DNA of 56,924 nucleotides, taken from NCBI GenBank assembly GCA_015654835.1, contig JAATGG010000134.1, forward strand, positions 1 through 56,924. Direction: 5' to 3'. The position numbers and the translations under genes are program-made. Under the pieces are notes generated by a model, which worked only from the letters and a program-made list of their open reading frames with translations, searched no databases and was not told where the DNA came from. This DNA is from Terriglobales bacterium. GTDB taxonomy: Bacteria; Acidobacteriota; Terriglobia; Terriglobales; Acidobacteriaceae. Positions 1-56,924 of this stretch are shown one piece after another (position 1 is the first letter of the stretch; each line of letters opens with the position of its first letter).

Positions 1-3000
1 CTCACCGAACAGGTACGCGGCATCGTGAAGGTTGTCACCGCTGTGGCCAACGGTGCGCTTACCCAGAAACTTACAGTGAATGCCAAAGGCGAAGTAGCGG
101 CTCTGGCCGAAACCATCAATAACATGACCGATACTCTCGCCACTTTTGCGGACCAGGTGACTACGGTGGCCCGCGAGGTAGGCGTAGAAGGTCGCCTCGG
201 TGGACAGGCCAATGTGCCTGGAGCTGCCGGCACGTGGAAAGATCTCACCGGCAACGTCAACCTGCTGGCAGATAACTTGACCAATCAAGTGCGTGCCATC
301 GCCGAAGTAGCTACGGCGGTGACTAAGGGTGATCTTACCCGTTCCATTCAGGTTGAGGCGCGTGGCGAAGTCGCAGAGTTGAAAGACAACATCAACACCA
401 TGATCGATAACCTTCGGCTCACCACCGATCGCAATACGGAACAGGATTGGCTCAAGACCAATCTCGCCCGCTTCACCGGCATGTTACAAGGTCAGCGCGA
501 CCTCGCTACCGTGGGTCGCATGTTGCTTTCCGAACTAGCTCCTCTCATCAACGCGCAGCAAGGGGTTATCTATCAAATGGGCAGTGAGTCGACTGCCGCT
601 GACGATAGTCTCGTGCTTCTTTCTACCTATGCCGATACACCCGATGGTTACTTCAGCGAGATTCGCATTGGAGAAGGTCTCGTTGGTCAGTGTGCTGCAG
701 AGAAGCGCCGCATGTTGATTGCAGAACTTCCTGAGAAGACGACGTCGATTCGTTCCGGTCTTTTCAAAGCAGTTCCCAAGAACGTTATTGTTCTTCCTGT
801 CCTCTTTGAAGACCGCGTCAAGGCCGTTATCGAGTTGGCAACTCTCGGCACATTTACCGCCTCGCATCTCGCATTTCTTGAGCAGCTTACCTCTAGCATA
901 GGCATCGTCCTCAACTCCATTGAAGCCACCATGCAGACCGAAGGCTTGCTCAAGCAATCGCAGCAACTCGCCACCGAACTGCAAACGCAGCAGAAAGAAC
1001 TGCAGCAGACGAATGAACAGTTGGCCCAAAAGGCGCAGCAACTCGCAGAACAGAACTACGAAGTAGAACGTAAGAATCAGGAAATCGAGCAAGCACGCCG
1101 CGCCCTCGAAGAGAAGGCTAGGGAACTCGCGCTTACATCGAAATATAAGTCCGAATTTCTTGCGAACATGTCGCATGAACTGCGCACGCCGCTTAATAGC
1201 ATCCTCGTTCTCGGCCAGCAGCTTGCCGAGAACCCAGACGGCAGCCTGAGCGCAAAGCAAGTCGAGTTCGCACGTACCATTCACGGCGCCGGTACTGACT
1301 TGCTCAATTTGATTAGTGACATTCTCGATCTTTCGAAGATTGAATCCGGAACCGTATCGGTCGAAGTAGAAGAGATCTTCTTTGGTGCCTTGCTTGACAC
1401 GGTTTCACGTCCGTTCCGCCACGAGGCCGACAACCGCCGGCTATCCTTCGAAGTTACAAATGATCCAAGCCTCGGACGAAGCTTGGTTACCGACTCCAAA
1501 CGTCTACAACAAGTTCTCAAGAACCTGCTTTCAAATGCATTCAAGTTTACTGAACAGGGGACAGTTCGGCTCACGGTTGCTTCCGCATCCAGTGGATGGA
1601 GTCCCGATCATCCCATTCTCAGCGGCGCCGGATCGGTGATCTCCTTCCAGGTTTCCGACACGGGCATCGGGATCCTGCCGGAAAAACAGCGCATCATCTT
1701 TGAAGCTTTTCAGCAAGCGGATGCGGGCACGAGCCGTAAGTACGGCGGCACGGGCCTCGGACTCGCGATTAGTCGCGAACTGGCTGGCTTGTTGGGTGGC
1801 GAGATACAACTACGGAGCATTCCGGGGCAAGGGAGTACCTTCACTCTGTATCTTCCGCAAACCTATGTAGGCCCCGCAGCACCAAGCGTGCTCAAGATGG
1901 AAAAGAGCGGTACTTTGCCTTCTCCGCCTGTCTTCTTGGCGAATGTTGCCGCCGAGCAGGATGCCCGCATTGAAGATGATCGTGCCAATCTATTGGAAGG
2001 CGATGCTACTCTGTTGATCGTCGAAGACGATCTTCACTATGCCCGTGTCCTTCGTGATCTTTCGCGAGATAAGGGCTTCAAAGTGCTCGCCGCAAAGACA
2101 GGTGCAGAGGCACTCTCACTCGCGCGGGAATACAATCCTAGCGCCATTTCGCTCGACGTCTTTCTTCCCGATATGCTCGGCTGGACCGTTCTCAATCATC
2201 TCAAGCAGGATTCGAGGACCCGTCATATTCCCGTCCAGATGCTCACTCTCGATGAGGATCGGCACCATGGCTTGTCCCGCGGCGCGTTCGCGTTTGTCAC
2301 CAAACCTACGTCGCCGGAAGACCTGGATGTAGCTCTGACGCGCATCCGAAATTATTCGCAGCCGCGCCGCAAGCGCTTGCTGGTAGTCGAAGACAATCCA
2401 GCCGAACAACTTAGCATCCGCGAGTTACTCGGGCACGACGACATTGATATCGATGTGGCGGACTCCGGCGCCTCTGCCCTACAGACACTGAGGAACGAAG
2501 CCTACGACTGTGTAGTGTTGGATCTTCGCTTGCCTGATATGACTGGCTTCGAAATATTGGAGCGACTTCGCGATACGCCTAAGTTAAAGGATCTACCCGT
2601 CGTGGTATTTACCGGCAGGGAACTCACATCGGAAGAAGGCGCCCAACTGCACACGTTGGCACGCAGTGTCGTTGTCAAGGATGTTGAATCTCCGGAACGT
2701 TTGCTGGACGAAACCGCCCTTTTTCTGCATCGCATAATCGCCGACTTACCTCTACAGAAGCAGCAGATGCTCGATCGTTTGCACCGTTCCGACGATGCAC
2801 TGGCTGGACGTAAGGTGCTCGTCGTCGATGACGACGTTCGAAATATTTTCGCCTTAAGCAGTGTGCTAGAGCGCCGCGGGATGACGGTACTCTCGGCGGG
2901 CACCGGCCGCGAAGCCATCGAAACCATTGAATCGACTCCTGATTTGGCAATTGTTCTGATGGACATTATGATGCCGGAAATGGACGGCTACGAAACTATG

Positions 3001-3174
3001 CAAGTGATCCGGCAGAACCCGTCGCTACGACGGCTGCCTATCATCGCGCTCACTGCCAAGGCGATGAAAGGTGATCGTGAACGATGCCTGGAGGCAGGCG
3101 CATCGGAATACCTGGCGAAGCCGGTGAACACCGAGCAACTGCTCTCAGCGTTGCGCATGTGGCTGCACCGATAG
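1..3174 (+). CDS. HAMP/GAF hybrid sensor histidine kinase with three receiver domains (5' truncated)
   Basis: The frame is open from base 1, so the N-terminus lies outside the window; GTG at 25 is only an internal codon. Numbering from that codon, the protein has HAMP-type repeats (about 1-140), a GAF-like domain (about 165-300), a Gln/Glu-rich coiled coil (about 310-370), HisKA with the phospho-acceptor His near 384 in SHELRTPLN, and HATPase_c with an N box near 501-510. Three receiver domains follow, with phospho-acceptor Asp near 711, 833 and 980. Repeated HAMP units before a kinase core and several receivers are known from Nik1-like osmosensing or redox-sensing hybrid kinases; the signal here cannot be read. 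The last receiver ends the protein without an Hpt or output domain, so phosphate must pass to another protein. The kinase-receiver gene 143 nt downstream is a plausible functional neighbour. Confidence 0.93.
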
Positions 3175-3317
3175 GAGCATGAAGAGCGCATCGGGGCACG
3201 GTTAGAATTGAACAAAGAGAGACTCTCTAGTGATATGTAGCGGAGTGAGCCCATTTCTGGACTTGGATTTCCAGGTTTGCATCAGCAAGTTTTCAGCACG
3301 GAGGCAAGGAGATATCG

Positions 3318-4949
3318 ATGATGGCAGACGACAAAGTCAACATCCTGATGGTGGACGATCAACCGGCCAAGCTGCTGAGCTATGAAGTTATCCTTGCCGA
3401 CTTAGGCGAAAATCTTATCAAGGCCACGTCTCCGAGCGAAGCGCTCAGCGTTTTGCTTAAGACTGATGTCGCGGTTGTTCTCATGGACGTGAGCATGCCT
3501 GAACTTGATGGGTTCGAACTCGCGGATGTAATCCGGCAGCATCCCCGCTTTCAGAAAACAGCCATCATTTTCATCTCTGGCGTGCACCTGACCGATTCGG
3601 ATAAGATCCAAGGCTATCGCAGCGGCGCTGTCGATTACATCTCGGTCCCTGTCATTCCCGAAGTGCTGCGCGCAAAAATCGCCATCTTCGTTGAGCTTCA
3701 TAGAAAGACACACCAACTTGAGGCGCTGAACAACGACCTGGAGCGCCGTGTCGCTGAACGTACAGAGGATCTCAGGAGAGGCGAAGAGCAGTTTCGCACC
3801 CGCGCAGAGTTACTGGAACTCGCGTCTGAAGCAATCATGGTAAGAGACGTAGAGGGTAACATCCAGTTCTGGAATACCGGCGCGGAAAATCTCTACGGTT
3901 GGCGCAGGGAAGAGGTGATTGGCCGCGACATTCATCGTATGTTGCGAACCGTCTTTCCGATTTCTCGCGAAGAAACTGAGGCGGCGCTACGAGAACATAG
4001 ATCGTGGCAAGGCAACTTGATTCAGAAGGCCAGGGATGGCTCCGAAATTATTGTTGCCTGCAGAAAAACCATGAACCATGAGGGCAATGCAGTGCTCGAG
4101 GTTAGCCGGGATATTACTTCCCAGTTGCAAGCGGAAGAAGTGCTGCGCGAGACCGAGAAACTAGCCGCCATGGGCCGTGTCGCCGGCATTATCGCGCATG
4201 AAATTAACAATCCCCTCGCGGCAATCACGAACATCTTCTATCTCCTTCGCAATCATCCTTCTTTGGACGAAGAGGCACAACGATTCGCTGAAGTGGCAGA
4301 GAAAGAATTGCAGCGTGTCGCCCACATTACCCGCCAAACGCTGAGTTTTTATCGCGAATCGAAGCAGCCAATTTCCGTTCCTATTGAGGAAATTCTCGAT
4401 GATGTGCTGGAACTGCAAGAGCGAGGTATTCAGACAAGTCACATTGCCGTGCGCAAAGAATACAGATCGTCCTGCATTGTGCAGGGTTTTCCGGTCGAAC
4501 TCCGGCAGATCTTCTTGAACCTCATCGGCAACGCCATCCAGGCAATGCCCGAGAGTGGTATTTTACGCATTTATGTTCGCGAAGCTACTGATTGGACAAT
4601 GCAGCGGCACGGGACCGCAATTTCTATTGTCGATACCGGCCCGGGCATCCGGCCTGAGGATGCAAAGCGGCTCTTTCAGCCCTTTTTCAGTACGAAATCG
4701 ACGAAGGGCACGGGGCTCGGACTTTGGATTAGCAAGGGAATCGTGCAAAAGTATAACGGACGCATTTCCTGCCGCACTTATCGCCATACAGGTGGATGTA
4801 TGACCTGCTTCCGTGTGTTTCTTCCTGTTACCGGAAAATCCAGGATCGACGCAGATGTCACAGAAGAGCAGGGCAGGATAGAGCATGAGATAGACCCCAG
4901 CGAACAGAGTTCTGCCGTACAGCAGGCGGAAGCGCCAAGCGGTGTCTAG
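3318..4949 (+). CDS. Receiver-PAS-histidine kinase
   Basis: 543 aa. An N-terminal receiver domain (phospho-acceptor Asp57 in LMDVSMPELDG) is followed by a coiled coil around 135-155, a PAS domain (about 165-275), a HisKA-like region with the conserved His at 294 (IAHEINNPL) and a HATPase_c domain with GTGLGLWISKG. The HEINNPL H-box is of the NtrB/ZraS-like type. There is no membrane segment, so it is cytoplasmic and probably receives phosphate or a protein signal through its receiver, for instance from the upstream hybrid kinase. The start at tandem ATG ATG follows a GGAG-type ribosome binding site. The last 45 residues are Glu-rich and match no domain I recognise. Confidence 0.93.
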   Translation: MMADDKVNILMVDDQPAKLLSYEVILADLGENLIKATSPSEALSVLLKTDVAVVLMDVSMPELDGFELADVIRQHPRFQKTAIIFISGVHLTDSDKIQGYRSGAVDYISVPVIPEVLRAKIAIFVELHRKTHQLEALNNDLERRVAERTEDLRRGEEQFRTRAELLELASEAIMVRDVEGNIQFWNTGAENLYGWRREEVIGRDIHRMLRTVFPISREETEAALREHRSWQGNLIQKARDGSEIIVACRKTMNHEGNAVLEVSRDITSQLQAEEVLRETEKLAAMGRVAGIIAHEINNPLAAITNIFYLLRNHPSLDEEAQRFAEVAEKELQRVAHITRQTLSFYRESKQPISVPIEEILDDVLELQERGIQTSHIAVRKEYRSSCIVQGFPVELRQIFLNLIGNAIQAMPESGILRIYVREATDWTMQRHGTAISIVDTGPGIRPEDAKRLFQPFFSTKSTKGTGLGLWISKGIVQKYNGRISCRTYRHTGGCMTCFRVFLPVTGKSRIDADVTEEQGRIEHEIDPSEQSSAVQQAEAPSGV

Positions 4950-5054
4950 TCCCTTGAGCTTTTCACTTACTTTAGGCGCATATCTGATAGATGTTTCGTT
5001 AATGGGCATATAGTGGATTAGATTTCAACTGCGTTGTTAATGTAGAGCGAATTT

Positions 5055-5171
5055 TGCGGAATGCTTCCGCTGACATTTGCCCTTGGCGCCGGCTCGCAGA
5101 TGTTGCAACCGCTCGCCATTGGCGTTATCGGCGCCTTTTTCTCTCTGTCATTATGGCTCCGGTTGTTTCCT
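5055..5171 (+). pseudogene. Remnant of an RND efflux transporter C-terminus
   Basis: A stretch of about 37 codons (from ATG 5061) reads GMLPLTFALGAGSQMLQPLA and continues with a hydrophobic VIGAFFSLSLWLRLFP-type segment. This matches the conserved segment near the C-terminus of AcrB/CusA-type RND pumps (a LPLALG..G.G...PLA..VIGG pattern at the start of a late membrane helix). A stop lies in frame just upstream at 5043-5045, and the downstream sequence loses similarity, so no functional pump can be made here. I read it as a gene fossil; a chance ORF is less likely because the match is continuous. It partly lies under the in-frame upstream extension of the next gene. The rest of the 359-nt gap (4950-5308) shows nothing else I can name. 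Confidence 0.6.
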
Positions 5172-5308
5172 GCCGATCGCACGCAACGGCATGGGCTCAG
5201 AGGACTTATCGACATAACGCCAGACACGGCCATAAAACCAACGGCATTCAATGCGCATCACAACCTAAAGTGAAATTCAAAAGAATCTGTAAGCGATTCC
5301 TTGTTTCG

Positions 5309-8300
5309 ATGAACTCTCGACGCTGGGCTATTGTCCGATATGTACCACCGGTTCGCCGCCTATGTCGTTCCGTGGCGCCGCTGTGCCTGTTCGGAGCGCT
5401 GGTGTTCAGCAGGATGTATGCGCAGGCAACGCCACCCGTCTCAGCACAGTTGCCCAAAACTGCACCCACCACGGCGCAACTTCTCTCTTCGTATGAGGGA
5501 CAGAACGTGGTATCGATTGAGATCGCGGGCCGACCTGATCTGAAGTCTTCACAGGTTGCTTCACTCTTTATTCAACAGGCAGGTCAACCGTTTTCAAAAG
5601 AGAAAGTCGATCAAACGGCAGCCGCCCTCAACGCCACAGGAAAATTCGAACAGGTCCAGCTTCAGATCGATCCGGACGCCAACGGAGTTCGAGTCTTATT
5701 GATTCTTGAACCCGCCGTCTATTTTGGCGTTTTCCAATTTCCGGGCGCACAGCAATTCTCCTATTCTCGCTTGGTGCAGGTAGCCAACTATCCCATCCAA
5801 ACCCCATTCGACGCCAGTCAGGTTGAGCAGGATCGGCAGAGCTTGATTACTTTCTTCAGGCAGCAGGGCTACTTTCAAGCTGAGGTGCAGTCCGAAGTTG
5901 AAGTCGATTCCGAACACGCTCTTGCAAACGTCGTGTTCCCTGTAACTCTCGGTCGCCGCGCCAAGTTCGGCAACGTTGAAATCGAGGGCCCCCCCCCGGG
6001 AGATGCACAGCACCTGCAACATAGTCTGCAAGCCATCATGGCCCGCGCGCACGGCGCTGGCATTCGTCCCGGAAAAACCTACCACTACACCACCCTCACA
6101 AGAGCGACCCAATACCTCCGAACCCAGTTACAAAAACAGGGACTGCTTGGCGCCGAAGTCAAACTGGACGGAGCGGAATATCACGCCGACACAAATCGTG
6201 CAGATATCCGTTTCACCGTCAATCCCGGTGTGCCGACGCATGTCGAGGTCGAGGGCGCGCATCTCTGGAACTGGACCAAGAAGTCTCTGTTACCTGCATA
6301 TCAGGGAATCGGAGTTGACGAAGAAACCATGCAAGAAGGCAAACAGGCGCTTGTATCTTACTTCCAGGGTAAGGGCTACTTCGATGTAAAAGTTGACTCG
6401 CAGTTGAAAACAGAAAAAGCAGGCGAGACCGTTATCTATCAAATCGCCAAAGAGAAAAAACATAAAGTTACGGATGTGCAACTCTCCGGTAATACTCACT
6501 TACCAGCTTCAGACCTCACTCCGCATATTAGCGTCCAAAAGAAGCACTTGTTTTCATCAGGCAAATTTAGCAACCAACTCATCCGTTCCAGTGTTAACAA
6601 TCTTACTGCCGTCTATCAGTCCGAAGGATTCAGCAGCGCCCAGGTCGCACCCATAGTAGTCAACAATGGAGGGGATATTCAAGTATCGTTTCGTGTGACC
6701 GAGGGTCCCCGTGATATTGTTAGTTCCCTGACAGTTGAAGGCGCTGACACGTTCCCGCAAGCGCAGTTCGCTCCCGGTGGTTTCAAGATGGCCGCGGGGC
6801 AGCCCTATTCGCAATCGCACATTGAAGCAGATCGCGCTAGCATAGTTGCTCATTACTTGCAGGCGGGATATCTTACGTCGAGTTTTCGCGAAACCGCAAC
6901 GCAGGTTTCCAAGAACGATCCTCACCATATCAACGTTGTCTATCACATCTACGAAGGGCCGAAGGTGTATGCCGGAGACATCGTAACTCTGGGACGGCTG
7001 CATACACAACAACGCCTGATCAATGAGGATATTGCGTCCATTAAGCCACAGCAGCCGCTCACCGAGACACAGCTCCTCACTGCCGGCAGCAAGCTTTATG
7101 ACCATACTGGCGTGTTCGATTGGGCTGAAGTCGATCCCAAGCGGCAGATCACGACGCAAACCAAAGAAGACGTGCTCGTCAAGGTTCACGAAGCCAAGCG
7201 AAACGAATTCACCTACGGCTTTGGCTTTGAGATCATTAACCGTGGCGGCAGCATACCTAGTGGTACTGTGGCCATCCCCAATCTGCCTCCAGTCGGCCTT
7301 CCTTCCAACTTCACTACCAGCCAGGTAACTTTCTACGGGCCTCGCGGGACAGTTCAATACACGCGCAATGATTTACGCGGAAAAGGAGAATCGATATCCC
7401 TCACTGCTTTTGCAGGACGTCTTGACCAGCGCGTGGGTGCCTACTATATCAATCCTAATTTTCGCTGGTCGCCCTGGAAGGCGACAACCTCTTTTTCTGC
7501 TGAACGCAACGAAGAAAATCCCATCTTTTCTTCCCAGGCGGAAATCGGAAGCTTTCAGGTTCAACGGCCGGTTGACGAAGCAAAAAAAGATACTCTCTTT
7601 CTCCGTTATAGTTTTAGTCAGACCGACTTGATCCGCGTAGAAATTCCAGCGCTCGTTCCCACGCAAGACCAGCATGTTCGCCTCTCGACGCTCGCGGCTA
7701 ACCTCACCCGCGATACCCGCGATAACGTGATGGATGAACACAAGGGCGTTCTGCAATCGATCGAGCTGGACTTTAATACCTCCAAACTCGGTTCCAGTGT
7801 AGATTTCGTAAAACTCACCGGGCAAGCTGCTTTCTACAAAGAAAAATTTCATCACACCGTGTGGGCAAACAGCATTCGTATAGGCCTTGCGCAGCCATTT
7901 GCTAGTAGCCGCGTTCCGCTTAGCGAAGAATTCTTCACCGGCGGCGGAGATTCCCTGCGTGGATTTCCCTTGGATGGAGCAGGACCACAACGGTCAGTTC
8001 CCGTATGCAGCAGCGGATCGAGCAGCGACTGCACTCTGATTCAAGTGCCCAGCGGAGGCAACGAGTTACTCCTGATTAACTCTGAAGCGCGTATTCCTCT
8101 CCCGATGAAGAAAGGTTTGGGCCTTGTTGCCTTCTACGACGGCGGCAATGTTTTTCCAGACGTGGGCTTCCGTGACTTTACTTCTCTCTATTCAAACAAT
8201 ATCGGGCTCGGATTGCGCTACGCCACACCGGTCGGTCCTATTCGCGTTGATCTGGGACGCAATTTAAACCCTATCCAAGGCGTCTCGGCCACACAATATT

Positions 8301-8326
8301 TCATCAGCATTGGACAGGCATTCTGA
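5309..8326 (+). CDS. Omp85-family outer-membrane assembly protein (BamA/TamA-like, about seven POTRA domains)
   Basis: 1005 aa from ATG 5309. That start puts a signal peptide at the N-terminus (hydrophobic APLCLFGALVF, cleavage probably after AQA); the open frame upstream to 5054 overlaps the RND remnant and looks non-coding. GTG 5270 is an alternative start, and no strong ribosome binding site marks either. The periplasmic half contains about seven successive beta-alpha-alpha-beta-beta POTRA units (roughly residues 55-640), each opening with a V.V.G-like strand. The C-terminal third is the 16-strand barrel with the conserved loop-6 motif LRGF at 883-886 and a terminal Phe. Family members insert or translocate proteins across the outer membrane. 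BamA usually has five POTRAs and TamA three. The adjacent TamB-like gene starts 11 nt downstream, so a TamA-like role as a TamB partner is my preferred inference. Confidence 0.9.
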   Translation: MNSRRWAIVRYVPPVRRLCRSVAPLCLFGALVFSRMYAQATPPVSAQLPKTAPTTAQLLSSYEGQNVVSIEIAGRPDLKSSQVASLFIQQAGQPFSKEKVDQTAAALNATGKFEQVQLQIDPDANGVRVLLILEPAVYFGVFQFPGAQQFSYSRLVQVANYPIQTPFDASQVEQDRQSLITFFRQQGYFQAEVQSEVEVDSEHALANVVFPVTLGRRAKFGNVEIEGPPPGDAQHLQHSLQAIMARAHGAGIRPGKTYHYTTLTRATQYLRTQLQKQGLLGAEVKLDGAEYHADTNRADIRFTVNPGVPTHVEVEGAHLWNWTKKSLLPAYQGIGVDEETMQEGKQALVSYFQGKGYFDVKVDSQLKTEKAGETVIYQIAKEKKHKVTDVQLSGNTHLPASDLTPHISVQKKHLFSSGKFSNQLIRSSVNNLTAVYQSEGFSSAQVAPIVVNNGGDIQVSFRVTEGPRDIVSSLTVEGADTFPQAQFAPGGFKMAAGQPYSQSHIEADRASIVAHYLQAGYLTSSFRETATQVSKNDPHHINVVYHIYEGPKVYAGDIVTLGRLHTQQRLINEDIASIKPQQPLTETQLLTAGSKLYDHTGVFDWAEVDPKRQITTQTKEDVLVKVHEAKRNEFTYGFGFEIINRGGSIPSGTVAIPNLPPVGLPSNFTTSQVTFYGPRGTVQYTRNDLRGKGESISLTAFAGRLDQRVGAYYINPNFRWSPWKATTSFSAERNEENPIFSSQAEIGSFQVQRPVDEAKKDTLFLRYSFSQTDLIRVEIPALVPTQDQHVRLSTLAANLTRDTRDNVMDEHKGVLQSIELDFNTSKLGSSVDFVKLTGQAAFYKEKFHHTVWANSIRIGLAQPFASSRVPLSEEFFTGGGDSLRGFPLDGAGPQRSVPVCSSGSSSDCTLIQVPSGGNELLLINSEARIPLPMKKGLGLVAFYDGGNVFPDVGFRDFTSLYSNNIGLGLRYATPVGPIRVDLGRNLNPIQGVSATQYFISIGQAF

Positions 8327-8337
8327 GGAAGACTCCT

Positions 8338-11300
8338 ATGAATACGTCCCTTCCGCCACCTGACTCCGACAGCCCTTCAAAGTCTCGTCGGTTGAAACAG
8401 CGCCAGCTTCTTCTGAAGATCGTTGCTTGGATTTCGGCTGTCTTTACGGTCCTCTTTCTCATCGTCACAGTGGCGCTCGTGGCATTGTTGAATAGCACGC
8501 GCGTCCATAACTATTTGCTCGATACGTTACAGAAACAAGCTAGCGACAGCCTCGGCGTACGAGCACGCTTGCAGAACTTTACGGTGCACCTATCGAGCCT
8601 GAGCGTAGATCTCTACGGCCTTACGGTGGATGGCGCAAACCCGTATCCGAATCCGCCTGTGCTCCAGGTGCGACATGCTCAAGCGGGTATCCGTGTGGTT
8701 TCGATTTTGCAGAGAAGCTGGTATCTCAATTCGGTTCAGATCGACAACCCGGTCGTACAGATATTTGTCGACGATCGTGGCGTATCGAATATTCCCAAGT
8801 TGAAAAGCCACGGCAACACAGGGAACAATACCAGCGTCTTCGATCTAGGCATTCGCCATGCGGTGCTCGATCATGGGGAGGTCTATTACAATAATCAGCC
8901 GAGTTCCCTTGCCGTAGATCTGCACGACCTTAAATTTCGCGCATCGTTCAACAGCCTCCTGCAAAAATATTCTGGCAGACTCGGCTACGCGGATGGTCAT
9001 TTAACCTACGGCTCGGTTCGACCTCTATCTCATAATCTGGATCTTGAATTCGATGCTACTCCAACGACCTTTCATCTTACCCGGGCAAGAGTCACCGGCG
9101 GAGCCTCAAGCATAGCTCTTAGTGCTACGGTGAATAATTACGATCATCCGCTCGTGCAGGCACAATACGACGCTTTGGTAGATGGCGCCCAGATGGCGGA
9201 GGTCCTTCATAATTCGTCTGTTCCTGTGGGGTTGATTCGGGCTATTGGATCCATGCAGTATCAGCAGGCTGCCAATCGATCGATACTCGAATCGTTAGCG
9301 GTGAATGGACAACTTACGAGCCGGCAACTCACTGTGAGGACACCTTCCGTGCGCGCCGAGATCAACAACCTTGCTGCGCACTACTCCCTGGCGAATGGCC
9401 AGGCCGCCTTGCGCGACTTTCGCGCTAATCTTCTTGGGGGAGCACTTACGGCCAATGGAACGATGACCAACCTTGGCGGTGACTCACATTCGCAGATGAC
9501 TGCCGTATTGCATGGGGTTTCGCTTGCTCAGGTGAGACAGGCACTCGGCCGCACCGCAGCCCCCGCGGGCATCTCGCTGACAGGTGCGCTGAATGCGAGC
9601 GCCACTGCCGCGTGGGGAAAGACGTTGGCTGACTTAGTGGTACATACAGATGCCACGATCAATGGCCAAGTTACAAGAGCACACGCCGTCAAGCAAACTC
9701 CGGGATCAGGTGTAGTCAATGCGAGTGGTGCGACGGCTGCGCCCGCTGCCATTTCTGTGGAAAGCGCAATTCACGCGGTCTACACCGCACGAAACCACCA
9801 GTTGGCGTTGATCAAAAGCTATCTGCGCACACCCCAGACTGATGTAACCATGGATGGCGTTGTCGGTGATCGATCGAGCCTCGTCCTCCGTCTTCAGGCC
9901 AACGATCTGCGCGAAGTGTCGACAATCGTGGATCTTTTTCGGATGCCTTCGCCCGGGCATTCTCTACAGCCTCTCGATCTATCTGGAACTGTGTCCTTTC
10001 AAGGATCGATACAGGGTTCAACGGCTTCTCCCCATCTCACCGGTCAGCTTACAGCTTTAAATCTCAGTGTGAACGGCACCGCCTGGAAGGTGTTACGAGC
10101 CGGTATCGATGCCAATCCATCGCAAATCAACTTACAAAATGCTGACCTTGAACCGGCATCGCGCGGCCGAATTACCTTTAACGCAGATGTCGGATTGACG
10201 CGCTGGTCCTTTACCAATAACAGCCCGGTGCGTGTCCAACTCAATGCGTCGCAAATGAATATAGCCGATCTCGCCAAGCTGACCGGCCAACAGATACCTG
10301 TAGCAGGAATACTCAACGCCAATGTAAATATCCATGGTAGCGAGCTGAATCCCGTAGGAGACGGCAACCTTTCATTAACGCGCATGACAGCTTATGAGGA
10401 GCCCGTCAATTCGGTCAAGCTAAAATTCTCAGGCACCGGCGATGAGGCGCACGGGGATTTAGTGATTCAGCTTCCTGCAGGAGATATCCAGAGCAATGTA
10501 AGCATCCGTCCAAAACAGAGAACCTACACGGCACAACTTACTTCCAGTGGCATTCGCCTGGATAAATTACAAGCGCTGAAGGCGAAGAATATCGATGCAG
10601 TGGGTATGCTTGCATTGAACGCCAAGGGACAAGGATCATTCGATAATCCGCAATTGAACGCGACTATTCAGATTCCCTCGCTCACTATTCGAAATCAGAA
10701 GATTACCGGAATCAATCTCCAAATGAACGTCGCCGAACACGTCGCGAACGCAACATTGTCCTCGTCCGCGGCTAACACCTCTATTCAAGCGAAAGCCCGT
10801 GTCATCCTGTCTGGAGACTATCTCGCAGATGCCTCCCTCGACACGCAGGGTATCCCCTTGCAACCGCTGTTGGCGACCTATGCCCCCGGTCAAGCTATTA
10901 GTGGGCAGACTGAACTCCATGCGACTCTTCATGGTCCTCTCAAAAATAGGAACTTGCTTGAGGCCCATGTGACCATCCCTGTTCTTAAAATGGCCTACAA
11001 CAACAATATTCAACTTGCCGCTGTCGCTCCGATTCATATCGACTATAAGAATGGAGTCATCGAACTGCAGCGTACCGCGATCCGCGGAACCGACATGGAT
11101 TTGCAGCTCCAAGGTTCTATTCCGACTTATGGAGGTGGCAAGATGTCTTTGCTGCTTCTGGGGACCGTCAATCTTCAGTTAGCACAACTCTTTAGTCCCG
11201 ACGTCATAAGTTCGGGCGAGCTTAAATTCCACATCAACTCGTACGGCGCATCGAGTGGCCCCTCCCTGGGCGGAGAAATTGACATAGTCGATGCAAACTT

Positions 11301-12405
11301 CGCTTCAGGCAATATGCCGGTCGGTCTGCAACACGGCAATGGCATTCTTACGCTGACAAATGAGCGAATCAATATCAGTAAATTTCAGGGCACAGTCGGT
11401 GGAGGAACGGTCACGGCGCAAGGGGGAGTCGCCTACCGCCCTGGTGTTCAGTTCGATCTCGGTCTGGCAGCGAAAGGAATACGCATCCTCTACCCTCAAG
11501 GCATGCGAGAGAGTGTCGATGCAAATCTGAGGCTGGCAGGATCGACGGAAAATGCAGTTCTTGGCGGCTCGGTCAATATCGCGGATCTATCGTTTACTCC
11601 CGCGTTCGATCTCTCGAGTTTCATTCGTCAATTTTCAGGCGGAGTCATTTCTCCGCCCTCGCGAGGATTCGGTCAGAACCTTCAGCTTAATCTGGCCGTG
11701 CACTCCACAAACAATGTGAATCTCGTCAGCAGAACACTGAGCATGAATGGTTCAGCGAACCTTCAAGTGCGTGGAACCGCGTCGCAGCCTGTCATCCTGG
11801 GCCGGGTCAATCTTACCGGCGGAGATATCATCATGAACGGTGACAGGTTTCTGTTGACGGGCGGAACGGTGCAATTCGTCAATCCATCTGAAACCCAGCC
11901 CGTCGTGAATCTCACGCTCAGCACTACCATTCAGCAGTACAACATCAATCTACGTTTCAACGGTCCGGTTGACCAGTTGCGTACGCAGTACAGCTCCGAC
12001 CCCGCGCTGCCTTCGGCCGATATCATCAACCTTCTGGCTTTCGGCCAGACCACGGAAGCCGCAGCCAATTCCGCTACTCCTGCGGATCAGGCCGCTGAAT
12101 CGTTAGTGGCATCGCAAGTGTCAAGTCAAGTTACAAGCCGCGTCTCTAAGATCGCCGGTATCTCGCAACTCTCGATTAATCCGGTGCTGGCTGGCAGCAG
12201 CAGTCAAGGTCCTCCAGGGGCGAACATCACCATTCAACAGAGAGTCACCGGGAATCTATTCGTTACCTTTTCGACCAATGTTGCTTCTACCCAAAGCCAG
12301 ACTATTCAGGGTCAATATCAGCTTTCACCGCGCGTTGCAGTGAGCGCAACGCGCGATCCCAATGGAGGTTTCGCTGTCGATACGTTGATCAAGAAAACCT
12401 GGTAG
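8338..12405 (+). CDS. tamB: Translocation and assembly module TamB-like protein (AsmA/DUF490 superfamily)
   Basis: 1355 aa. An N-terminal signal-anchor helix (about residues 22-50, LLKIVAWISAVFTVLFLIV) is followed by more than 1200 residues of repetitive beta-rich sequence typical of the bridge-like AsmA/TamB proteins. The C-terminal 350 residues carry the DUF490 signature region (GGDIIMNG...LTGGTVQFVNP and a DIINLLAFGQTT-type stretch) that contacts the Omp85 partner. TamB spans the periplasm and is linked to outer-membrane protein assembly and phospholipid transport. ATG at 8338 follows GGAAGA with good spacing, and the gene lies 11 nt after the Omp85 gene, so the two are surely co-transcribed. 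It ends 12 nt from a convergent GH15 gene. Confidence 0.9.
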   Translation: MNTSLPPPDSDSPSKSRRLKQRQLLLKIVAWISAVFTVLFLIVTVALVALLNSTRVHNYLLDTLQKQASDSLGVRARLQNFTVHLSSLSVDLYGLTVDGANPYPNPPVLQVRHAQAGIRVVSILQRSWYLNSVQIDNPVVQIFVDDRGVSNIPKLKSHGNTGNNTSVFDLGIRHAVLDHGEVYYNNQPSSLAVDLHDLKFRASFNSLLQKYSGRLGYADGHLTYGSVRPLSHNLDLEFDATPTTFHLTRARVTGGASSIALSATVNNYDHPLVQAQYDALVDGAQMAEVLHNSSVPVGLIRAIGSMQYQQAANRSILESLAVNGQLTSRQLTVRTPSVRAEINNLAAHYSLANGQAALRDFRANLLGGALTANGTMTNLGGDSHSQMTAVLHGVSLAQVRQALGRTAAPAGISLTGALNASATAAWGKTLADLVVHTDATINGQVTRAHAVKQTPGSGVVNASGATAAPAAISVESAIHAVYTARNHQLALIKSYLRTPQTDVTMDGVVGDRSSLVLRLQANDLREVSTIVDLFRMPSPGHSLQPLDLSGTVSFQGSIQGSTASPHLTGQLTALNLSVNGTAWKVLRAGIDANPSQINLQNADLEPASRGRITFNADVGLTRWSFTNNSPVRVQLNASQMNIADLAKLTGQQIPVAGILNANVNIHGSELNPVGDGNLSLTRMTAYEEPVNSVKLKFSGTGDEAHGDLVIQLPAGDIQSNVSIRPKQRTYTAQLTSSGIRLDKLQALKAKNIDAVGMLALNAKGQGSFDNPQLNATIQIPSLTIRNQKITGINLQMNVAEHVANATLSSSAANTSIQAKARVILSGDYLADASLDTQGIPLQPLLATYAPGQAISGQTELHATLHGPLKNRNLLEAHVTIPVLKMAYNNNIQLAAVAPIHIDYKNGVIELQRTAIRGTDMDLQLQGSIPTYGGGKMSLLLLGTVNLQLAQLFSPDVISSGELKFHINSYGASSGPSLGGEIDIVDANFASGNMPVGLQHGNGILTLTNERINISKFQGTVGGGTVTAQGGVAYRPGVQFDLGLAAKGIRILYPQGMRESVDANLRLAGSTENAVLGGSVNIADLSFTPAFDLSSFIRQFSGGVISPPSRGFGQNLQLNLAVHSTNNVNLVSRTLSMNGSANLQVRGTASQPVILGRVNLTGGDIIMNGDRFLLTGGTVQFVNPSETQPVVNLTLSTTIQQYNINLRFNGPVDQLRTQYSSDPALPSADIINLLAFGQTTEAAANSATPADQAAESLVASQVSSQVTSRVSKIAGISQLSINPVLAGSSSQGPPGANITIQQRVTGNLFVTFSTNVASTQSQTIQGQYQLSPRVAVSATRDPNGGFAVDTLIKKTW

Positions 12406-12417
12406 CAGGCGGCGATT

Positions 12418-14217
12418 TTAACGGCTCATGTGTCGATGCGCCCGCTCGCGTACATTCGCTCCGTCTTCGAGGTCGAATGCCGCATTGACTAGGGCAATAT
12501 GCGAGAAGGCCTGAGGAAAGTTGCCGACTAGCCGCTTGCGCTCTACGTCGTATTCCTCTGACAGCAATCCGAGGTCGTTGCGCAGAGTCAGCAATCGCTC
12601 GAACAGCGCCTTGGCGTCCTGCAGGCGGCCAATAGCTTTCAGGCTGCTCACCATCCAGAAGCTGCATGCTAGAAATACGCCTTCGCCCGGTGGCAGGCCG
12701 TCCTGCATTCTCGATGTGTCGTAGCGCAGCACAAATCCGTCTGGCATAAGTTCGCGCTCAATTGCCTCCACAGTCGATTTCACCCGCAAATCGCTGCCCG
12801 GCAGAAATCCAACCACGGGCATCAGCAGCAGCGCCGCATCCAATTGATCCGATCCATAAGCTTGCACAAAGCTGTTCTTGGTTTCGCTGAAAGCTTTCGC
12901 ACAAATCTCTCGATGGATTGTGTCTCGCATCGTCTTCCACCTTTCGACAGGTGCTTTGTACTTCAATTGCTCCGCCAGCAGAACCGCACGATCGAATGCT
13001 ACCCATGCCATCATCTTCGAGTAAGTGAATTGTTGCGGACCGCCGCGTGTTTCCCATATTCCTTCGTCCGGCTGCTGCCATATCGTCTCCAGATGTTCCA
13101 TCAACTGGACAAGCACCCGGAAATCAAGCTCGGAGTGGCGCCCCATGCTGTGCTGAGCATGAAAGAAAGAGTCCAGCACCTCTCCATAAATATCGAGTTG
13201 CACCTGCATCGACGCAGCATTGCCGATCCGTACCGGCATCGAATTTTCATACCCGGGCAGCCACCGAATCTCCCACTCCACAAGCTGCCGCTCACCCTTG
13301 AGCCCATACATGATCTGCACTTGGTCGGGACTTCCTGCAAGTGCACGAATGAGCCAATCCTGCCACGCTGCTGCCTCTTCGAAATACCCTCCATTCGTCA
13401 GCGCCAGCAATGTGAATGTCGTGTCGCGCAACCAGCAATAGCGGTAGTCCCAGTTGCGTACGCCGCCGAGCGCCTCCGGCAAAGAAGTGGTTACAGCCGC
13501 CACCACGCCGCCTGTTGGTCGAAAGGTCATCGCCTTCAATGTGATCAACGACCGCTCTACTACATCGCGATAACTGCCTTCGTACTTCAGCCGTCCGCTC
13601 CACTGCCGCCAAAAATCGTCCGTGTCTTCAAGCGCCTGTTCTGCTTCAATGTCCCTAGGGCCGTTCTTATAGGAGGTTCCATAACTCAGTGTGAAAGCGA
13701 GGTGCTCGCCCTCGCCCACGGTGAATTCCGCAACCGTCTTTAGATTCTCTCCGTGCAACGGAACCGGTGCGTGCAGAACAGCAAGGTTCGGGCCGGCAAT
13801 CGCGCGTACTCCATCTGCTGTGCGTGTCACCCACGGCACCGTTCGCCCAAAGTCGAAGCGCAGAGCTAGTTCCATACGCAGTCCCAGTTTTCCGCGTAGG
13901 CCTTCAACGATGCGAATGATATGGGAGTTGCTTGCACGGACCGGCATGAAATCGATCAGCCGTATCGTCCCATCCGCATGTTCAAACGTCGTCTCCAAAA
14001 TCAGCGTGTGGTCGCGATAGCGTCTCGTCGTTTTCCACGTTTCATCTGTCGGTGCTATCTTCCAATAGCCGTTTTCTTCCGTTCCCAACAAAGCGGCAAA
14101 GCATGCATCGGACGAGAAATCGGGCCAGCATAGCCAGTCGATGGAACCATTCGTATCCACCAGCGCTGCGGTTTCGCAGTCGCCGATCAGGGCATAGTCT
14201 TCAATCTTCGCGGCCAT
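12418..14217 (-). CDS. Glycoside hydrolase family 15 protein (glucoamylase/trehalase-like)
   Basis: 599 aa, the usual length for the bacterial GH15 group that includes cytoplasmic trehalases and glucoamylase-like enzymes. The N-terminal beta-sandwich opens with KIEDYALIGDCETAALV and SIDWLCWPDF, followed by the (alpha/alpha)6 barrel with GGVRNWDYRYCWLRDTTF and GIWETRGGPQQFTYSKMMAW, signature stretches of this family. There is no signal peptide, so it probably acts in the cytoplasm on trehalose or alpha-glucans; the substrate cannot be decided from sequence. ATG 14217 has an AGGTGA ribosome binding site about 10 nt upstream. The gene is convergent with the tamB-like gene. Confidence 0.92.
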   Translation of the reverse strand: MAAKIEDYALIGDCETAALVDTNGSIDWLCWPDFSSDACFAALLGTEENGYWKIAPTDETWKTTRRYRDHTLILETTFEHADGTIRLIDFMPVRASNSHIIRIVEGLRGKLGLRMELALRFDFGRTVPWVTRTADGVRAIAGPNLAVLHAPVPLHGENLKTVAEFTVGEGEHLAFTLSYGTSYKNGPRDIEAEQALEDTDDFWRQWSGRLKYEGSYRDVVERSLITLKAMTFRPTGGVVAAVTTSLPEALGGVRNWDYRYCWLRDTTFTLLALTNGGYFEEAAAWQDWLIRALAGSPDQVQIMYGLKGERQLVEWEIRWLPGYENSMPVRIGNAASMQVQLDIYGEVLDSFFHAQHSMGRHSELDFRVLVQLMEHLETIWQQPDEGIWETRGGPQQFTYSKMMAWVAFDRAVLLAEQLKYKAPVERWKTMRDTIHREICAKAFSETKNSFVQAYGSDQLDAALLLMPVVGFLPGSDLRVKSTVEAIERELMPDGFVLRYDTSRMQDGLPPGEGVFLACSFWMVSSLKAIGRLQDAKALFERLLTLRNDLGLLSEEYDVERKRLVGNFPQAFSHIALVNAAFDLEDGANVRERAHRHMSR

Positions 14218-14632
14218 TTGTGTGTTGTGTCACCTGGAAAATTTTGTTTCGTTCTGTCATGTTTTAGATGCGGACAATCGCATTTGGCAGCAGGCTGTTT
14301 CTCAGAACGTGAGTAATGCTATGTCCGGGGTCGCTCTTTGCTCGAAGTGCCGCTCCATTCATTCCCCTTGTGGCTGCATCGAGTTGCGGCGCTGGCGGAA
14401 CGTCGTCCACGAATTGCTCGTGCAAGCTACCGTTTGAGACTGTTCCGTCTGCGATTGGTCATGGCCTTGCCGAAGTTTTCCTCCGGTGAAAGAGCCCTCA
14501 TTTTCTGCAGCACCCGGCTGAACGGGCCGTCGATGCCCTACCTTCTTGCGCAGATTGCCCCCCCCCGGCATCTCATCCTGCAATTGCCCAAGCCCCGCCC
14601 AAAAGGGGTAAAATCCCAGCAGGGCGACAGTC
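14218..14632. other. Non-coding gap between divergent genes, with a C9 tract
   Basis: 415 nt between the start of the GH15 gene and a small membrane-protein gene. Open frames here have poor codon bias and no ribosome binding sites, and I treat them as chance. A run of nine C lies at 14558-14566. Promoters for both flanking genes must lie here, but I cannot place a convincing -35/-10 pair. Confidence 0.6.
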
Positions 14633-15037
14633 TTGAACCGCACCCCAATTTCGAGCTGGCAACGCATCAACCCATTCGCCTATGTGGGTCGGCTCTGTGC
14701 GTGGCTGAGCCGGCTTCTGTTGATCCTAACGGCCATTGAGTTCGTCACCATGCCCCTCACGCAGCACCTCTGGACCTGGGATCATTTCCTGCGTGGCGGC
14801 CAGGACTTTGAGTCCAGCCTGCTCATCATCGTGGTCTCCCTCTGCCTGGTGCTTGTGCTCGCTCATCATTGCCAGCGCGGCGTGGATTGGTTGCTCGCCT
14901 TGCAGCGATTGTTTCTGCCCATCTTTCCTGACAACAGATTGCGCGCCATGCCTCCAGCCGGGGCTCTTACAGCTTTCGTGCGCGAGCGGATGAGTAGTCC
15001 GGTTTTAGATATCTATAATCTCCCTCTTCAAATCTGA
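14633..15037 (+). CDS. Small membrane protein of unknown function
   Basis: 134 aa with a TTG start preceded by AGCAGGG at about 8 nt. Two clear hydrophobic helices (about residues 20-42 and 63-80, the second rich in Leu/Ile/Val) are separated by a polar loop containing TWDHFLRGGQDFES. The C-terminus is amphipathic and basic. I recognise no family; the length, two-helix layout and codon pattern favour a real gene. It lies 96 nt upstream of a radical SAM gene on the same strand. Confidence 0.6.
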   Translation: MNRTPISSWQRINPFAYVGRLCAWLSRLLLILTAIEFVTMPLTQHLWTWDHFLRGGQDFESSLLIIVVSLCLVLVLAHHCQRGVDWLLALQRLFLPIFPDNRLRAMPPAGALTAFVRERMSSPVLDIYNLPLQI

Positions 15038-15133
15038 TTCATCCTTTCCGCGGATACCCCGAATAGACGGCTCCCCAGAGCCATTCACGCTCCTCTGACG
15101 AAACATCCCCATTACGTCTGGTGCGGAGAGTCA

Positions 15134-16231
15134 ATGAAAAAATCTGAAGTTATTCACGCGTGGGCCAGAATTTTGGCTGGACGCGCTCCTTCACTGTCCA
15201 TCGAGATCACCAAGGAGTGCCCTTTGCGTTGTCCCGGGTGTTATGCCTTTGACGCCGCGCATCTCGGCGGTTCCGGTGAGCTGCGTCAGCTCTCCGATTT
15301 CAAGGGGCCCCAACTTGTCGCCAAGGTTCTTGCGCTCATCGACGAGCGCAAGCCGCTTCACGTCTCCCTTGTCGGTGGCGATCCCCTCGTGCGCTATCGC
15401 GAATTGGAACTGCTTCTGCCGCAGATCGAAAGTCGCGGCATTCACACCCAAGTTGTCACCAGCGCCTTTAGAGTCATTCCGGCAGCCTGGGCAAAATTCA
15501 AAAAGCTCAACGTTGTCGTATCGATCGACGGCCTGCAGCCGGAGCATGATGCCCGCCGCAAACCCGCCACCTACGACCGCATTCTCAAGAACATCAAAGG
15601 TGCGCGGATCACCATCCACTGCACGATTACTTCGCACATTGCGGAACGCCCCGGATACCTCGACGAATTTCTGCATTTTTGGAGTGCTCAGCCGGAGATC
15701 GCAAAAATATGGTTCAGCCTCTTTACTCCTCAGCGCGGCGCCTCCGATCCTGAAATCCTGACGCCCGCGCAACGTGCCTCCATCATTGCCGACCTGCGCC
15801 ACCTGCGCTTGAAATATCCTGTTGTTGATATGCCGGAATCCGTACTCGGCGAAATGGAGTTTCCTCCGAACAGTCCGGAAGAGTGCATCTTTGCAAGAAC
15901 CACCGAAACGGTTTCTGCGGACCTCCGCACCGAGATTACGCCTTGCCAGTTCGGCGGAAATCCCGATTGCTCGCAGTGCGGCTGCATCGCTTCCATGGGC
16001 CTGGCCGCCGTCGGTCATCACCGCGTTCTGGGCTCCCTTACCGCCGGGCACATCTTCATGGCCTCGGACCGCGTCGGCAAAGGTTGGAGGTCTCTGCAGA
16101 GAGCCCTCTTACCCAAACCCGCAGTCCCCCAAGTTACTTCCCCATTCAACATACTTGAACCTGAGTGCTGCCAACAGACAACTATTGAAAGGTCCTGGAG
16201 AGGAGAAGACAATGATCGATCACGATCGTAG
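15134..16231 (+). CDS. Radical SAM protein
   Basis: 365 aa. The AdoMet-radical [4Fe-4S] motif CPLRCPGCY (CX3CX2C, about residues 29-36) is followed by the glycine-rich strand LVGGDPL and a SIDGL strand, as in the SPASM-related radical SAM barrel. A second cysteine group near residues 275-285 (PCQFGGNPDCSQCGC) could bind an auxiliary cluster. The substrate is unknown. ATG 15134 follows GGAGAG. The 3' end overlaps the class II aldolase gene by 20 nt, which implies translational coupling and possibly a shared pathway. It is not HpnH-like at its N-terminus. Confidence 0.88.
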   Translation: MKKSEVIHAWARILAGRAPSLSIEITKECPLRCPGCYAFDAAHLGGSGELRQLSDFKGPQLVAKVLALIDERKPLHVSLVGGDPLVRYRELELLLPQIESRGIHTQVVTSAFRVIPAAWAKFKKLNVVVSIDGLQPEHDARRKPATYDRILKNIKGARITIHCTITSHIAERPGYLDEFLHFWSAQPEIAKIWFSLFTPQRGASDPEILTPAQRASIIADLRHLRLKYPVVDMPESVLGEMEFPPNSPEECIFARTTETVSADLRTEITPCQFGGNPDCSQCGCIASMGLAAVGHHRVLGSLTAGHIFMASDRVGKGWRSLQRALLPKPAVPQVTSPFNILEPECCQQTTIERSWRGEDNDRSRS

Positions 16232-16877
16232 AACCGAAGATAAGTTGAGACGAGAACTTGTCAAATTTAGTAAGTGGCTCTATCGTCTCGGATTCACACC
16301 CGGCACTTCCGGCAATCTTTCTGTCCGCCTGGATGAACAACGGCTGCTTGCCACTCCCACCGGAACCAGCAAACATCTCATGACGTGTGCGGACATTGTC
16401 CTTGTCGATCTTGATGGGCGGCAGTTGGCAGGAGCCAAAAAGGCGACCAGCGAAATGGGCATGCATCTCGCCATTTACAGGCATCGGCGCGACGTTGAAG
16501 CCGTCATTCACTCCCACCCGCCCATCGCTACTGCGTTCGCCTGCACCGGCCGCGCTCTCGATGAAATGCTCTGTCAAGAGGCGGTCATGACTCTTGGTCC
16601 CGTACCCCTGGCCCGCTATGCAACCACCGGCACCGACGAGGTAGCGGACAGTCTTATTCCTTTTATTCCCGATCATGACGCAATTCTTATGGCTAATCAT
16701 GGCGCAGTTACGTGCGGCGATTCTCTCTTTGATGCCTTTCAGAAAATGGAAACCCTCGAACACCTTGCCCACATCCGGTTGATGGCTCACCAACTGGGCT
16801 CCGTGCGCACCTTGGAAGAAGCACAGGCATTCCACCTTCGTCGCGCCAGGGAGAGGTACGTGCAAAATGCCATGTGA
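16212..16877 (+). CDS. Class II aldolase/adducin-family protein (L-fuculose-phosphate aldolase-like)
   Basis: 221 aa, the family's normal size. The metal site is intact: Glu81, His100 and His102 in the HSHPP motif, and His163 in MANHGAV. The spacing matches that of E. coli FucA (Glu73, His92, His94, His155). GTSGNLSVR near residue 31 is the phosphate-binding loop. Family enzymes cleave or epimerise sugar phosphates using Zn or a similar metal; the substrate is not determined. ATG 16212 is preceded by GGAGAGGAGAAG, an excellent ribosome binding site, and lies inside the end of the radical SAM gene. A longer in-frame ORF upstream is the radical SAM gene read out of frame. Confidence 0.92.
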   Translation: MIDHDRRTEDKLRRELVKFSKWLYRLGFTPGTSGNLSVRLDEQRLLATPTGTSKHLMTCADIVLVDLDGRQLAGAKKATSEMGMHLAIYRHRRDVEAVIHSHPPIATAFACTGRALDEMLCQEAVMTLGPVPLARYATTGTDEVADSLIPFIPDHDAILMANHGAVTCGDSLFDAFQKMETLEHLAHIRLMAHQLGSVRTLEEAQAFHLRRARERYVQNAM

Positions 16878-16991
16878 TTTAGGTATTTATAAACCAGTTC
16901 CAGTCTCTGACCATCCCTTTTTTTGTACTAACATCCCGGCTTCCAGGTTCGGCGCACTCTTGCGCCAACCTGGGATCGATGCAAGTCTAAT

Positions 16992-17058
16992 GTAGATCCC
17001 CATTCTTAGTCGTCGAGTTAGCGGGCTATAAAAGAACCGCCTAAGAATGAGGATCTAC
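16992..17058. repeat. 18-bp inverted repeat with 31-nt spacer between convergent genes
   Basis: Left arm 16992-17009 (GTAGATCCCCATTCTTAG) and right arm 17041-17058 (CTAAGAATGAGGATCTAC) are complementary at 17 of 18 positions. The right arm ends 2 nt before the stop of the nitroreductase gene. It could be a bidirectional transcription terminator, but there is no T-tract on either side. It could also be a small palindromic mobile or REP-like element. Confidence 0.75.
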
Positions 17059-17060
17059 TC

Positions 17061-17843
17061 TTATACCCACTGCACACTCAGCAGATTTCTCGGCGGCACC
17101 AGCTTATACGTGTACTTATGCTCGCCCAGCATGAGCCCGCCATGCACTGCATACCCATCCGGCACGCACAGCGCCTCGCGCAACGGAGCGTGAATACCGG
17201 CCACATGCGTCAAATATCCGGCCCAGCACACGCCCAGTCCGCGAGCCTCTGCCGCTAACTCAAGAAAAGTGAGCGCAATGGCGCAGTCTTGTTTGCCCCA
17301 TGCATAGATTGCAGGCGCACAGGCCATAATGACCGCTGGAGCGCCGCGCAACACGCCGTCATATCCCTGGTCCCATCGCTCCACCATGGCTTCGCCGGTC
17401 CCCGACGCGCGCATCCATTTCATCGTCTCTGCGGAGAGCGCATGTACCTTGGCTCCATCGTCCACGACAATCCAGTGGAGCTTTTGGGAGTTGCTCGCCG
17501 TCGGCGCCCGCCGCGCGATATCCAGCAAATCCTCCAGCGTTTCGCGTGCTACGGGACGATCCTTGAACTCCCGTACCGACCGCCGGTTGATCAGAAAATT
17601 GTCGATCTTCGCGGGATCCGGCAATTCTTTGGCCGCAGGCAAAAACTCTCCCGAGGGCAGCCCGCTATGGGTCAGCGCATCGCAAGCACACACCGCCACG
17701 CAGTGCCCGCAAACAATGCAATGGCTCTCCCCAGACTCTTCGGGAAATCCTTCTTCGTCCAGAGCTAAACTCCGCGACGGGCAAACCGCCACACATGCCC
17801 CTTCTTTCTTGCACAACTCTTTATCCACCGCAATCCGACTCAC
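17061..17843 (-). CDS. Ferredoxin-nitroreductase fusion protein
   Basis: 260 aa from GTG 17843, chosen because AGGGGGA lies about 7 nt upstream; an in-frame GTG at 17873 would add 10 residues. The N-terminal 70 residues form a two-cluster ferredoxin: a first group C-X5-C-X3-CP with Glu where the second Cys of a standard C-X2-C-X2-C-X3-C set would be, then a complete CIVCGHCVAVC set. The C-terminal 175 residues are an FMN nitroreductase fold (NRRSVREF...ARRAPTASN and LGVCWAGYLTH). The enzyme probably passes electrons from a low-potential donor through the clusters to FMN. The substrate is unknown. Confidence 0.9.
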   Translation of the reverse strand: MSRIAVDKELCKKEGACVAVCPSRSLALDEEGFPEESGESHCIVCGHCVAVCACDALTHSGLPSGEFLPAAKELPDPAKIDNFLINRRSVREFKDRPVARETLEDLLDIARRAPTASNSQKLHWIVVDDGAKVHALSAETMKWMRASGTGEAMVERWDQGYDGVLRGAPAVIMACAPAIYAWGKQDCAIALTFLELAAEARGLGVCWAGYLTHVAGIHAPLREALCVPDGYAVHGGLMLGEHKYTYKLVPPRNLLSVQWV

Positions 17844-18249
17844 AGCCTGTCCCCCTTGGAATCCCCTGCCCACTGCCGAAGATCTTTGCCCGCAGTCTAC
17901 TCCCCTTCACGAAATAGAAAAGTGATAGTGAACATGCTAACTTCGGCTGAGAGACAGAGTAAGTCGAGGAAACAGCTTATAAATAGTTTGTAATTGGCCG
18001 GGAAACAGCATCATATTGAAACTCGTGTCGAACTAGGTCGATGCCTTTATAAGAAACAAAGAGACACGCAAAGAGCCAATTCGATGCTATTTGCCCAGCT
18101 CACGTATTGGTAAAAGCCCGCGAGCTTCCGAAGTGCTATAGGCGTTCTCTTATAGCTGTAGAGGAATTGAATTCGTGACCGCAGAGTGGCGCTTTCCTCA
18201 AGAAAGCACCACCCGCAGGTCCCTGGAATACCTCAATAGGAGAGCTATG
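17844..18249. other. Intergenic region, nothing recognised
   Basis: 406 nt between the start of the nitroreductase gene and the end of der, both read leftward. It is more AT-rich than its neighbours. I see no gene, tRNA or convincing terminator; the promoter for the nitroreductase gene should lie in its left part. Confidence 0.5.
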
Positions 18250-19821
18250 CTAGTCGCGCTTCGGGGCGTTCCGTGCTCTCACCTTGAACCAGATTGGTGT
18301 GCCCTTGAATCCGAAAGCCTCGCGAATCTGGTTTTCCAAAAAGCGCTCAAACGCAAAGTGCAGCTTGATATCGCGGTCGGTAAACAGCACAAACGTCGGC
18401 GGAGCTACCGCAGCCTGCGTCATATAGAAGATGCGGATGCGCTTGGCCATTGGTACCGGCGCGCGCTGAAAATCGATGCGCTCCAAAAACCGATTCATCT
18501 GTCCGGTCGTCACGCGCTTGCGTCGCGCGGCAGCCACGGCGATTACCTCGTGCATGACCCTCGGCAGTCCCGTTCCCTCCAGTGCGGAGAGAAAAATCAC
18601 CGATGCGTAGCTCAGATATTTGAGCGCCGAGCGCAATTGCTGTTCGAAAACCTCGCGGTCGGCGGGCGGCTTGCCGTCGGTGCGGGCCGTCGTCACCGCG
18701 TCCCACTTGTTCACCACCACAATCACGCTGCGGCCGCTTTCGTGAGCGTAGCCGCCAATCGTGGCATCGCTGCCGGTCACGCCTTCGGTGGCGTCAATCA
18801 CCAGCAGGGCTACGTCGGCCGCTTCCAAATGCCGCCGCGCCATCACGACGCTCAGCTTTTCGGCCATCATGTGCGTCTTGCCCTTGCGGCGAATTCCCGC
18901 TGTATCCACAAACCGAAGCTGCTGGCCCTCGAACTCCACCACCTCGTCCACCGCATCGCGCGTGGTGCCCGCAATGGGCGAAACAATCGCCCGGGAAGTC
19001 CCCGTTAAGGCGTTCAGCAAAGTGGACTTGCCTACATTGGGCCGGCCAATGATGGCGACTGCCGTCTCATGCTGCTCAAATTGGCCATGGGTGCGGTGAA
19101 GCTGGTGACCGTCTTCGTCCTCATCCGCAGCATCGGGTTCGTCGCCTTCGAAGTCGTCGTCTTCAGTCTCGTCCTTGAGTTCGGGCGGCACCGGACCACC
19201 CTCCGAGACCTCAGCCTCTTCGGCCCGCTCGGCCTCAATCTCCTGCGCGTCTTCGCCAGACTGCGGAGCGTCCGGTACTCCCGGGATCGCTTCGGAAATC
19301 GCATCGACCAAGTCGCCAATGCCCAATCCATGCTCTGAGCTGATCGGAAAGACATTCCGGATACCTAGTTGGCGGAAATTTTCCGCGGCATAGGCCATCG
19401 CCTCGCCCTCAACCTTATTGACGGCCAGAAACACCGGCTTCCCACCGCGCAGCAACAGCCGCACCAGGTCGTAGTCCGGGCTCGCCAACTCCGTGCGCGC
19501 GTCGACCACCAACACCAGCGCGTCCGCTTCTTCCAGCGCAACCTTCGCCTGGTTATAGATTTCCGTAGGAATCAGCTCGGCGTCGTCGGGCACAATTCCA
19601 CCCGTATCCACCAGCCGAAAATGCCGGCCTGCCCACTCATACTCGCCATAAATGCGGTCGCGGGTAATGCCGGGCTCGTCGCCCACAATGGACCGCCGGC
19701 TCTTGGTCAGCCGGTTAAAGAGCGTGGATTTGCCCACGTTGGGCCGACCCACAATAGCCACCAATGGCCATTCCCCCACGCGTCCCTTCGTGGGTACAAC
19801 TGATCTACGATAAGTAGGCAA
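18250..19821 (-). CDS. der: Ribosome-assembly GTPase Der (EngA)
   Basis: About 523 aa. Two tandem GTPase domains each carry GRPNVGKST (G1), DTGG or DTAG (G3) and NKVE or NKWD (G4). A C-terminal KH-like domain ends in GTPIWFKVRARN. Der acts in 50S subunit maturation. Between the G domains there is an acidic, Glu/Asp-rich linker of about 65 residues (roughly 19060-19265), clearly longer than in E. coli Der. The start is uncertain: TTG 19821 follows GGAG by 5 nt and is my choice, but GTG 19779 lies closer to the first G1 motif and the frame is open to TTG 19887. No ATG start is available. Confidence 0.95.
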   Translation of the reverse strand: MPTYRRSVVPTKGRVGEWPLVAIVGRPNVGKSTLFNRLTKSRRSIVGDEPGITRDRIYGEYEWAGRHFRLVDTGGIVPDDAELIPTEIYNQAKVALEEADALVLVVDARTELASPDYDLVRLLLRGGKPVFLAVNKVEGEAMAYAAENFRQLGIRNVFPISSEHGLGIGDLVDAISEAIPGVPDAPQSGEDAQEIEAERAEEAEVSEGGPVPPELKDETEDDDFEGDEPDAADEDEDGHQLHRTHGQFEQHETAVAIIGRPNVGKSTLLNALTGTSRAIVSPIAGTTRDAVDEVVEFEGQQLRFVDTAGIRRKGKTHMMAEKLSVVMARRHLEAADVALLVIDATEGVTGSDATIGGYAHESGRSVIVVVNKWDAVTTARTDGKPPADREVFEQQLRSALKYLSYASVIFLSALEGTGLPRVMHEVIAVAAARRKRVTTGQMNRFLERIDFQRAPVPMAKRIRIFYMTQAAVAPPTFVLFTDRDIKLHFAFERFLENQIREAFGFKGTPIWFKVRARNAPKRD

Positions 19822-20023
19822 ACCATCTCCAATCACCGTTCGCCAAAAAGCGAGAACGCCTGATGGACGGTGTACGCCATAGTCCAAGTATGCTGAGTCC
19901 CACAGGTGAAGTCAATCAAACGGCCAAGATAGCCGCGATTGCTCCCTCATAAATGAGCCCTTTCTCATTACATGGGGGAATTTGCGGAATCGCGATTGCT
20001 GCACATTCGCACAGGAGCGAGCG

Positions 20024-20284
20024 ATGCACATTCATGGATCCCCGAACTTGAACTCAGGCAATATCAACTCCCTCGCAGGAGCAGAGAAGGCTGCCGAGGC
20101 ACAACGCGCCGCCGACGTACGCAAACGGTTGCTCAAATCCGCCCAGAATGCCGACGGCGAACTAAGTTCCGAAGAAACCGTCTTCATCAGCCACTGGTTG
20201 AACGCCGGCCAGAACGAGTCACAAAACGATCAGAACTCGCACCAATCCGGCAATAACTCCAGCCAGTATCCCTATTTCAGGTGA
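20024..20284 (+). CDS. Small hydrophilic protein of unknown function
   Basis: 86 aa. ATG 20024 has an AGGAGCGAG ribosome binding site directly upstream. The middle (LAGAEKAAEAQRAADVRKRL) is a predicted amphipathic helix followed by ELSSEETVFISHWL, and the C-terminus is a low-complexity Asn/Gln/Ser tail. The pattern faintly recalls FlgM-like anti-sigma peptides but lacks enough signature for a call. It has no signal peptide or membrane segment and is convergent with the diguanylate cyclase gene. Confidence 0.6.
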   Translation: MHIHGSPNLNSGNINSLAGAEKAAEAQRAADVRKRLLKSAQNADGELSSEETVFISHWLNAGQNESQNDQNSHQSGNNSSQYPYFR

Positions 20285-20385
20285 AAATCGGTCAGTTCAA
20301 CCAAGCACGACGTTGATTTGCGCCCCGCTGCGGTAATCAACAAGTGAGCTTGTCGCGGGAACGTCAGCGGCAGGCTCCGCCATAC

Positions 20386-21948
20386 CTATCCCTGCAACGT
20401 GGACGCTTCTTCGAGCGCACGGATGCGGATCCTGTTGCGCCCTTGTCGTTTTGCGTCATAAAGAGCCTGGTCGGCGACCTCTATTAATGTAGCTGGATGC
20501 AAGTCGAACCGGGGAAGACCGGTGCCCACGCCGATGCTCACCGTCAGCATACTGCCGAACGGCGATCCATTATTCGCAATTTCCAGCCGGTGTACCGCTC
20601 GATGCATCCGTTCGGCCACTGCTACAGCGCTGGCCTGATCCATCTCCGGCAGCAAAAGAACAAATTCCTCGCCCCCATAGCGGGCCAGCAGATCGTCTGC
20701 TCGGCCGGCATGTTGACCCAGGGCCTGTGCGATAGCGACCAGGCATTCGTCCCCGTAGGTGTGTCCGTGCCGGTCGTTGACTCCTTTAAAGTGATCCACG
20801 TCGATCATCAAAATGGCGATCGGTTCCTGCCGGCGCATAGCCCGCCTCCAGGCATCGTCGAGGGCAGCCGTGAACCGGCGCCGGTTGGGAATGCCGGTCA
20901 GCGGGTCCAGCAGGGACAACTGTTCCAAAGCCACATTGGCCTCCTGCAGTTCGCGCTCCCGCTCCAGCAGCAGATTTTGCCCGGTCAAATAATTGCTTTG
21001 GACCACGCCCGCCACCACTCCCTGAATCAGCAGCAGCAGAAAAATTGCCGTCAGCGCGAGTTGGGCGTGCTGACTCGTGATGGAAGCCGCTAATGCAAAA
21101 ACAGCCGTCGTCACGAGCATCGGGCATAAGCTTTCCACCACAAGCTGGAAGCGGCTGAGTTTCTTGGGCGGGCCGGGCGGCAATTCTTCGGTGGGGAGGT
21201 AGACCGTCTGTCGGCCGCACAGCACGAACGGAAAGCTCCACAGCAGATCCAAGAGGGTGCCGGCCTGCAGATGCCAATACTCCGTGGCATAATTCATTCC
21301 CAGTTCGATCACCGTATAAGTCCAAATAAAAATGCAGATCCAGCGAACGCATCGCCGCTCTTCCAGCGTTGCCCAGGTAAACATCCGCAGTGCGGTGAGG
21401 GTAGCCATCAAGATGCACACGATCCCGTAAATTCTTCCCATTACGGTGGCCGCCGTGGCTGCTGGCATGGTCATTTGGTAGAGCCGTACATAAGTAAGAA
21501 CGAAAGCCAATCCAATCTGCGCGCAATTCAGCAGAAAGACGGTTTGAATGGACTTCGTTTCCCGCGAAGCCGAGAGAGCCAGCAGCAGAGGAAATGTGCC
21601 CGCGATATAAATAAAATCGGAGGGGTCGGCGGCGAGATTGGTGACCGTCGTCGTGTGGCCCACAAATGTTTCAACAGTGTGCCCGAGAGCCCACAGCAGC
21701 ATGGCGACGCCTCCCCAGCGCCATGCCGGGCGCTCCCGCGGCGCCACCAGCGGCGCGCGCACGAAGGCGCAAATGGCCGACAGCACCGGGACAATGGCAG
21801 TCAGCAACCTCGACGCGACCAGAGGATGGGGACGCGCGACGATCAGCAAGACTGCGTGTAGCCCGACCACGGCGTACATCGAGTAGGAAAGCAATCTTCG
21901 GTTCGGGATAGGAAGAGAGGGACGGACCGCGATCTCGGCATCAACCAT
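20386..21948 (-). CDS. Membrane-bound diguanylate cyclase (GGDEF)
   Basis: 520 aa. The N-terminal 320 residues form about nine or ten hydrophobic helices, an integral-membrane sensor domain I cannot assign to a named MASE type. A short coiled coil (ERERELQEANVALEQL) leads to a GGDEF domain with DPLTGIPNRR, the metal-binding DVDHFK, and the active site RYGGEEF. The inhibitory I-site RADD lies exactly five residues before GGEEF. All catalytic residues are present, so it should make cyclic di-GMP with product inhibition. No EAL domain is fused. Confidence 0.94.
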   Translation of the reverse strand: MVDAEIAVRPSLPIPNRRLLSYSMYAVVGLHAVLLIVARPHPLVASRLLTAIVPVLSAICAFVRAPLVAPRERPAWRWGGVAMLLWALGHTVETFVGHTTTVTNLAADPSDFIYIAGTFPLLLALSASRETKSIQTVFLLNCAQIGLAFVLTYVRLYQMTMPAATAATVMGRIYGIVCILMATLTALRMFTWATLEERRCVRWICIFIWTYTVIELGMNYATEYWHLQAGTLLDLLWSFPFVLCGRQTVYLPTEELPPGPPKKLSRFQLVVESLCPMLVTTAVFALAASITSQHAQLALTAIFLLLLIQGVVAGVVQSNYLTGQNLLLERERELQEANVALEQLSLLDPLTGIPNRRRFTAALDDAWRRAMRRQEPIAILMIDVDHFKGVNDRHGHTYGDECLVAIAQALGQHAGRADDLLARYGGEEFVLLLPEMDQASAVAVAERMHRAVHRLEIANNGSPFGSMLTVSIGVGTGLPRFDLHPATLIEVADQALYDAKRQGRNRIRIRALEEASTLQG

Positions 21949-22368
21949 AGAGACAACCCACCAACCTGGCTGGCCTGCAAACGGCTTCGCGTTGCTTGCC
22001 GGAATTTCTGCGCACTAAGACGTAATCGGCAACCCGTGCCGTCAGCAGGATAAGTTCCTGCCCTGTTCCAGCATTTTTCCGGTGGATGGCGCCGGCTGCC
22101 AGCTTCAAGGCAGTCTTACCTTCGTCCCAGCGGCATTCGTCTTACCCCTGGAACCCGGGGATAGCAACATGCCTCTTCAATAAAGAAGCCTCGGAACCGC
22201 AATCTTGAGAACACGGTTCTTCCATTGTCTGTTATGACCTCCCCACCTGCGAAGAGAAAATCTTGTGCATATTGCTGGTGCGGGGGGGGGATGTGGGAAG
22301 TGGCCTGGGGCACCCGTCTGCCGCCGTGTCGCCGCTTGCATCACTATGATGGAGTGAGCACCGGCCCG
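21949..22368. other. Divergent intergenic region with a G9 tract
   Basis: 420 nt between the divergently read cyclase and helicase genes. It contains a run of nine G at 22282-22290, immediately before an in-frame ATG that I do not use as the start of the helicase. No clear promoter, riboswitch or terminator was recognised. Confidence 0.5.
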
Positions 22369-24399
22369 ATGCCCCCTACCGACGCCCCAACTCGCACCTT
22401 ACCCACCCTGCATGAATTTTTCGCGCCGGGCGGCATTCTGGCGCGTTCGCCTCTGCCCTATGAGTACCGTCCCGGCCAATTGGAGATGGCAAAGGCCGTG
22501 GAACGGGCTCTTACCGAGCGCCGCCACCTGATCGTCGAGGCCGGCACAGGGACCGGCAAAACCCTCGCCTACCTGCTGCCGGCCCTGCGCACCGGCCACC
22601 GTGTCATCGTTTCCACGGGAACCAAAGCCCTGCAGGATCAGCTTTACTTCCGGGACATTCCTTTCCTCGAATCGCTGCTGGGCGAGTTGCATGTCTGCTA
22701 CATGAAGGGCCGGGCCAACTACCTGTGCCTCCATAAGTTGGCCGCACTCCGCAGCCAGCCTATTCTCACCGGACTGGAAGAAATCGATCAGTATCGGCAG
22801 ATCGCGGAATGGGAAAAAACCACCGAAACCGGCGACCGTTCTGAGCTCTCCGAGCTACCCGAGTCCAGCGCTCTGTGGCAAAAGCTCGACGCGCGCGCCG
22901 AGGCGTGCCTTGGTTCGAGCTGCCCCGACTACAACCGCTGCTTCATCACGGAAATGCGGCGCAAGGCGTTGGAGTCGGACATCATCATCGTCAATCACCA
23001 CCTGTTTTTCGCCGACCTCTCCGTGAAGCGGGAGGCCTCCGGAGCACCCGACGCGGGCATCTTGCCCGAAGCCGCTGCGGTGGTCTTCGACGAGGCTCAT
23101 GAGTTGGAAGAGGTGGCCTCCAGCTACTTTGGCCTTTCGGTCAGCAACATCCGTTTTGAAGAACTGGCGCGCGACACCGACGCCCTGCTGCGTGGCAAAC
23201 CGGGCACTGCCAACCTGCCCGGCGTTACTCAGCAATTGCGCGAGCGTGCCCGCATGTTTTTTGCCGGACTCCCCATCGGCGGCAATGGCCGCCAGCCATT
23301 CCCGGAGCGCGAAGAGTTTCTTGAAACCTCCGGCGACCTTTATATGAGCGTGCGCGCCACGTTGCGGCGGCTTGAGGCCGAGATGGACGGCTTGAAAGAG
23401 GTCGATGAAGCTCCGGGATTAAAAAAACGTGTCGCCCGCCTGCGTACCGAGCTTGAATTCCTGCTCGAATCCAGCGCCAACAACATGGTGTATTGGCTGG
23501 AGCGGCGCATCTCTGGCGCTCCCGACAAGTCGTCCCTAACCGGCAGGTCTGGGGGCATCCGCTCGCAGTCGCGGACCACCTTCTTGCAAGCCACCCCCAT
23601 CGATGTCTCCGAACTCCTGTCGGAGTTGGTCTTCGAGACCATTCCCACAGTGGTGCTCACCTCTGCCACGCTCACCGTGCAGGGCGGATTCGAGCACATG
23701 CGCAAACGCATGGGGCTGAGCGAGGCGCGGGAGTTGGTCGTGCCTTCGCACTTTCGCTATGGCGAGCAAGCGCTGCTTTACCTGCCCCCGGATATGCCCG
23801 ACCCCCGCGACCCCGAGTTCCCCGAGGCTGCGGCTCGCACCATCCAGCGGGTGCTTGAGATTACGCGCGGACGCGCCTTCTGCCTCTTCACCAGCTACAG
23901 TCAGATGCGCGACCTCTACGAGCGTCTGCTGCCGGTGCTCGACTTTCCCATCCTGCTGCACGGCACCGCGCCCCGCAAGGCGCTGCTTGAGCAATTCCGC
24001 TCGACCCCCAATGCGGTGCTCTTTGGGACTTCGAGCTTTTGGCAAGGTGTGGACGTGCAAGGTGAAGCGCTGAGCTGCGTCATCATCGACCGCTTGCCCT
24101 TCGCCGTCCCCAACGACCCGGTCGTTGCCGCGCGCATGAAAGCCATTGAAGAGGCCGGCGGCAAGCCGTTCTTCGATTATCAGGTTCCTTCGGCGGTCAT
24201 CACGCTGAAGCAGGGGTTTGGCCGGCTCATCCGCTCGCTTGAAGATCGCGGCGTCTTGGTTCTGCTTGACCCCCGTATTCGCAGGCAGCGCTACGGCCAG
24301 ACATTTCTGGCCAGCCTGCCTCCCTATCGCACAACCACAACGATCACCGACGTGGAGCAGTTTTTCGAAACTCCCCTCGGCGATCCCAAAGACCAATGA
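22369..24399 (+). CDS. dinG: DinG/YoaA-family ATP-dependent DNA helicase
   Basis: 676 aa from ATG 22369; GTG 22354 is a close alternative, and the frame upstream to 22225 looks non-coding. It is a superfamily 2, XPD-like helicase. Walker A EAGTGTGKT lies at about 57-65, DEAH at 241-244, and a QGVDVQGE/GFGRLIRS motif VI region near the C-terminus. Four cysteines (one in ANYLCLHK, then the CLGSSCPDYNRC set) fit the iron-sulfur cluster of DinG/XPD enzymes. Such helicases unwind damaged DNA, R-loops or G-quadruplexes. The gene is followed 9 nt later by pncA, so an operon is likely. It lacks the exonuclease domain of Gram-positive DinG. Confidence 0.9.
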   Translation: MPPTDAPTRTLPTLHEFFAPGGILARSPLPYEYRPGQLEMAKAVERALTERRHLIVEAGTGTGKTLAYLLPALRTGHRVIVSTGTKALQDQLYFRDIPFLESLLGELHVCYMKGRANYLCLHKLAALRSQPILTGLEEIDQYRQIAEWEKTTETGDRSELSELPESSALWQKLDARAEACLGSSCPDYNRCFITEMRRKALESDIIIVNHHLFFADLSVKREASGAPDAGILPEAAAVVFDEAHELEEVASSYFGLSVSNIRFEELARDTDALLRGKPGTANLPGVTQQLRERARMFFAGLPIGGNGRQPFPEREEFLETSGDLYMSVRATLRRLEAEMDGLKEVDEAPGLKKRVARLRTELEFLLESSANNMVYWLERRISGAPDKSSLTGRSGGIRSQSRTTFLQATPIDVSELLSELVFETIPTVVLTSATLTVQGGFEHMRKRMGLSEARELVVPSHFRYGEQALLYLPPDMPDPRDPEFPEAAARTIQRVLEITRGRAFCLFTSYSQMRDLYERLLPVLDFPILLHGTAPRKALLEQFRSTPNAVLFGTSSFWQGVDVQGEALSCVIIDRLPFAVPNDPVVAARMKAIEEAGGKPFFDYQVPSAVITLKQGFGRLIRSLEDRGVLVLLDPRIRRQRYGQTFLASLPPYRTTTTITDVEQFFETPLGDPKDQ

Positions 24400-24408
24400 G
24401 GCGTATCG

Positions 24409-25038
24409 ATGCGGACCACCGCACAAGATGTTCTTATCGTGATCGATGTTCAGAATGATTTCTGCCCGGGCGGCGCGCTTACCGTTGCCCATGGCGATGC
24501 CGTCGTCGAGGCGATCCACGGGATTGCGCCCAAATTCGAGCACATCATCCTGACCCAGGACTGGCACACCCCCGGCCATTCTTCCTTTGCCAGTTCCCAC
24601 CCCGGCAAAAAGCCCTATGACCAGATTGAGTTGAGCTATCGGCGGCAAACTCTTTGGCCCGATCATTGCATTCAAGGCACCCCCGGCGCGGAACTTCACC
24701 CGGCCCTGCATCTGCCCCAGGCGGAACTCATTCTGCGCAAAGGCTTTCGCCCGCACATCGATTCGTATTCGGCCTTCTTTGAGAATGACCGCGTCACGGC
24801 GACGGGCCTTGCCGGCTACCTGCGCGAACGCAACCTGACCCGCGTCTTTGTGGCCGGCCTGGCCTACGACTTCTGCGTTGGCTACACCGCTTTGGATGCG
24901 CGACGCCTGCGCCTGCCGGCGGTGGTGGTCCGTGACGCTTGCCGGGCCATTGACGTGAATGGTTCGGTGGCCCAGATCGAGGCCGAGTTCAACGGGGTTG
25001 GCGTTGCCCTGATCGAGGCCGCCGAACTTTCCCGATAA
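24409..25038 (+). CDS. pncA: Nicotinamidase (isochorismatase-like hydrolase)
   Basis: 209 aa. The catalytic triad is intact: Asp13, Lys111 and Cys156 (in YDFCVGYT). The metal ligands Asp51, His53 (QDWHTPGHSSF) and His86 are also present. The enzyme converts nicotinamide to nicotinate in NAD salvage. The start is supported by GAGG upstream, and the 9-nt gap after the helicase gene implies co-transcription. Confidence 0.94.
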   Translation: MRTTAQDVLIVIDVQNDFCPGGALTVAHGDAVVEAIHGIAPKFEHIILTQDWHTPGHSSFASSHPGKKPYDQIELSYRRQTLWPDHCIQGTPGAELHPALHLPQAELILRKGFRPHIDSYSAFFENDRVTATGLAGYLRERNLTRVFVAGLAYDFCVGYTALDARRLRLPAVVVRDACRAIDVNGSVAQIEAEFNGVGVALIEAAELSR

Positions 25039-25086
25039 GGCCGTAGAATCGCAGCAGACTCGCGAGAGGTTCGCGTTTCGCAAGCT

Positions 25087-25350
25087 ATGTCTCGCAACTT
25101 CTACATCCTGGCTGCCGCGCTTGGACTGTTCGCTCTGATCTCGGGGGCCATGGCGCTCGTGCCCTCGACCTTTCAGCCCGGCCTGCCGGCCAATGCGTCG
25201 CTCTGGCGCACGCTGGCATTGTTGTTGCTCGTGGCCGGCCTGACTTCCGCGCTCATCGGCGTGATGAGCCACCTGTTCGAGCAGGTTGACCGGCGCAGTG
25301 AGCAGGCCCGGCTGGCCGCCCGGCGCAAACGTCGCGGCGAAAAGAACTAG
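25087..25350 (+). CDS. Small two-helix membrane protein, unknown function
   Basis: 87 aa. Two hydrophobic helices (about residues 5-26 and 41-63) are followed by a strongly basic cytoplasmic tail with Arg/Lys clusters. This charge pattern places both ends inside. No family recognised. It sits between pncA and queD on the same strand with short gaps. Confidence 0.7.
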   Translation: MSRNFYILAAALGLFALISGAMALVPSTFQPGLPANASLWRTLALLLLVAGLTSALIGVMSHLFEQVDRRSEQARLAARRKRRGEKN

Positions 25351-25379
25351 AATCGGATTGGGACTCTTTCCCCAGGATC

Positions 25380-25769
25380 GTGCAAAAGCCGATGTATGAA
25401 GTCACCGTGGAAGCTGGGTTTTCCTCCGGCCATTATCTCCGCAACTACCGGGGCAAGTGCGAGAACCCGCACGGGCATAACTACAAGGTCCGTGTCACCC
25501 TGGCTGGAGCGGTGCTGGACGAGACCGGCTTATTGCTCGATTTCAAGCTGTTGAAGCATGTGCTGCGTCCGGTCATCGATCGCATCGACCACCAGATGCT
25601 CAACGATCTTGAGCCGTTCACGGTGCTGAATCCCTCCGCCGAAAATCTGGCCCGCTATTTCTACGACCAGACCAACAAGCAGCTTGCCGAGATGACAACC
25701 GGTCGGGTGCGTGTAAAAGACTGCACCATCTGGGAGACCGACACCACCACAGCCACGTATTACGAATAG
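25380..25769 (+). CDS. queD: 6-carboxy-tetrahydropterin synthase QueD / 6-pyruvoyl-tetrahydropterin synthase family
   Basis: 129 aa, typical for QueD. Zinc ligands His18, His31 and His33 (PHGHNY) and catalytic Cys27 (GKCENPHGH) are present, with the C-terminal Glu of TIWETDTT. It would make the queuosine precursor 6-carboxytetrahydropterin; a pterin-synthase role cannot be excluded from sequence alone. GTG 25380 follows AGGA closely, and ATG 25392 is an alternative. No other que genes are nearby. Confidence 0.9.
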   Translation: MQKPMYEVTVEAGFSSGHYLRNYRGKCENPHGHNYKVRVTLAGAVLDETGLLLDFKLLKHVLRPVIDRIDHQMLNDLEPFTVLNPSAENLARYFYDQTNKQLAEMTTGRVRVKDCTIWETDTTTATYYE

Positions 25770-25802
25770 CCGGCTGTTTCTCACCCTGGGCTCGCGCAGC
25801 CA

Positions 25803-26471
25803 TCAGTTCATCTGGCTGGATTTGGACTGAAGATATTTGTCGAACGGGATCTCGAAATAAAAAAGCTCGTTCCCGTCGGCGTCCCGCAGCATGTGCAGGT
25901 GCAGCTTCGCTCCCTTGAGCGGATGGCTGAGTTCCGAAACGTCATAAAACAGGAAACCGGCCCGCGTAGTGTGCGGTTCTACCACCAGCGACTGGTATTC
26001 GAAGGTGTTGAAGTCCTGCTCGATGTCCTTGTTGCTGGCCTTGGGCTTCAGCTTGATGGAGGGCAGCGGGCCGGGCAAGGGAATCTTGCTGCCTTCGCGC
26101 TCCTTGCGGGTCATCAGCCGTTCCACATCTTCGGGTTCGGCAGCCTGAATCTTGTCGCCGCCTGCCGTGATAAAAAGAATGCGCGCATCGCGCAGTGAGA
26201 TGGGCCGGGCGCCGCTGTTGGTCACGATCAGCCGCACGGGCATCACCCCGTGGCTCAGGTAATCGACCCGGAAGATGGACTCTTTTTGCCGCGTGTCATA
26301 GGGTTCGGCGGCGATGGCCACCTTTTCCTGCTCGTGAACCTCGACTGCGGCAAACGATGTAGCCGGCTGCACGGGCGGCGGAGTGTGGTCGCTGGCCATG
26401 GCCGGCAGAGCCAGCCAGACCACAAGCAGCGGAAACGTACCAAGAGCCCTCATCGTGCTCGACTGTATCAT
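25803..26471 (-). CDS. Exported hypothetical protein
   Basis: 222 aa, or 216 aa if the inner ATG at 26453 is used. A signal peptide (LGTFPLLVVWLALPAMAS) precedes a beta-rich domain with VRLIVTNSGARPISLRDARI, resembling an immunoglobulin-like fold used in periplasmic or surface proteins. I do not recognise the family. It is divergent from waaA across 38 nt, so the two share a compact promoter region. Confidence 0.75.
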   Translation of the reverse strand: MIQSSTMRALGTFPLLVVWLALPAMASDHTPPPVQPATSFAAVEVHEQEKVAIAAEPYDTRQKESIFRVDYLSHGVMPVRLIVTNSGARPISLRDARILFITAGGDKIQAAEPEDVERLMTRKEREGSKIPLPGPLPSIKLKPKASNKDIEQDFNTFEYQSLVVEPHTTRAGFLFYDVSELSHPLKGAKLHLHMLRDADGNELFYFEIPFDKYLQSKSSQMN

Positions 26472-26509
26472 TTGAGGGTTAGACCGAAAACAGGCAAGTT
26501 CCGTTACGC

Positions 26510-27835
26510 ATGATTCTCTTTTTCTACAATCTGGCTCTGGCCACCGCCCTGCTCGCCGGCGCGCCCTGGTGGCTCTGGCGAATGGCCACCACCCGGAAAT
26601 ATCGCGAAGGGCTTACCGAGCGGCTGGGCTGTGTCCCTGGGCAACTGCGCGGATTGAGTGCCGGCCGCCCCGTGATCTGGCTTCACGCGGTCTCGGTCGG
26701 CGAAGTGTTGGCAATCAGCCGCCTGGTGGACGAGATGGATCGTGCCTTCCCGGCCTATCAATTGGTTGTTTCCACCACCACCCGCACCGGCCAGGCCCTT
26801 GCTCGGGAACGCTTTGGCGCGGGCCGCGTTTTCTATTGCCCGCTCGACCTGCCATGGGCGGTTCGTGCCTATTTGCAGGCGCTCAAGCCAAGCCTGCTGG
26901 TGCTGGCGGAAACCGAGTTCTGGCCCAATCTGCTCAATGGCTGTTTTCGCCGCGGCATTCCCGTCGCCGTCGTGAATGCTCGCATCTCTGATCGCTCCTG
27001 GCCGCGCTATCAACTGCTTTCCCGCCTTTGGCAGCCCATCCTGGAGCGTCTGGCGCGGGTGCTGGCGCAGACTGAAACCGATGCGCAACGCCTCAAAGCC
27101 ATCGGCTGCGTGCCAGATCGCGTTACCGTCGCCGGCAATCTGAAATTCGATGTGCGCGCGGCAAAAGAGGCGGAGGCTACCCGCCTGCTCAAGACGACTG
27201 GGCTGCAATTCCTGGTGGCCGGCAGCACCCTCGATGGCGAAGAGGTAGCTCTGCTGGAGACGTGGCGTCAGCTACTCGCAGCGGAGCCCCAACGCACCGC
27301 AAATCTGGCCATGGTTTTGGCTCCGCGGCATCCGGAACGCTTTGCCGCAGTAGCCGCTTTGCTCGATCGGTCGGGAATTCCATGGACCAGGCGTTCGGAC
27401 TGGAGCGCGAACCCCAAGCCGCTGCAGCCCGGCGCAATCCTGCTGCTTGATACCATCGGCGAGCTGGCCTCGGTCTACTCGCTGGCCTGGGTGGCGTTTG
27501 TCGGCGGCAGCCTGGTTCCCGCCGGGGGGCACAATCCGCTGGAGCCGGCGCAGTTCGGGGTTCCCATCGTAATGGGGCCGCACTATGCCAACTTCCGCGC
27601 CATCGCCGAAGATCTGCGGGCCCATCAGGCTCTCCGCATCGCAGCCAAAGAAGAGTTGGCTGCGGCTTTGCTGGGCCTGTTGCGCGACCCGGCAGCCGCA
27701 GCAGCCATGGGCGAACGGGCTCGCCAGGTCTTCGAACATCAGGCCGGGGCAACGGCAAAGAGCCTGGAAGCGCTGCAAGACCTGCTTCCCGCCCGAACCG
27801 CAGCCGGTCAAACCTGCACCGGACGGCCGTCATGA
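26510..27835 (+). CDS. waaA: 3-deoxy-D-manno-octulosonic acid transferase (Kdo transferase)
   Basis: 441 aa. An N-terminal membrane anchor is followed by the GT-B fold. Diagnostic segments are IWLHAVSVGEV, PWAVRAYLQALKP, LAETEFWPN and, in the C-terminal half, the nucleotide-sugar site FVGGSLVPAGGHNPLEP. The enzyme adds Kdo to lipid A precursor at the cytoplasmic face of the inner membrane. It overlaps lpxK by 4 nt (ATGA) and heads a lipid A/core operon. Confidence 0.95.
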   Translation: MILFFYNLALATALLAGAPWWLWRMATTRKYREGLTERLGCVPGQLRGLSAGRPVIWLHAVSVGEVLAISRLVDEMDRAFPAYQLVVSTTTRTGQALARERFGAGRVFYCPLDLPWAVRAYLQALKPSLLVLAETEFWPNLLNGCFRRGIPVAVVNARISDRSWPRYQLLSRLWQPILERLARVLAQTETDAQRLKAIGCVPDRVTVAGNLKFDVRAAKEAEATRLLKTTGLQFLVAGSTLDGEEVALLETWRQLLAAEPQRTANLAMVLAPRHPERFAAVAALLDRSGIPWTRRSDWSANPKPLQPGAILLLDTIGELASVYSLAWVAFVGGSLVPAGGHNPLEPAQFGVPIVMGPHYANFRAIAEDLRAHQALRIAAKEELAAALLGLLRDPAAAAAMGERARQVFEHQAGATAKSLEALQDLLPARTAAGQTCTGRPS

Positions 27836-28842
27836 CCCCCCCCCGCCGCTTCCTGCTGCCCCTAGCCCCCTTCTATCGGCTGGCGCTTGCTGCCCGCACC
27901 CTTCGCTTGCGGTGGGGGCTGGAGCCGGTGCGCCGCCTCCGCTTCCCGGTCATCAGCATCGGCAATCTTTCTACCGGCGGAGCCGGCAAGACGCCGCTCG
28001 CCATCGCGCTCGCCCACTCGCTCACCCTTCGCGGCGTTCATGTGGACGTGCTCTCCAGGGGATACGGTCGCACCAGCCAGTGGCCTGCCCGCGTTCGCCT
28101 CGACGGAACTGCCGAGGAGTTTGGTGACGAGCCTCTGCTGATTGCACGCGAGGCCCAAGTCCCGGTCTACGTGGCCCGCCAGCGCTATGAGGCAGGCAAA
28201 CTGGCCGAGGCATCGCTTGAGATCGGGGAAGAGAGTCAACCTATCGCCCATATTCTGGACGACGGCTTTCAACACCGGCAACTCCATCGTGACGTCGATC
28301 TTCTGCTGCTCAATGGGCAGGATTGGCGAGACAGCCTGCTGCCTGCGGGTAACCTGCGCGAGCCGCTTGGCGCCTTGACGCGGGCCGACGTCCTCGCAAT
28401 CCCGGCGAATGAATCGGATTTGGAGTCTGAATTGCGAGCCTGGGGATGGAAAGGGCCGATTTGGCGGCTGGTTCGCTGCATGGAAGTCCCCAACGTAGCG
28501 GGACCTGTGATTGCTTTCTGCGGCATCGCCCGTCCGGAACAGTTTTTTCGCGGCTTGCAAGCCGCCGGCATCTCACCTGCCGCCCAGATCGCCTTCCCTG
28601 ATCACCATCGCTACACCAGCCGCGATCTTCAGCGCATCCTGGCTTCCGGCCACGCGGCAAATGCCACCGCCCTTGTCACTACGGATAAGGATCTGGTTCG
28701 CCTGGGACCGCTCTCCGAAACCGTTGCCGGGCACCTGCCGCTCAAGACAGCCCGGTTGCGGGTCGAGATCGACAAGCAGGCGGAGTGCATCGACTGGCTG
28801 GTGGACCGGCTTCGGCAGGCTCAGGCGAATCCGGCGCTGTGA
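27832..28842 (+). CDS. lpxK: Tetraacyldisaccharide 4'-kinase (lipid A)
   Basis: 336 aa. A Walker A motif in SIGNLSTGGAGKTP (about residues 42-54) and the DDGFQHRQLHRD motif identify LpxK, which phosphorylates the 4' position of the lipid A disaccharide. Its ATG overlaps the waaA stop. Codons 2-4 are part of a nine-C run at 27836-27844, so slippage by one base would abolish the frame immediately after the start. Confidence 0.94.
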   Translation: MTPPRRFLLPLAPFYRLALAARTLRLRWGLEPVRRLRFPVISIGNLSTGGAGKTPLAIALAHSLTLRGVHVDVLSRGYGRTSQWPARVRLDGTAEEFGDEPLLIAREAQVPVYVARQRYEAGKLAEASLEIGEESQPIAHILDDGFQHRQLHRDVDLLLLNGQDWRDSLLPAGNLREPLGALTRADVLAIPANESDLESELRAWGWKGPIWRLVRCMEVPNVAGPVIAFCGIARPEQFFRGLQAAGISPAAQIAFPDHHRYTSRDLQRILASGHAANATALVTTDKDLVRLGPLSETVAGHLPLKTARLRVEIDKQAECIDWLVDRLRQAQANPAL

Positions 28843-28854
28843 GAAAATCAGATC

Positions 28855-29919
28855 TTGCACACGCAATCCAAGTTTCGCTTGCTCGTGGTGCGCCTCGGCG
28901 CCATGGGCGACATTTTGCACGCGCTGCCGGCTGTGACGGCGCTGCGGCAGATTCATCCCTATTGGGTAATCGACTGGGTGGTCGAGCCGCACTGGCGTCC
29001 TCTGCTGGCTGCCGTCGGAGCCACCGGTCAGGGGCCTCGGCAGCCCATTGTCGATGGGCTGCACCTGGCTTCCGCAAAGGCTTGGGGACGAAATCCCTTG
29101 AGCCGCAAGACCTTTCATGAAATCAAGATGTTGCGTCGCGCCTTGAAGGCTGGCAGCTACGATGCGGTGCTCGATCTGCAGGGAGCCGTCCGGTCGGCGC
29201 TGATAGCCCGCATGGCCGGCAGTCACCGCCTGATCGGCGAGGCGGAGCCGCGTGAGTGGGCCGCCCGTCTGCTCTTTACCTATCGCATGCCCACGACCGG
29301 CGCGCATGTGATCGAGCAGGATGTGGAAGTGGCTTCGGCAATCGCCGCCGACCCTCTCACCCCTGTCCAACCCTGGCTGCCCGTCGACCCGGTCGCCGAG
29401 GCCTGGGCCGATCAGGTGCTGCCGCCCACTGACACTCAGCCTGCCGTGCTCCTCAACCCCGGCGCCGGCTGGGGTGCCAAGCGCTGGCCGGTCGAGCGGT
29501 ATGCCGCCGTTGCCCAGGGACTTGCCGAGCGGGGATTTAGCGTCCTGGTAAATGCCGGGCCGGGCGAAGAGTCGCTGGTGGAGCCAATCGCCGCCGCTAC
29601 CGGCAATGGGGTCACTCCGCTTATCAGCACACTCGACCAGCTCATCGCACTCACCCGCCGCGTGGCGCTGGTCATTGCCGGCGATACCGGCCCTCTTCAT
29701 TTGGCCTGCGCACTGAGGCGCCCGGTCGTGGGCATCTATGGCCCCACCGACCCAAGCCGCAACGGCCCTTTCGGCACCTGCGCCAAAGTGCTTCGTAGCC
29801 CCGAAAGCCGCCGCGATCACAGCCGTAGAGCGGCGCCCGAGGCCGGTTTATTGACCATTTCGCCCGCGGATGTCCTGCAGGCCGCCGAAGAACTCCTTTA
29901 TTCTGAGACCTCCTCATGA
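28855..29919 (+). CDS. waaC: Lipopolysaccharide heptosyltransferase I (GT9 family)
   Basis: 354 aa from a TTG start; no better start lies before the first strand FRLLVVRLGAMGD. The GT9 signatures are LGAMGDILHALPA at the N-terminus and NPGAGWGAKRWP with VIAGDTGPLHLAC in the C-terminal half. The protein adds the first heptose to Kdo. Substrate choice among GT9 enzymes is inferred from the operon with waaA and lpxK. It overlaps the next gene by 4 nt. Confidence 0.88.
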   Translation: MHTQSKFRLLVVRLGAMGDILHALPAVTALRQIHPYWVIDWVVEPHWRPLLAAVGATGQGPRQPIVDGLHLASAKAWGRNPLSRKTFHEIKMLRRALKAGSYDAVLDLQGAVRSALIARMAGSHRLIGEAEPREWAARLLFTYRMPTTGAHVIEQDVEVASAIAADPLTPVQPWLPVDPVAEAWADQVLPPTDTQPAVLLNPGAGWGAKRWPVERYAAVAQGLAERGFSVLVNAGPGEESLVEPIAAATGNGVTPLISTLDQLIALTRRVALVIAGDTGPLHLACALRRPVVGIYGPTDPSRNGPFGTCAKVLRSPESRRDHSRRAAPEAGLLTISPADVLQAAEELLYSETSS

Positions 29920-30533
29920 CTCAATCTGGCATCCATCCGCCGCAGAATGACTGGATCGCCCGCTGGCAGCGCGTGGCTCGGCGCATCCGCGTGCCGCTGG
30001 GTTTTGCGACCGCTGCCCTTTATCTATTCGAGCTTTGGCGGCGCGTTCCGCAACCTGCCGCTGTTGCCTGGAGCTTGGCGCTGGTGTTGCCCGGCCTTTG
30101 GCTGCGCGGCTACGCAGCCGGATACGTCAAAAAGAACCGCGAGCTGACCGTGTCCGGCCCCTATGCGTACACCCGCAACCCACTCTATCTGGGATCAATC
30201 CTGATCGCCGCCGGTTTTGCACTGGCTTTGCTCAGTTGGCCCGTAGCGGCGGCTCTGGCTGTCATGTTTTTGGTGATTTATATCCCCGTGATCGTCTCGG
30301 AAGAGCGTTTTCTTCGCGCTACCTTCGCCGGTTTCGACGAATATTGCCATCGGGTGCCCCGCCTGATTCCGCGCCCCATGGCAGCCCGCTCCGAAGACGG
30401 TTCCGGCAGCTTTTCTTTCACGCTCTATGTCAAACACCGCGAGTACAATGCTGCTATAGGGACGGCATTCCTTTACCTGAGTCTGCTCTTCCTCCGGGCA
30501 GTTCTCGGTGTGTTTGTGCACGTTTCGCGGTGA
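29916..30533 (+). CDS. Isoprenylcysteine carboxyl methyltransferase/phospholipid methyltransferase-like membrane protein
   Basis: 205 aa with four or five hydrophobic helices. The motif GPYAYTRNPLYLGS and the following SEERFLRATFAGFDEYCHRVPRLIPR are characteristic of the ICMT/PEMT family, which bind S-adenosylmethionine at the membrane. The substrate is unknown. Its 4-nt overlap with waaC suggests a role in envelope lipid or core modification. Confidence 0.88.
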   Translation: MTQSGIHPPQNDWIARWQRVARRIRVPLGFATAALYLFELWRRVPQPAAVAWSLALVLPGLWLRGYAAGYVKKNRELTVSGPYAYTRNPLYLGSILIAAGFALALLSWPVAAALAVMFLVIYIPVIVSEERFLRATFAGFDEYCHRVPRLIPRPMAARSEDGSGSFSFTLYVKHREYNAAIGTAFLYLSLLFLRAVLGVFVHVSR

Positions 30534-30571
30534 GCGGTTTTGAAGCCCTGAGAGTCAAATTGATCGAATGC

Positions 30572-31369
30572 ATGAAGGAGCCTTGCCTGACGGTGAAGAC
30601 GCGCACAACCGCAGCAACTATTTTTTGCGCCCTCGTCATTGCTTTGGCGCTCCAAATTCACGGCCAGCAGACGCCAGCACTCCCGGCGCCGCGGCCAGGA
30701 TTCAGCTTTCCGCAGAGACAGACCCTCACCTATTCGGTCGATTGGCGCGTGTTTCCGGCTGCTACCGCCGTAGTGCATTTTGAGGCGGCAGGCGACCGCG
30801 AGCGCCTCACGGTGAGTGGCGACACCATCGGCGCCATCAATATGCTCTTCCACGTAAGCGACCACTTTCAGACCACCTTTGACCGCAACCAGGGCTGCAG
30901 TTATGAGTTCGACAAGCAGACGGTGGAAGGCCGCCGGCGCGTGAATTCCACACTTCGGCTCGACTACGGCCAAGGCAAGTCGATTCTGGACGAGAGAAAC
31001 CTGGTCACCGGGCAGAGCAAGCATATCGAGGTGGGCGTTCCCGGCTGTCTGACCGATCTGCTTTCCGGCGTGTTTTACGCCTCGTCCCAACCCATGGAGA
31101 TCGGCCACAGCTTTGCCCTGCCGGTGGTGGATGCCATGCACACTGTGGCCGTCACCATGAAGGTGGAGAGCCGCGAAGAGATCAAGACGCCGCTGGGGAC
31201 CTTTAAGACCCTGCGCGTGCAGCCCACGGCCGACGCCGGTGTCGTCAAGAATCGCGGCAACATCTGGATCTGGTACACCGACGACGAGCGCCATTTGCCG
31301 GTGCAGATGCGGGCTCGCTCCTTCTGGGGAACCATCACCTTCCGGCTGACCGGCAACGACAACCGATAG
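30572..31369 (+). CDS. DUF3108 domain exported protein
   Basis: 265 aa from ATG 30572; GTG 30593, with AGGAG about 12 nt upstream, would place the signal peptide at the very N-terminus. The signal peptide (IFCALVIALALQIHGQQ) is followed by a beta-barrel-like domain with LTYSVDWRVFPAATA, TPLGTFKTLRVQP and WIWYTDDERHLPVQM, which are DUF3108 features. Function unknown; proteins of this family often accompany envelope genes. It lies 38 nt after the methyltransferase gene and probably ends the operon. Confidence 0.85.
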   Translation: MKEPCLTVKTRTTAATIFCALVIALALQIHGQQTPALPAPRPGFSFPQRQTLTYSVDWRVFPAATAVVHFEAAGDRERLTVSGDTIGAINMLFHVSDHFQTTFDRNQGCSYEFDKQTVEGRRRVNSTLRLDYGQGKSILDERNLVTGQSKHIEVGVPGCLTDLLSGVFYASSQPMEIGHSFALPVVDAMHTVAVTMKVESREEIKTPLGTFKTLRVQPTADAGVVKNRGNIWIWYTDDERHLPVQMRARSFWGTITFRLTGNDNR

Positions 31370-31395
31370 AGCCGGCTGCAGCTATAAAGGCGTGC

Positions 31396-31725
31396 CTACT
31401 GCATTCGGTAGCGTTCGCGCATGAGCCGCTGCAGCCTCGGCCAGAAGAGCAGATTGAAGGCCAGTTCCTTGTCAGGAAACATGGTCAGCGCCACGCGCCG
31501 TGTGTCCGCCACCATCTCCGACGCCTGTTCGACGCCCAGGGTGGAGTCTTGCAGAATGACCTGCATCACCATATTCACCACCATTTGCAGACGGCGAATC
31601 TTCCGGCTCTCTTCCTGCAGTTCTTCAGGCGACTGAGCGAGCGGGTGAGCCTCGGTGGTGAGGTGGTTTGAAGAAGCAGGGCCAGCGGTGGACTGCGGCC
31701 CCCACGGAAGATCCGTTAGACCCAT
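31396..31725 (-). CDS. Conserved-looking small cytoplasmic protein, unknown function
   Basis: 109 aa from ATG 31725, which has an AGGAGGGA ribosome binding site 6-7 nt upstream; the longer in-frame extension is rejected. The sequence is alpha-helical with an EELQEESRKIRRLQMVVNMV stretch and a basic, aromatic C-terminus. No signal peptide or known domain. It is divergent from mnmG and convergent with the DUF3108 gene. Confidence 0.75.
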   Translation of the reverse strand: MGLTDLPWGPQSTAGPASSNHLTTEAHPLAQSPEELQEESRKIRRLQMVVNMVMQVILQDSTLGVEQASEMVADTRRVALTMFPDKELAFNLLFWPRLQRLMRERYRMQ

Positions 31726-31897
31726 GCGGCTATCCCTCCTGATACGGTGTGAGATGGCGTGCGTTGTGTGAATCGTACCATCGGCGGCGAAATTTTCCTT
31801 CCGGTTTGTTGCCGTTCGTTGTTCGTGCACCCGGTGGATTTCGGTCGAATGGGTCTCTGGCTGCGCCCTAACCCGGCAATCCGTAGAATGGAAGTGG

Positions 31898-33880
31898 ATG
31901 GTTTTTACCGAACAATACGATGTCGCTGTGGTCGGTGCCGGCCACGCCGGCTGCGAGGCGGCAATGGCGGCTGCCCGCATGGGCCTCAAGACTGCCCTGA
32001 TCACCATGAATCTCGACCTGATCGCGCAGATGAGCTGCAATCCGGCTGTCGGCGGCGTGGCCAAGGGGCACCTGGTCCGCGAGGTCGATGCCCTGGGCGG
32101 TGTCATGGGCGAAGTAGCCGACGCAGTCGGCATCCAGTTTCGCCTGTTGAATACCTCGCGCGGGCCGGCAGTCTGGAGCCCCCGAGCCCAGTGCGACAAG
32201 CAGCTTTACCGCGTCAAGATGCGCGAAGTGCTCGAAGCCCAGCTTGGACTGCACATCCGCCAGGCCGAGGTGGTCGATCTGGTGCTCCAAGAGACCGGTT
32301 CCGGCATCGCGGATCCTTCTGAAGACCACGGCAGGCCGCGCCGCAAAGTGCTGGGCCTCAAGCTGCGGGATGGGCGCCGGCTGCTGGCCGGGGCCACCAT
32401 CATCACCACTGGAACCTTTCTGAACGGACTGATTCACTGTGGCGAAGAGCGCTATCCGGCCGGACGCAGCGGCGAGCCTGCCAGCGTCCTTCTCGGCGAG
32501 GCGTTGCGGGCGCTGGGCCTTCGCACCTGCCGGCTCAAGACCGGGACACCGCCGCGGCTCGACGGTCGTACTATCCGCTGGGACGCCTTCGAGGAACAGC
32601 CCGGCGACGCTGACCCCACGCCCTTCAGCTTCCGCACCAGGAAGATCGTGCAGCCACAAATAAGCTGCCATATTGCCTTTACCACGCCGGAAACACTGCG
32701 CCTGATTCGTGAAAATGTGCACCGTTCGGCAATGTATTCCGGCCAGATCGAGGGCATCGGGCCGCGCTATTGTCCCTCCATCGAAGACAAGATCGTCAAA
32801 TTTCCCGACAAGACGCAGCACCAGTTCTTTCTGGAACCGGAAGGATTGAATACCCACGAAGTCTACGTCAACGGCATGTCTACCTCGCTCCCCATGGAGG
32901 TCCAGTGGCAGATTGTGCGCTCGATTCCCGGCCTCGATCAGGCCGAAATGTTGCGCCCCGGTTATGCCATCGAATACGACAGCGTAGACGCGACGGAATT
33001 GGATCGCACCCTGCGCGTGAAGAGCATGGAAGGCCTGTATCTTGCCGGCCAGATCAACGGCACCAGCGGCTATGAAGAAGCCGCCTGTCAGGGCATCATG
33101 GCCGGAATCAACGCCGCTCTTTGGCTCAAGGGCCTGCCGCCGTTCACCATGGATCGGACCGAAGGCTACACCGGAATCCTGATCGACGACCTCATCTCGA
33201 AGGGGACCAACGAGCCCTACCGGATGTTCACCTCGCGGGCCGAGTTCCGGCTGCACCTGCGGATCGATAACGCCGACCGGCGGCTCACTCCATACGGGCG
33301 CCGCCTGGGGCTGATCGGCGACGAGGCCTGGGCCGAATACGAGCGGAAACAAGCGCGTATGGCCGCGCTTGACCGGCTGCTTACGACCCGGAGAGTGGAC
33401 GCAGAACGGTTGGCGCAAGCCGGTTTCGGCGAACTGACCGCGACCGCCGGCTCCACCTGGGCTCATCTGCTCAAGCGGCCCGAAGTGACCATTGAGCCGG
33501 TGCTTGGCGCGATCCGCGAAAGCCTTGCGGCACAGCCCTTGCTGGCTGAGATGGCGGCTGCGGTGGAGCGCGGCGGCACTCTGCCGAGCATAATCCGCAA
33601 CGAGGCTCGGGCGGTCGAAACCGAAATCAAGTTTGCCGGCTACCTGGAGCAGCAGAAAAAGTCGATCGACAAGCTCAAAGCTGCCGAGGCTGTCGCAATT
33701 CCCGAATGGATCGAGTACGGAACCATCAGCGGGCTTTCCCGCGAAATGCGCGAAACCCTGGAACGGGTCCGCCCCGGAACCATCGGGCAAGCTAGTCGCA
33801 TTCCCGGAGTGACCCCGGCCGCGCTCAGCCTGGTCCATGTTTCTATCCGCGTGCAGGCGGCACGGCGGGTGGCCGGTTAG
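31898..33880 (+). CDS. mnmG: tRNA uridine-5-carboxymethylaminomethyl modification enzyme MnmG (GidA)
   Basis: 660 aa. The FAD-binding motif [17 protein letters not shown] begins near residue 11, followed by [23 protein letters not shown] and [17 protein letters not shown], both GidA signatures. The C-terminal helical domain with [14 protein letters not shown] binds MnmE. The pair modifies wobble U34 of several tRNAs. GGAAG precedes ATG 31898. The common partner genes mnmE and rsmG are not in the window. A long opposite-strand ORF over this gene is a GC-bias artefact. Confidence 0.96.
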
Positions 33881-34041
33881 AGATGTTTCGATTCACCGCC
33901 TGCCTTTGAAATCGTGCCAAGGAGCGTTTTTCTAAGAAAGCGCCTCTTGCTATGCCTGGCCTTCGGTAAACATCAGAATCGAAATGGGTTTCGTGAAAGG
34001 TATCAATAGGTGGAATCTCTGTGTGGGTTTGCCGGGATTTC

Positions 34042-34188
34042 TCAGCGCCGCGCCGCTTCCTGCGAGGCTTGGCGATAGACCTGCGAAGAAACCAGATGCC
34101 ATGCGATGAGGCCGAAGAGCAACCCGGCCCCCGATACCACCACGAAGGAAGAAAGAACCATGCGTGTGCCCAGCGACGAGCGATTCAT
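34042..34188 (-). CDS. Single-pass membrane microprotein (48 aa), unknown function
   Basis: A 48-residue frame running from ATG 34188 to the TGA at 34042-34044. A basic start (MNRSSLGTR) leads into one strong hydrophobic helix (MVLSSFVVVSGAGLLFGLIA) and a polar tail rich in Gln, Ala and Arg (SSQVYRQASQEAARR). A purine-rich AAGGGA lies about 10 nt upstream. The layout is that of a genuine small membrane protein, but I recognise no family. It is downstream of the SnoaL/DUF4440-like gene on the same strand. Confidence 0.5.
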   Translation of the reverse strand: MNRSSLGTRMVLSSFVVVSGAGLLFGLIAWHLVSSQVYRQASQEAARR

Positions 34189-34336
34189 GAGAAGGAATCC
34201 CTTTCCAGTGTCGCGAGTCTGTCTCTAGGCCCGATCACCCCACGCACAACGGGTATATCGGCCAGGTCATGGCGCGCATGAGAGAGCGCCAAACTCCGCC
34301 GCACAAAGGAAACCCGATCCGGGTTCTCGCCAGCCG

Positions 34337-34909
34337 CTACTGGTTCGTCTTATCGCTCTTTGAAAACAAAGGGATATGGAAAGGCATCTCTGCCTCGGAC
34401 TGCTTCTTTTTGGGCTTTGCATTCGGCGAGTCCGCGCGTAACACCGTGCGCTGCGAATTGATGCACAGCCAGCCGCCGCGCACCTTCTCGAACACATGGG
34501 TGAAGACCCCCTTTTCATCCACCGGAGCCGATCCGACCTTGTGGTGCAGCACATAGGTGCCATTGGCCACCGCAATGTCCCCCAGCAGGCGGACGGTGAT
34601 CACTCGCTGATCGAGGTGCAGAGTTTTGTCCTCTGCCGTAATGACCTGGGCGAGCTGCTGATTCCGAGTGCTGATGTCTCCACTGGCGGAAACATCGACA
34701 AACAACGGCGATAGCACAAGCTCAAGCCCGTATTGGTCCCTCTGGTTGATCGAGTTGGACCACGAATCTTCAATTTTCTGGAATTCGCGAAGCTCCGGGC
34801 TCGCCGTAGAGGTGACAGCGGGCTGGGCTGCAGACGGTGCCGGGCTCTGGGCCACGATCGCGCCGCATGAGAGCAGAAAAGCAAAAAAACACGCCAGAAA
34901 ACGGTTCAT
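34337..34909 (-). CDS. Exported SnoaL/NTF2-like (DUF4440) protein
   Basis: 190 aa from ATG 34909, which has GGGAG 10 nt upstream; ATG 34927 would add 6 residues. The signal peptide MNRFLACFFAFLLSCGAIVA ends near VAQ. The following domain has the pattern of the NTF2-like DUF4440 family: a helix with ELREFQKIEDSWSNSINQRD, then DVSASGD, and strands ending in VFEKVRGGWLCINSQ. Its ligand or activity is unknown. The last 30 residues are Lys-rich and probably disordered. Confidence 0.75.
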   Translation of the reverse strand: MNRFLACFFAFLLSCGAIVAQSPAPSAAQPAVTSTASPELREFQKIEDSWSNSINQRDQYGLELVLSPLFVDVSASGDISTRNQQLAQVITAEDKTLHLDQRVITVRLLGDIAVANGTYVLHHKVGSAPVDEKGVFTHVFEKVRGGWLCINSQRTVLRADSPNAKPKKKQSEAEMPFHIPLFSKSDKTNQ

Positions 34910-34969
34910 ACGAAAAGAAACTCCCATATCCGATGATATCTCTTGGACGCGGCAAGCAGGCCGAACGCG

Positions 34970-34996
34970 AGCAGCCCCCCCCGGGGGGGGGCTGCT
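34970..34996. repeat. Perfect GC hairpin (C8/G9) at the end of the Crp/Fnr gene
   Basis: AGCAG plus eight C is followed directly by nine G plus CTGCT, an almost perfect palindrome. It overlaps the stop codon (34995-34997) of the leftward regulator gene. No T-tract follows on either strand. It could act as a transcription block or RNA-end stabiliser; the loop would be only a few G/C bases. Confidence 0.7.
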
Positions 34997-35747
34997 ACAG
35001 CAGCGCCTGCAGCCGCTCGGGATGAAGGAGGGTCACGATCGAGTCTTCAATGCAGATCCAGCCATCCTTGCGGAACTGGCCGAGAGTGCGGGTGACGGTT
35101 TCCCGGGTGGTGCAGGCCATGGAAGCCATCTCCTCATGGGTGAGCAGCAGCGGAAAACGGAACCCGCCGTCGTTCAGGTGCTCGCCGATCTGCTGAGCCA
35201 GTTCCACCAGCAGCCGGCCCAGGCGCGCGGCCACGGTTTCGGCCAGAGCAATCCGGCAGGCATCCTGCAAGGCGAAACGGTATTCCTGGCAAATGCACTG
35301 CACGGCCCGCATCTGGGCTTCTTTATGGGTGCGCAGAAAGCCGAGAAAACGCTCCCGTTCGACCGGGCGAAGCTGGGCGGAGGTCAGTGATTCGGCGGAA
35401 ACCTCGTAGACGCCGTGAGAAAGAACCGCGTAGAGGCCGAGCATCGAGCCTGGGCCGGCGACGCGGACGATCATCTGCCGGTCTTGCACGCGTCCTGCCG
35501 TCAGTTTGAGATAGCCATTGCAAATGAGATAGAGGCAGCGGGCGTCTTCGCCCTGCGTAAAGAGAGGTGCCTGCGAAGGCAGCGAAATGGTGCTGGTGGC
35601 CAGTTCAAGATCTGCCAGCACGGAACTGCCCAGGGAGCAGAACCAGCCGGGCCGGCGATTGGAGCAGGCAGCACAGCCCACGGGAGCCTGGCGCGGCATA
35701 TGCCTTAACCGGGCTTGTATTGCGATTGGGTTCTCTGCGTCCGCCAT
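34995..35747 (-). CDS. Crp/Fnr-family transcription regulator
   Basis: 250 aa from ATG 35747; the frame extends 24 codons upstream to 35819. It has a cyclic-nucleotide-binding-type beta-roll (about residues 50-140), a dimer helix and a C-terminal winged helix. An N-terminal cysteine set (Cys25, Cys28, Cys37; CX2CX8C) recalls iron-sulfur Fnr sensors, although the spacing differs from E. coli FNR. In the recognition helix (THEEMASMACTTRETVTRTL) Arg215, Glu216 and Arg220 sit where CRP has Arg180, Glu181 and Arg185. That set is known to favour TGTGA half-sites, whereas FNR replaces the first Arg by Val and reads TTGAT. Two TGTGA-N6-TCAC sites lie between this gene and the divergent cytochrome operon, so it is the likely regulator. 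Effector unknown. Confidence 0.92.
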   Translation of the reverse strand: MADAENPIAIQARLRHMPRQAPVGCAACSNRRPGWFCSLGSSVLADLELATSTISLPSQAPLFTQGEDARCLYLICNGYLKLTAGRVQDRQMIVRVAGPGSMLGLYAVLSHGVYEVSAESLTSAQLRPVERERFLGFLRTHKEAQMRAVQCICQEYRFALQDACRIALAETVAARLGRLLVELAQQIGEHLNDGGFRFPLLLTHEEMASMACTTRETVTRTLGQFRKDGWICIEDSIVTLLHPERLQALL

Positions 35748-35913
35748 GGTCTTGCCCGTCCGCCGCCGGTACAACAATTTGGGTTCTGTACCGAAGCCGC
35801 CCCTTGAACACCGCTGCAAAATTCTGCATTCTGAATGAGCGTGCCCTGCGTTTTCTTGAAGGTGTTCGCTTGCTTTCTTTATGAAAGTGTGCCGGAGGGG
35901 CGGTGTTGGTGGA

Positions 35914-35929
35914 TGTGATGGATCTCACG
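35914..35929. promoter_or_regulatory. CRP-type operator, regulator-proximal
   Basis: TGTGATGGATCTCACG matches the TGTGA-N6-TCACA consensus at 9 of 10 defined positions. It is centred at 35921.5, about 174 nt before the Crp/Fnr start codon. It may serve autoregulation; the only nearby -10-like element for the regulator is CATAAA on the minus strand (35878-35883), which gives a centre near -50. Confidence 0.65.
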
Positions 35930-36112
35930 TCTCAGTTGGAGGCGAGCGTCCCCAGCCGCAAGGCGGCGCGGGGGCGGGACCCGCCGGTCGGCACTATATA
36001 CGCTTCTCTCCCCGAGGACTGCGAGCGGAAACGGCGGAAAGGCCGCTATCTCCTGCAAGCTGTGTCACTTTGGGCGGGGAAATTCCACCTGCCAACCCCT
36101 ATCTCTGCCGGA

Positions 36113-36128
36113 TGTGATGAATATCACC
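36113..36128. promoter_or_regulatory. CRP-type operator, operon-proximal
   Basis: TGTGATGAATATCACC matches TGTGA-N6-TCACA at 9 of 10 defined positions. Its centre (36120.5) lies 41.5 nt upstream of the start point predicted from the -10 element at 36150-36155, the classical class II activator position. Confidence 0.7.
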
Positions 36129-36149
36129 GTGTCCGGCTCCAAAAAAACG

Positions 36150-36155
36150 TACGAT
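36150..36155 (+). promoter_or_regulatory. Predicted -10 element of the cytochrome operon
   Basis: TACGAT matches TATAAT at 4 of 6 positions, including both TA and AT ends. No good -35 box is present at the right distance, as expected for an activator-dependent promoter whose activator covers that position. The predicted start is near 36162. Confidence 0.5.
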
Positions 36156-36326
36156 TCTGCGCATGAAGTGATGCTCCGCACAACGAGCACCTTCCGCAAA
36201 AAACGGCCCCCGAGCCGCGCTGCCGAGCCGGTGCTCCGAAGAGGAAAACCCAAGCAAAGTCGCACGGAATTGGGGTTAGTTCTTCGCGGAATGGGCGACG
36301 AGATCACCTAAGGCGGTATTTTTTTG

Positions 36327-37292
36327 ATGCATAGACAAAGGCCTATGGCGCAATTGCCGAGTGGTGCGGTTCCGGGGAACAAGCCGGCGCTGCGAGCTTG
36401 TTTAATGTTTTTGTTGGGCGCGGGAATGGTTTGCGCCACGGCGATGGGCGCTGCTGCGCCTGGAGCTAAACCGGCCGGCAGCCAAGCCAAGGAAGCACCC
36501 GCTTCGGATTTTGTCGGTTCTGAAACCTGCGCAACCTGCCATGACGAGGTTGCCAAGGGATTCGCCTCGAATCCCCATACCAAGATCTCCGAGATGCATG
36601 GCAAGTCCGGCATCACCTGCGAAGGGTGTCACGGCGCGGGTCGTGCACACGTCGAAGGCGGCGGCGACACCACCAAGATCTTCAATCCCGCCAAGGCCTC
36701 GGCCAAAGACGTGGACAAGACCTGCCTGGGTTGCCACGCGGGAGCGCACCCGAACTTCGAGCGCTCTCCTCACGCCAAGGCCAATGTGGGTTGCACGGGC
36801 TGTCACAGCGTGCACGCCAGCACTGAGAAGGAGCACTTGCTGAAGGCTTCGCAGCCGAAGCTTTGCTATCAGTGCCACACCGAAACAAAGGCATCCTTCG
36901 ATATGCCGTTCCACCACAAGGTCAACGAAGGCGCCGTGAGTTGCTCCGATTGCCACGACGTTCACGGCACTTTTGGAAACAACAACGTGAAGTCCACAGC
37001 CGATCAGAACGCGATCTGCACCAAGTGCCACTCGGAGACCCGGGGACCCTTTGTGTATGAGCACGCTGCGGTGAAGGCGGAGGGCTGCGTAGGGTGCCAC
37101 ACTCCGCACGGTTCTCAGAATGCCCGGTTGCTGAACATGCCGAACATCAACACATTGTGCAACCAGTGCCATAGCCAGGTCGCTGCCAGCACGGTTCACG
37201 GAATGAACTCGGGATCGCAGGAATTGGCTCCCTGCACCAGCTGCCACACGTTCATTCATGGTTCAAACCTGAATCAGGCGTTTCTCAGGTGA
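36327..37292 (+). CDS. Decaheme c-type cytochrome, MtrA/PioA/DmsE family
   Basis: 321 aa with exactly ten CXXCH motifs in order: CATCH, CEGCH, CLGCH, CTGCH, CYQCH, CSDCH, CTKCH, CVGCH, CNQCH, CTSCH. The N-terminus has a basic stretch and one hydrophobic segment (ACLMFLLGAGMVCATAM), a signal peptide. The length and heme number are those of MtrA/DmsE, which threads through an outer-membrane barrel and carries electrons across the outer membrane. Segments such as DMPFHHKVNEG and the IHGSN near the C-terminus are typical of this family. The start is ATG 36327; TTG 36324 and ATG 36345 are alternatives. The next gene encodes a large beta-barrel, completing the conduit pair. Confidence 0.93.
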   Translation: MHRQRPMAQLPSGAVPGNKPALRACLMFLLGAGMVCATAMGAAAPGAKPAGSQAKEAPASDFVGSETCATCHDEVAKGFASNPHTKISEMHGKSGITCEGCHGAGRAHVEGGGDTTKIFNPAKASAKDVDKTCLGCHAGAHPNFERSPHAKANVGCTGCHSVHASTEKEHLLKASQPKLCYQCHTETKASFDMPFHHKVNEGAVSCSDCHDVHGTFGNNNVKSTADQNAICTKCHSETRGPFVYEHAAVKAEGCVGCHTPHGSQNARLLNMPNINTLCNQCHSQVAASTVHGMNSGSQELAPCTSCHTFIHGSNLNQAFLR

Positions 37293-37298
37293 TGAAGC

Positions 37299-37337
37299 TG
37301 CGCCGCGTGCGCCTGTCTTAAGAGGCAGCGCGGCGCA
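37299..37337. repeat. Intergenic hairpin, decaheme/porin gap
   Basis: A 9-bp stem TGCGCCGCG/CGCGGCGCA encloses a 21-nt loop, 6 nt after the decaheme stop codon. There is no T-tract directly after it. It may stabilise or process the upstream mRNA segment. Confidence 0.65.
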
Positions 37338-37417
37338 ACTCCCGAACCAATTTCGCACACGTGTTCAAAATTCGACGTCAGCAATGCTGTTTTTTTGCTT
37401 TTAAGTGAGGCTTCACC

Positions 37418-40024
37418 ATGACGAATATAGGATGGTTTTCTCGGCTGTCTGCTCAGCAGCCTTCTACCGCAATGATCCGGCGCATCGCCGGAGGCATTGC
37501 CGCGGCCAGTTTAGTGATGGCGACAGGGGTCGCTGTCGCCCAAAATCCGACGCCTGCCAACCCATTCCCAACGTCCGGTGCACAGGTATCTGCGCCGAAT
37601 GGGTATGCGCTTCATCAGGCTGTGGACCTTGGCGGACACATGGTCAACACCACCGGTAGCGATGCCATGTATGACACGCTGGTCAACCTGCAGTCCGGGC
37701 CACGAGTGCTCGGCGAAACCTTCGAACTCCATGCGCTGCCCGGCAACAAACATGCTCTTGTCGATGACCTGAGGCTCTTCAGCAGCGGTTTTGGCGGCGA
37801 TCCGAACAACTTTACCAAAATGGACTTTTCCAAAGGCAAGCTCTTTGAGTTCTCCGGCTTGTTCCGTCGGGATCGCCAATACTTCGATTACGATCTGCTG
37901 GGCAATCCGAATATTCCCGGCGGACAGTCGATCACAGACCCGACCACCCACGTATCGGTTCCGTGGTCGCAAGTCAAGCAGTCTCCGTTCCTGTTCAACA
38001 CCGTGCGGCGCATGACTGACACCAACGTCACGATTCTGCCGTTGTCGAAGGTCACCTTCCGCGCCGGATATTCGCAGAACATCTTCCAGGGGCCAAGCCT
38101 CAGCCCGAGCGGTTTCACGGAAATCAGTGCGCCCGTTGCCTTCGATTACGATTTTGTGCTCGCCCAATTCCAGCGCAACAGCACCGACGACTTTATGGGT
38201 GCGGTGGACTGGAAGCCGGTCAACGGCACGAAGTTGACGTTTGAAGAGCAGGTGGATCACTACAAGGGCGATTCCTACTTCACCATGGCTCCTAACGCCT
38301 ATAACGTGCGGGAAGCGGATGGAACCAAGGCGGCGCTCCTTGCCAGCTACGATACCTTGACCGCTCCTACTGCAGCCAGTCTCTGCAATGCGGGCGCCAC
38401 GGGTGGTTTCCCATACCTGTCGGCAAACCCCAACGGCGGCCTGCCGATCGTGAATGCTGCTTGCACCGTGATGACCAGCTATCTGCGCAGGCAACCGACG
38501 CGCATCCTCTATCCAACCGAGATCTTCCGGCTGCAGAGCACGAGCATCAAGAACATCTCGATGAATGGGGATGTTCGCTACACCAACGCGAACATGCACA
38601 TGCCCAACTACTACGAGAACTTCCAGGGCCTGACAGCCCCGGGAAAAACGGTGGGCGCGATGCGCTCGTTCACCTACGTCGGCAACGCCAATGCGAAGCG
38701 CGAAGTGATGGTGGCCGATTACGGCATCGTCTGGCAGGCGACAAAGACCTTCAGCTTGTCTGACCAGGTTAACTACTCGAATGTGCAGCAGCCGGGAACG
38801 GCCTCTGTGACGACCGCGACGGCTCTGGTAACTCCGGCAGTTGCGGCCAACGAAACCATTACCTACCCCGGCACGCTGATCACGACTGCAGCCGGCACAA
38901 ATCCGGGCAACCCCGCAGTCGGTACATCGGTCCCCGGCTACTTCGGTCAGAAGTATGTCACCAACAACGTGACGGCGACTTGGGATGCTTTGTCGCGGGC
39001 CACCTTCTCGCTCACCTATCGCTACGGCACGCACACCATCGCCGAGGGCATTCCTCATAACGCTCCGTTGGCCGTGGGTGCGGATTCGAATGGAACCGTC
39101 ACCATCGACGAAAACGGTGGAATCTTCAACGCTGCGGTTCGTCCCAGCGCGAATTGGGATATCAACGGTTCGGTCGAAGTGCTGTACAACGACAATGCGT
39201 TTACCCCAATCGGTCCGCGGCAGACGCAGCATTACAGGGTACACACCAAGTTCCGTCCCGTGCCGTGGGCCACGATCTCAGGTGCGTATAACGACCTGGA
39301 ACGGCATAACAACACAAACAACAACCAGGCAGCCGTGGCGCCCGGCAGCGCTGCCTACGCGGGCCCGATCGAGCATGTGGATCACAGCCGCGTGGTGAGC
39401 CTGGGTGCGAGCCTGTCGCCAAACGAGCATTATGGAGTCGACATCAACTACTCCTATGGCGATGTCTACACGTCTACGAACATCTGCTATGACGCCGCCT
39501 CCAGTCCGGCTTTGCCTGGCGTTGCAACCGCCAGCGGCACGGCCTGCCCTGGAGCGACCGTTCGCGGAACCACCTATTACGAGTACGGTCCCGTCAAGGA
39601 CTTCATGGATGCGCCGACGCAGTCCGGATCGGTGGCTTTGACGTACTCGCCGGTCGACAAGATCCACTCCAATGTCGGCTATCACGCCAACTCGGTCAAC
39701 GGCAGTCAGTTCTTCAACGATGCGCGGTCCGTCAATGGCTCGCTGAACTCCACGTATCAATCGCCCTACGTGAATGTTGCTTGGACGCTTCGCCCCGGAC
39801 TGATCTGGAGAGCGGAATACAACTTCTACGGATACGGAGAAGGAGGGCCTTCCGGTGCGGCTTTGTGCAGCACCACGAATCCCACCCTCACCGCTCCCGC
39901 ACCTGGTGTTCCCTGCGCTTCTCTGCCCGCGCCGACCGGTCTGACCGAGTCGTCTGCCGGACTGACCGCGCCTCGCAACTTTCATGCGAACAACGTAACC
40001 CTTGGAGTGCACTACGAGTTCTGA
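37418..40024 (+). CDS. MtrB/PioB-type outer-membrane beta-barrel partner of the decaheme cytochrome
   Basis: 868 aa. A signal peptide (IAAASLVMATGVAVAQ) is followed by a glycine-, asparagine- and aromatic-rich sequence with alternating strands throughout and a C-terminal GVHYEF ending in Phe, typical of outer-membrane barrels. Phrases such as ELHALPGNKHALVDDLRLFSSGFGG, FRRDRQYFDYDLLGNP and TFRAGYSQN resemble MtrB/PioB-family barrels, and position after a decaheme MtrA-type gene supports the call. Shewanella MtrB has about 700 residues and an N-terminal CXXC; this protein is longer, and I see no CXXC near its N-terminus. It would form the sheath through which the decaheme cytochrome reaches the outside. 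GAGG precedes ATG 37418. Remote barrel assignment is less certain than the cytochrome calls. Confidence 0.82.
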   Translation: MTNIGWFSRLSAQQPSTAMIRRIAGGIAAASLVMATGVAVAQNPTPANPFPTSGAQVSAPNGYALHQAVDLGGHMVNTTGSDAMYDTLVNLQSGPRVLGETFELHALPGNKHALVDDLRLFSSGFGGDPNNFTKMDFSKGKLFEFSGLFRRDRQYFDYDLLGNPNIPGGQSITDPTTHVSVPWSQVKQSPFLFNTVRRMTDTNVTILPLSKVTFRAGYSQNIFQGPSLSPSGFTEISAPVAFDYDFVLAQFQRNSTDDFMGAVDWKPVNGTKLTFEEQVDHYKGDSYFTMAPNAYNVREADGTKAALLASYDTLTAPTAASLCNAGATGGFPYLSANPNGGLPIVNAACTVMTSYLRRQPTRILYPTEIFRLQSTSIKNISMNGDVRYTNANMHMPNYYENFQGLTAPGKTVGAMRSFTYVGNANAKREVMVADYGIVWQATKTFSLSDQVNYSNVQQPGTASVTTATALVTPAVAANETITYPGTLITTAAGTNPGNPAVGTSVPGYFGQKYVTNNVTATWDALSRATFSLTYRYGTHTIAEGIPHNAPLAVGADSNGTVTIDENGGIFNAAVRPSANWDINGSVEVLYNDNAFTPIGPRQTQHYRVHTKFRPVPWATISGAYNDLERHNNTNNNQAAVAPGSAAYAGPIEHVDHSRVVSLGASLSPNEHYGVDINYSYGDVYTSTNICYDAASSPALPGVATASGTACPGATVRGTTYYEYGPVKDFMDAPTQSGSVALTYSPVDKIHSNVGYHANSVNGSQFFNDARSVNGSLNSTYQSPYVNVAWTLRPGLIWRAEYNFYGYGEGGPSGAALCSTTNPTLTAPAPGVPCASLPAPTGLTESSAGLTAPRNFHANNVTLGVHYEF

Positions 40025-40046
40025 TCGCGGGGCTTCCATCCCGCGA
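40025..40046. repeat. Intergenic hairpin, porin/cytochrome gap
   Basis: A 7-bp stem TCGCGGG/CCCGCGA with an 8-nt loop begins immediately after the barrel stop codon, with no T-tract behind it. Confidence 0.65.
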
Positions 40047-40084
40047 AAGAAGTTGGACGAACCTAAGAAAGAAGGAGATTGCCA

Positions 40085-40402
40085 ATGAAGATCAGGACTG
40101 GAATTGCGCTCGTCGCCATCATGGCGGCTACCACAATGACAGCCGCCTTTGCGCAGGGCCTGGGAGCGGACACCTACAAGGCGAAATGCCAGATGTGCCA
40201 CGGAGCCCAGGGCATGGCGGACAGCGGGCCAGGCAAGGCCATGAAGGTCAAGCCGGTGACCGATCCTGAGGTCAAGAAGTTCAGCGAGCCTCAGATGATC
40301 GAGGCTGTCAAAAACGGTATGGGCAAGATGCAGCCGTACAAGGGCAAGCTGACCGATGCACAGATTAAAGAAGCAGTCGTCTACTTTCGCTCGTTCAAGT
40401 AG
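40085..40402 (+). CDS. Monoheme class I c-type cytochrome (copy 1)
   Basis: 105 aa from ATG 40085, with AGGAGA 6 nt upstream. A signal peptide ending at FAQ precedes a small cytochrome domain with the heme motif CQMCH and a likely axial Met in GKMQPYKGKL, then the C-terminal helix DAQIKEAVVYFRSFK. It is a soluble periplasmic electron carrier by family. It closely resembles the next gene, and the two look like a tandem duplication. Confidence 0.92.
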   Translation: MKIRTGIALVAIMAATTMTAAFAQGLGADTYKAKCQMCHGAQGMADSGPGKAMKVKPVTDPEVKKFSEPQMIEAVKNGMGKMQPYKGKLTDAQIKEAVVYFRSFK

Positions 40403-40434
40403 TAAGGTAGGACTGCAGTCTTAACTTCAACAGG

Positions 40435-40465
40435 CGGGCGCGCGAGACGACTTCTCCCGCGCCCG
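40435..40465. repeat. Intergenic hairpin, cytochrome copy 1/copy 2 gap
   Basis: An 8-bp stem CGGGCGCG/CGCGCCCG with a 15-nt loop sits 32 nt after the first monoheme cytochrome. No T-tract. Confidence 0.65.
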
Positions 40466-40603
40466 TCCCTAACCGAGAAAGACCCGGATTCCCCAGAGAC
40501 CCGAGCTAGTGCCCTGAGGAATGCGGCACCGAAATCCATCCACTCGACCGGTATGGCCCCGCGTACGCTGGCAGTGGAACATAAAATTTCAAGGAGTCTT
40601 GCG

Positions 40604-40924
40604 ATGACAAAGATGATTCGATCCCAAGCCGTGTTGGCCGTAGTGGTATCTCTGGCCGGCGCCGTGGGTTTTGCCCAGTCTTCGGGCGAAGCGACCTACA
40701 AAGCCAAGTGTCAGATGTGCCATGGAGTTGCCGGCGCCGCTGATACGCCAACAGCCAAAATGATGAAGGTCAAGCCGGTCTCCGATCCGGACATGAAGAA
40801 GCTCACCGCGGCTGACATGATCAAGGCCACCACCGACGGCAAGGGCAAGATGCCCTCGTTCAAGGGCAAGCTGACCGACGCGCAGATCAAGGATACGGTC
40901 ACGTATTTTCGCTCGCTGAAATAA
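40604..40924 (+). CDS. Monoheme class I c-type cytochrome (copy 2)
   Basis: 106 aa from ATG 40604, with AAGGAG 7 nt upstream. The signal peptide ends at FAQ. It has the same heme motif CQMCH, the axial-Met region GKMPSFKGKLTDAQIK and the C-terminal YFRSLK. It shares YKAKCQMCHG, MKVKPV and KLTDAQIK with copy 1 but differs in surface residues, so the two may serve different partners. The 201-nt gap before it also contains one of the operon hairpins. Confidence 0.92.
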   Translation: MTKMIRSQAVLAVVVSLAGAVGFAQSSGEATYKAKCQMCHGVAGAADTPTAKMMKVKPVSDPDMKKLTAADMIKATTDGKGKMPSFKGKLTDAQIKDTVTYFRSLK

Positions 40925-40951
40925 GCGCGGGCTGGATTCAAGTGAAGCAAC

Positions 40952-40975
40952 TGGCCCGCCGTCCCAGGCGGGCCA
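40952..40975. repeat. Intergenic hairpin, cytochrome copy 2/NapC-like gap
   Basis: A perfect 9-bp stem TGGCCCGCC/GGCGGGCCA with a 6-nt loop ends 9 nt before the ribosome binding site of the next gene. No T-tract follows, so it looks like a processing or stability element more than a terminator. Confidence 0.7.
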
Positions 40976-40996
40976 ACTAGTCTGAAGGGGGCCGAG

Positions 40997-42463
40997 GTGC
41001 CACTGTTTCAAAAAATCCGTGAGGGGTGGGTGCGGCCGGCACTGTTTTTCGGCAACAACCCCATCAGTCTTGCCGGCGGAGCGATTACCAGCGCTTCCGG
41101 CGTAACCATGATCGGCTATTGGCTGGTCGAGATTCTTGGTCGACCCAATAGCAATCCCTATCTGGGAATCATCTTTTTCCTGATTCTGCCGGCCCTGTTT
41201 GTGCTTGGCCTGGCGCTGATTCCTGTGGGTGTGTTCCTGCGGCGCAGAAAGCTGCAGAAGGCCGGAGAGATTCCAGCGGAGTTTCCCAAGGTCGATTTTG
41301 CCGATCCGATGTTCCGCCACGGCGTCGACATCGTCCTCGCGGCGACCATCGTCAACCTGCTGGTGGTGGCCACGGCCAGCTATCGCGGCGCGGCTTATAT
41401 GGATTCTCCCCAGTTTTGCGGGCAATCCTGCCACGTGATGCATCCCGAGTACACGGCCTATCAAATCTCTGCCCACTCGCATGTCGCTTGCGTGGATTGC
41501 CACATCGGTTCGGGCGCTGCCTCGTATGTGCGCGCCAAGGTCAACGGCACCAAGCAACTCATTGAGGTCAGCCTGCACCCTATTGCAGGGATAGCCCCCA
41601 AATTCATCCCCGACTACCCCACGCCGATTCCGTCGCCCGTGCAGAACCTGCGCCCGGCCCGTGAAATCTGCGAGGGATGCCACACCCCAGCCAAGTTCAT
41701 CGGTGAAAAATTGCTCGTCAAGTCCACATTTGCCGACGACGCAACCAACACCGAAACCCAGACAGTAGTTGTCCTGCATCTGGGCGGCCGTGATTCTCTG
41801 TCGCACCTGACGGGCATTCACGGCGTGCACTTGGGGCACATCGAGTACATCGCCACCGACCCTACGCGCACCACCATTCCCTGGGTCCAGCGGCGGAACG
41901 AAGATGGCTCCGTCACCGAGTTCTCCGCGTCCACCCTGAACGGTAAAGCTCCGCAAGGCGAGCGGCGCGTGATGGATTGCATCGACTGCCACAACCGCGC
42001 GGCGCACACCTTTACCACTGCGGAAGATGCGCTCAACCGCTCGATGGCCGAGGGCGCCGTGAGCCCCGATCTGCCCTGGGTCCACAAGGAAGGCCTGCAG
42101 CTTCTCAAGGCCAACTATGCCAGCCAGGACGAAGCCCGCGCCAAGATCCCCGCGCAGCTTGAGGCGTTCTATCGCAGCAGTCATCCCGACGTATTGGCCG
42201 CGAAATACGCTCTCGTGCGGGCTGCGGGCACGCAGTTGGTCACCCTCTACAGCCAGAACGTATTTCCCGACATGAAGGTGACGTGGGGAACGCATCCCAA
42301 TCACATTGGGCACATGACCTATCCGGGCTGCTTCCGCTGCCACGACGGCGATCACACGGCGAAGGATGGCAAGGCCATTACCCAGGATTGCACCGCGTGC
42401 CATAACCTGCTGGCCGTGGATGAATCCAAACCCAAGGTGCTGAGCGATCTCGGCATTCAATAG
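40997..42463 (+). CDS. NapC/NirT-type multiheme membrane cytochrome (putative quinol dehydrogenase)
   Basis: 488 aa. GTG 40997 follows AAGGGGG. Three hydrophobic segments (about 23-47, 55-81, 110-130) precede a periplasmic multiheme region. Five canonical CXXCH motifs (CVDCH, CEGCH, CIDCH, CFRCH, CTACH) follow a first, non-canonical CX3CH site (CGQSCH, residues 141-146). NapC/NirT proteins oxidise menaquinol or ubiquinol and pass electrons to periplasmic partners. Three N-terminal helices and an extended multiheme region recall Geobacter ImcH more than the short CymA; this comparison is from memory. It would link the quinone pool to the small cytochromes and the decaheme conduit, or run in reverse for Fe(II) oxidation. 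Confidence 0.9.
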   Translation: MPLFQKIREGWVRPALFFGNNPISLAGGAITSASGVTMIGYWLVEILGRPNSNPYLGIIFFLILPALFVLGLALIPVGVFLRRRKLQKAGEIPAEFPKVDFADPMFRHGVDIVLAATIVNLLVVATASYRGAAYMDSPQFCGQSCHVMHPEYTAYQISAHSHVACVDCHIGSGAASYVRAKVNGTKQLIEVSLHPIAGIAPKFIPDYPTPIPSPVQNLRPAREICEGCHTPAKFIGEKLLVKSTFADDATNTETQTVVVLHLGGRDSLSHLTGIHGVHLGHIEYIATDPTRTTIPWVQRRNEDGSVTEFSASTLNGKAPQGERRVMDCIDCHNRAAHTFTTAEDALNRSMAEGAVSPDLPWVHKEGLQLLKANYASQDEARAKIPAQLEAFYRSSHPDVLAAKYALVRAAGTQLVTLYSQNVFPDMKVTWGTHPNHIGHMTYPGCFRCHDGDHTAKDGKAITQDCTACHNLLAVDESKPKVLSDLGIQ

Positions 42464-42479
42464 CAGCAAGGATTGAACC

Positions 42480-42535
42480 CGGCGGCCGAACCAGCCCAGC
42501 AACAAATCTTCGTTGCTGGACTGGTTCGGCCGCCG
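42480..42535 (+). terminator. Large stem-loop ending the cytochrome operon
   Basis: A stem of 24 positions with one mismatch (left arm 42480-42503, right arm 42512-42535) encloses an 8-nt loop and starts 17 nt after the NapC-like stop codon. Only a weak T-rich stretch follows. It is the strongest inverted repeat in the window. It overlaps the apparent upstream extension of the next ORF, which argues against that extension being coding. Confidence 0.75.
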
Positions 42536-42751
42536 CTTGTTTACGGCATCCCCCGCTTCTGCGGCATTCCACGCAAAGGCCTGTCGAATGGACCTCCGCC
42601 GCTATACAATCGGTGCCAAGCGAATCAAACCCACAGATTCCCTGCACAAAGGTGTCAGGGCGTGAACACCGTTCCACGGCGGAAGACAGAGTCCGGCCTT
42701 CCTCCGTTCGGCAAGGGCGTATTTCTGGGGAATCGCGCACTGAAGAGGAAC

Positions 42752-45700
42752 ATGACCTACAAGAAAAGTGTCGGCTTGCTGCTTGCGCTCCTCCTGGCGT
42801 CGACGATTGGAGCGCCAGTTGCGCAGGCCACGGCCCATCAGCCCGCGGACGAAGTCGCATCCGCAGCGGCGCACGCCTCGCGGGTGACTGGCGATTGGCA
42901 GACCACGGCATCGGTGGCAATTCCCACCGGCAAGACTCCTTCGCGCGCCTCCGAAATGGATTTGGGTGCGGCTCCCGCAGATATCCCGTTGACACGCATG
43001 TTGTTGTTGCTTGAGCCCTCGGCGGCTCAGCGCCAGGCGCTCGATGCGGAACTTGCGAACCAGCAGAATCCTGCTTCGTCCCACTATCATCAATGGCTCA
43101 CCGCCGTGGCGTTTGCCAGTTCGTATGCAAACTCCTCTGCCGACGTTGCAGCAGTCGTCTCATGGCTGCAAGGCCAGGGCTTCCAGGTAGCTCCATTGCC
43201 TGCCGGCCTTGGCTGGGTCGAGTTCTCAGGAACCGCTGGGCAGGTGGAGCAAGCGTTTCACACACACCTCGATCTGCTTGCAACAGCAGCCGGCTCGCGC
43301 GCAGTCTTGGCCAGTGCGATCAACGTGCCTGCCGCGCTGAAGCCTGTCTTCCACGGCTTGGTCTCGCTGGATGGTGCCGTATCGTTGCCGGCATTGACCA
43401 CGCCACAGCCGGTTGCTGTCTCAGCCGCTTCGCTGGCGGCGCAGACCACGCCCAGCCAGGCCGAGGCGCTTACTCCGCGGCTCATGGCGCAATTGCTGCA
43501 TTGGGATGCCTTGCAGGCCTCCGCTGTGAACGGCGCAGGAGAAACCATCGCCATCGCGGCTCGCAGCAACGTGGCCCCATCCGATATTGCTGCTTTCCGC
43601 GCAGTCTTTGGCTTGCCCGCGAACCCACTTGCCATTGCGCCCAACGGCATAGATCCCGGCATCACGTCTGACGAAGCGGAGGCCGTGCTCGCTGCATCCT
43701 GGGCCGGCGCAGCCGCTCCCGGTGCGCAAATCCTGCTGGTGCCCGCTGCTACCACCGGTGCTACGGACGGACTCGATCTTTCGCTGGCGGCCATCGTTGA
43801 TCAGGCGCTTGCGCATACCGTGGCCGTGGGTTACTCGTCCTGCGAGGCCTCGCTGAGCGAGGCGCATCAAGCCTTCTATGCGGCGCTCTATCGGCAAGCC
43901 GCGGTCGAGGGAATCGCTGTGATCGCCGCCGCTGGTGACAGCGGCCCTTCCGCTTGCCACATCGCTGGCAGTCCCGCGCCCGTGAGCAGCGGCTATGGCG
44001 TGAATGCGTTGGCCTCGACGCCGTGGAATACCGCAGTTGGTGTAGCGGGTTTGAGCGCGGATGAGTCGGTCGCTACTGGCCGCATCGCAAGCAGTCCGGC
44101 GCTGGCAGGCTGGTCGCCAACCAGTGCGGCAGACCCGGTCTATGCGGGCGGCGGTGGCAGCAGCACACTCTACGTAGCGCCCAGTTGGCAGCCGCTGCCA
44201 TCGTCGCCTGCGGTGGCGGCAACTCCGGAAGGGCACTTCCGCCTGTTGCCCGATGCCGCATTGCCGACAGCCATCGACAGCGGCGCTCATCATGGTTTGG
44301 CTTTCTGCATGAGCTGCTCCGCGTCAGCCGGTGAATGCACGCTTGTTCGCGGCGGCGGCAGCGCCGCTTCTGCCGCCATTTTTGCCGGTGTTGCGGCATT
44401 GGTAGCCCAAAAGAATGGCCCGCAGGGGAATCTCGCGCCTCATCTGTATGCGCTCAGCCTTCGGAGCGGCGTTTTCGACGATGTGCAACAGGGGGGCGCA
44501 CAACTGTGGTGTCGCGCCGGCAGTCCCGGCTGCGGAGACACCGAGCAGATCGGCTTTGTCGCTGTGCCCGGCTATGACCTGGCCACAGGCCTGGGCGGGG
44601 TAAACACGCAGGCCTTGGTGACCAACTGGTCCGCGGTTCCAGAAGTCGGCACCAGTGCGGTTACGGTGGGGATAACGGCACAACCTGCCATCATTACTCC
44701 GTCGACGCTCGTCACTCTCACCGCCAAGGTAACGCCTGGAGCGGGCGGCGCCACACCGACCGGCACTGTGCTCTTCTATAACATCTCCAGCGGAACGAAT
44801 GTTTCCACAGCGCCCTCGACCGTGGGAGCGGACGGCACTGCATCGCTCAGCATCAGCGGCGTGTTCGCGCTCGGCGATAACAAGGTAGAAGCGATCTACA
44901 GCGGCGATGCCACCTACGCGTCGGCTACTTCGCAGCCAGTCGACATCGCTGTCGAAAAGAGCGCAACGGTGACCTCGCTGACCGCAACGCCCGCTGTGCT
45001 TACCACCGGAACGACTGAAACCTTCAACGCAACCATCGCCCCGGCAACGGCGACTGGAGCCACTTATTCCATCACCGGCAAAGTGAGCTTCTACGATGGC
45101 GCCACTTTGTTAGGCGCCGGGACGGTCACCGCCAACGCCGCATCGCTTGCCAACATCACGCTTTCAACCACCGCCAGCCACACCATCACGGCCGTCTACT
45201 CGGGCGATACCGCCTGGAACACAAGCACTTCGAGCGCCGTTACTCTGGGGTCTACCGCTCCCGATACGGTGACGCTGACCATCACGCCCGCGATGCCCAC
45301 CCTGGGGCAGACCGTGTCCATAGTCGCAACCGTGACTCCCTTGGCCGCTCCTCCTGCGACGGGCGAGCAAAATCCCACAGGCAACGTGGTGTTCTATAGC
45401 GGAACTACTGTGCTGGGCACTGTCGCATTGGTGGCCTCTGCCAACAACACTGCCACGGCGACCTTCACATCGGCCACGCTTGCCGGTGGAGAAGACACCA
45501 TCACCGCCGTCTACGCGGGTGATACATACTACAGTCCGGGAACGTCGGCACCGTTGAACACCAACGTGCAGGGATTCACCATTGCGCCGTCTTCCGCGAA
45601 CCCATCTGCCAACCTAACCATTGTGCAGGGATCGGCAGGATCGGCCTCCTTCACCGTGGCGGGTGTTGGTGGCTTTAACGGCCAGATTCAGGTGGTGTGT

Positions 45701-46159
45701 ACCGTGCCGCAGCAGGACGACATGACCTGCCTGGCAAGTCCGCAGCAGGTGATACCCACCGCAACCGTTACCTTCACCGTGCAGACCTTTGCCGCGAGCA
45801 GTTCTGTCGCCGCTGCCGGTCATGCGCATGAACGTCCGTGGCCTCGCACAGCCGGTGAAACGGCGCTGGCTCTTCTCGGATTTTTCCTCCTGCCTTTCGG
45901 GCGTCGGACATGTGTATTCTCAAATCTTCTTTCGCGTCGCCTCGTCCCCCTGCTGCTCTTGTTGGTGGGGCTAAGCGGCGCGGGCATCGGCTGCAGCAAC
46001 AGCGTCAAAGTAACCTCGTCTTCCGGCACGCCCTTGGGAGTGGCCACCCTCACTATCACCGCATCCACCTACGAAAACACAACCCCCGTCAGCCGCAGCG
46101 TCTATCTGACGGTGAACGTCGTGGCGCCGGGTTCCCCCGCAACTTCGAATGGAAACTGA
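42752..46159 (+). CDS. Sedolisin (S53, pro-kumamolisin) family protein with Ig-like repeats, possibly catalytically impaired
   Basis: 1135 aa from ATG 42752 (AGAGGA upstream; signal peptide LLLALLLASTIGAPVAQA). It contains a pro-kumamolisin activation domain (about 40-200), an S53 catalytic domain (about 230-640), three bacterial Ig-like repeats (about 645-970, each ending in an A.YSGD- or A.YAGD-type strand) and a hydrophobic C-terminal region. S53 enzymes use Glu, Asp and Ser. Glu310 is in place, but the residue four positions later is Ala314 where family members have Asp, within an otherwise typical WAGAAAPGA context. The oxyanion Asp (Asp396 in AAGDSG) and a Ser (Ser537 in GGGSAAS) remain. 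It may be an inactive protease or binding protein. It is not co-directional with a clear partner other than the RNase downstream. Confidence 0.88.
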   Translation: MTYKKSVGLLLALLLASTIGAPVAQATAHQPADEVASAAAHASRVTGDWQTTASVAIPTGKTPSRASEMDLGAAPADIPLTRMLLLLEPSAAQRQALDAELANQQNPASSHYHQWLTAVAFASSYANSSADVAAVVSWLQGQGFQVAPLPAGLGWVEFSGTAGQVEQAFHTHLDLLATAAGSRAVLASAINVPAALKPVFHGLVSLDGAVSLPALTTPQPVAVSAASLAAQTTPSQAEALTPRLMAQLLHWDALQASAVNGAGETIAIAARSNVAPSDIAAFRAVFGLPANPLAIAPNGIDPGITSDEAEAVLAASWAGAAAPGAQILLVPAATTGATDGLDLSLAAIVDQALAHTVAVGYSSCEASLSEAHQAFYAALYRQAAVEGIAVIAAAGDSGPSACHIAGSPAPVSSGYGVNALASTPWNTAVGVAGLSADESVATGRIASSPALAGWSPTSAADPVYAGGGGSSTLYVAPSWQPLPSSPAVAATPEGHFRLLPDAALPTAIDSGAHHGLAFCMSCSASAGECTLVRGGGSAASAAIFAGVAALVAQKNGPQGNLAPHLYALSLRSGVFDDVQQGGAQLWCRAGSPGCGDTEQIGFVAVPGYDLATGLGGVNTQALVTNWSAVPEVGTSAVTVGITAQPAIITPSTLVTLTAKVTPGAGGATPTGTVLFYNISSGTNVSTAPSTVGADGTASLSISGVFALGDNKVEAIYSGDATYASATSQPVDIAVEKSATVTSLTATPAVLTTGTTETFNATIAPATATGATYSITGKVSFYDGATLLGAGTVTANAASLANITLSTTASHTITAVYSGDTAWNTSTSSAVTLGSTAPDTVTLTITPAMPTLGQTVSIVATVTPLAAPPATGEQNPTGNVVFYSGTTVLGTVALVASANNTATATFTSATLAGGEDTITAVYAGDTYYSPGTSAPLNTNVQGFTIAPSSANPSANLTIVQGSAGSASFTVAGVGGFNGQIQVVCTVPQQDDMTCLASPQQVIPTATVTFTVQTFAASSSVAAAGHAHERPWPRTAGETALALLGFFLLPFGRRTCVFSNLLSRRLVPLLLLLVGLSGAGIGCSNSVKVTSSSGTPLGVATLTITASTYENTTPVSRSVYLTVNVVAPGSPATSNGN

Positions 46160-46248
46160 CAGTGTGCCGCGCCGCGAAGCCTATTTGCAGAGCGGCCTTA
46201 ACCCGGACATGGTAGGCTGGCTCTTCGCCTTTGGGAGCCTTCGACCTC

Positions 46249-47715
46249 ATGCATTCCAGCCAGCCTTTGCACTTCAATCTTGGATCTGCGGCACATGCTG
46301 CCATGATCGAGCATGGATTTCAGCCGGAGTTTCCCGTCGGCGCAAAAGAAGAACTGACAGCGATTCAGGCGCATCCAATGCCGCTGGTCGCCGCTGGAAT
46401 GCAGGATCTGCGAAATCTGCTGTGGTCCTCCATCGACAATGAAACGTCAAAGGATCTCGATCAGATCGAATGGGCCGAGCAACTGCCAGGCGCGCGGATC
46501 CGTGTGTTCATCGGCGTGGCGGATGTGGACGCCCGCGTTGTTTCGGGATCGATCATCGATGGCCACGCGCGCTCTGAAACCACCTCCGTCTATACCGGCG
46601 TCAAGGTGTTTCCTATGCTGCCGGTCGAACTCAGCGAAGGCCTCACTTCTTTGAATGAGAACGAAGACCGCGCCGCAATCGTCATCGAATTCATCGTGGA
46701 TGCGGGGGGCACCGCATCCGAGGGCACGGTCTATCGAGCCCTGGTGCGGAATCGCGCGCAACTTGCTTATAACAGCGTGGGCGCATGGCTCGCGGGCACA
46801 GCGCCGGCCCCAGCCAAAGTTGCAGCGAACGCACAGTTAGCCGCACAGCTCAAAATGCAAGACGTCGCCGCCCGGTGCATGCTCAATAGCCGCTTTCAAC
46901 ATGGCGCGCTCGATTTGGAAACTGTCGAGACTAGACCGGTGACCGTGGCCGGCGAAGTCAAAGATCTCGTTCGCCTCGAAAAGAACCGGGCCACGTCTCT
47001 CATCGAGGAGTTCATGGTAGCGGCCAACGGCGTGATCGCCAAGACATTTGAACGTACCGGCGTTGCTTCGATCCGGCGCATCGTGCGCACACCAAAGCGT
47101 TGGGATCGCCTTGTCGAACTCGCAGCAGGCTTAGGCACTAAGCTGCCAGCCGAGCCGGACTCGAAGGCGCTCAACGATCTGCTGCTGGCCCGGAAGCAGA
47201 AAGCCCCGGACCACTTTCCTGATTTGTCTCTTGCCGTGGTCAAACTCATGGGGTCCGGCGAATATGTTTTGGTAAAGCCGAACCAGCCGTCGCCAGGGCA
47301 CTTCGGCCTGGCCGTGCAGGACTACACACACTCTACCGCCCCCAATCGCCGCTTTCCCGATATGGTGACCCAGCGCTTGCTCAAGGCGTGGCTGGCCAAT
47401 GCTCCGTCTCCCTATACCGAAGAAGATCTGGGCGCAATCGCGCTGCGTTGCACGCAGATGGAGGACGCAGCGCGCAAAGTAGAGCGCGAAATGCAGAAGC
47501 GTATCGCCGCCGTGGTGTTGCGCCCGCGCATTGGCCAGAGCTTCCCGGCGATTGTCACGGGCGTGAATCAGTATGGAACGTTCGTCCGCACGCTCGACCC
47601 TCATGTCGAGGGAATGCTGGTCCAGGGCGGCAAAGGCCTGGACGTTGGCGATCGCGTAACAGTGAAGCTGATCTCTACCGATCCGGAACGTGGATTTATC
47701 GACTTCGCAGCCTAG
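46249..47715 (+). CDS. RNB-domain exoribonuclease (RNase II/R family) with C-terminal S1 domain
   Basis: 488 aa from ATG 46249 (GGGAG upstream). The RNB catalytic cluster is IDNETSKDLDQIEW: Asp63, Asp69 and Asp71 match E. coli RNase II Asp201, Asp207 and Asp209, but the fourth acidic residue (Asp210) is Gln72. I recall this DLDQ variant as a subfamily feature, so activity is probably retained. The substrate-channel motif HSTAPNRRFPDMVTQRLL is present. A C-terminal S1 fold (FPAIVTGVNQYGTFVRTLDP) binds RNA. It lacks the N-terminal cold-shock domains, so it is shorter than RNase R. It degrades RNA 3' to 5' by family. Confidence 0.9.
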   Translation: MHSSQPLHFNLGSAAHAAMIEHGFQPEFPVGAKEELTAIQAHPMPLVAAGMQDLRNLLWSSIDNETSKDLDQIEWAEQLPGARIRVFIGVADVDARVVSGSIIDGHARSETTSVYTGVKVFPMLPVELSEGLTSLNENEDRAAIVIEFIVDAGGTASEGTVYRALVRNRAQLAYNSVGAWLAGTAPAPAKVAANAQLAAQLKMQDVAARCMLNSRFQHGALDLETVETRPVTVAGEVKDLVRLEKNRATSLIEEFMVAANGVIAKTFERTGVASIRRIVRTPKRWDRLVELAAGLGTKLPAEPDSKALNDLLLARKQKAPDHFPDLSLAVVKLMGSGEYVLVKPNQPSPGHFGLAVQDYTHSTAPNRRFPDMVTQRLLKAWLANAPSPYTEEDLGAIALRCTQMEDAARKVEREMQKRIAAVVLRPRIGQSFPAIVTGVNQYGTFVRTLDPHVEGMLVQGGKGLDVGDRVTVKLISTDPERGFIDFAA

Positions 47716-47910
47716 TTGCAGGCGAAGCCAGTGAGCCACAGAGGCACCGTAGCGGCGCACATGCTCGCGTCGGCGCGCACCGTGCAAACCTGTATGATTA
47801 AGTTTGACGGCACGTTTTCGCAAGCCCCCTCAGGGCTTCCCAATCGACAGGTCGGGGCCCTGAGAGCAAGGTATATCCGCGACGTTCGTTCACCTCTTTG
47901 TCCTGCCGTT

Positions 47911-49755
47911 ATGAAGCTACTTCTGCACACGTGTTCGTCCTATCGCAACTGGAAGGCTGCGCCGTGCAGGCTCTCAGTCGATGCGAAGAGAGCTACTGCC
48001 TGGGGCCTGGCCATATCGTTGGCTCTTTGCGTTCTGGGGCGTCTATCGATGCTGCATGCCCAGCCTCAACCCGGTTCTCCTGTCCCACCCGCAACATCTC
48101 AAAGCCCGCAAGGCGAGACGGCTCACCAAAAGAAAACCGCTGAAGCTTCCGTCGCCTCCGCTATTGAATTCGCCGATAAGATCGAAGCGTCGAAAATCAA
48201 GTTTGAGCTCAGAAACAATGTGAGTCCTCAGCACTATTCCATCGAGACGATGATGGGTGGAGTAGCCGTCTTCGATTACAACAATGACGGACTGCTTGAT
48301 ATCTTCTTTACCAATGGGGCAGCCATTCCCTCGCTCGAAAAAAACGATCCGGCCTACGATAATCGCCTCTTTCGTAATAACGGCGATGGCACTTTTACTG
48401 ACGTAACCGAGAGCGCTGGATTGCGTGGAGCCGGTTACTCGATGGGCGTCGCCGCCGGGGATTACGACAACGACGGGTATGTCGATCTCTATGTGGCCGG
48501 CGTCAATCGCAACCAACTTTTTCATAACAACGGCAACGGCAGCTTTACCGATGTAACAGAAAAGTCGGGTACGACCGGTACAGTCCCTAAATTAGGAAAA
48601 GCCTGGGGTGTCGCCGCGGGCTGGTTCGACTATAACAACGACGGCCTTCTCGACTTGTTGGTCATCAACTATCTCAATTACGACATAAAAACAGCAAGGC
48701 AGTGTCCTGTCGAGGACGTTCCTGCCTACTGCTCGCCGAATGAGTTTCAGGGAACGCCTGATATTCTCTATCGCAATAACGGCGACGGCACGTTTACAGA
48801 TGTTTCTGTACCGTCGCACGTCGCCCAATATATCGGTAAGGGCATGGGGCTGGCATTTGCGGACTATGACAGCGATGGGTTTACCGATGTTTTCATTTCA
48901 AACGATACTTTTCCGAATTTTCTGCTCCACAACAACGGCGATGGAACCTTTACCGATGTTGCCATGTTAGCCGGCGTTCAATATAACGAAAGTGGAAAAA
49001 CCGTTGCGGGCATGGGAGTTGATTTTCGAGATATCGATAACGACGGAAGGCCCGATATCTTCCAGACTGCGATGTTCGGGGACAGTTTTCAGCTTTATCG
49101 CAATGCGGGTGATGGCCAGTTCCAGGACGTATCCGGAGAGTCCGGCCTCACACGGATCACCAGCCGGCTGACAGCCTGGGGGACTGGAATTTTCGATTTC
49201 GACAACGATGGCAATAAGGACATTTTCACGGCCGACGCCGAAATACTCGATAAGTCAATGGAGATAGCCCATCGCCCGTTCGCTCTTTCCAATGGGCTAT
49301 TTCACAATCGCGGCAACCTTGTTTTTGAAGATATCAGCGCTAAGGCAGGCGCAGGCTTTTCAAACCCGGCAGCTCACCGTGGCGCGGCCTTTGGCGATTT
49401 CAATAACGATGGAAAGATCGATATTGCCGTGAGCGTTCTCAATGGTCCTTCTCAATTGCTCATGAATTGCTCGAATGCCCAGGGCCACTGGATTATTCTG
49501 AAGTTGGTCGGTACTAAGTCGAATCGCGACGGGCTGGGCACAAAAATCAAAATAACCACTTCGCATGGCAGCCAGTTTAATCAAGCTACAACTGCGGTGG
49601 GATATAACTCATCGAGCGACAAACGGGTTTATTTCGGCCTGGGAGATGCCGAGTTGATCGAGAAGATCGAGATGCTTTGGCCAAGCGGTACAAACCAGGT
49701 TCTAACAAATGTTAATGTAAACCAGGTCCTCACTGTAACCGAGAGCCGTCCCTAG
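47911..49755 (+). CDS. Exported FG-GAP/VCBS repeat protein with ASPIC/UnbV domain (CRTAC1-like)
   Basis: 614 aa from ATG 47911; the frame is open to 47716 but has no good ribosome binding site anywhere, so the start is uncertain. A signal peptide (ATAWGLAISLALCVLG) precedes seven FG-GAP-type repeats with calcium-binding D.D.DG..D cores (for example DYNNDGLLDIFF, DYDNDGYVDLYV, DFNNDGKIDIAV), a beta-propeller. The C-terminal 70 residues, with YFGLGDAELIEKIEMLWPSG, form an ASPIC/UnbV domain. Such proteins are secreted or surface exposed and often accompany TonB receptors and TPR proteins in Acidobacteriota; their ligand is unknown. Confidence 0.9.
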   Translation: MKLLLHTCSSYRNWKAAPCRLSVDAKRATAWGLAISLALCVLGRLSMLHAQPQPGSPVPPATSQSPQGETAHQKKTAEASVASAIEFADKIEASKIKFELRNNVSPQHYSIETMMGGVAVFDYNNDGLLDIFFTNGAAIPSLEKNDPAYDNRLFRNNGDGTFTDVTESAGLRGAGYSMGVAAGDYDNDGYVDLYVAGVNRNQLFHNNGNGSFTDVTEKSGTTGTVPKLGKAWGVAAGWFDYNNDGLLDLLVINYLNYDIKTARQCPVEDVPAYCSPNEFQGTPDILYRNNGDGTFTDVSVPSHVAQYIGKGMGLAFADYDSDGFTDVFISNDTFPNFLLHNNGDGTFTDVAMLAGVQYNESGKTVAGMGVDFRDIDNDGRPDIFQTAMFGDSFQLYRNAGDGQFQDVSGESGLTRITSRLTAWGTGIFDFDNDGNKDIFTADAEILDKSMEIAHRPFALSNGLFHNRGNLVFEDISAKAGAGFSNPAAHRGAAFGDFNNDGKIDIAVSVLNGPSQLLMNCSNAQGHWIILKLVGTKSNRDGLGTKIKITTSHGSQFNQATTAVGYNSSSDKRVYFGLGDAELIEKIEMLWPSGTNQVLTNVNVNQVLTVTESRP

Positions 49756-49765
49756 CGCGGCTCTC
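49741..49765. terminator. Hairpin between convergent stop codons
   Basis: An 8-bp stem GAGAGCCG/CGGCTCTC with a 9-nt loop covers the convergent ends at 49755 and 49766. T-tracts are weak, so it is a candidate bidirectional terminator only. Confidence 0.5.
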
Positions 49766-51508
49766 TCAAGGCTTTGAAATACCCGTCAGCCGCTGTGCCA
49801 GTTCGTCCTGTTGATTGCGGTTCAACAATTCTCTCAGTTCTTCCATCAATTCCTGATCGTTCTTTGCGTAAGCTGCCAACATTTCCGCGGTTAGATCGGC
49901 ATCTTTAACTTTGTCGGTGTGGAAGTAAGCATCACAAAGAGTAAGTAGCAGGGCTGGCGTTCGCGTGTGAGATCTCGACAGCAGGTCTGCTGCTTCCGCC
50001 CACTTTTTCTGCTTGTAGCGCACGACACCCAACTCCGCAACCGCAGCCTGGTAATTCGGGTCGTTCGCAATCTCTGCATTAAATTCTTTCTCTGCTTCTT
50101 CAAGCTTGCGTTGCTGCAGAGCGAATATGCCTAAGTAAGTATGTGCTCCGCGTACTGTGGGTTCAACCTCCAATGCGTGCCGCAGATTGCGCACGCCGTC
50201 TGTGGAGTTACCCATATATAAGTAGAGAGCTCCTGCAAGAAAATAAGGGTGTCCCGGAGTCGCAGAGGATGCCTGGGCATGTTTTTTGAATAGCTGGATC
50301 GCGGCGTCTTCACGGTGCTCGGCCAGCAATTGTCGAGCTTGGTTCCAAGCCGCTTTATCTTCCGCCGTTCCAAGCGCCGATGGCGCAAAGGAAGTTTGCT
50401 CCATCATCTTGTGATGAAGATCAGCTTGATGCTGCGCCTCTGTCACGTTGCCAAGCCCTGCATAAGCTCTGGATAGATAGTAGTGCGCCAGCATCTTGGT
50501 CGGGTCGAGTTGCAATAATCGATCTAGCGTATCAATCGCAGGCTGATATTGCTTTAGTTCAAGCTCGCAATGTCCAAGTCCGAGCAATGCATCCGAATCG
50601 TCTTTCTTCAGTGTCAAAACCCGCTCATAGACCTCTTGAGCTCTCTGCCACTGGGATAACTTCACATCCACAGAAGCAAGCAATTCCAACGCCTCAACGT
50701 GGTTTGGATGCATCGCGACGGCTTTCTCTGAATACTTTTCTGCATTCTGAAAATCCATTCGATCCATGCTGGCGATGCCGAGATCGAAGTCGATGCGATC
50801 GAGATTCGGGTTGGACTGCTGGGCTCTTTGAAGCCATCCAATACCTGCCTCACAGTCTCCGGAACTGCACAGCAACTCGCCATATTTTTGCCACACCGAG
50901 GGGTTATCTGCGTCGTATTTCAGGCAATCCTGAATTGCCTTGATGGCCATATCGTCGCGTCCCGTCAGATGATATGCCTGTGCCAAATAATAGAGACCAT
51001 CTCCATCTTTTGGATCGAGTTTCAGATGGTGAAGCAAGAGTTGGATGGCCTCATCCTTATCTCCTGCGACAAGTCGATAGACTCCCACCTTGAACAGCAG
51101 GTCCGTGTCGGATGGTGCTAACTTCAATCCCCTTTCGTAGAATAATTCTGCCTCGGCAGGTCTTCCTGAATCTTCCAACAGCATCGCCTGTAGCTTTAAC
51201 GCGGGAACAAAATCAGGATGTTCCGCGAGCAGGCGATTCGTCAGAACTAATGCCTGATGGGCATCTCCATGTTGCGCTGTGCTAAGCGCTTGATGCCACT
51301 GGCTCGTCAGCGAAGCTTCGGTCTGCGGTACTGCTCTTTGTGCAACGGAGGCTGCGATGAAACAGGCGGCAGACAACACATAGCCTATGCAGTGAAGGAC
51401 GAACGCGTGCTGGCGAATCGCGCGTGCCAACGGTATATCGAAATCTGATTTTCCAAGGTCCTGCAGACTTCCAATCGCGAATCGTTTTGTTGCCCGCTTC
51501 AAGTGCAT
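49766..51508 (-). CDS. TPR-repeat protein with N-terminal membrane anchor
   Basis: 580 aa. A hydrophobic helix at about 34-56 (FVLHCIGYVLSAACFIAAS) precedes about a dozen tetratricopeptide repeats, seen as repeated A..Y...L.L.P or G...D/E patterns. TPR arrays bind proteins. It probably sits in the periplasm, anchored to the membrane. It follows the next TPR gene after only 7 nt, so the two form an operon. Confidence 0.88.
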   Translation of the reverse strand: MHLKRATKRFAIGSLQDLGKSDFDIPLARAIRQHAFVLHCIGYVLSAACFIAASVAQRAVPQTEASLTSQWHQALSTAQHGDAHQALVLTNRLLAEHPDFVPALKLQAMLLEDSGRPAEAELFYERGLKLAPSDTDLLFKVGVYRLVAGDKDEAIQLLLHHLKLDPKDGDGLYYLAQAYHLTGRDDMAIKAIQDCLKYDADNPSVWQKYGELLCSSGDCEAGIGWLQRAQQSNPNLDRIDFDLGIASMDRMDFQNAEKYSEKAVAMHPNHVEALELLASVDVKLSQWQRAQEVYERVLTLKKDDSDALLGLGHCELELKQYQPAIDTLDRLLQLDPTKMLAHYYLSRAYAGLGNVTEAQHQADLHHKMMEQTSFAPSALGTAEDKAAWNQARQLLAEHREDAAIQLFKKHAQASSATPGHPYFLAGALYLYMGNSTDGVRNLRHALEVEPTVRGAHTYLGIFALQQRKLEEAEKEFNAEIANDPNYQAAVAELGVVRYKQKKWAEAADLLSRSHTRTPALLLTLCDAYFHTDKVKDADLTAEMLAAYAKNDQELMEELRELLNRNQQDELAQRLTGISKP

Positions 51509-51515
51509 ACTTATC

Positions 51516-52730
51516 CTACTTGCCGTTTAGGTCGCGATCTTTATCCACATCTCCGGTGTCAAACCTGGTCGGGTTGACGCGCATTTGCTTATAAAGCGCC
51601 TGTAACTTATCCTGCATCGCTTTATATCTCTTGTAGAGTTCTACTTCGCGTTTCGCGTCCTCTTTTCGTCCACTTTGCCAATAGGCTTTGCTTAAAAGAA
51701 AATGTGCCGCGTCGTTAGCCGGTTCAAGTTGGACGACTTGTTCAAGAAGCGGCAACGCCTGATCCTGCTGCTTCATAAGGATCATTGTTTTAGCCAAGCC
51801 CAACTGAGCATCGACATCCCCGGGCGCCAGTTGAACAGCTTTTGCATAGTCCTTGTAGGCTTGGGAGATATTGCCACTTTCCGCGTCAATCTCGCCCAGT
51901 CGGCACTCAGCTTTTTCGTCCGCGGGGTTTAATTCCAATGCCAGCCTATACTCGCGCACAGCCTCTTCCTTATAGGCCGGTTTGAGAGAGTCATTCAGCA
52001 CTTCCGCCAATTCGAAGTGAATTCCAGGAAGCTTAGGGTTGATCTTGATTGCCGCGCGGTAGTGGGCGATGGCGCCATCCGGGTCGCCGTATCTGAGAGT
52101 TTCATGCGCGACCATCTGATGCATCTCGGCCGAATCGGGATCGGACATCGAGAGCCCCAGCATTGCCTGACCCGCAAGCTGCGTATAGATTCGATAGGCC
52201 GTATAAAGCACGCGCACGTTCGCTGGATCTTGCCCGCGTAACCTCTCAACCACTACTGCGGCTTTATCGAGGTCGCCGGTTGCAGTATAAAGATCGATCA
52301 GTTCCATACCGGCCTGAAGAATGACTTTTTTATCTTCAAGATGAGGAAACGCGGTTTCAAAATCATTGCGCGCAGCAGGTAAGTCCCCAGCCTGCCGCTC
52401 GCAAGTAGCGAGCAACACCTGCACATGCCATAGTCTGGGGCGCCGCGCCGTAGCAGCGCGCAATTCAGGTGTGGCATGAGCACAATCGCCTTTGAAAAAT
52501 AGCAGAACGCCGAGATTGCCACGCGCATCCACATTCGTCGGGTCCAGCGCAATCAAGGCTTGCAATTCAGGGATGGCAAGGTCCGGCTTCTTTTCCTCTA
52601 AATATTGCTGTAGCTTACGCGAGTGTTCCGCAATCTCCTGCTGAAGGTTAGACGGAGTTTGTGCCACGCACAGAGAACAACTAAGCAGAAGCCCGATCCT
52701 GATCCATCTAACGAGAAGTTTCAAACTCAT
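51516..52730 (-). CDS. Secreted TPR-repeat protein
   Basis: 404 aa. A signal peptide (IGLLLSCSLCVAQ) is followed by TPR repeats (LDPTNVDARGNLGVLLFFKGD, INPKLPGIHFELAEVLND, LNPADEKAECRLGEIDAESG). The gene is upstream of, and 7 nt from, the longer TPR gene and lies downstream of the TonB receptor and its terminator, so this pair probably also has its own promoter near 52740-52770. Confidence 0.88.
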   Translation of the reverse strand: MSLKLLVRWIRIGLLLSCSLCVAQTPSNLQQEIAEHSRKLQQYLEEKKPDLAIPELQALIALDPTNVDARGNLGVLLFFKGDCAHATPELRAATARRPRLWHVQVLLATCERQAGDLPAARNDFETAFPHLEDKKVILQAGMELIDLYTATGDLDKAAVVVERLRGQDPANVRVLYTAYRIYTQLAGQAMLGLSMSDPDSAEMHQMVAHETLRYGDPDGAIAHYRAAIKINPKLPGIHFELAEVLNDSLKPAYKEEAVREYRLALELNPADEKAECRLGEIDAESGNISQAYKDYAKAVQLAPGDVDAQLGLAKTMILMKQQDQALPLLEQVVQLEPANDAAHFLLSKAYWQSGRKEDAKREVELYKRYKAMQDKLQALYKQMRVNPTRFDTGDVDKDRDLNGK

Positions 52731-52774
52731 ATTGCTCTTATTCTAATGCGCAGTAAGTTAAGAAACTACCGAAA

Positions 52775-52807
52775 TAAAAAAGAGAGACGGCCCTGAGGCC
52801 GTCTCTC
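52775..52807 (-). terminator. Intrinsic terminator of the TonB receptor gene
   Basis: A perfect 11-bp stem (GAGAGACGGCC/GGCCGTCTCTC) with a 4-nt loop, followed on the minus strand by six T. It lies 26 nt past the receptor stop codon and is the clearest intrinsic terminator in the window. Confidence 0.92.
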
Positions 52808-52832
52808 CGGTTAGGTCGAAATCGACGTAGTT

Positions 52833-55800
52833 TTAGAAGTTCAACCGCAGTGCGAGTTGGAGATTACGTCCACCAACCGTCACCGAATTGATCTGCGTTA
52901 CACCGGCTCCGGTTCCGGCAGCGGTTAGGCTATAAGGTGTGCCCACACCCTTGGACCCTAGAACGTTGCTGTTGGGCTGTCCGAAGCTCGGATGGTTGAA
53001 AGCATTAGTCGCATCGGCGCGGAACTGAAGTTTTACGTCATGCTTCCACACTTCCGCCAGATCGAACTCCTTGTGTGCGGAGAGGTTCACAACGTTGATT
53101 CCAGGTCCGACCAACGTGTTTCTCTTCTCATTGCCGTAGGTGCCGTCTGCCGGCCGAACGAATGCCGCAGGGTTATACCAGGTTGTGATGTTCCGGTGTG
53201 CGGGCTTCGAACTGACGGTCCCAATATTGGGGAACGCGCCGCCGCCATTTGCCTGTGTCTGATGTTCTTGCGCGTCTGTCACGGTAAACGGATTGCCTGT
53301 GGACAGAACGAGCGAGCCGGACAACTGCCATCCGCCTGCAACTTCATTCAGCACAGCCCCATGGCTGAGGAACGGCTTTCCCTTGCCAAAAGGCAATTGG
53401 TACACGGCGTTGCCCTTGAAGGCATTCCGCGTATCGAAGTTTGAATTGCCGTAGGCCGCATCGGGATCATACGAATTCTGATAGTTGGGCGTGCCCGCAT
53501 GGCTGCCCCAGCCTGATGAGTCGGCCGAATCCAGCATGTGCGACCAAACATAGTTGAAGTTGAAGCTCAGCCCCGAAGAATACCGCCGGGTGATCTGCGC
53601 CTGAAGTGAGTTGTAGTTGGAGACAGCGTTATTCGTGTATCCAGTGATTTGGTTGAAATTCGGATACGGAATAGCTGCCTTATTGATGCTAGTCGGCAAG
53701 ATCTTGCTCTGCGGAATCTGGTTGAGCGCGGCTCCGCCATTGCCCCCGAACACCAAGTCATAGCCGTGGCTGGCCACATAGCCAAGTTCGACCACTAAGT
53801 TGTTTGCAATCTCGCGCTGCAGGGCCAGGTTCCATTGATAGATCTTCGGAACCGGAGTGTGGTAGTCCGTAAAGACGACGTTTTGACCGTTGAATGCGTC
53901 AGGCGACGTGTTATTCGAGATATACGGCAGCGGCGTGCCAGTTACAAAGTTTGTTCCCGGGCCATCCAATTTGGTAATTGGGGTGACGCCGCCTGTGGTG
54001 TCATTCGCGCTACCCGACGCACCAAATACTCTGCCGAGGTTTTGGCCGTAGTTATCGGCGCTCCAGTTGTAGGCATAGAGACCAAAGCCGCCGCGAAGAG
54101 TGGTCTTGGGGCTAGGCAACCATGAGAAGCCGACACGCGGAAGGAAGGTATTGTAGACATCTTCCTCCAACGAGGTGCGGCCATTTGCATGAGTGCTGGC
54201 GAACCACATCGCGCCAAGGGTGTTCGTGGCCGGGTTCATCACCGTCGGATCAAAGCTGTCGACGTTCCCATGCACCTCGTTCCAGCCATGATTGATCTGG
54301 TAGCGAAGGCCGAGGTTGACGGTCAGGTTTGGACGGACCTTGTAGTCGTCCTGAATAAAGAACTGCGGAGACTTCAGCCGCGCGCCGTACTCCGGCATGC
54401 TGGATGCACTCCAGCTAGCGGCATCTCCCAACAGAAAGTCGGCCATCGCCCAGCCAGTGCTGGTGTTAATGCTGGCAGATCCGTTAGGAGCTTCCGTCCA
54501 TTGTGCGGTGTAGTCATTGTCGCAGCCGCAGGTGCTGCTGCCGAAACTGAATGCGCCTGACTGGTGGCCTGCGCCCCATGCAAGCGAATCGTTCCGGTAG
54601 ATCAATACTTCGCCACCGAAGTGGAGAATGTGCTTGCCCGTGATCAGTGTTACGACGTCAGAGGGATCGAAGACATGCTCTTTGAAAAGATTGTGCCCTT
54701 GCTTGTTGATCCACGCCGGAGTCCAATCGCCATCTTCGAAATCGATGTCGGGAAAATCGTTTTCCTTGGAGAACTGCCACCCGAGTTGCGCCGGCAGGTT
54801 CTGCCCAAAACTGGCATCGCCGGTTTCACTGAATTGGTAGGTGTAGCCGAGACGGGCTTCGTTCACCATACGCGGGCTAATCGTCCACACATCGGTAACT
54901 TGGGCGTTGTTGTTCTCGATGTCTGAGCTTTGGCAACCTACGGGGCACGCCTCAACTCCGCTCGGGTTTGACACTTGCGTCGTGTCGGTTTCCACGTCGG
55001 ACATCGTTAAACGATGCTGCGGTGTTACGTCGTAGTCCAACCGTCCAAAATACCGTGTGACGGGATTGGGAAAACTGAGCGCAGAAGCAAAGTTCTGGAC
55101 CGGCTCTCCATGTCCACCCGTGCCGCAGGCGGGTGTGGTTGCAGTTCCGCAGATGAACTGTCCGCCTGCAATGTGATTGGCCGGCGTCGGGTACCATTGG
55201 ATGAACTTCGCTGCAACGTTATCCATCAAACCTGCGGGAATTGCATTCTTGCCGTTTTCGCTCACGAAGGATCGGCGAATCGGGTAAGGAATGCCGTTCG
55301 CATCATGTTCTATCGTCTGCGTGGCCGGATCGTAAAGTGGGGCCATGCCGGTGAAATCACCGCTCATCATGGCTGGCGTGGGAACCGTGTACTTGGTGCC
55401 AGTCCCATTGCCGCCGTCATTGATGATGTGATCGTAATTGAAGTAGAAGAACGCCTTCTTCACCTTCGGAAGAGGACCGCCCAGTGCGCCGCCAAAGTTG
55501 TTATAGTGCAAGGTCGGAGCAACAGTCCCCAGACCAAAATTGTAGGCATGGGCTGAGAAAGCATTGTTCTGGATAAAGTCATAAGCGGTGCCGTGATAGA
55601 CGCTGGTGCCGCTCTTGGTGATCTGATTGAAGATGACGCCGCCAATGCCATACTGCGCCGAGAACGACGAAGTGTTCACTTGCAATTCCGCAACATCCTC
55701 AAAGGTGGTGGCGTTGGCATTCATGCTTTGGCCGAGAGTGGTCGAAGCACCGTCTGAAAGAATATTGGAGTAAGGAAGGTTGCCGTTGATGGCTGCTTCC

Positions 55801-56318
55801 TGTCCGGGATTTGAACCCGATGCGCCCGATGCGCCCGGAAGCAGAATCACAAAATTTTCCCAGTCCTGGCCTACCTGGGGCAGTTCGTCCATGGACTTCG
55901 CATCCATGACAGTCGACTGATCGCCCGTTTCGGTAGTGAGCAATGGAACGTCGGTAGTGACCGTTACCTGCTCTTTTGTCGAGCCGATTCTCAGTTGGCC
56001 GTTGACCGTGGTGAAACCGACCTCCAAAGTGATGGGCCCGCGCACAAACTGGTCAAAACCTTCTTTTGTAAAAGTGATGGTGTAGTGGCCGGGTACGAGC
56101 GAATTGGTGTCGTAAAGGCCAGACTGGTTGGACACGAAATCCTTCGCTACTCCCGTGTCTACGTTCATTACGGTGACTGTCACTCCCGGAACAAGCGCTC
56201 CCGAAGCGTCCGTAACGCTACCGCGGATGTCACCCGCGTTGATGCTCTGTGCAATACATCCCCCGCTTCCAATAATCATCAGAAGAAGGGGCAGTATCCA
56301 TCGCACGATGTGTCTCAT
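52833..56318 (-). CDS. TonB-dependent receptor with carboxypeptidase-regulatory domain (Oar-like)
   Basis: 1161 aa. A signal peptide (ILPLLLMIIGSGGCIAQ) is followed by a carboxypeptidase-regulatory Ig-like domain (about 28-110, DIRGSVTDASGALVPGVTV), a plug-like region with AINGNLPYSNILSDGAS, and a large beta-barrel ending in LQLALRLNF. This architecture is abundant in Acidobacteriota and thought to take up large substrates or assist surface proteins; substrate unknown. ATG 56318 has AGGAGG 6 nt upstream, the best ribosome binding site in the window, and a good promoter lies about 190 nt upstream. Confidence 0.93.
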   Translation of the reverse strand: MRHIVRWILPLLLMIIGSGGCIAQSINAGDIRGSVTDASGALVPGVTVTVMNVDTGVAKDFVSNQSGLYDTNSLVPGHYTITFTKEGFDQFVRGPITLEVGFTTVNGQLRIGSTKEQVTVTTDVPLLTTETGDQSTVMDAKSMDELPQVGQDWENFVILLPGASGASGSNPGQEAAINGNLPYSNILSDGASTTLGQSMNANATTFEDVAELQVNTSSFSAQYGIGGVIFNQITKSGTSVYHGTAYDFIQNNAFSAHAYNFGLGTVAPTLHYNNFGGALGGPLPKVKKAFFYFNYDHIINDGGNGTGTKYTVPTPAMMSGDFTGMAPLYDPATQTIEHDANGIPYPIRRSFVSENGKNAIPAGLMDNVAAKFIQWYPTPANHIAGGQFICGTATTPACGTGGHGEPVQNFASALSFPNPVTRYFGRLDYDVTPQHRLTMSDVETDTTQVSNPSGVEACPVGCQSSDIENNNAQVTDVWTISPRMVNEARLGYTYQFSETGDASFGQNLPAQLGWQFSKENDFPDIDFEDGDWTPAWINKQGHNLFKEHVFDPSDVVTLITGKHILHFGGEVLIYRNDSLAWGAGHQSGAFSFGSSTCGCDNDYTAQWTEAPNGSASINTSTGWAMADFLLGDAASWSASSMPEYGARLKSPQFFIQDDYKVRPNLTVNLGLRYQINHGWNEVHGNVDSFDPTVMNPATNTLGAMWFASTHANGRTSLEEDVYNTFLPRVGFSWLPSPKTTLRGGFGLYAYNWSADNYGQNLGRVFGASGSANDTTGGVTPITKLDGPGTNFVTGTPLPYISNNTSPDAFNGQNVVFTDYHTPVPKIYQWNLALQREIANNLVVELGYVASHGYDLVFGGNGGAALNQIPQSKILPTSINKAAIPYPNFNQITGYTNNAVSNYNSLQAQITRRYSSGLSFNFNYVWSHMLDSADSSGWGSHAGTPNYQNSYDPDAAYGNSNFDTRNAFKGNAVYQLPFGKGKPFLSHGAVLNEVAGGWQLSGSLVLSTGNPFTVTDAQEHQTQANGGGAFPNIGTVSSKPAHRNITTWYNPAAFVRPADGTYGNEKRNTLVGPGINVVNLSAHKEFDLAEVWKHDVKLQFRADATNAFNHPSFGQPNSNVLGSKGVGTPYSLTAAGTGAGVTQINSVTVGGRNLQLALRLNF

Positions 56319-56783
56319 CTACAGCCTCCTGAATTTCTTGCAATTACAGCCGTTTTCAGATCGATAGCCGGGACGGATCCGTCGGGCAGTCTTTTTCCGC
56401 TGCCTTAAAGTCCGGCTCTGCTTGCCTAGGAAACGATTGCCATTGAGCATGAGTAAATGGCAGCATCACTCGCTGAAAAACATAGAATTTGCCATTTGAC
56501 ATGCGTTGCGAATTACACCATTCCAAATGGGCGACTGTCAAGCATCAAAATTTGCGATTATCCCTTAGACAAACGCTTTGTCTGCGAATACAATGGATGT
56601 ACTCAAGATTGCTGTATTTCGCCGGGACAAAGTGCACTGTCGCGTGACAGTAACCTCTTTTGAACTGTCGAATCGGCGTCGCTCATTTCCGGGATCGCAT
56701 GTTGGCGTCGAAGCGAACTTCTCCTGCGCCCTCGTGCGATCGCTCTTGCAGAAGACGACCGACATTGCGTTGCTCAACTCATC
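56319..56783. other. Upstream region of the TonB receptor gene
   Basis: 465 nt with low coding potential on both strands. It contains the promoter of the receptor gene and a leader of about 185 nt. I see no riboswitch fold I can name. A frame at 56578-56835 on the plus strand is judged a chance ORF. Confidence 0.6.
56512..56541 (-). promoter_or_regulatory. Sigma70-type promoter of the TonB receptor gene
   Basis: On the minus strand TTGACA (56536-56541, 6 of 6) and TGTAAT (56512-56517, 5 of 6) are separated by 18 nt. The predicted start lies near 56505, giving a leader of about 187 nt before ATG 56318. Confidence 0.7.
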
Positions 56784-56924
56784 TCAGAGAATTGGCAAGA
56801 TCAATTTCGTCCCCTGCGAAAGGCGCTGTTTCTGATCCGCTTTCGTGGCGACCATCCATTGGCGGACAAGAGCGGCCTGATCGGGCCTCGACATGCCGTG
56901 CACGTCGGCCAAGTCTTCTCCCAG
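56784..56924 (-). CDS. Possible C-terminal end of a gene entering from the right edge
   Basis: The minus strand is open from the window edge to TGA at 56784-56786 (about 46 residues). The segment SRPDQAALVRQWMVATKADQ has a helical, protein-like pattern and GC-rich third positions. The plus strand over the same bases also has an open frame without a start codon, so the strand is not certain. No family recognised. Confidence 0.25.
   Translation of the reverse strand: MGEDLADVHGMSRPDQAALVRQWMVATKADQKQRLSQGTKLILPIL

Follow-up and report, generated by a model that had tools for sequence, protein, structure and literature searches.

A cluster of five genes on the + strand of the 56,924-nucleotide acidobacterial stretch analysed here (hereafter the window) encodes a decaheme cytochrome, a large beta-barrel, two monoheme cytochromes and a multiheme cytochrome, in that order (Table 1). 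We consider it fairly probable that this operon is a self-contained line for extracellular electron transfer, working without MtrC and directed outward to a high-potential acceptor. All five genes, which the initial annotation had described as consecutive within 36113..42535, were recovered from open reading frames and motif counts in the order given there, and the genes and their order are conserved. The interval holds this gene content but its ends did not stand: no gene starts at position 36113, where instead a conserved CRP-type palindrome begins, and the last stop codon ends at 42463 rather than 42535.

Table 1. Positions of the cluster genes, the divergent regulator gene and the CRP-type sites in the window
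Feature	Position	Strand	Basis or remark
Divergent Crp/Fnr-family regulator, N-terminal CxxC-x8-C	34995..35747	-	PF13545, PF00027
CRP-type palindrome TGTGATGGATCTCACG	35914..35929	.	nearer regulator gene
CRP-type palindrome TGTGATGAATATCACC	36113..36128	.	about 200 nt upstream of decaheme start
Weaker CRP-type site AGTGATGCTCCGCACA	36167..36182	.	2 mismatches
DmsE/MtrA-family decaheme c-type cytochrome, signal-like N-terminus	36327..37292	+	10 CXXCH, TIGR03508, MtrA match
Outer-membrane beta-barrel, unnamed family, probable distant MtrB/PioB relative	37418..40024	+	
Monoheme class I cytochrome c, presumed periplasmic shuttle	40079..40402	+	1 CXXCH, PF13442
Monoheme class I cytochrome c, presumed periplasmic shuttle	40553..40924	+	1 CXXCH, PF13442
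ImcH-type inner-membrane multiheme cytochrome, 3 TM-like segments	40997..42463	+	1 CX3CH, 5 CX2CH

The decaheme cytochrome and its barrel partner

The decaheme gene starts with the ATG at 36327, ahead of which AAGGCGG is found at 36310. Its product contained 10 CXXCH motifs and, besides these, 12 histidines that were invariant among 12 aligned sequences. A score of 257.8 bits against TIGR03508 (cut-off 192.2) placed it in the DmsE/MtrA family, and it matched the MtrA structure 6r2q_A with an E-value of 8.8e-35, in agreement with the MtrA/DmsE type originally proposed and in favour of a decaheme-barrel conduit.

The barrel protein, 868 amino acids long, lacks CXXCH motifs, has a signal-like N-terminus and ends in phenylalanine. 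It is a large barrel of outer-membrane type, as had been claimed for an MtrAB-type partner, but the curated MtrB/PioB label was rejected because neither TIGR03509 nor PF11854 matched it. A search of the window's own genome with TIGR03509 gave zero matches, and wherever a name stands among the barrel homologs listed, it is 'hypothetical protein'. A barrel profile widened with distant relatives matched MtrB/PioB with an E-value of 3e-9, against 0.012 for control barrels, the control being a three-sequence profile that is itself shallow. The narrow barrel profile alone gave 0.025, and comparisons of single-sequence profiles were uninformative (true MtrB alone 0.057, controls 0.10-0.15). Searches of the PDB with the barrel sequence, singly and as two profiles, returned nothing credible, the best E-values (2.3 and 0.36) being to unrelated proteins. 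In a structure search with the barrel, MtrB came first on the VIA list and had the longest match shown (529 residues), with other large barrels scoring nearby; the single-chain structure model of the barrel was of low confidence (pLDDT 58.5). The barrel is probably a distant relative of MtrB/PioB, as judged by the widened profile, and both this relationship and the position of MtrB in the structure list favour a conduit.

Among 49 loci, 45 were informative in having sequence upstream of the barrel gene, and in every one of these the decaheme gene lay directly upstream of it; because of this recurrence, the gene set is above chance level. Across 297 Acidobacteriota genomes, a decaheme gene adjoined the barrel gene at 39 of 40 barrel places, the fortieth meeting a contig end. 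Barrel homologs consistently lacking multiheme cytochromes had been named as grounds for refuting the pairing, and the opposite was found, which supports the conduit. Silvibacterium bohemicum S15 contains two such clusters (L004 and L014). Two further arrangements point the same way: wider-family barrels adjoin OmcA/MtrC-family cytochromes in L076 and L077 (513 and 421 bits), and monoheme, ImcH-type, decaheme and MtrB-like genes are grouped in L100-L103 and L105, the barrels of which scored 199-236 bits against TIGR03509, under its 240-bit cut-off. Extended relatives also carry b561-type multiheme genes.

The smaller cytochromes, the inner-membrane protein and the regulator

Both small cytochromes were confirmed as monoheme proteins, with one CXXCH each and matches to PF13442/PF00034. 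The product of the last gene had been described as a NapC/NirT-type multiheme cytochrome. It did match PF03264 (44.2 bits, cut-off 24.1), in the N-terminal NNT region only, and NrfH (2j7a_C) in a profile search (E 2.3e-10), but a tetraheme NapC/NirT/CymA identity, for which four hemes and a single N-terminal membrane anchor were taken as the criterion, was rejected on the basis of six heme motifs and three TM-like segments. Hydropathy placed these segments at residues 29-47, 57-75 and 109-127, the first being weak (family mean 1.62; 1.34 in the window's own sequence), and all 14 aligned sequences shared the cysteines and histidines of the heme motifs. The protein fits the published description of ImcH, namely three TM segments, a CX3CH and 5-9 CX2CH motifs (PMC6295460), and the ImcH-type assignment follows that description.

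The cluster had been credited with its own regulator, and a conserved Crp/Fnr gene was indeed present, divergently oriented on the - strand and outside the interval initially assigned. Its open reading frame extends to 35819, with a likely ATG at 35747. The gene was divergent in 25 of the 49 loci (72-88% identity), and Cys49, Cys52 and Cys61 were present in 28/28 aligned sequences, including that of the window. Identity as a classical FNR oxygen sensor was rejected on the score against NCBIfam NF008365 (23.9 bits, cut-off 228) and on cysteine spacing, that of FNR differing from the CxxC-x8-C of this regulator.

With CRP-type sites defined by at most two mismatches to TGTGAN6TCACA, all 26 regions contained one at a distance of 129-201 nt upstream of the point where decaheme homology starts. 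Sites similar to that at 35914..35929 lay nearer the regulator in most of 25 other intergenic regions, and a site related to the weaker one was present in many. Promoter- and terminator-like sites between 35700 and 42700 were no more numerous than in shuffled sequence, and an Rfam scan of the whole window gave zero matches.

Proposed function and alternative readings

The continuous route from quinone pool to outer membrane put forward in the initial annotation is represented by its parts in one co-directional cluster; the protein complex and the electron path are what we infer from them. According to the proposed mechanism, quinol would be oxidised in the inner membrane by the ImcH-type protein, and the electrons would cross the periplasm on the two monoheme cytochromes. 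The decaheme cytochrome, inside the barrel, would then pass them across the outer membrane to a high-potential acceptor outside the cell; in acidic peat and soil this may be Fe(III), Mn(IV) or humic quinones. The Crp/Fnr-type regulator would act at the conserved CRP-type site, perhaps sensing redox state or oxygen via its conserved cysteines. In the genome assembly, which is about 92% complete, no protein of the OmcA/MtrC family (TIGR03507) scored over cut-off (best E 0.47), and MtrCAB membership was therefore rejected. RuBisCO was searched for in the genome and unmatched, which favours the outward direction; the genome also encodes two heme-copper oxidases. MenA was likewise unmatched in the genome, a result that does not by itself settle the quinone type.

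Flow in the inward direction, with extracellular Fe(II) or another reductant being oxidised and electrons passing via the monoheme cytochromes to the ImcH-type protein or an oxidase in the manner proposed for MtoABD-CymA and PioAB, is unlikely here. The parts list equals that of mtoABD-cymA, MtoAB and PioAB as described are also without MtrC, the monoheme shuttles resemble MtoD, and the two heme-copper oxidases would be able to accept electrons. Against it stands the RuBisCO result, which makes Calvin-cycle lithoautotrophy unlikely for the available assembly. The b561-type multiheme genes of the extended relatives are uninformative on direction because CbcL/MtoC/MtrH homologs have been implicated in both (PMC6295460).

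We find it improbable that the conduit serves an outside enzyme or a dedicated soluble acceptor, with the terminal enzyme encoded elsewhere, as in extracellular DMSO reduction by DmsEF; such an arrangement would suit a decaheme cytochrome from a DmsE-named family and an operon in which open reading frames and Pfam revealed no terminal reductase, but a Pfam scan of 18 window proteins found no molybdopterin enzyme. There is similarly little to commend a free periplasmic decaheme carrier or electron store beside an ordinary uptake porin, with no trans-membrane wire: the curated models that miss the barrel, the narrow profile without an MtrB match and the other large barrels near MtrB in the structure search are set against the constant decaheme-barrel pairing, a profile relation to MtrB/PioB not seen for control barrels and the OmcA/MtrC cytochromes adjoining wider-family barrels.

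Acidic soils and peat are rich in Acidobacteria, whose anaerobic respiration is unsettled. Building on the outward line, we put at about even chances a broader proposal, that Acidobacteriaceae of soil and peat have their own form of dissimilatory extracellular respiration, widespread among them and combining an unnamed porin and a DmsE-type decaheme with an ImcH-type quinol oxidase in place of CymA, without MtrC and under a new type of cysteine-bearing Crp/Fnr regulator, the relatives with additional b561-domain multiheme cytochromes forming a redox-tuned series of this one conduit. If the operon works in this way, the missing pieces existed but were unannotated, ImcH-type quinol oxidases, known from Geobacter, would be linked to MtrA-type conduits, and iron or humic reduction could be tested in S. 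bohemicum S15, an isolate with two copies.

Comparison with known systems

The concept of a quinone-to-outer-membrane conduit cluster is already known, so that the view of the arrangement as unlike established models holds only in part. The mtoABD-cymA cluster of Sideroxydans lithotrophicus, as described, shares the decaheme cytochrome, outer-membrane porin, monoheme cytochrome and NapC-type inner-membrane cytochrome; it differs in its tetraheme CymA, where the present cluster has an ImcH-type protein with six heme motifs and three TM-like segments, in the family of its barrel and in the conserved divergent Crp/Fnr gene found here. PioAB of Rhodopseudomonas shares the decaheme-porin pair, with the PioC HiPIP in place of the monoheme cytochromes and ImcH-type protein. 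An MtrA-like decaheme and barrel are also common to MtrCAB of Shewanella and to the Group 5 MtrCAB clusters of Acidobacteriia (PMC8805035), whereas the genome studied here has no MtrC match; no inner-membrane quinone oxidoreductase was reported near the Group 5 clusters, and the present operon includes one.

ImcH of Geobacter sulfurreducens shares three membrane segments, a CX3CH and several CX2CH motifs, six in that protein and five here (PMC6295460). The same 2018 survey reported mtrAB as not found beside imcH, whereas here the ImcH-type gene adjoins the decaheme-barrel pair. Candidates for mtrA/mtrB in Acidobacteria, including S. bohemicum S15, have been noted (Eichorst et al., 2018, PMC5900883; Lipson et al., 2013, PMC3669403), and the 2018 comparative study argued against the pathway for want of a complete-looking operon (PMC5900883). 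These accounts list candidates or decahemes and judge the operons incomplete; as they describe them, this barrel family, the ImcH-type partner and the regulator do not feature. The 'MtrA' of a Granulicella paper was discarded as a response regulator sharing the name of the cytochrome.

Among the published systems compared here, the closest arrangement is that of the Group 2 porin-cytochrome clusters in a 2026 study of ghost-rock MAGs, which reported genes resembling those of ImcH or NapC in decaheme-porin clusters (PMC13264449). The likeness is by description, not sequence: the decaheme likewise lies beside a porin, there with 25-36 predicted strands, and the description gives neither barrel family nor regulator, nor which of the eight clusters are from Acidobacteriota. 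The present operon stands apart in having a barrel of an unnamed family, no MtrC and a conserved CRP-type site beside a gene for a cysteine-bearing Crp/Fnr regulator.

Gene content of the cluster

Five co-directional genes, separated by gaps of 125, 54, 150 and 72 bp, make up the cluster. The first encodes a decaheme cytochrome with 10 CXXCH motifs, which scored over the cut-off of the curated DmsE-family model (TIGR03508), matched Shewanella MtrA at E 8.8e-35 and was alone in the genome in matching PF09699 at E 0.001 or better. Its probable start is an ATG preceded by AAGGCGG; position 36113, where the interval given in the initial annotation begins, corresponds to nucleotide 1 of a CRP-type palindrome. 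The barrel protein (868 aa, zero CXXCH) had no matches in Pfam or NCBIfam, and the third and fourth products are monoheme class I cytochromes.

Features of the cluster and of its surroundings in the window
Feature	Position	Strand	Remarks
Omp85 (POTRA) protein, then TamB protein	5054-12405	+	outer-membrane assembly pair
Crp/Fnr-family gene	34995-35747	-	divergent; counted from its probable ATG
Decaheme gene	36327-37292	+	probable start
Barrel gene	37418-40024	+
Open frame antisense to barrel gene	37511-39244	-	577 aa; probably a shadow frame of coding DNA
First monoheme gene	40079-40402	+
Second monoheme gene	40553-40924	+
Open frame antisense to ImcH-type gene	40589-42505	-	638 aa; probably a shadow frame of coding DNA
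ImcH-type gene	40997-42463	+
Kumamolisin-type gene	42473-46159	+	pro-kumamolisin activation and Big_3_5 domains; similar gene after the cluster in L024, L042 and L045
OMP_b-brl_4 outer-membrane barrel	52833-56318	-	large; carboxypeptidase-regulatory-like domain; served as control barrel

The last gene had been described as encoding a NapC/NirT-type quinone-linked multiheme cytochrome. An inner-membrane multiheme protein is indicated, but its motifs and segments fit the description of ImcH: one CX3CH and five CX2CH with Cys and His invariant in 14/14 aligned sequences, together with three membrane-like segments, of which the first is weak (1.34 in its own sequence, family mean 1.62). According to the available text of PMC6295460, which tables 19 homologs from Acidobacteria, ImcH homologs have three membrane motifs (with two exceptions), one CX3CH and 5-9 CX2CH. 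The label ImcH-type is thus one of architecture, given by comparison with published descriptions.

Conservation across Acidobacteriota

A scan of named genomes with the barrel identified 49 relative loci (52-66% identity), all Acidobacteriota by title and including Acidobacteriaceae, Acidobacterium, Granulicella and Silvibacterium. An ORF scan placed a decaheme gene directly upstream of the barrel in all 45 loci having upstream sequence, counting split frames of the decaheme in L020 and of the barrel in L038. The same scan found an ImcH-type frame in 38/49 loci; L020 retained a fragment, detected by tblastn, and of the ten others eight run out of sequence at or close to the cluster, while no such frame was found in the downstream sequence present at L013 (7 kb) and L002 (2 kb). 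Thirty loci had the three large genes at full length, and 29 of them shared a single-strand arrangement of decaheme, then barrel, then ImcH-type; the exception was L005, whose ImcH-type gene lies upstream.

Between barrel and ImcH-type gene, 23 of these 29 loci had no extra multiheme frames and six did (L006, L016, L017, L036, L043 and L047). Cytochrome b561 domains were present in two such proteins of L006 and in the one tested from L016, and were lacking in those tested from L017 and L036. In the literature available, such a union of multiheme and b-type parts is described for CbcL. A 13-heme protein lies downstream of the barrel in the extended clusters L006, L016, L023, L039, L043, L047 and L049, in most of which an 11-heme protein follows ahead of the ImcH-type gene. 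The conduit occurs twice in Silvibacterium bohemicum S15, as separate compact clusters (L004 and L014), making this named strain useful for experiments.

Among 297 Acidobacteriota genomes, the cut-off of the decaheme model was exceeded in 124, and the ImcH-type and window barrel profiles matched in 166 and 39, respectively. TIGR03509, the curated MtrB/PioB model (cut-off 240 bits), matched in 62 genomes, 24 of which exceeded its cut-off, and had no match in the window's own genome. The initial annotation had named barrel homologs without multiheme cytochromes as evidence against a conduit. The survey gave the opposite result, since a decaheme gene was near 39 of the 40 places at which these 39 genomes carry the barrel (listed within 3 kb at 26, adjoining by ORF scan at 13) and the fortieth (G273) meets a contig end. 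Among the rows compared, 17 genomes had a window-type barrel with an ImcH-type gene no more than 10 kb away, and 15 had such a neighbour for a barrel matching TIGR03509, three of these over the cut-off (G017, G159 and G291). Locus L105 has the window's order (decaheme, MtrB-like, monoheme, ImcH-type) and L100-L103 the order monoheme, ImcH-type, decaheme, MtrB-like; all five barrels score 199-236 bits against TIGR03509, just under its cut-off. OmcA/MtrC-family cytochromes adjoin a wider-family barrel and decaheme in L076 (513 bits) and L077 (421 bits). L076 (G131:C107) carries two adjacent decaheme-barrel pairs: one barrel is an MtrB scoring above the TIGR03509 cut-off, the other belongs to the wider family. 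The DmsE-type cytochromes adjoining the barrel in L092, L094 and L098 have 11 CXXCH, not 10.

Candidate regulator and operator

The operon had been credited with its own regulator, and the divergent Crp/Fnr-family gene is indeed kept in 25/49 loci (72-88% identical), with Cys49, 52 and 61 conserved in 28/28 aligned sequences. All 26 intergenic regions (window plus 25) contained a CRP-type site (≤2 mismatches to TGTGAN6TCACA) situated 129-201 nt upstream of the point where decaheme homology begins. Such sites numbered 78 in all, against a mean of 5.7 and a maximum of 11 in 50 simple shuffles, which supports a candidate operator without proving it because orthologous regions share ancestry.

Proposed electron route and relation to known conduits

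In the simplest reading, quinol electrons would enter the ImcH-type protein, pass to the monohemes and then to the decaheme seated in the barrel, and leave to an acceptor outside. In the genome assembly (~92% complete) no match was found to RuBisCO, menA or OmcA/MtrC (best E 0.47); two heme-copper oxidases were present, and contig C174 carries a 337-aa frame with five CXXCH, presumably the pentaheme subunit of alternative complex III. Given an ImcH-type protein and no RuBisCO match, we favour outward flow, with some reserve, and consider inward flow unlikely. In favour of inward flow is the parts list, equal to that of mtoABD-cymA, which was proposed, in the text available, for Fe(II) oxidation. 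The monohemes may also have a higher potential than the decaheme, counter to the outward preference. ImcH is described in the accessible part of PMC6148476 as becoming essential with acceptors above -0.1 V.

As far as the available texts go, arctic peat Fe reduction was tied to Acidobacteria decaheme genes in 2013 (PMC3669403), PioA and PioB homologs are reported to be widespread among Acidobacteria (PMC10654088) and a Holophaga is reported to have porin-cytochrome complexes (PMC7399161). Candidate mtrA/mtrB genes were listed in 13 strains, S. bohemicum S15 included, with no operon judged complete (Eichorst et al., 2018; PMC5900883), and MtrCAB, with no quinone oxidoreductase close by, was reported from five Acidobacteriia (Baker et al., 2022; PMC8805035). 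By the accessible account in PMC6295460, mtrAB/mtoAB were never found adjacent to imcH; PMC12133095, PMC11748539 and PMC6896113 mention ImcH, with no such cluster in the text available. The arrangement had been put forward as one not recognised from the Shewanella, Rhodopseudomonas and Sideroxydans models. No description of the barrel family or regulator was found in the literature searched (mostly open-access and not in full text), but decaheme-porin conduits partnered by an ImcH-like protein are not new: PMC13264449 (2026), in its available part, reports them. The cluster is real and conserved, a predicted electron conduit of a type familiar in principle; it is a variant with an unnamed barrel family, a regulatory site that is conserved and an inner-membrane partner of ImcH type.
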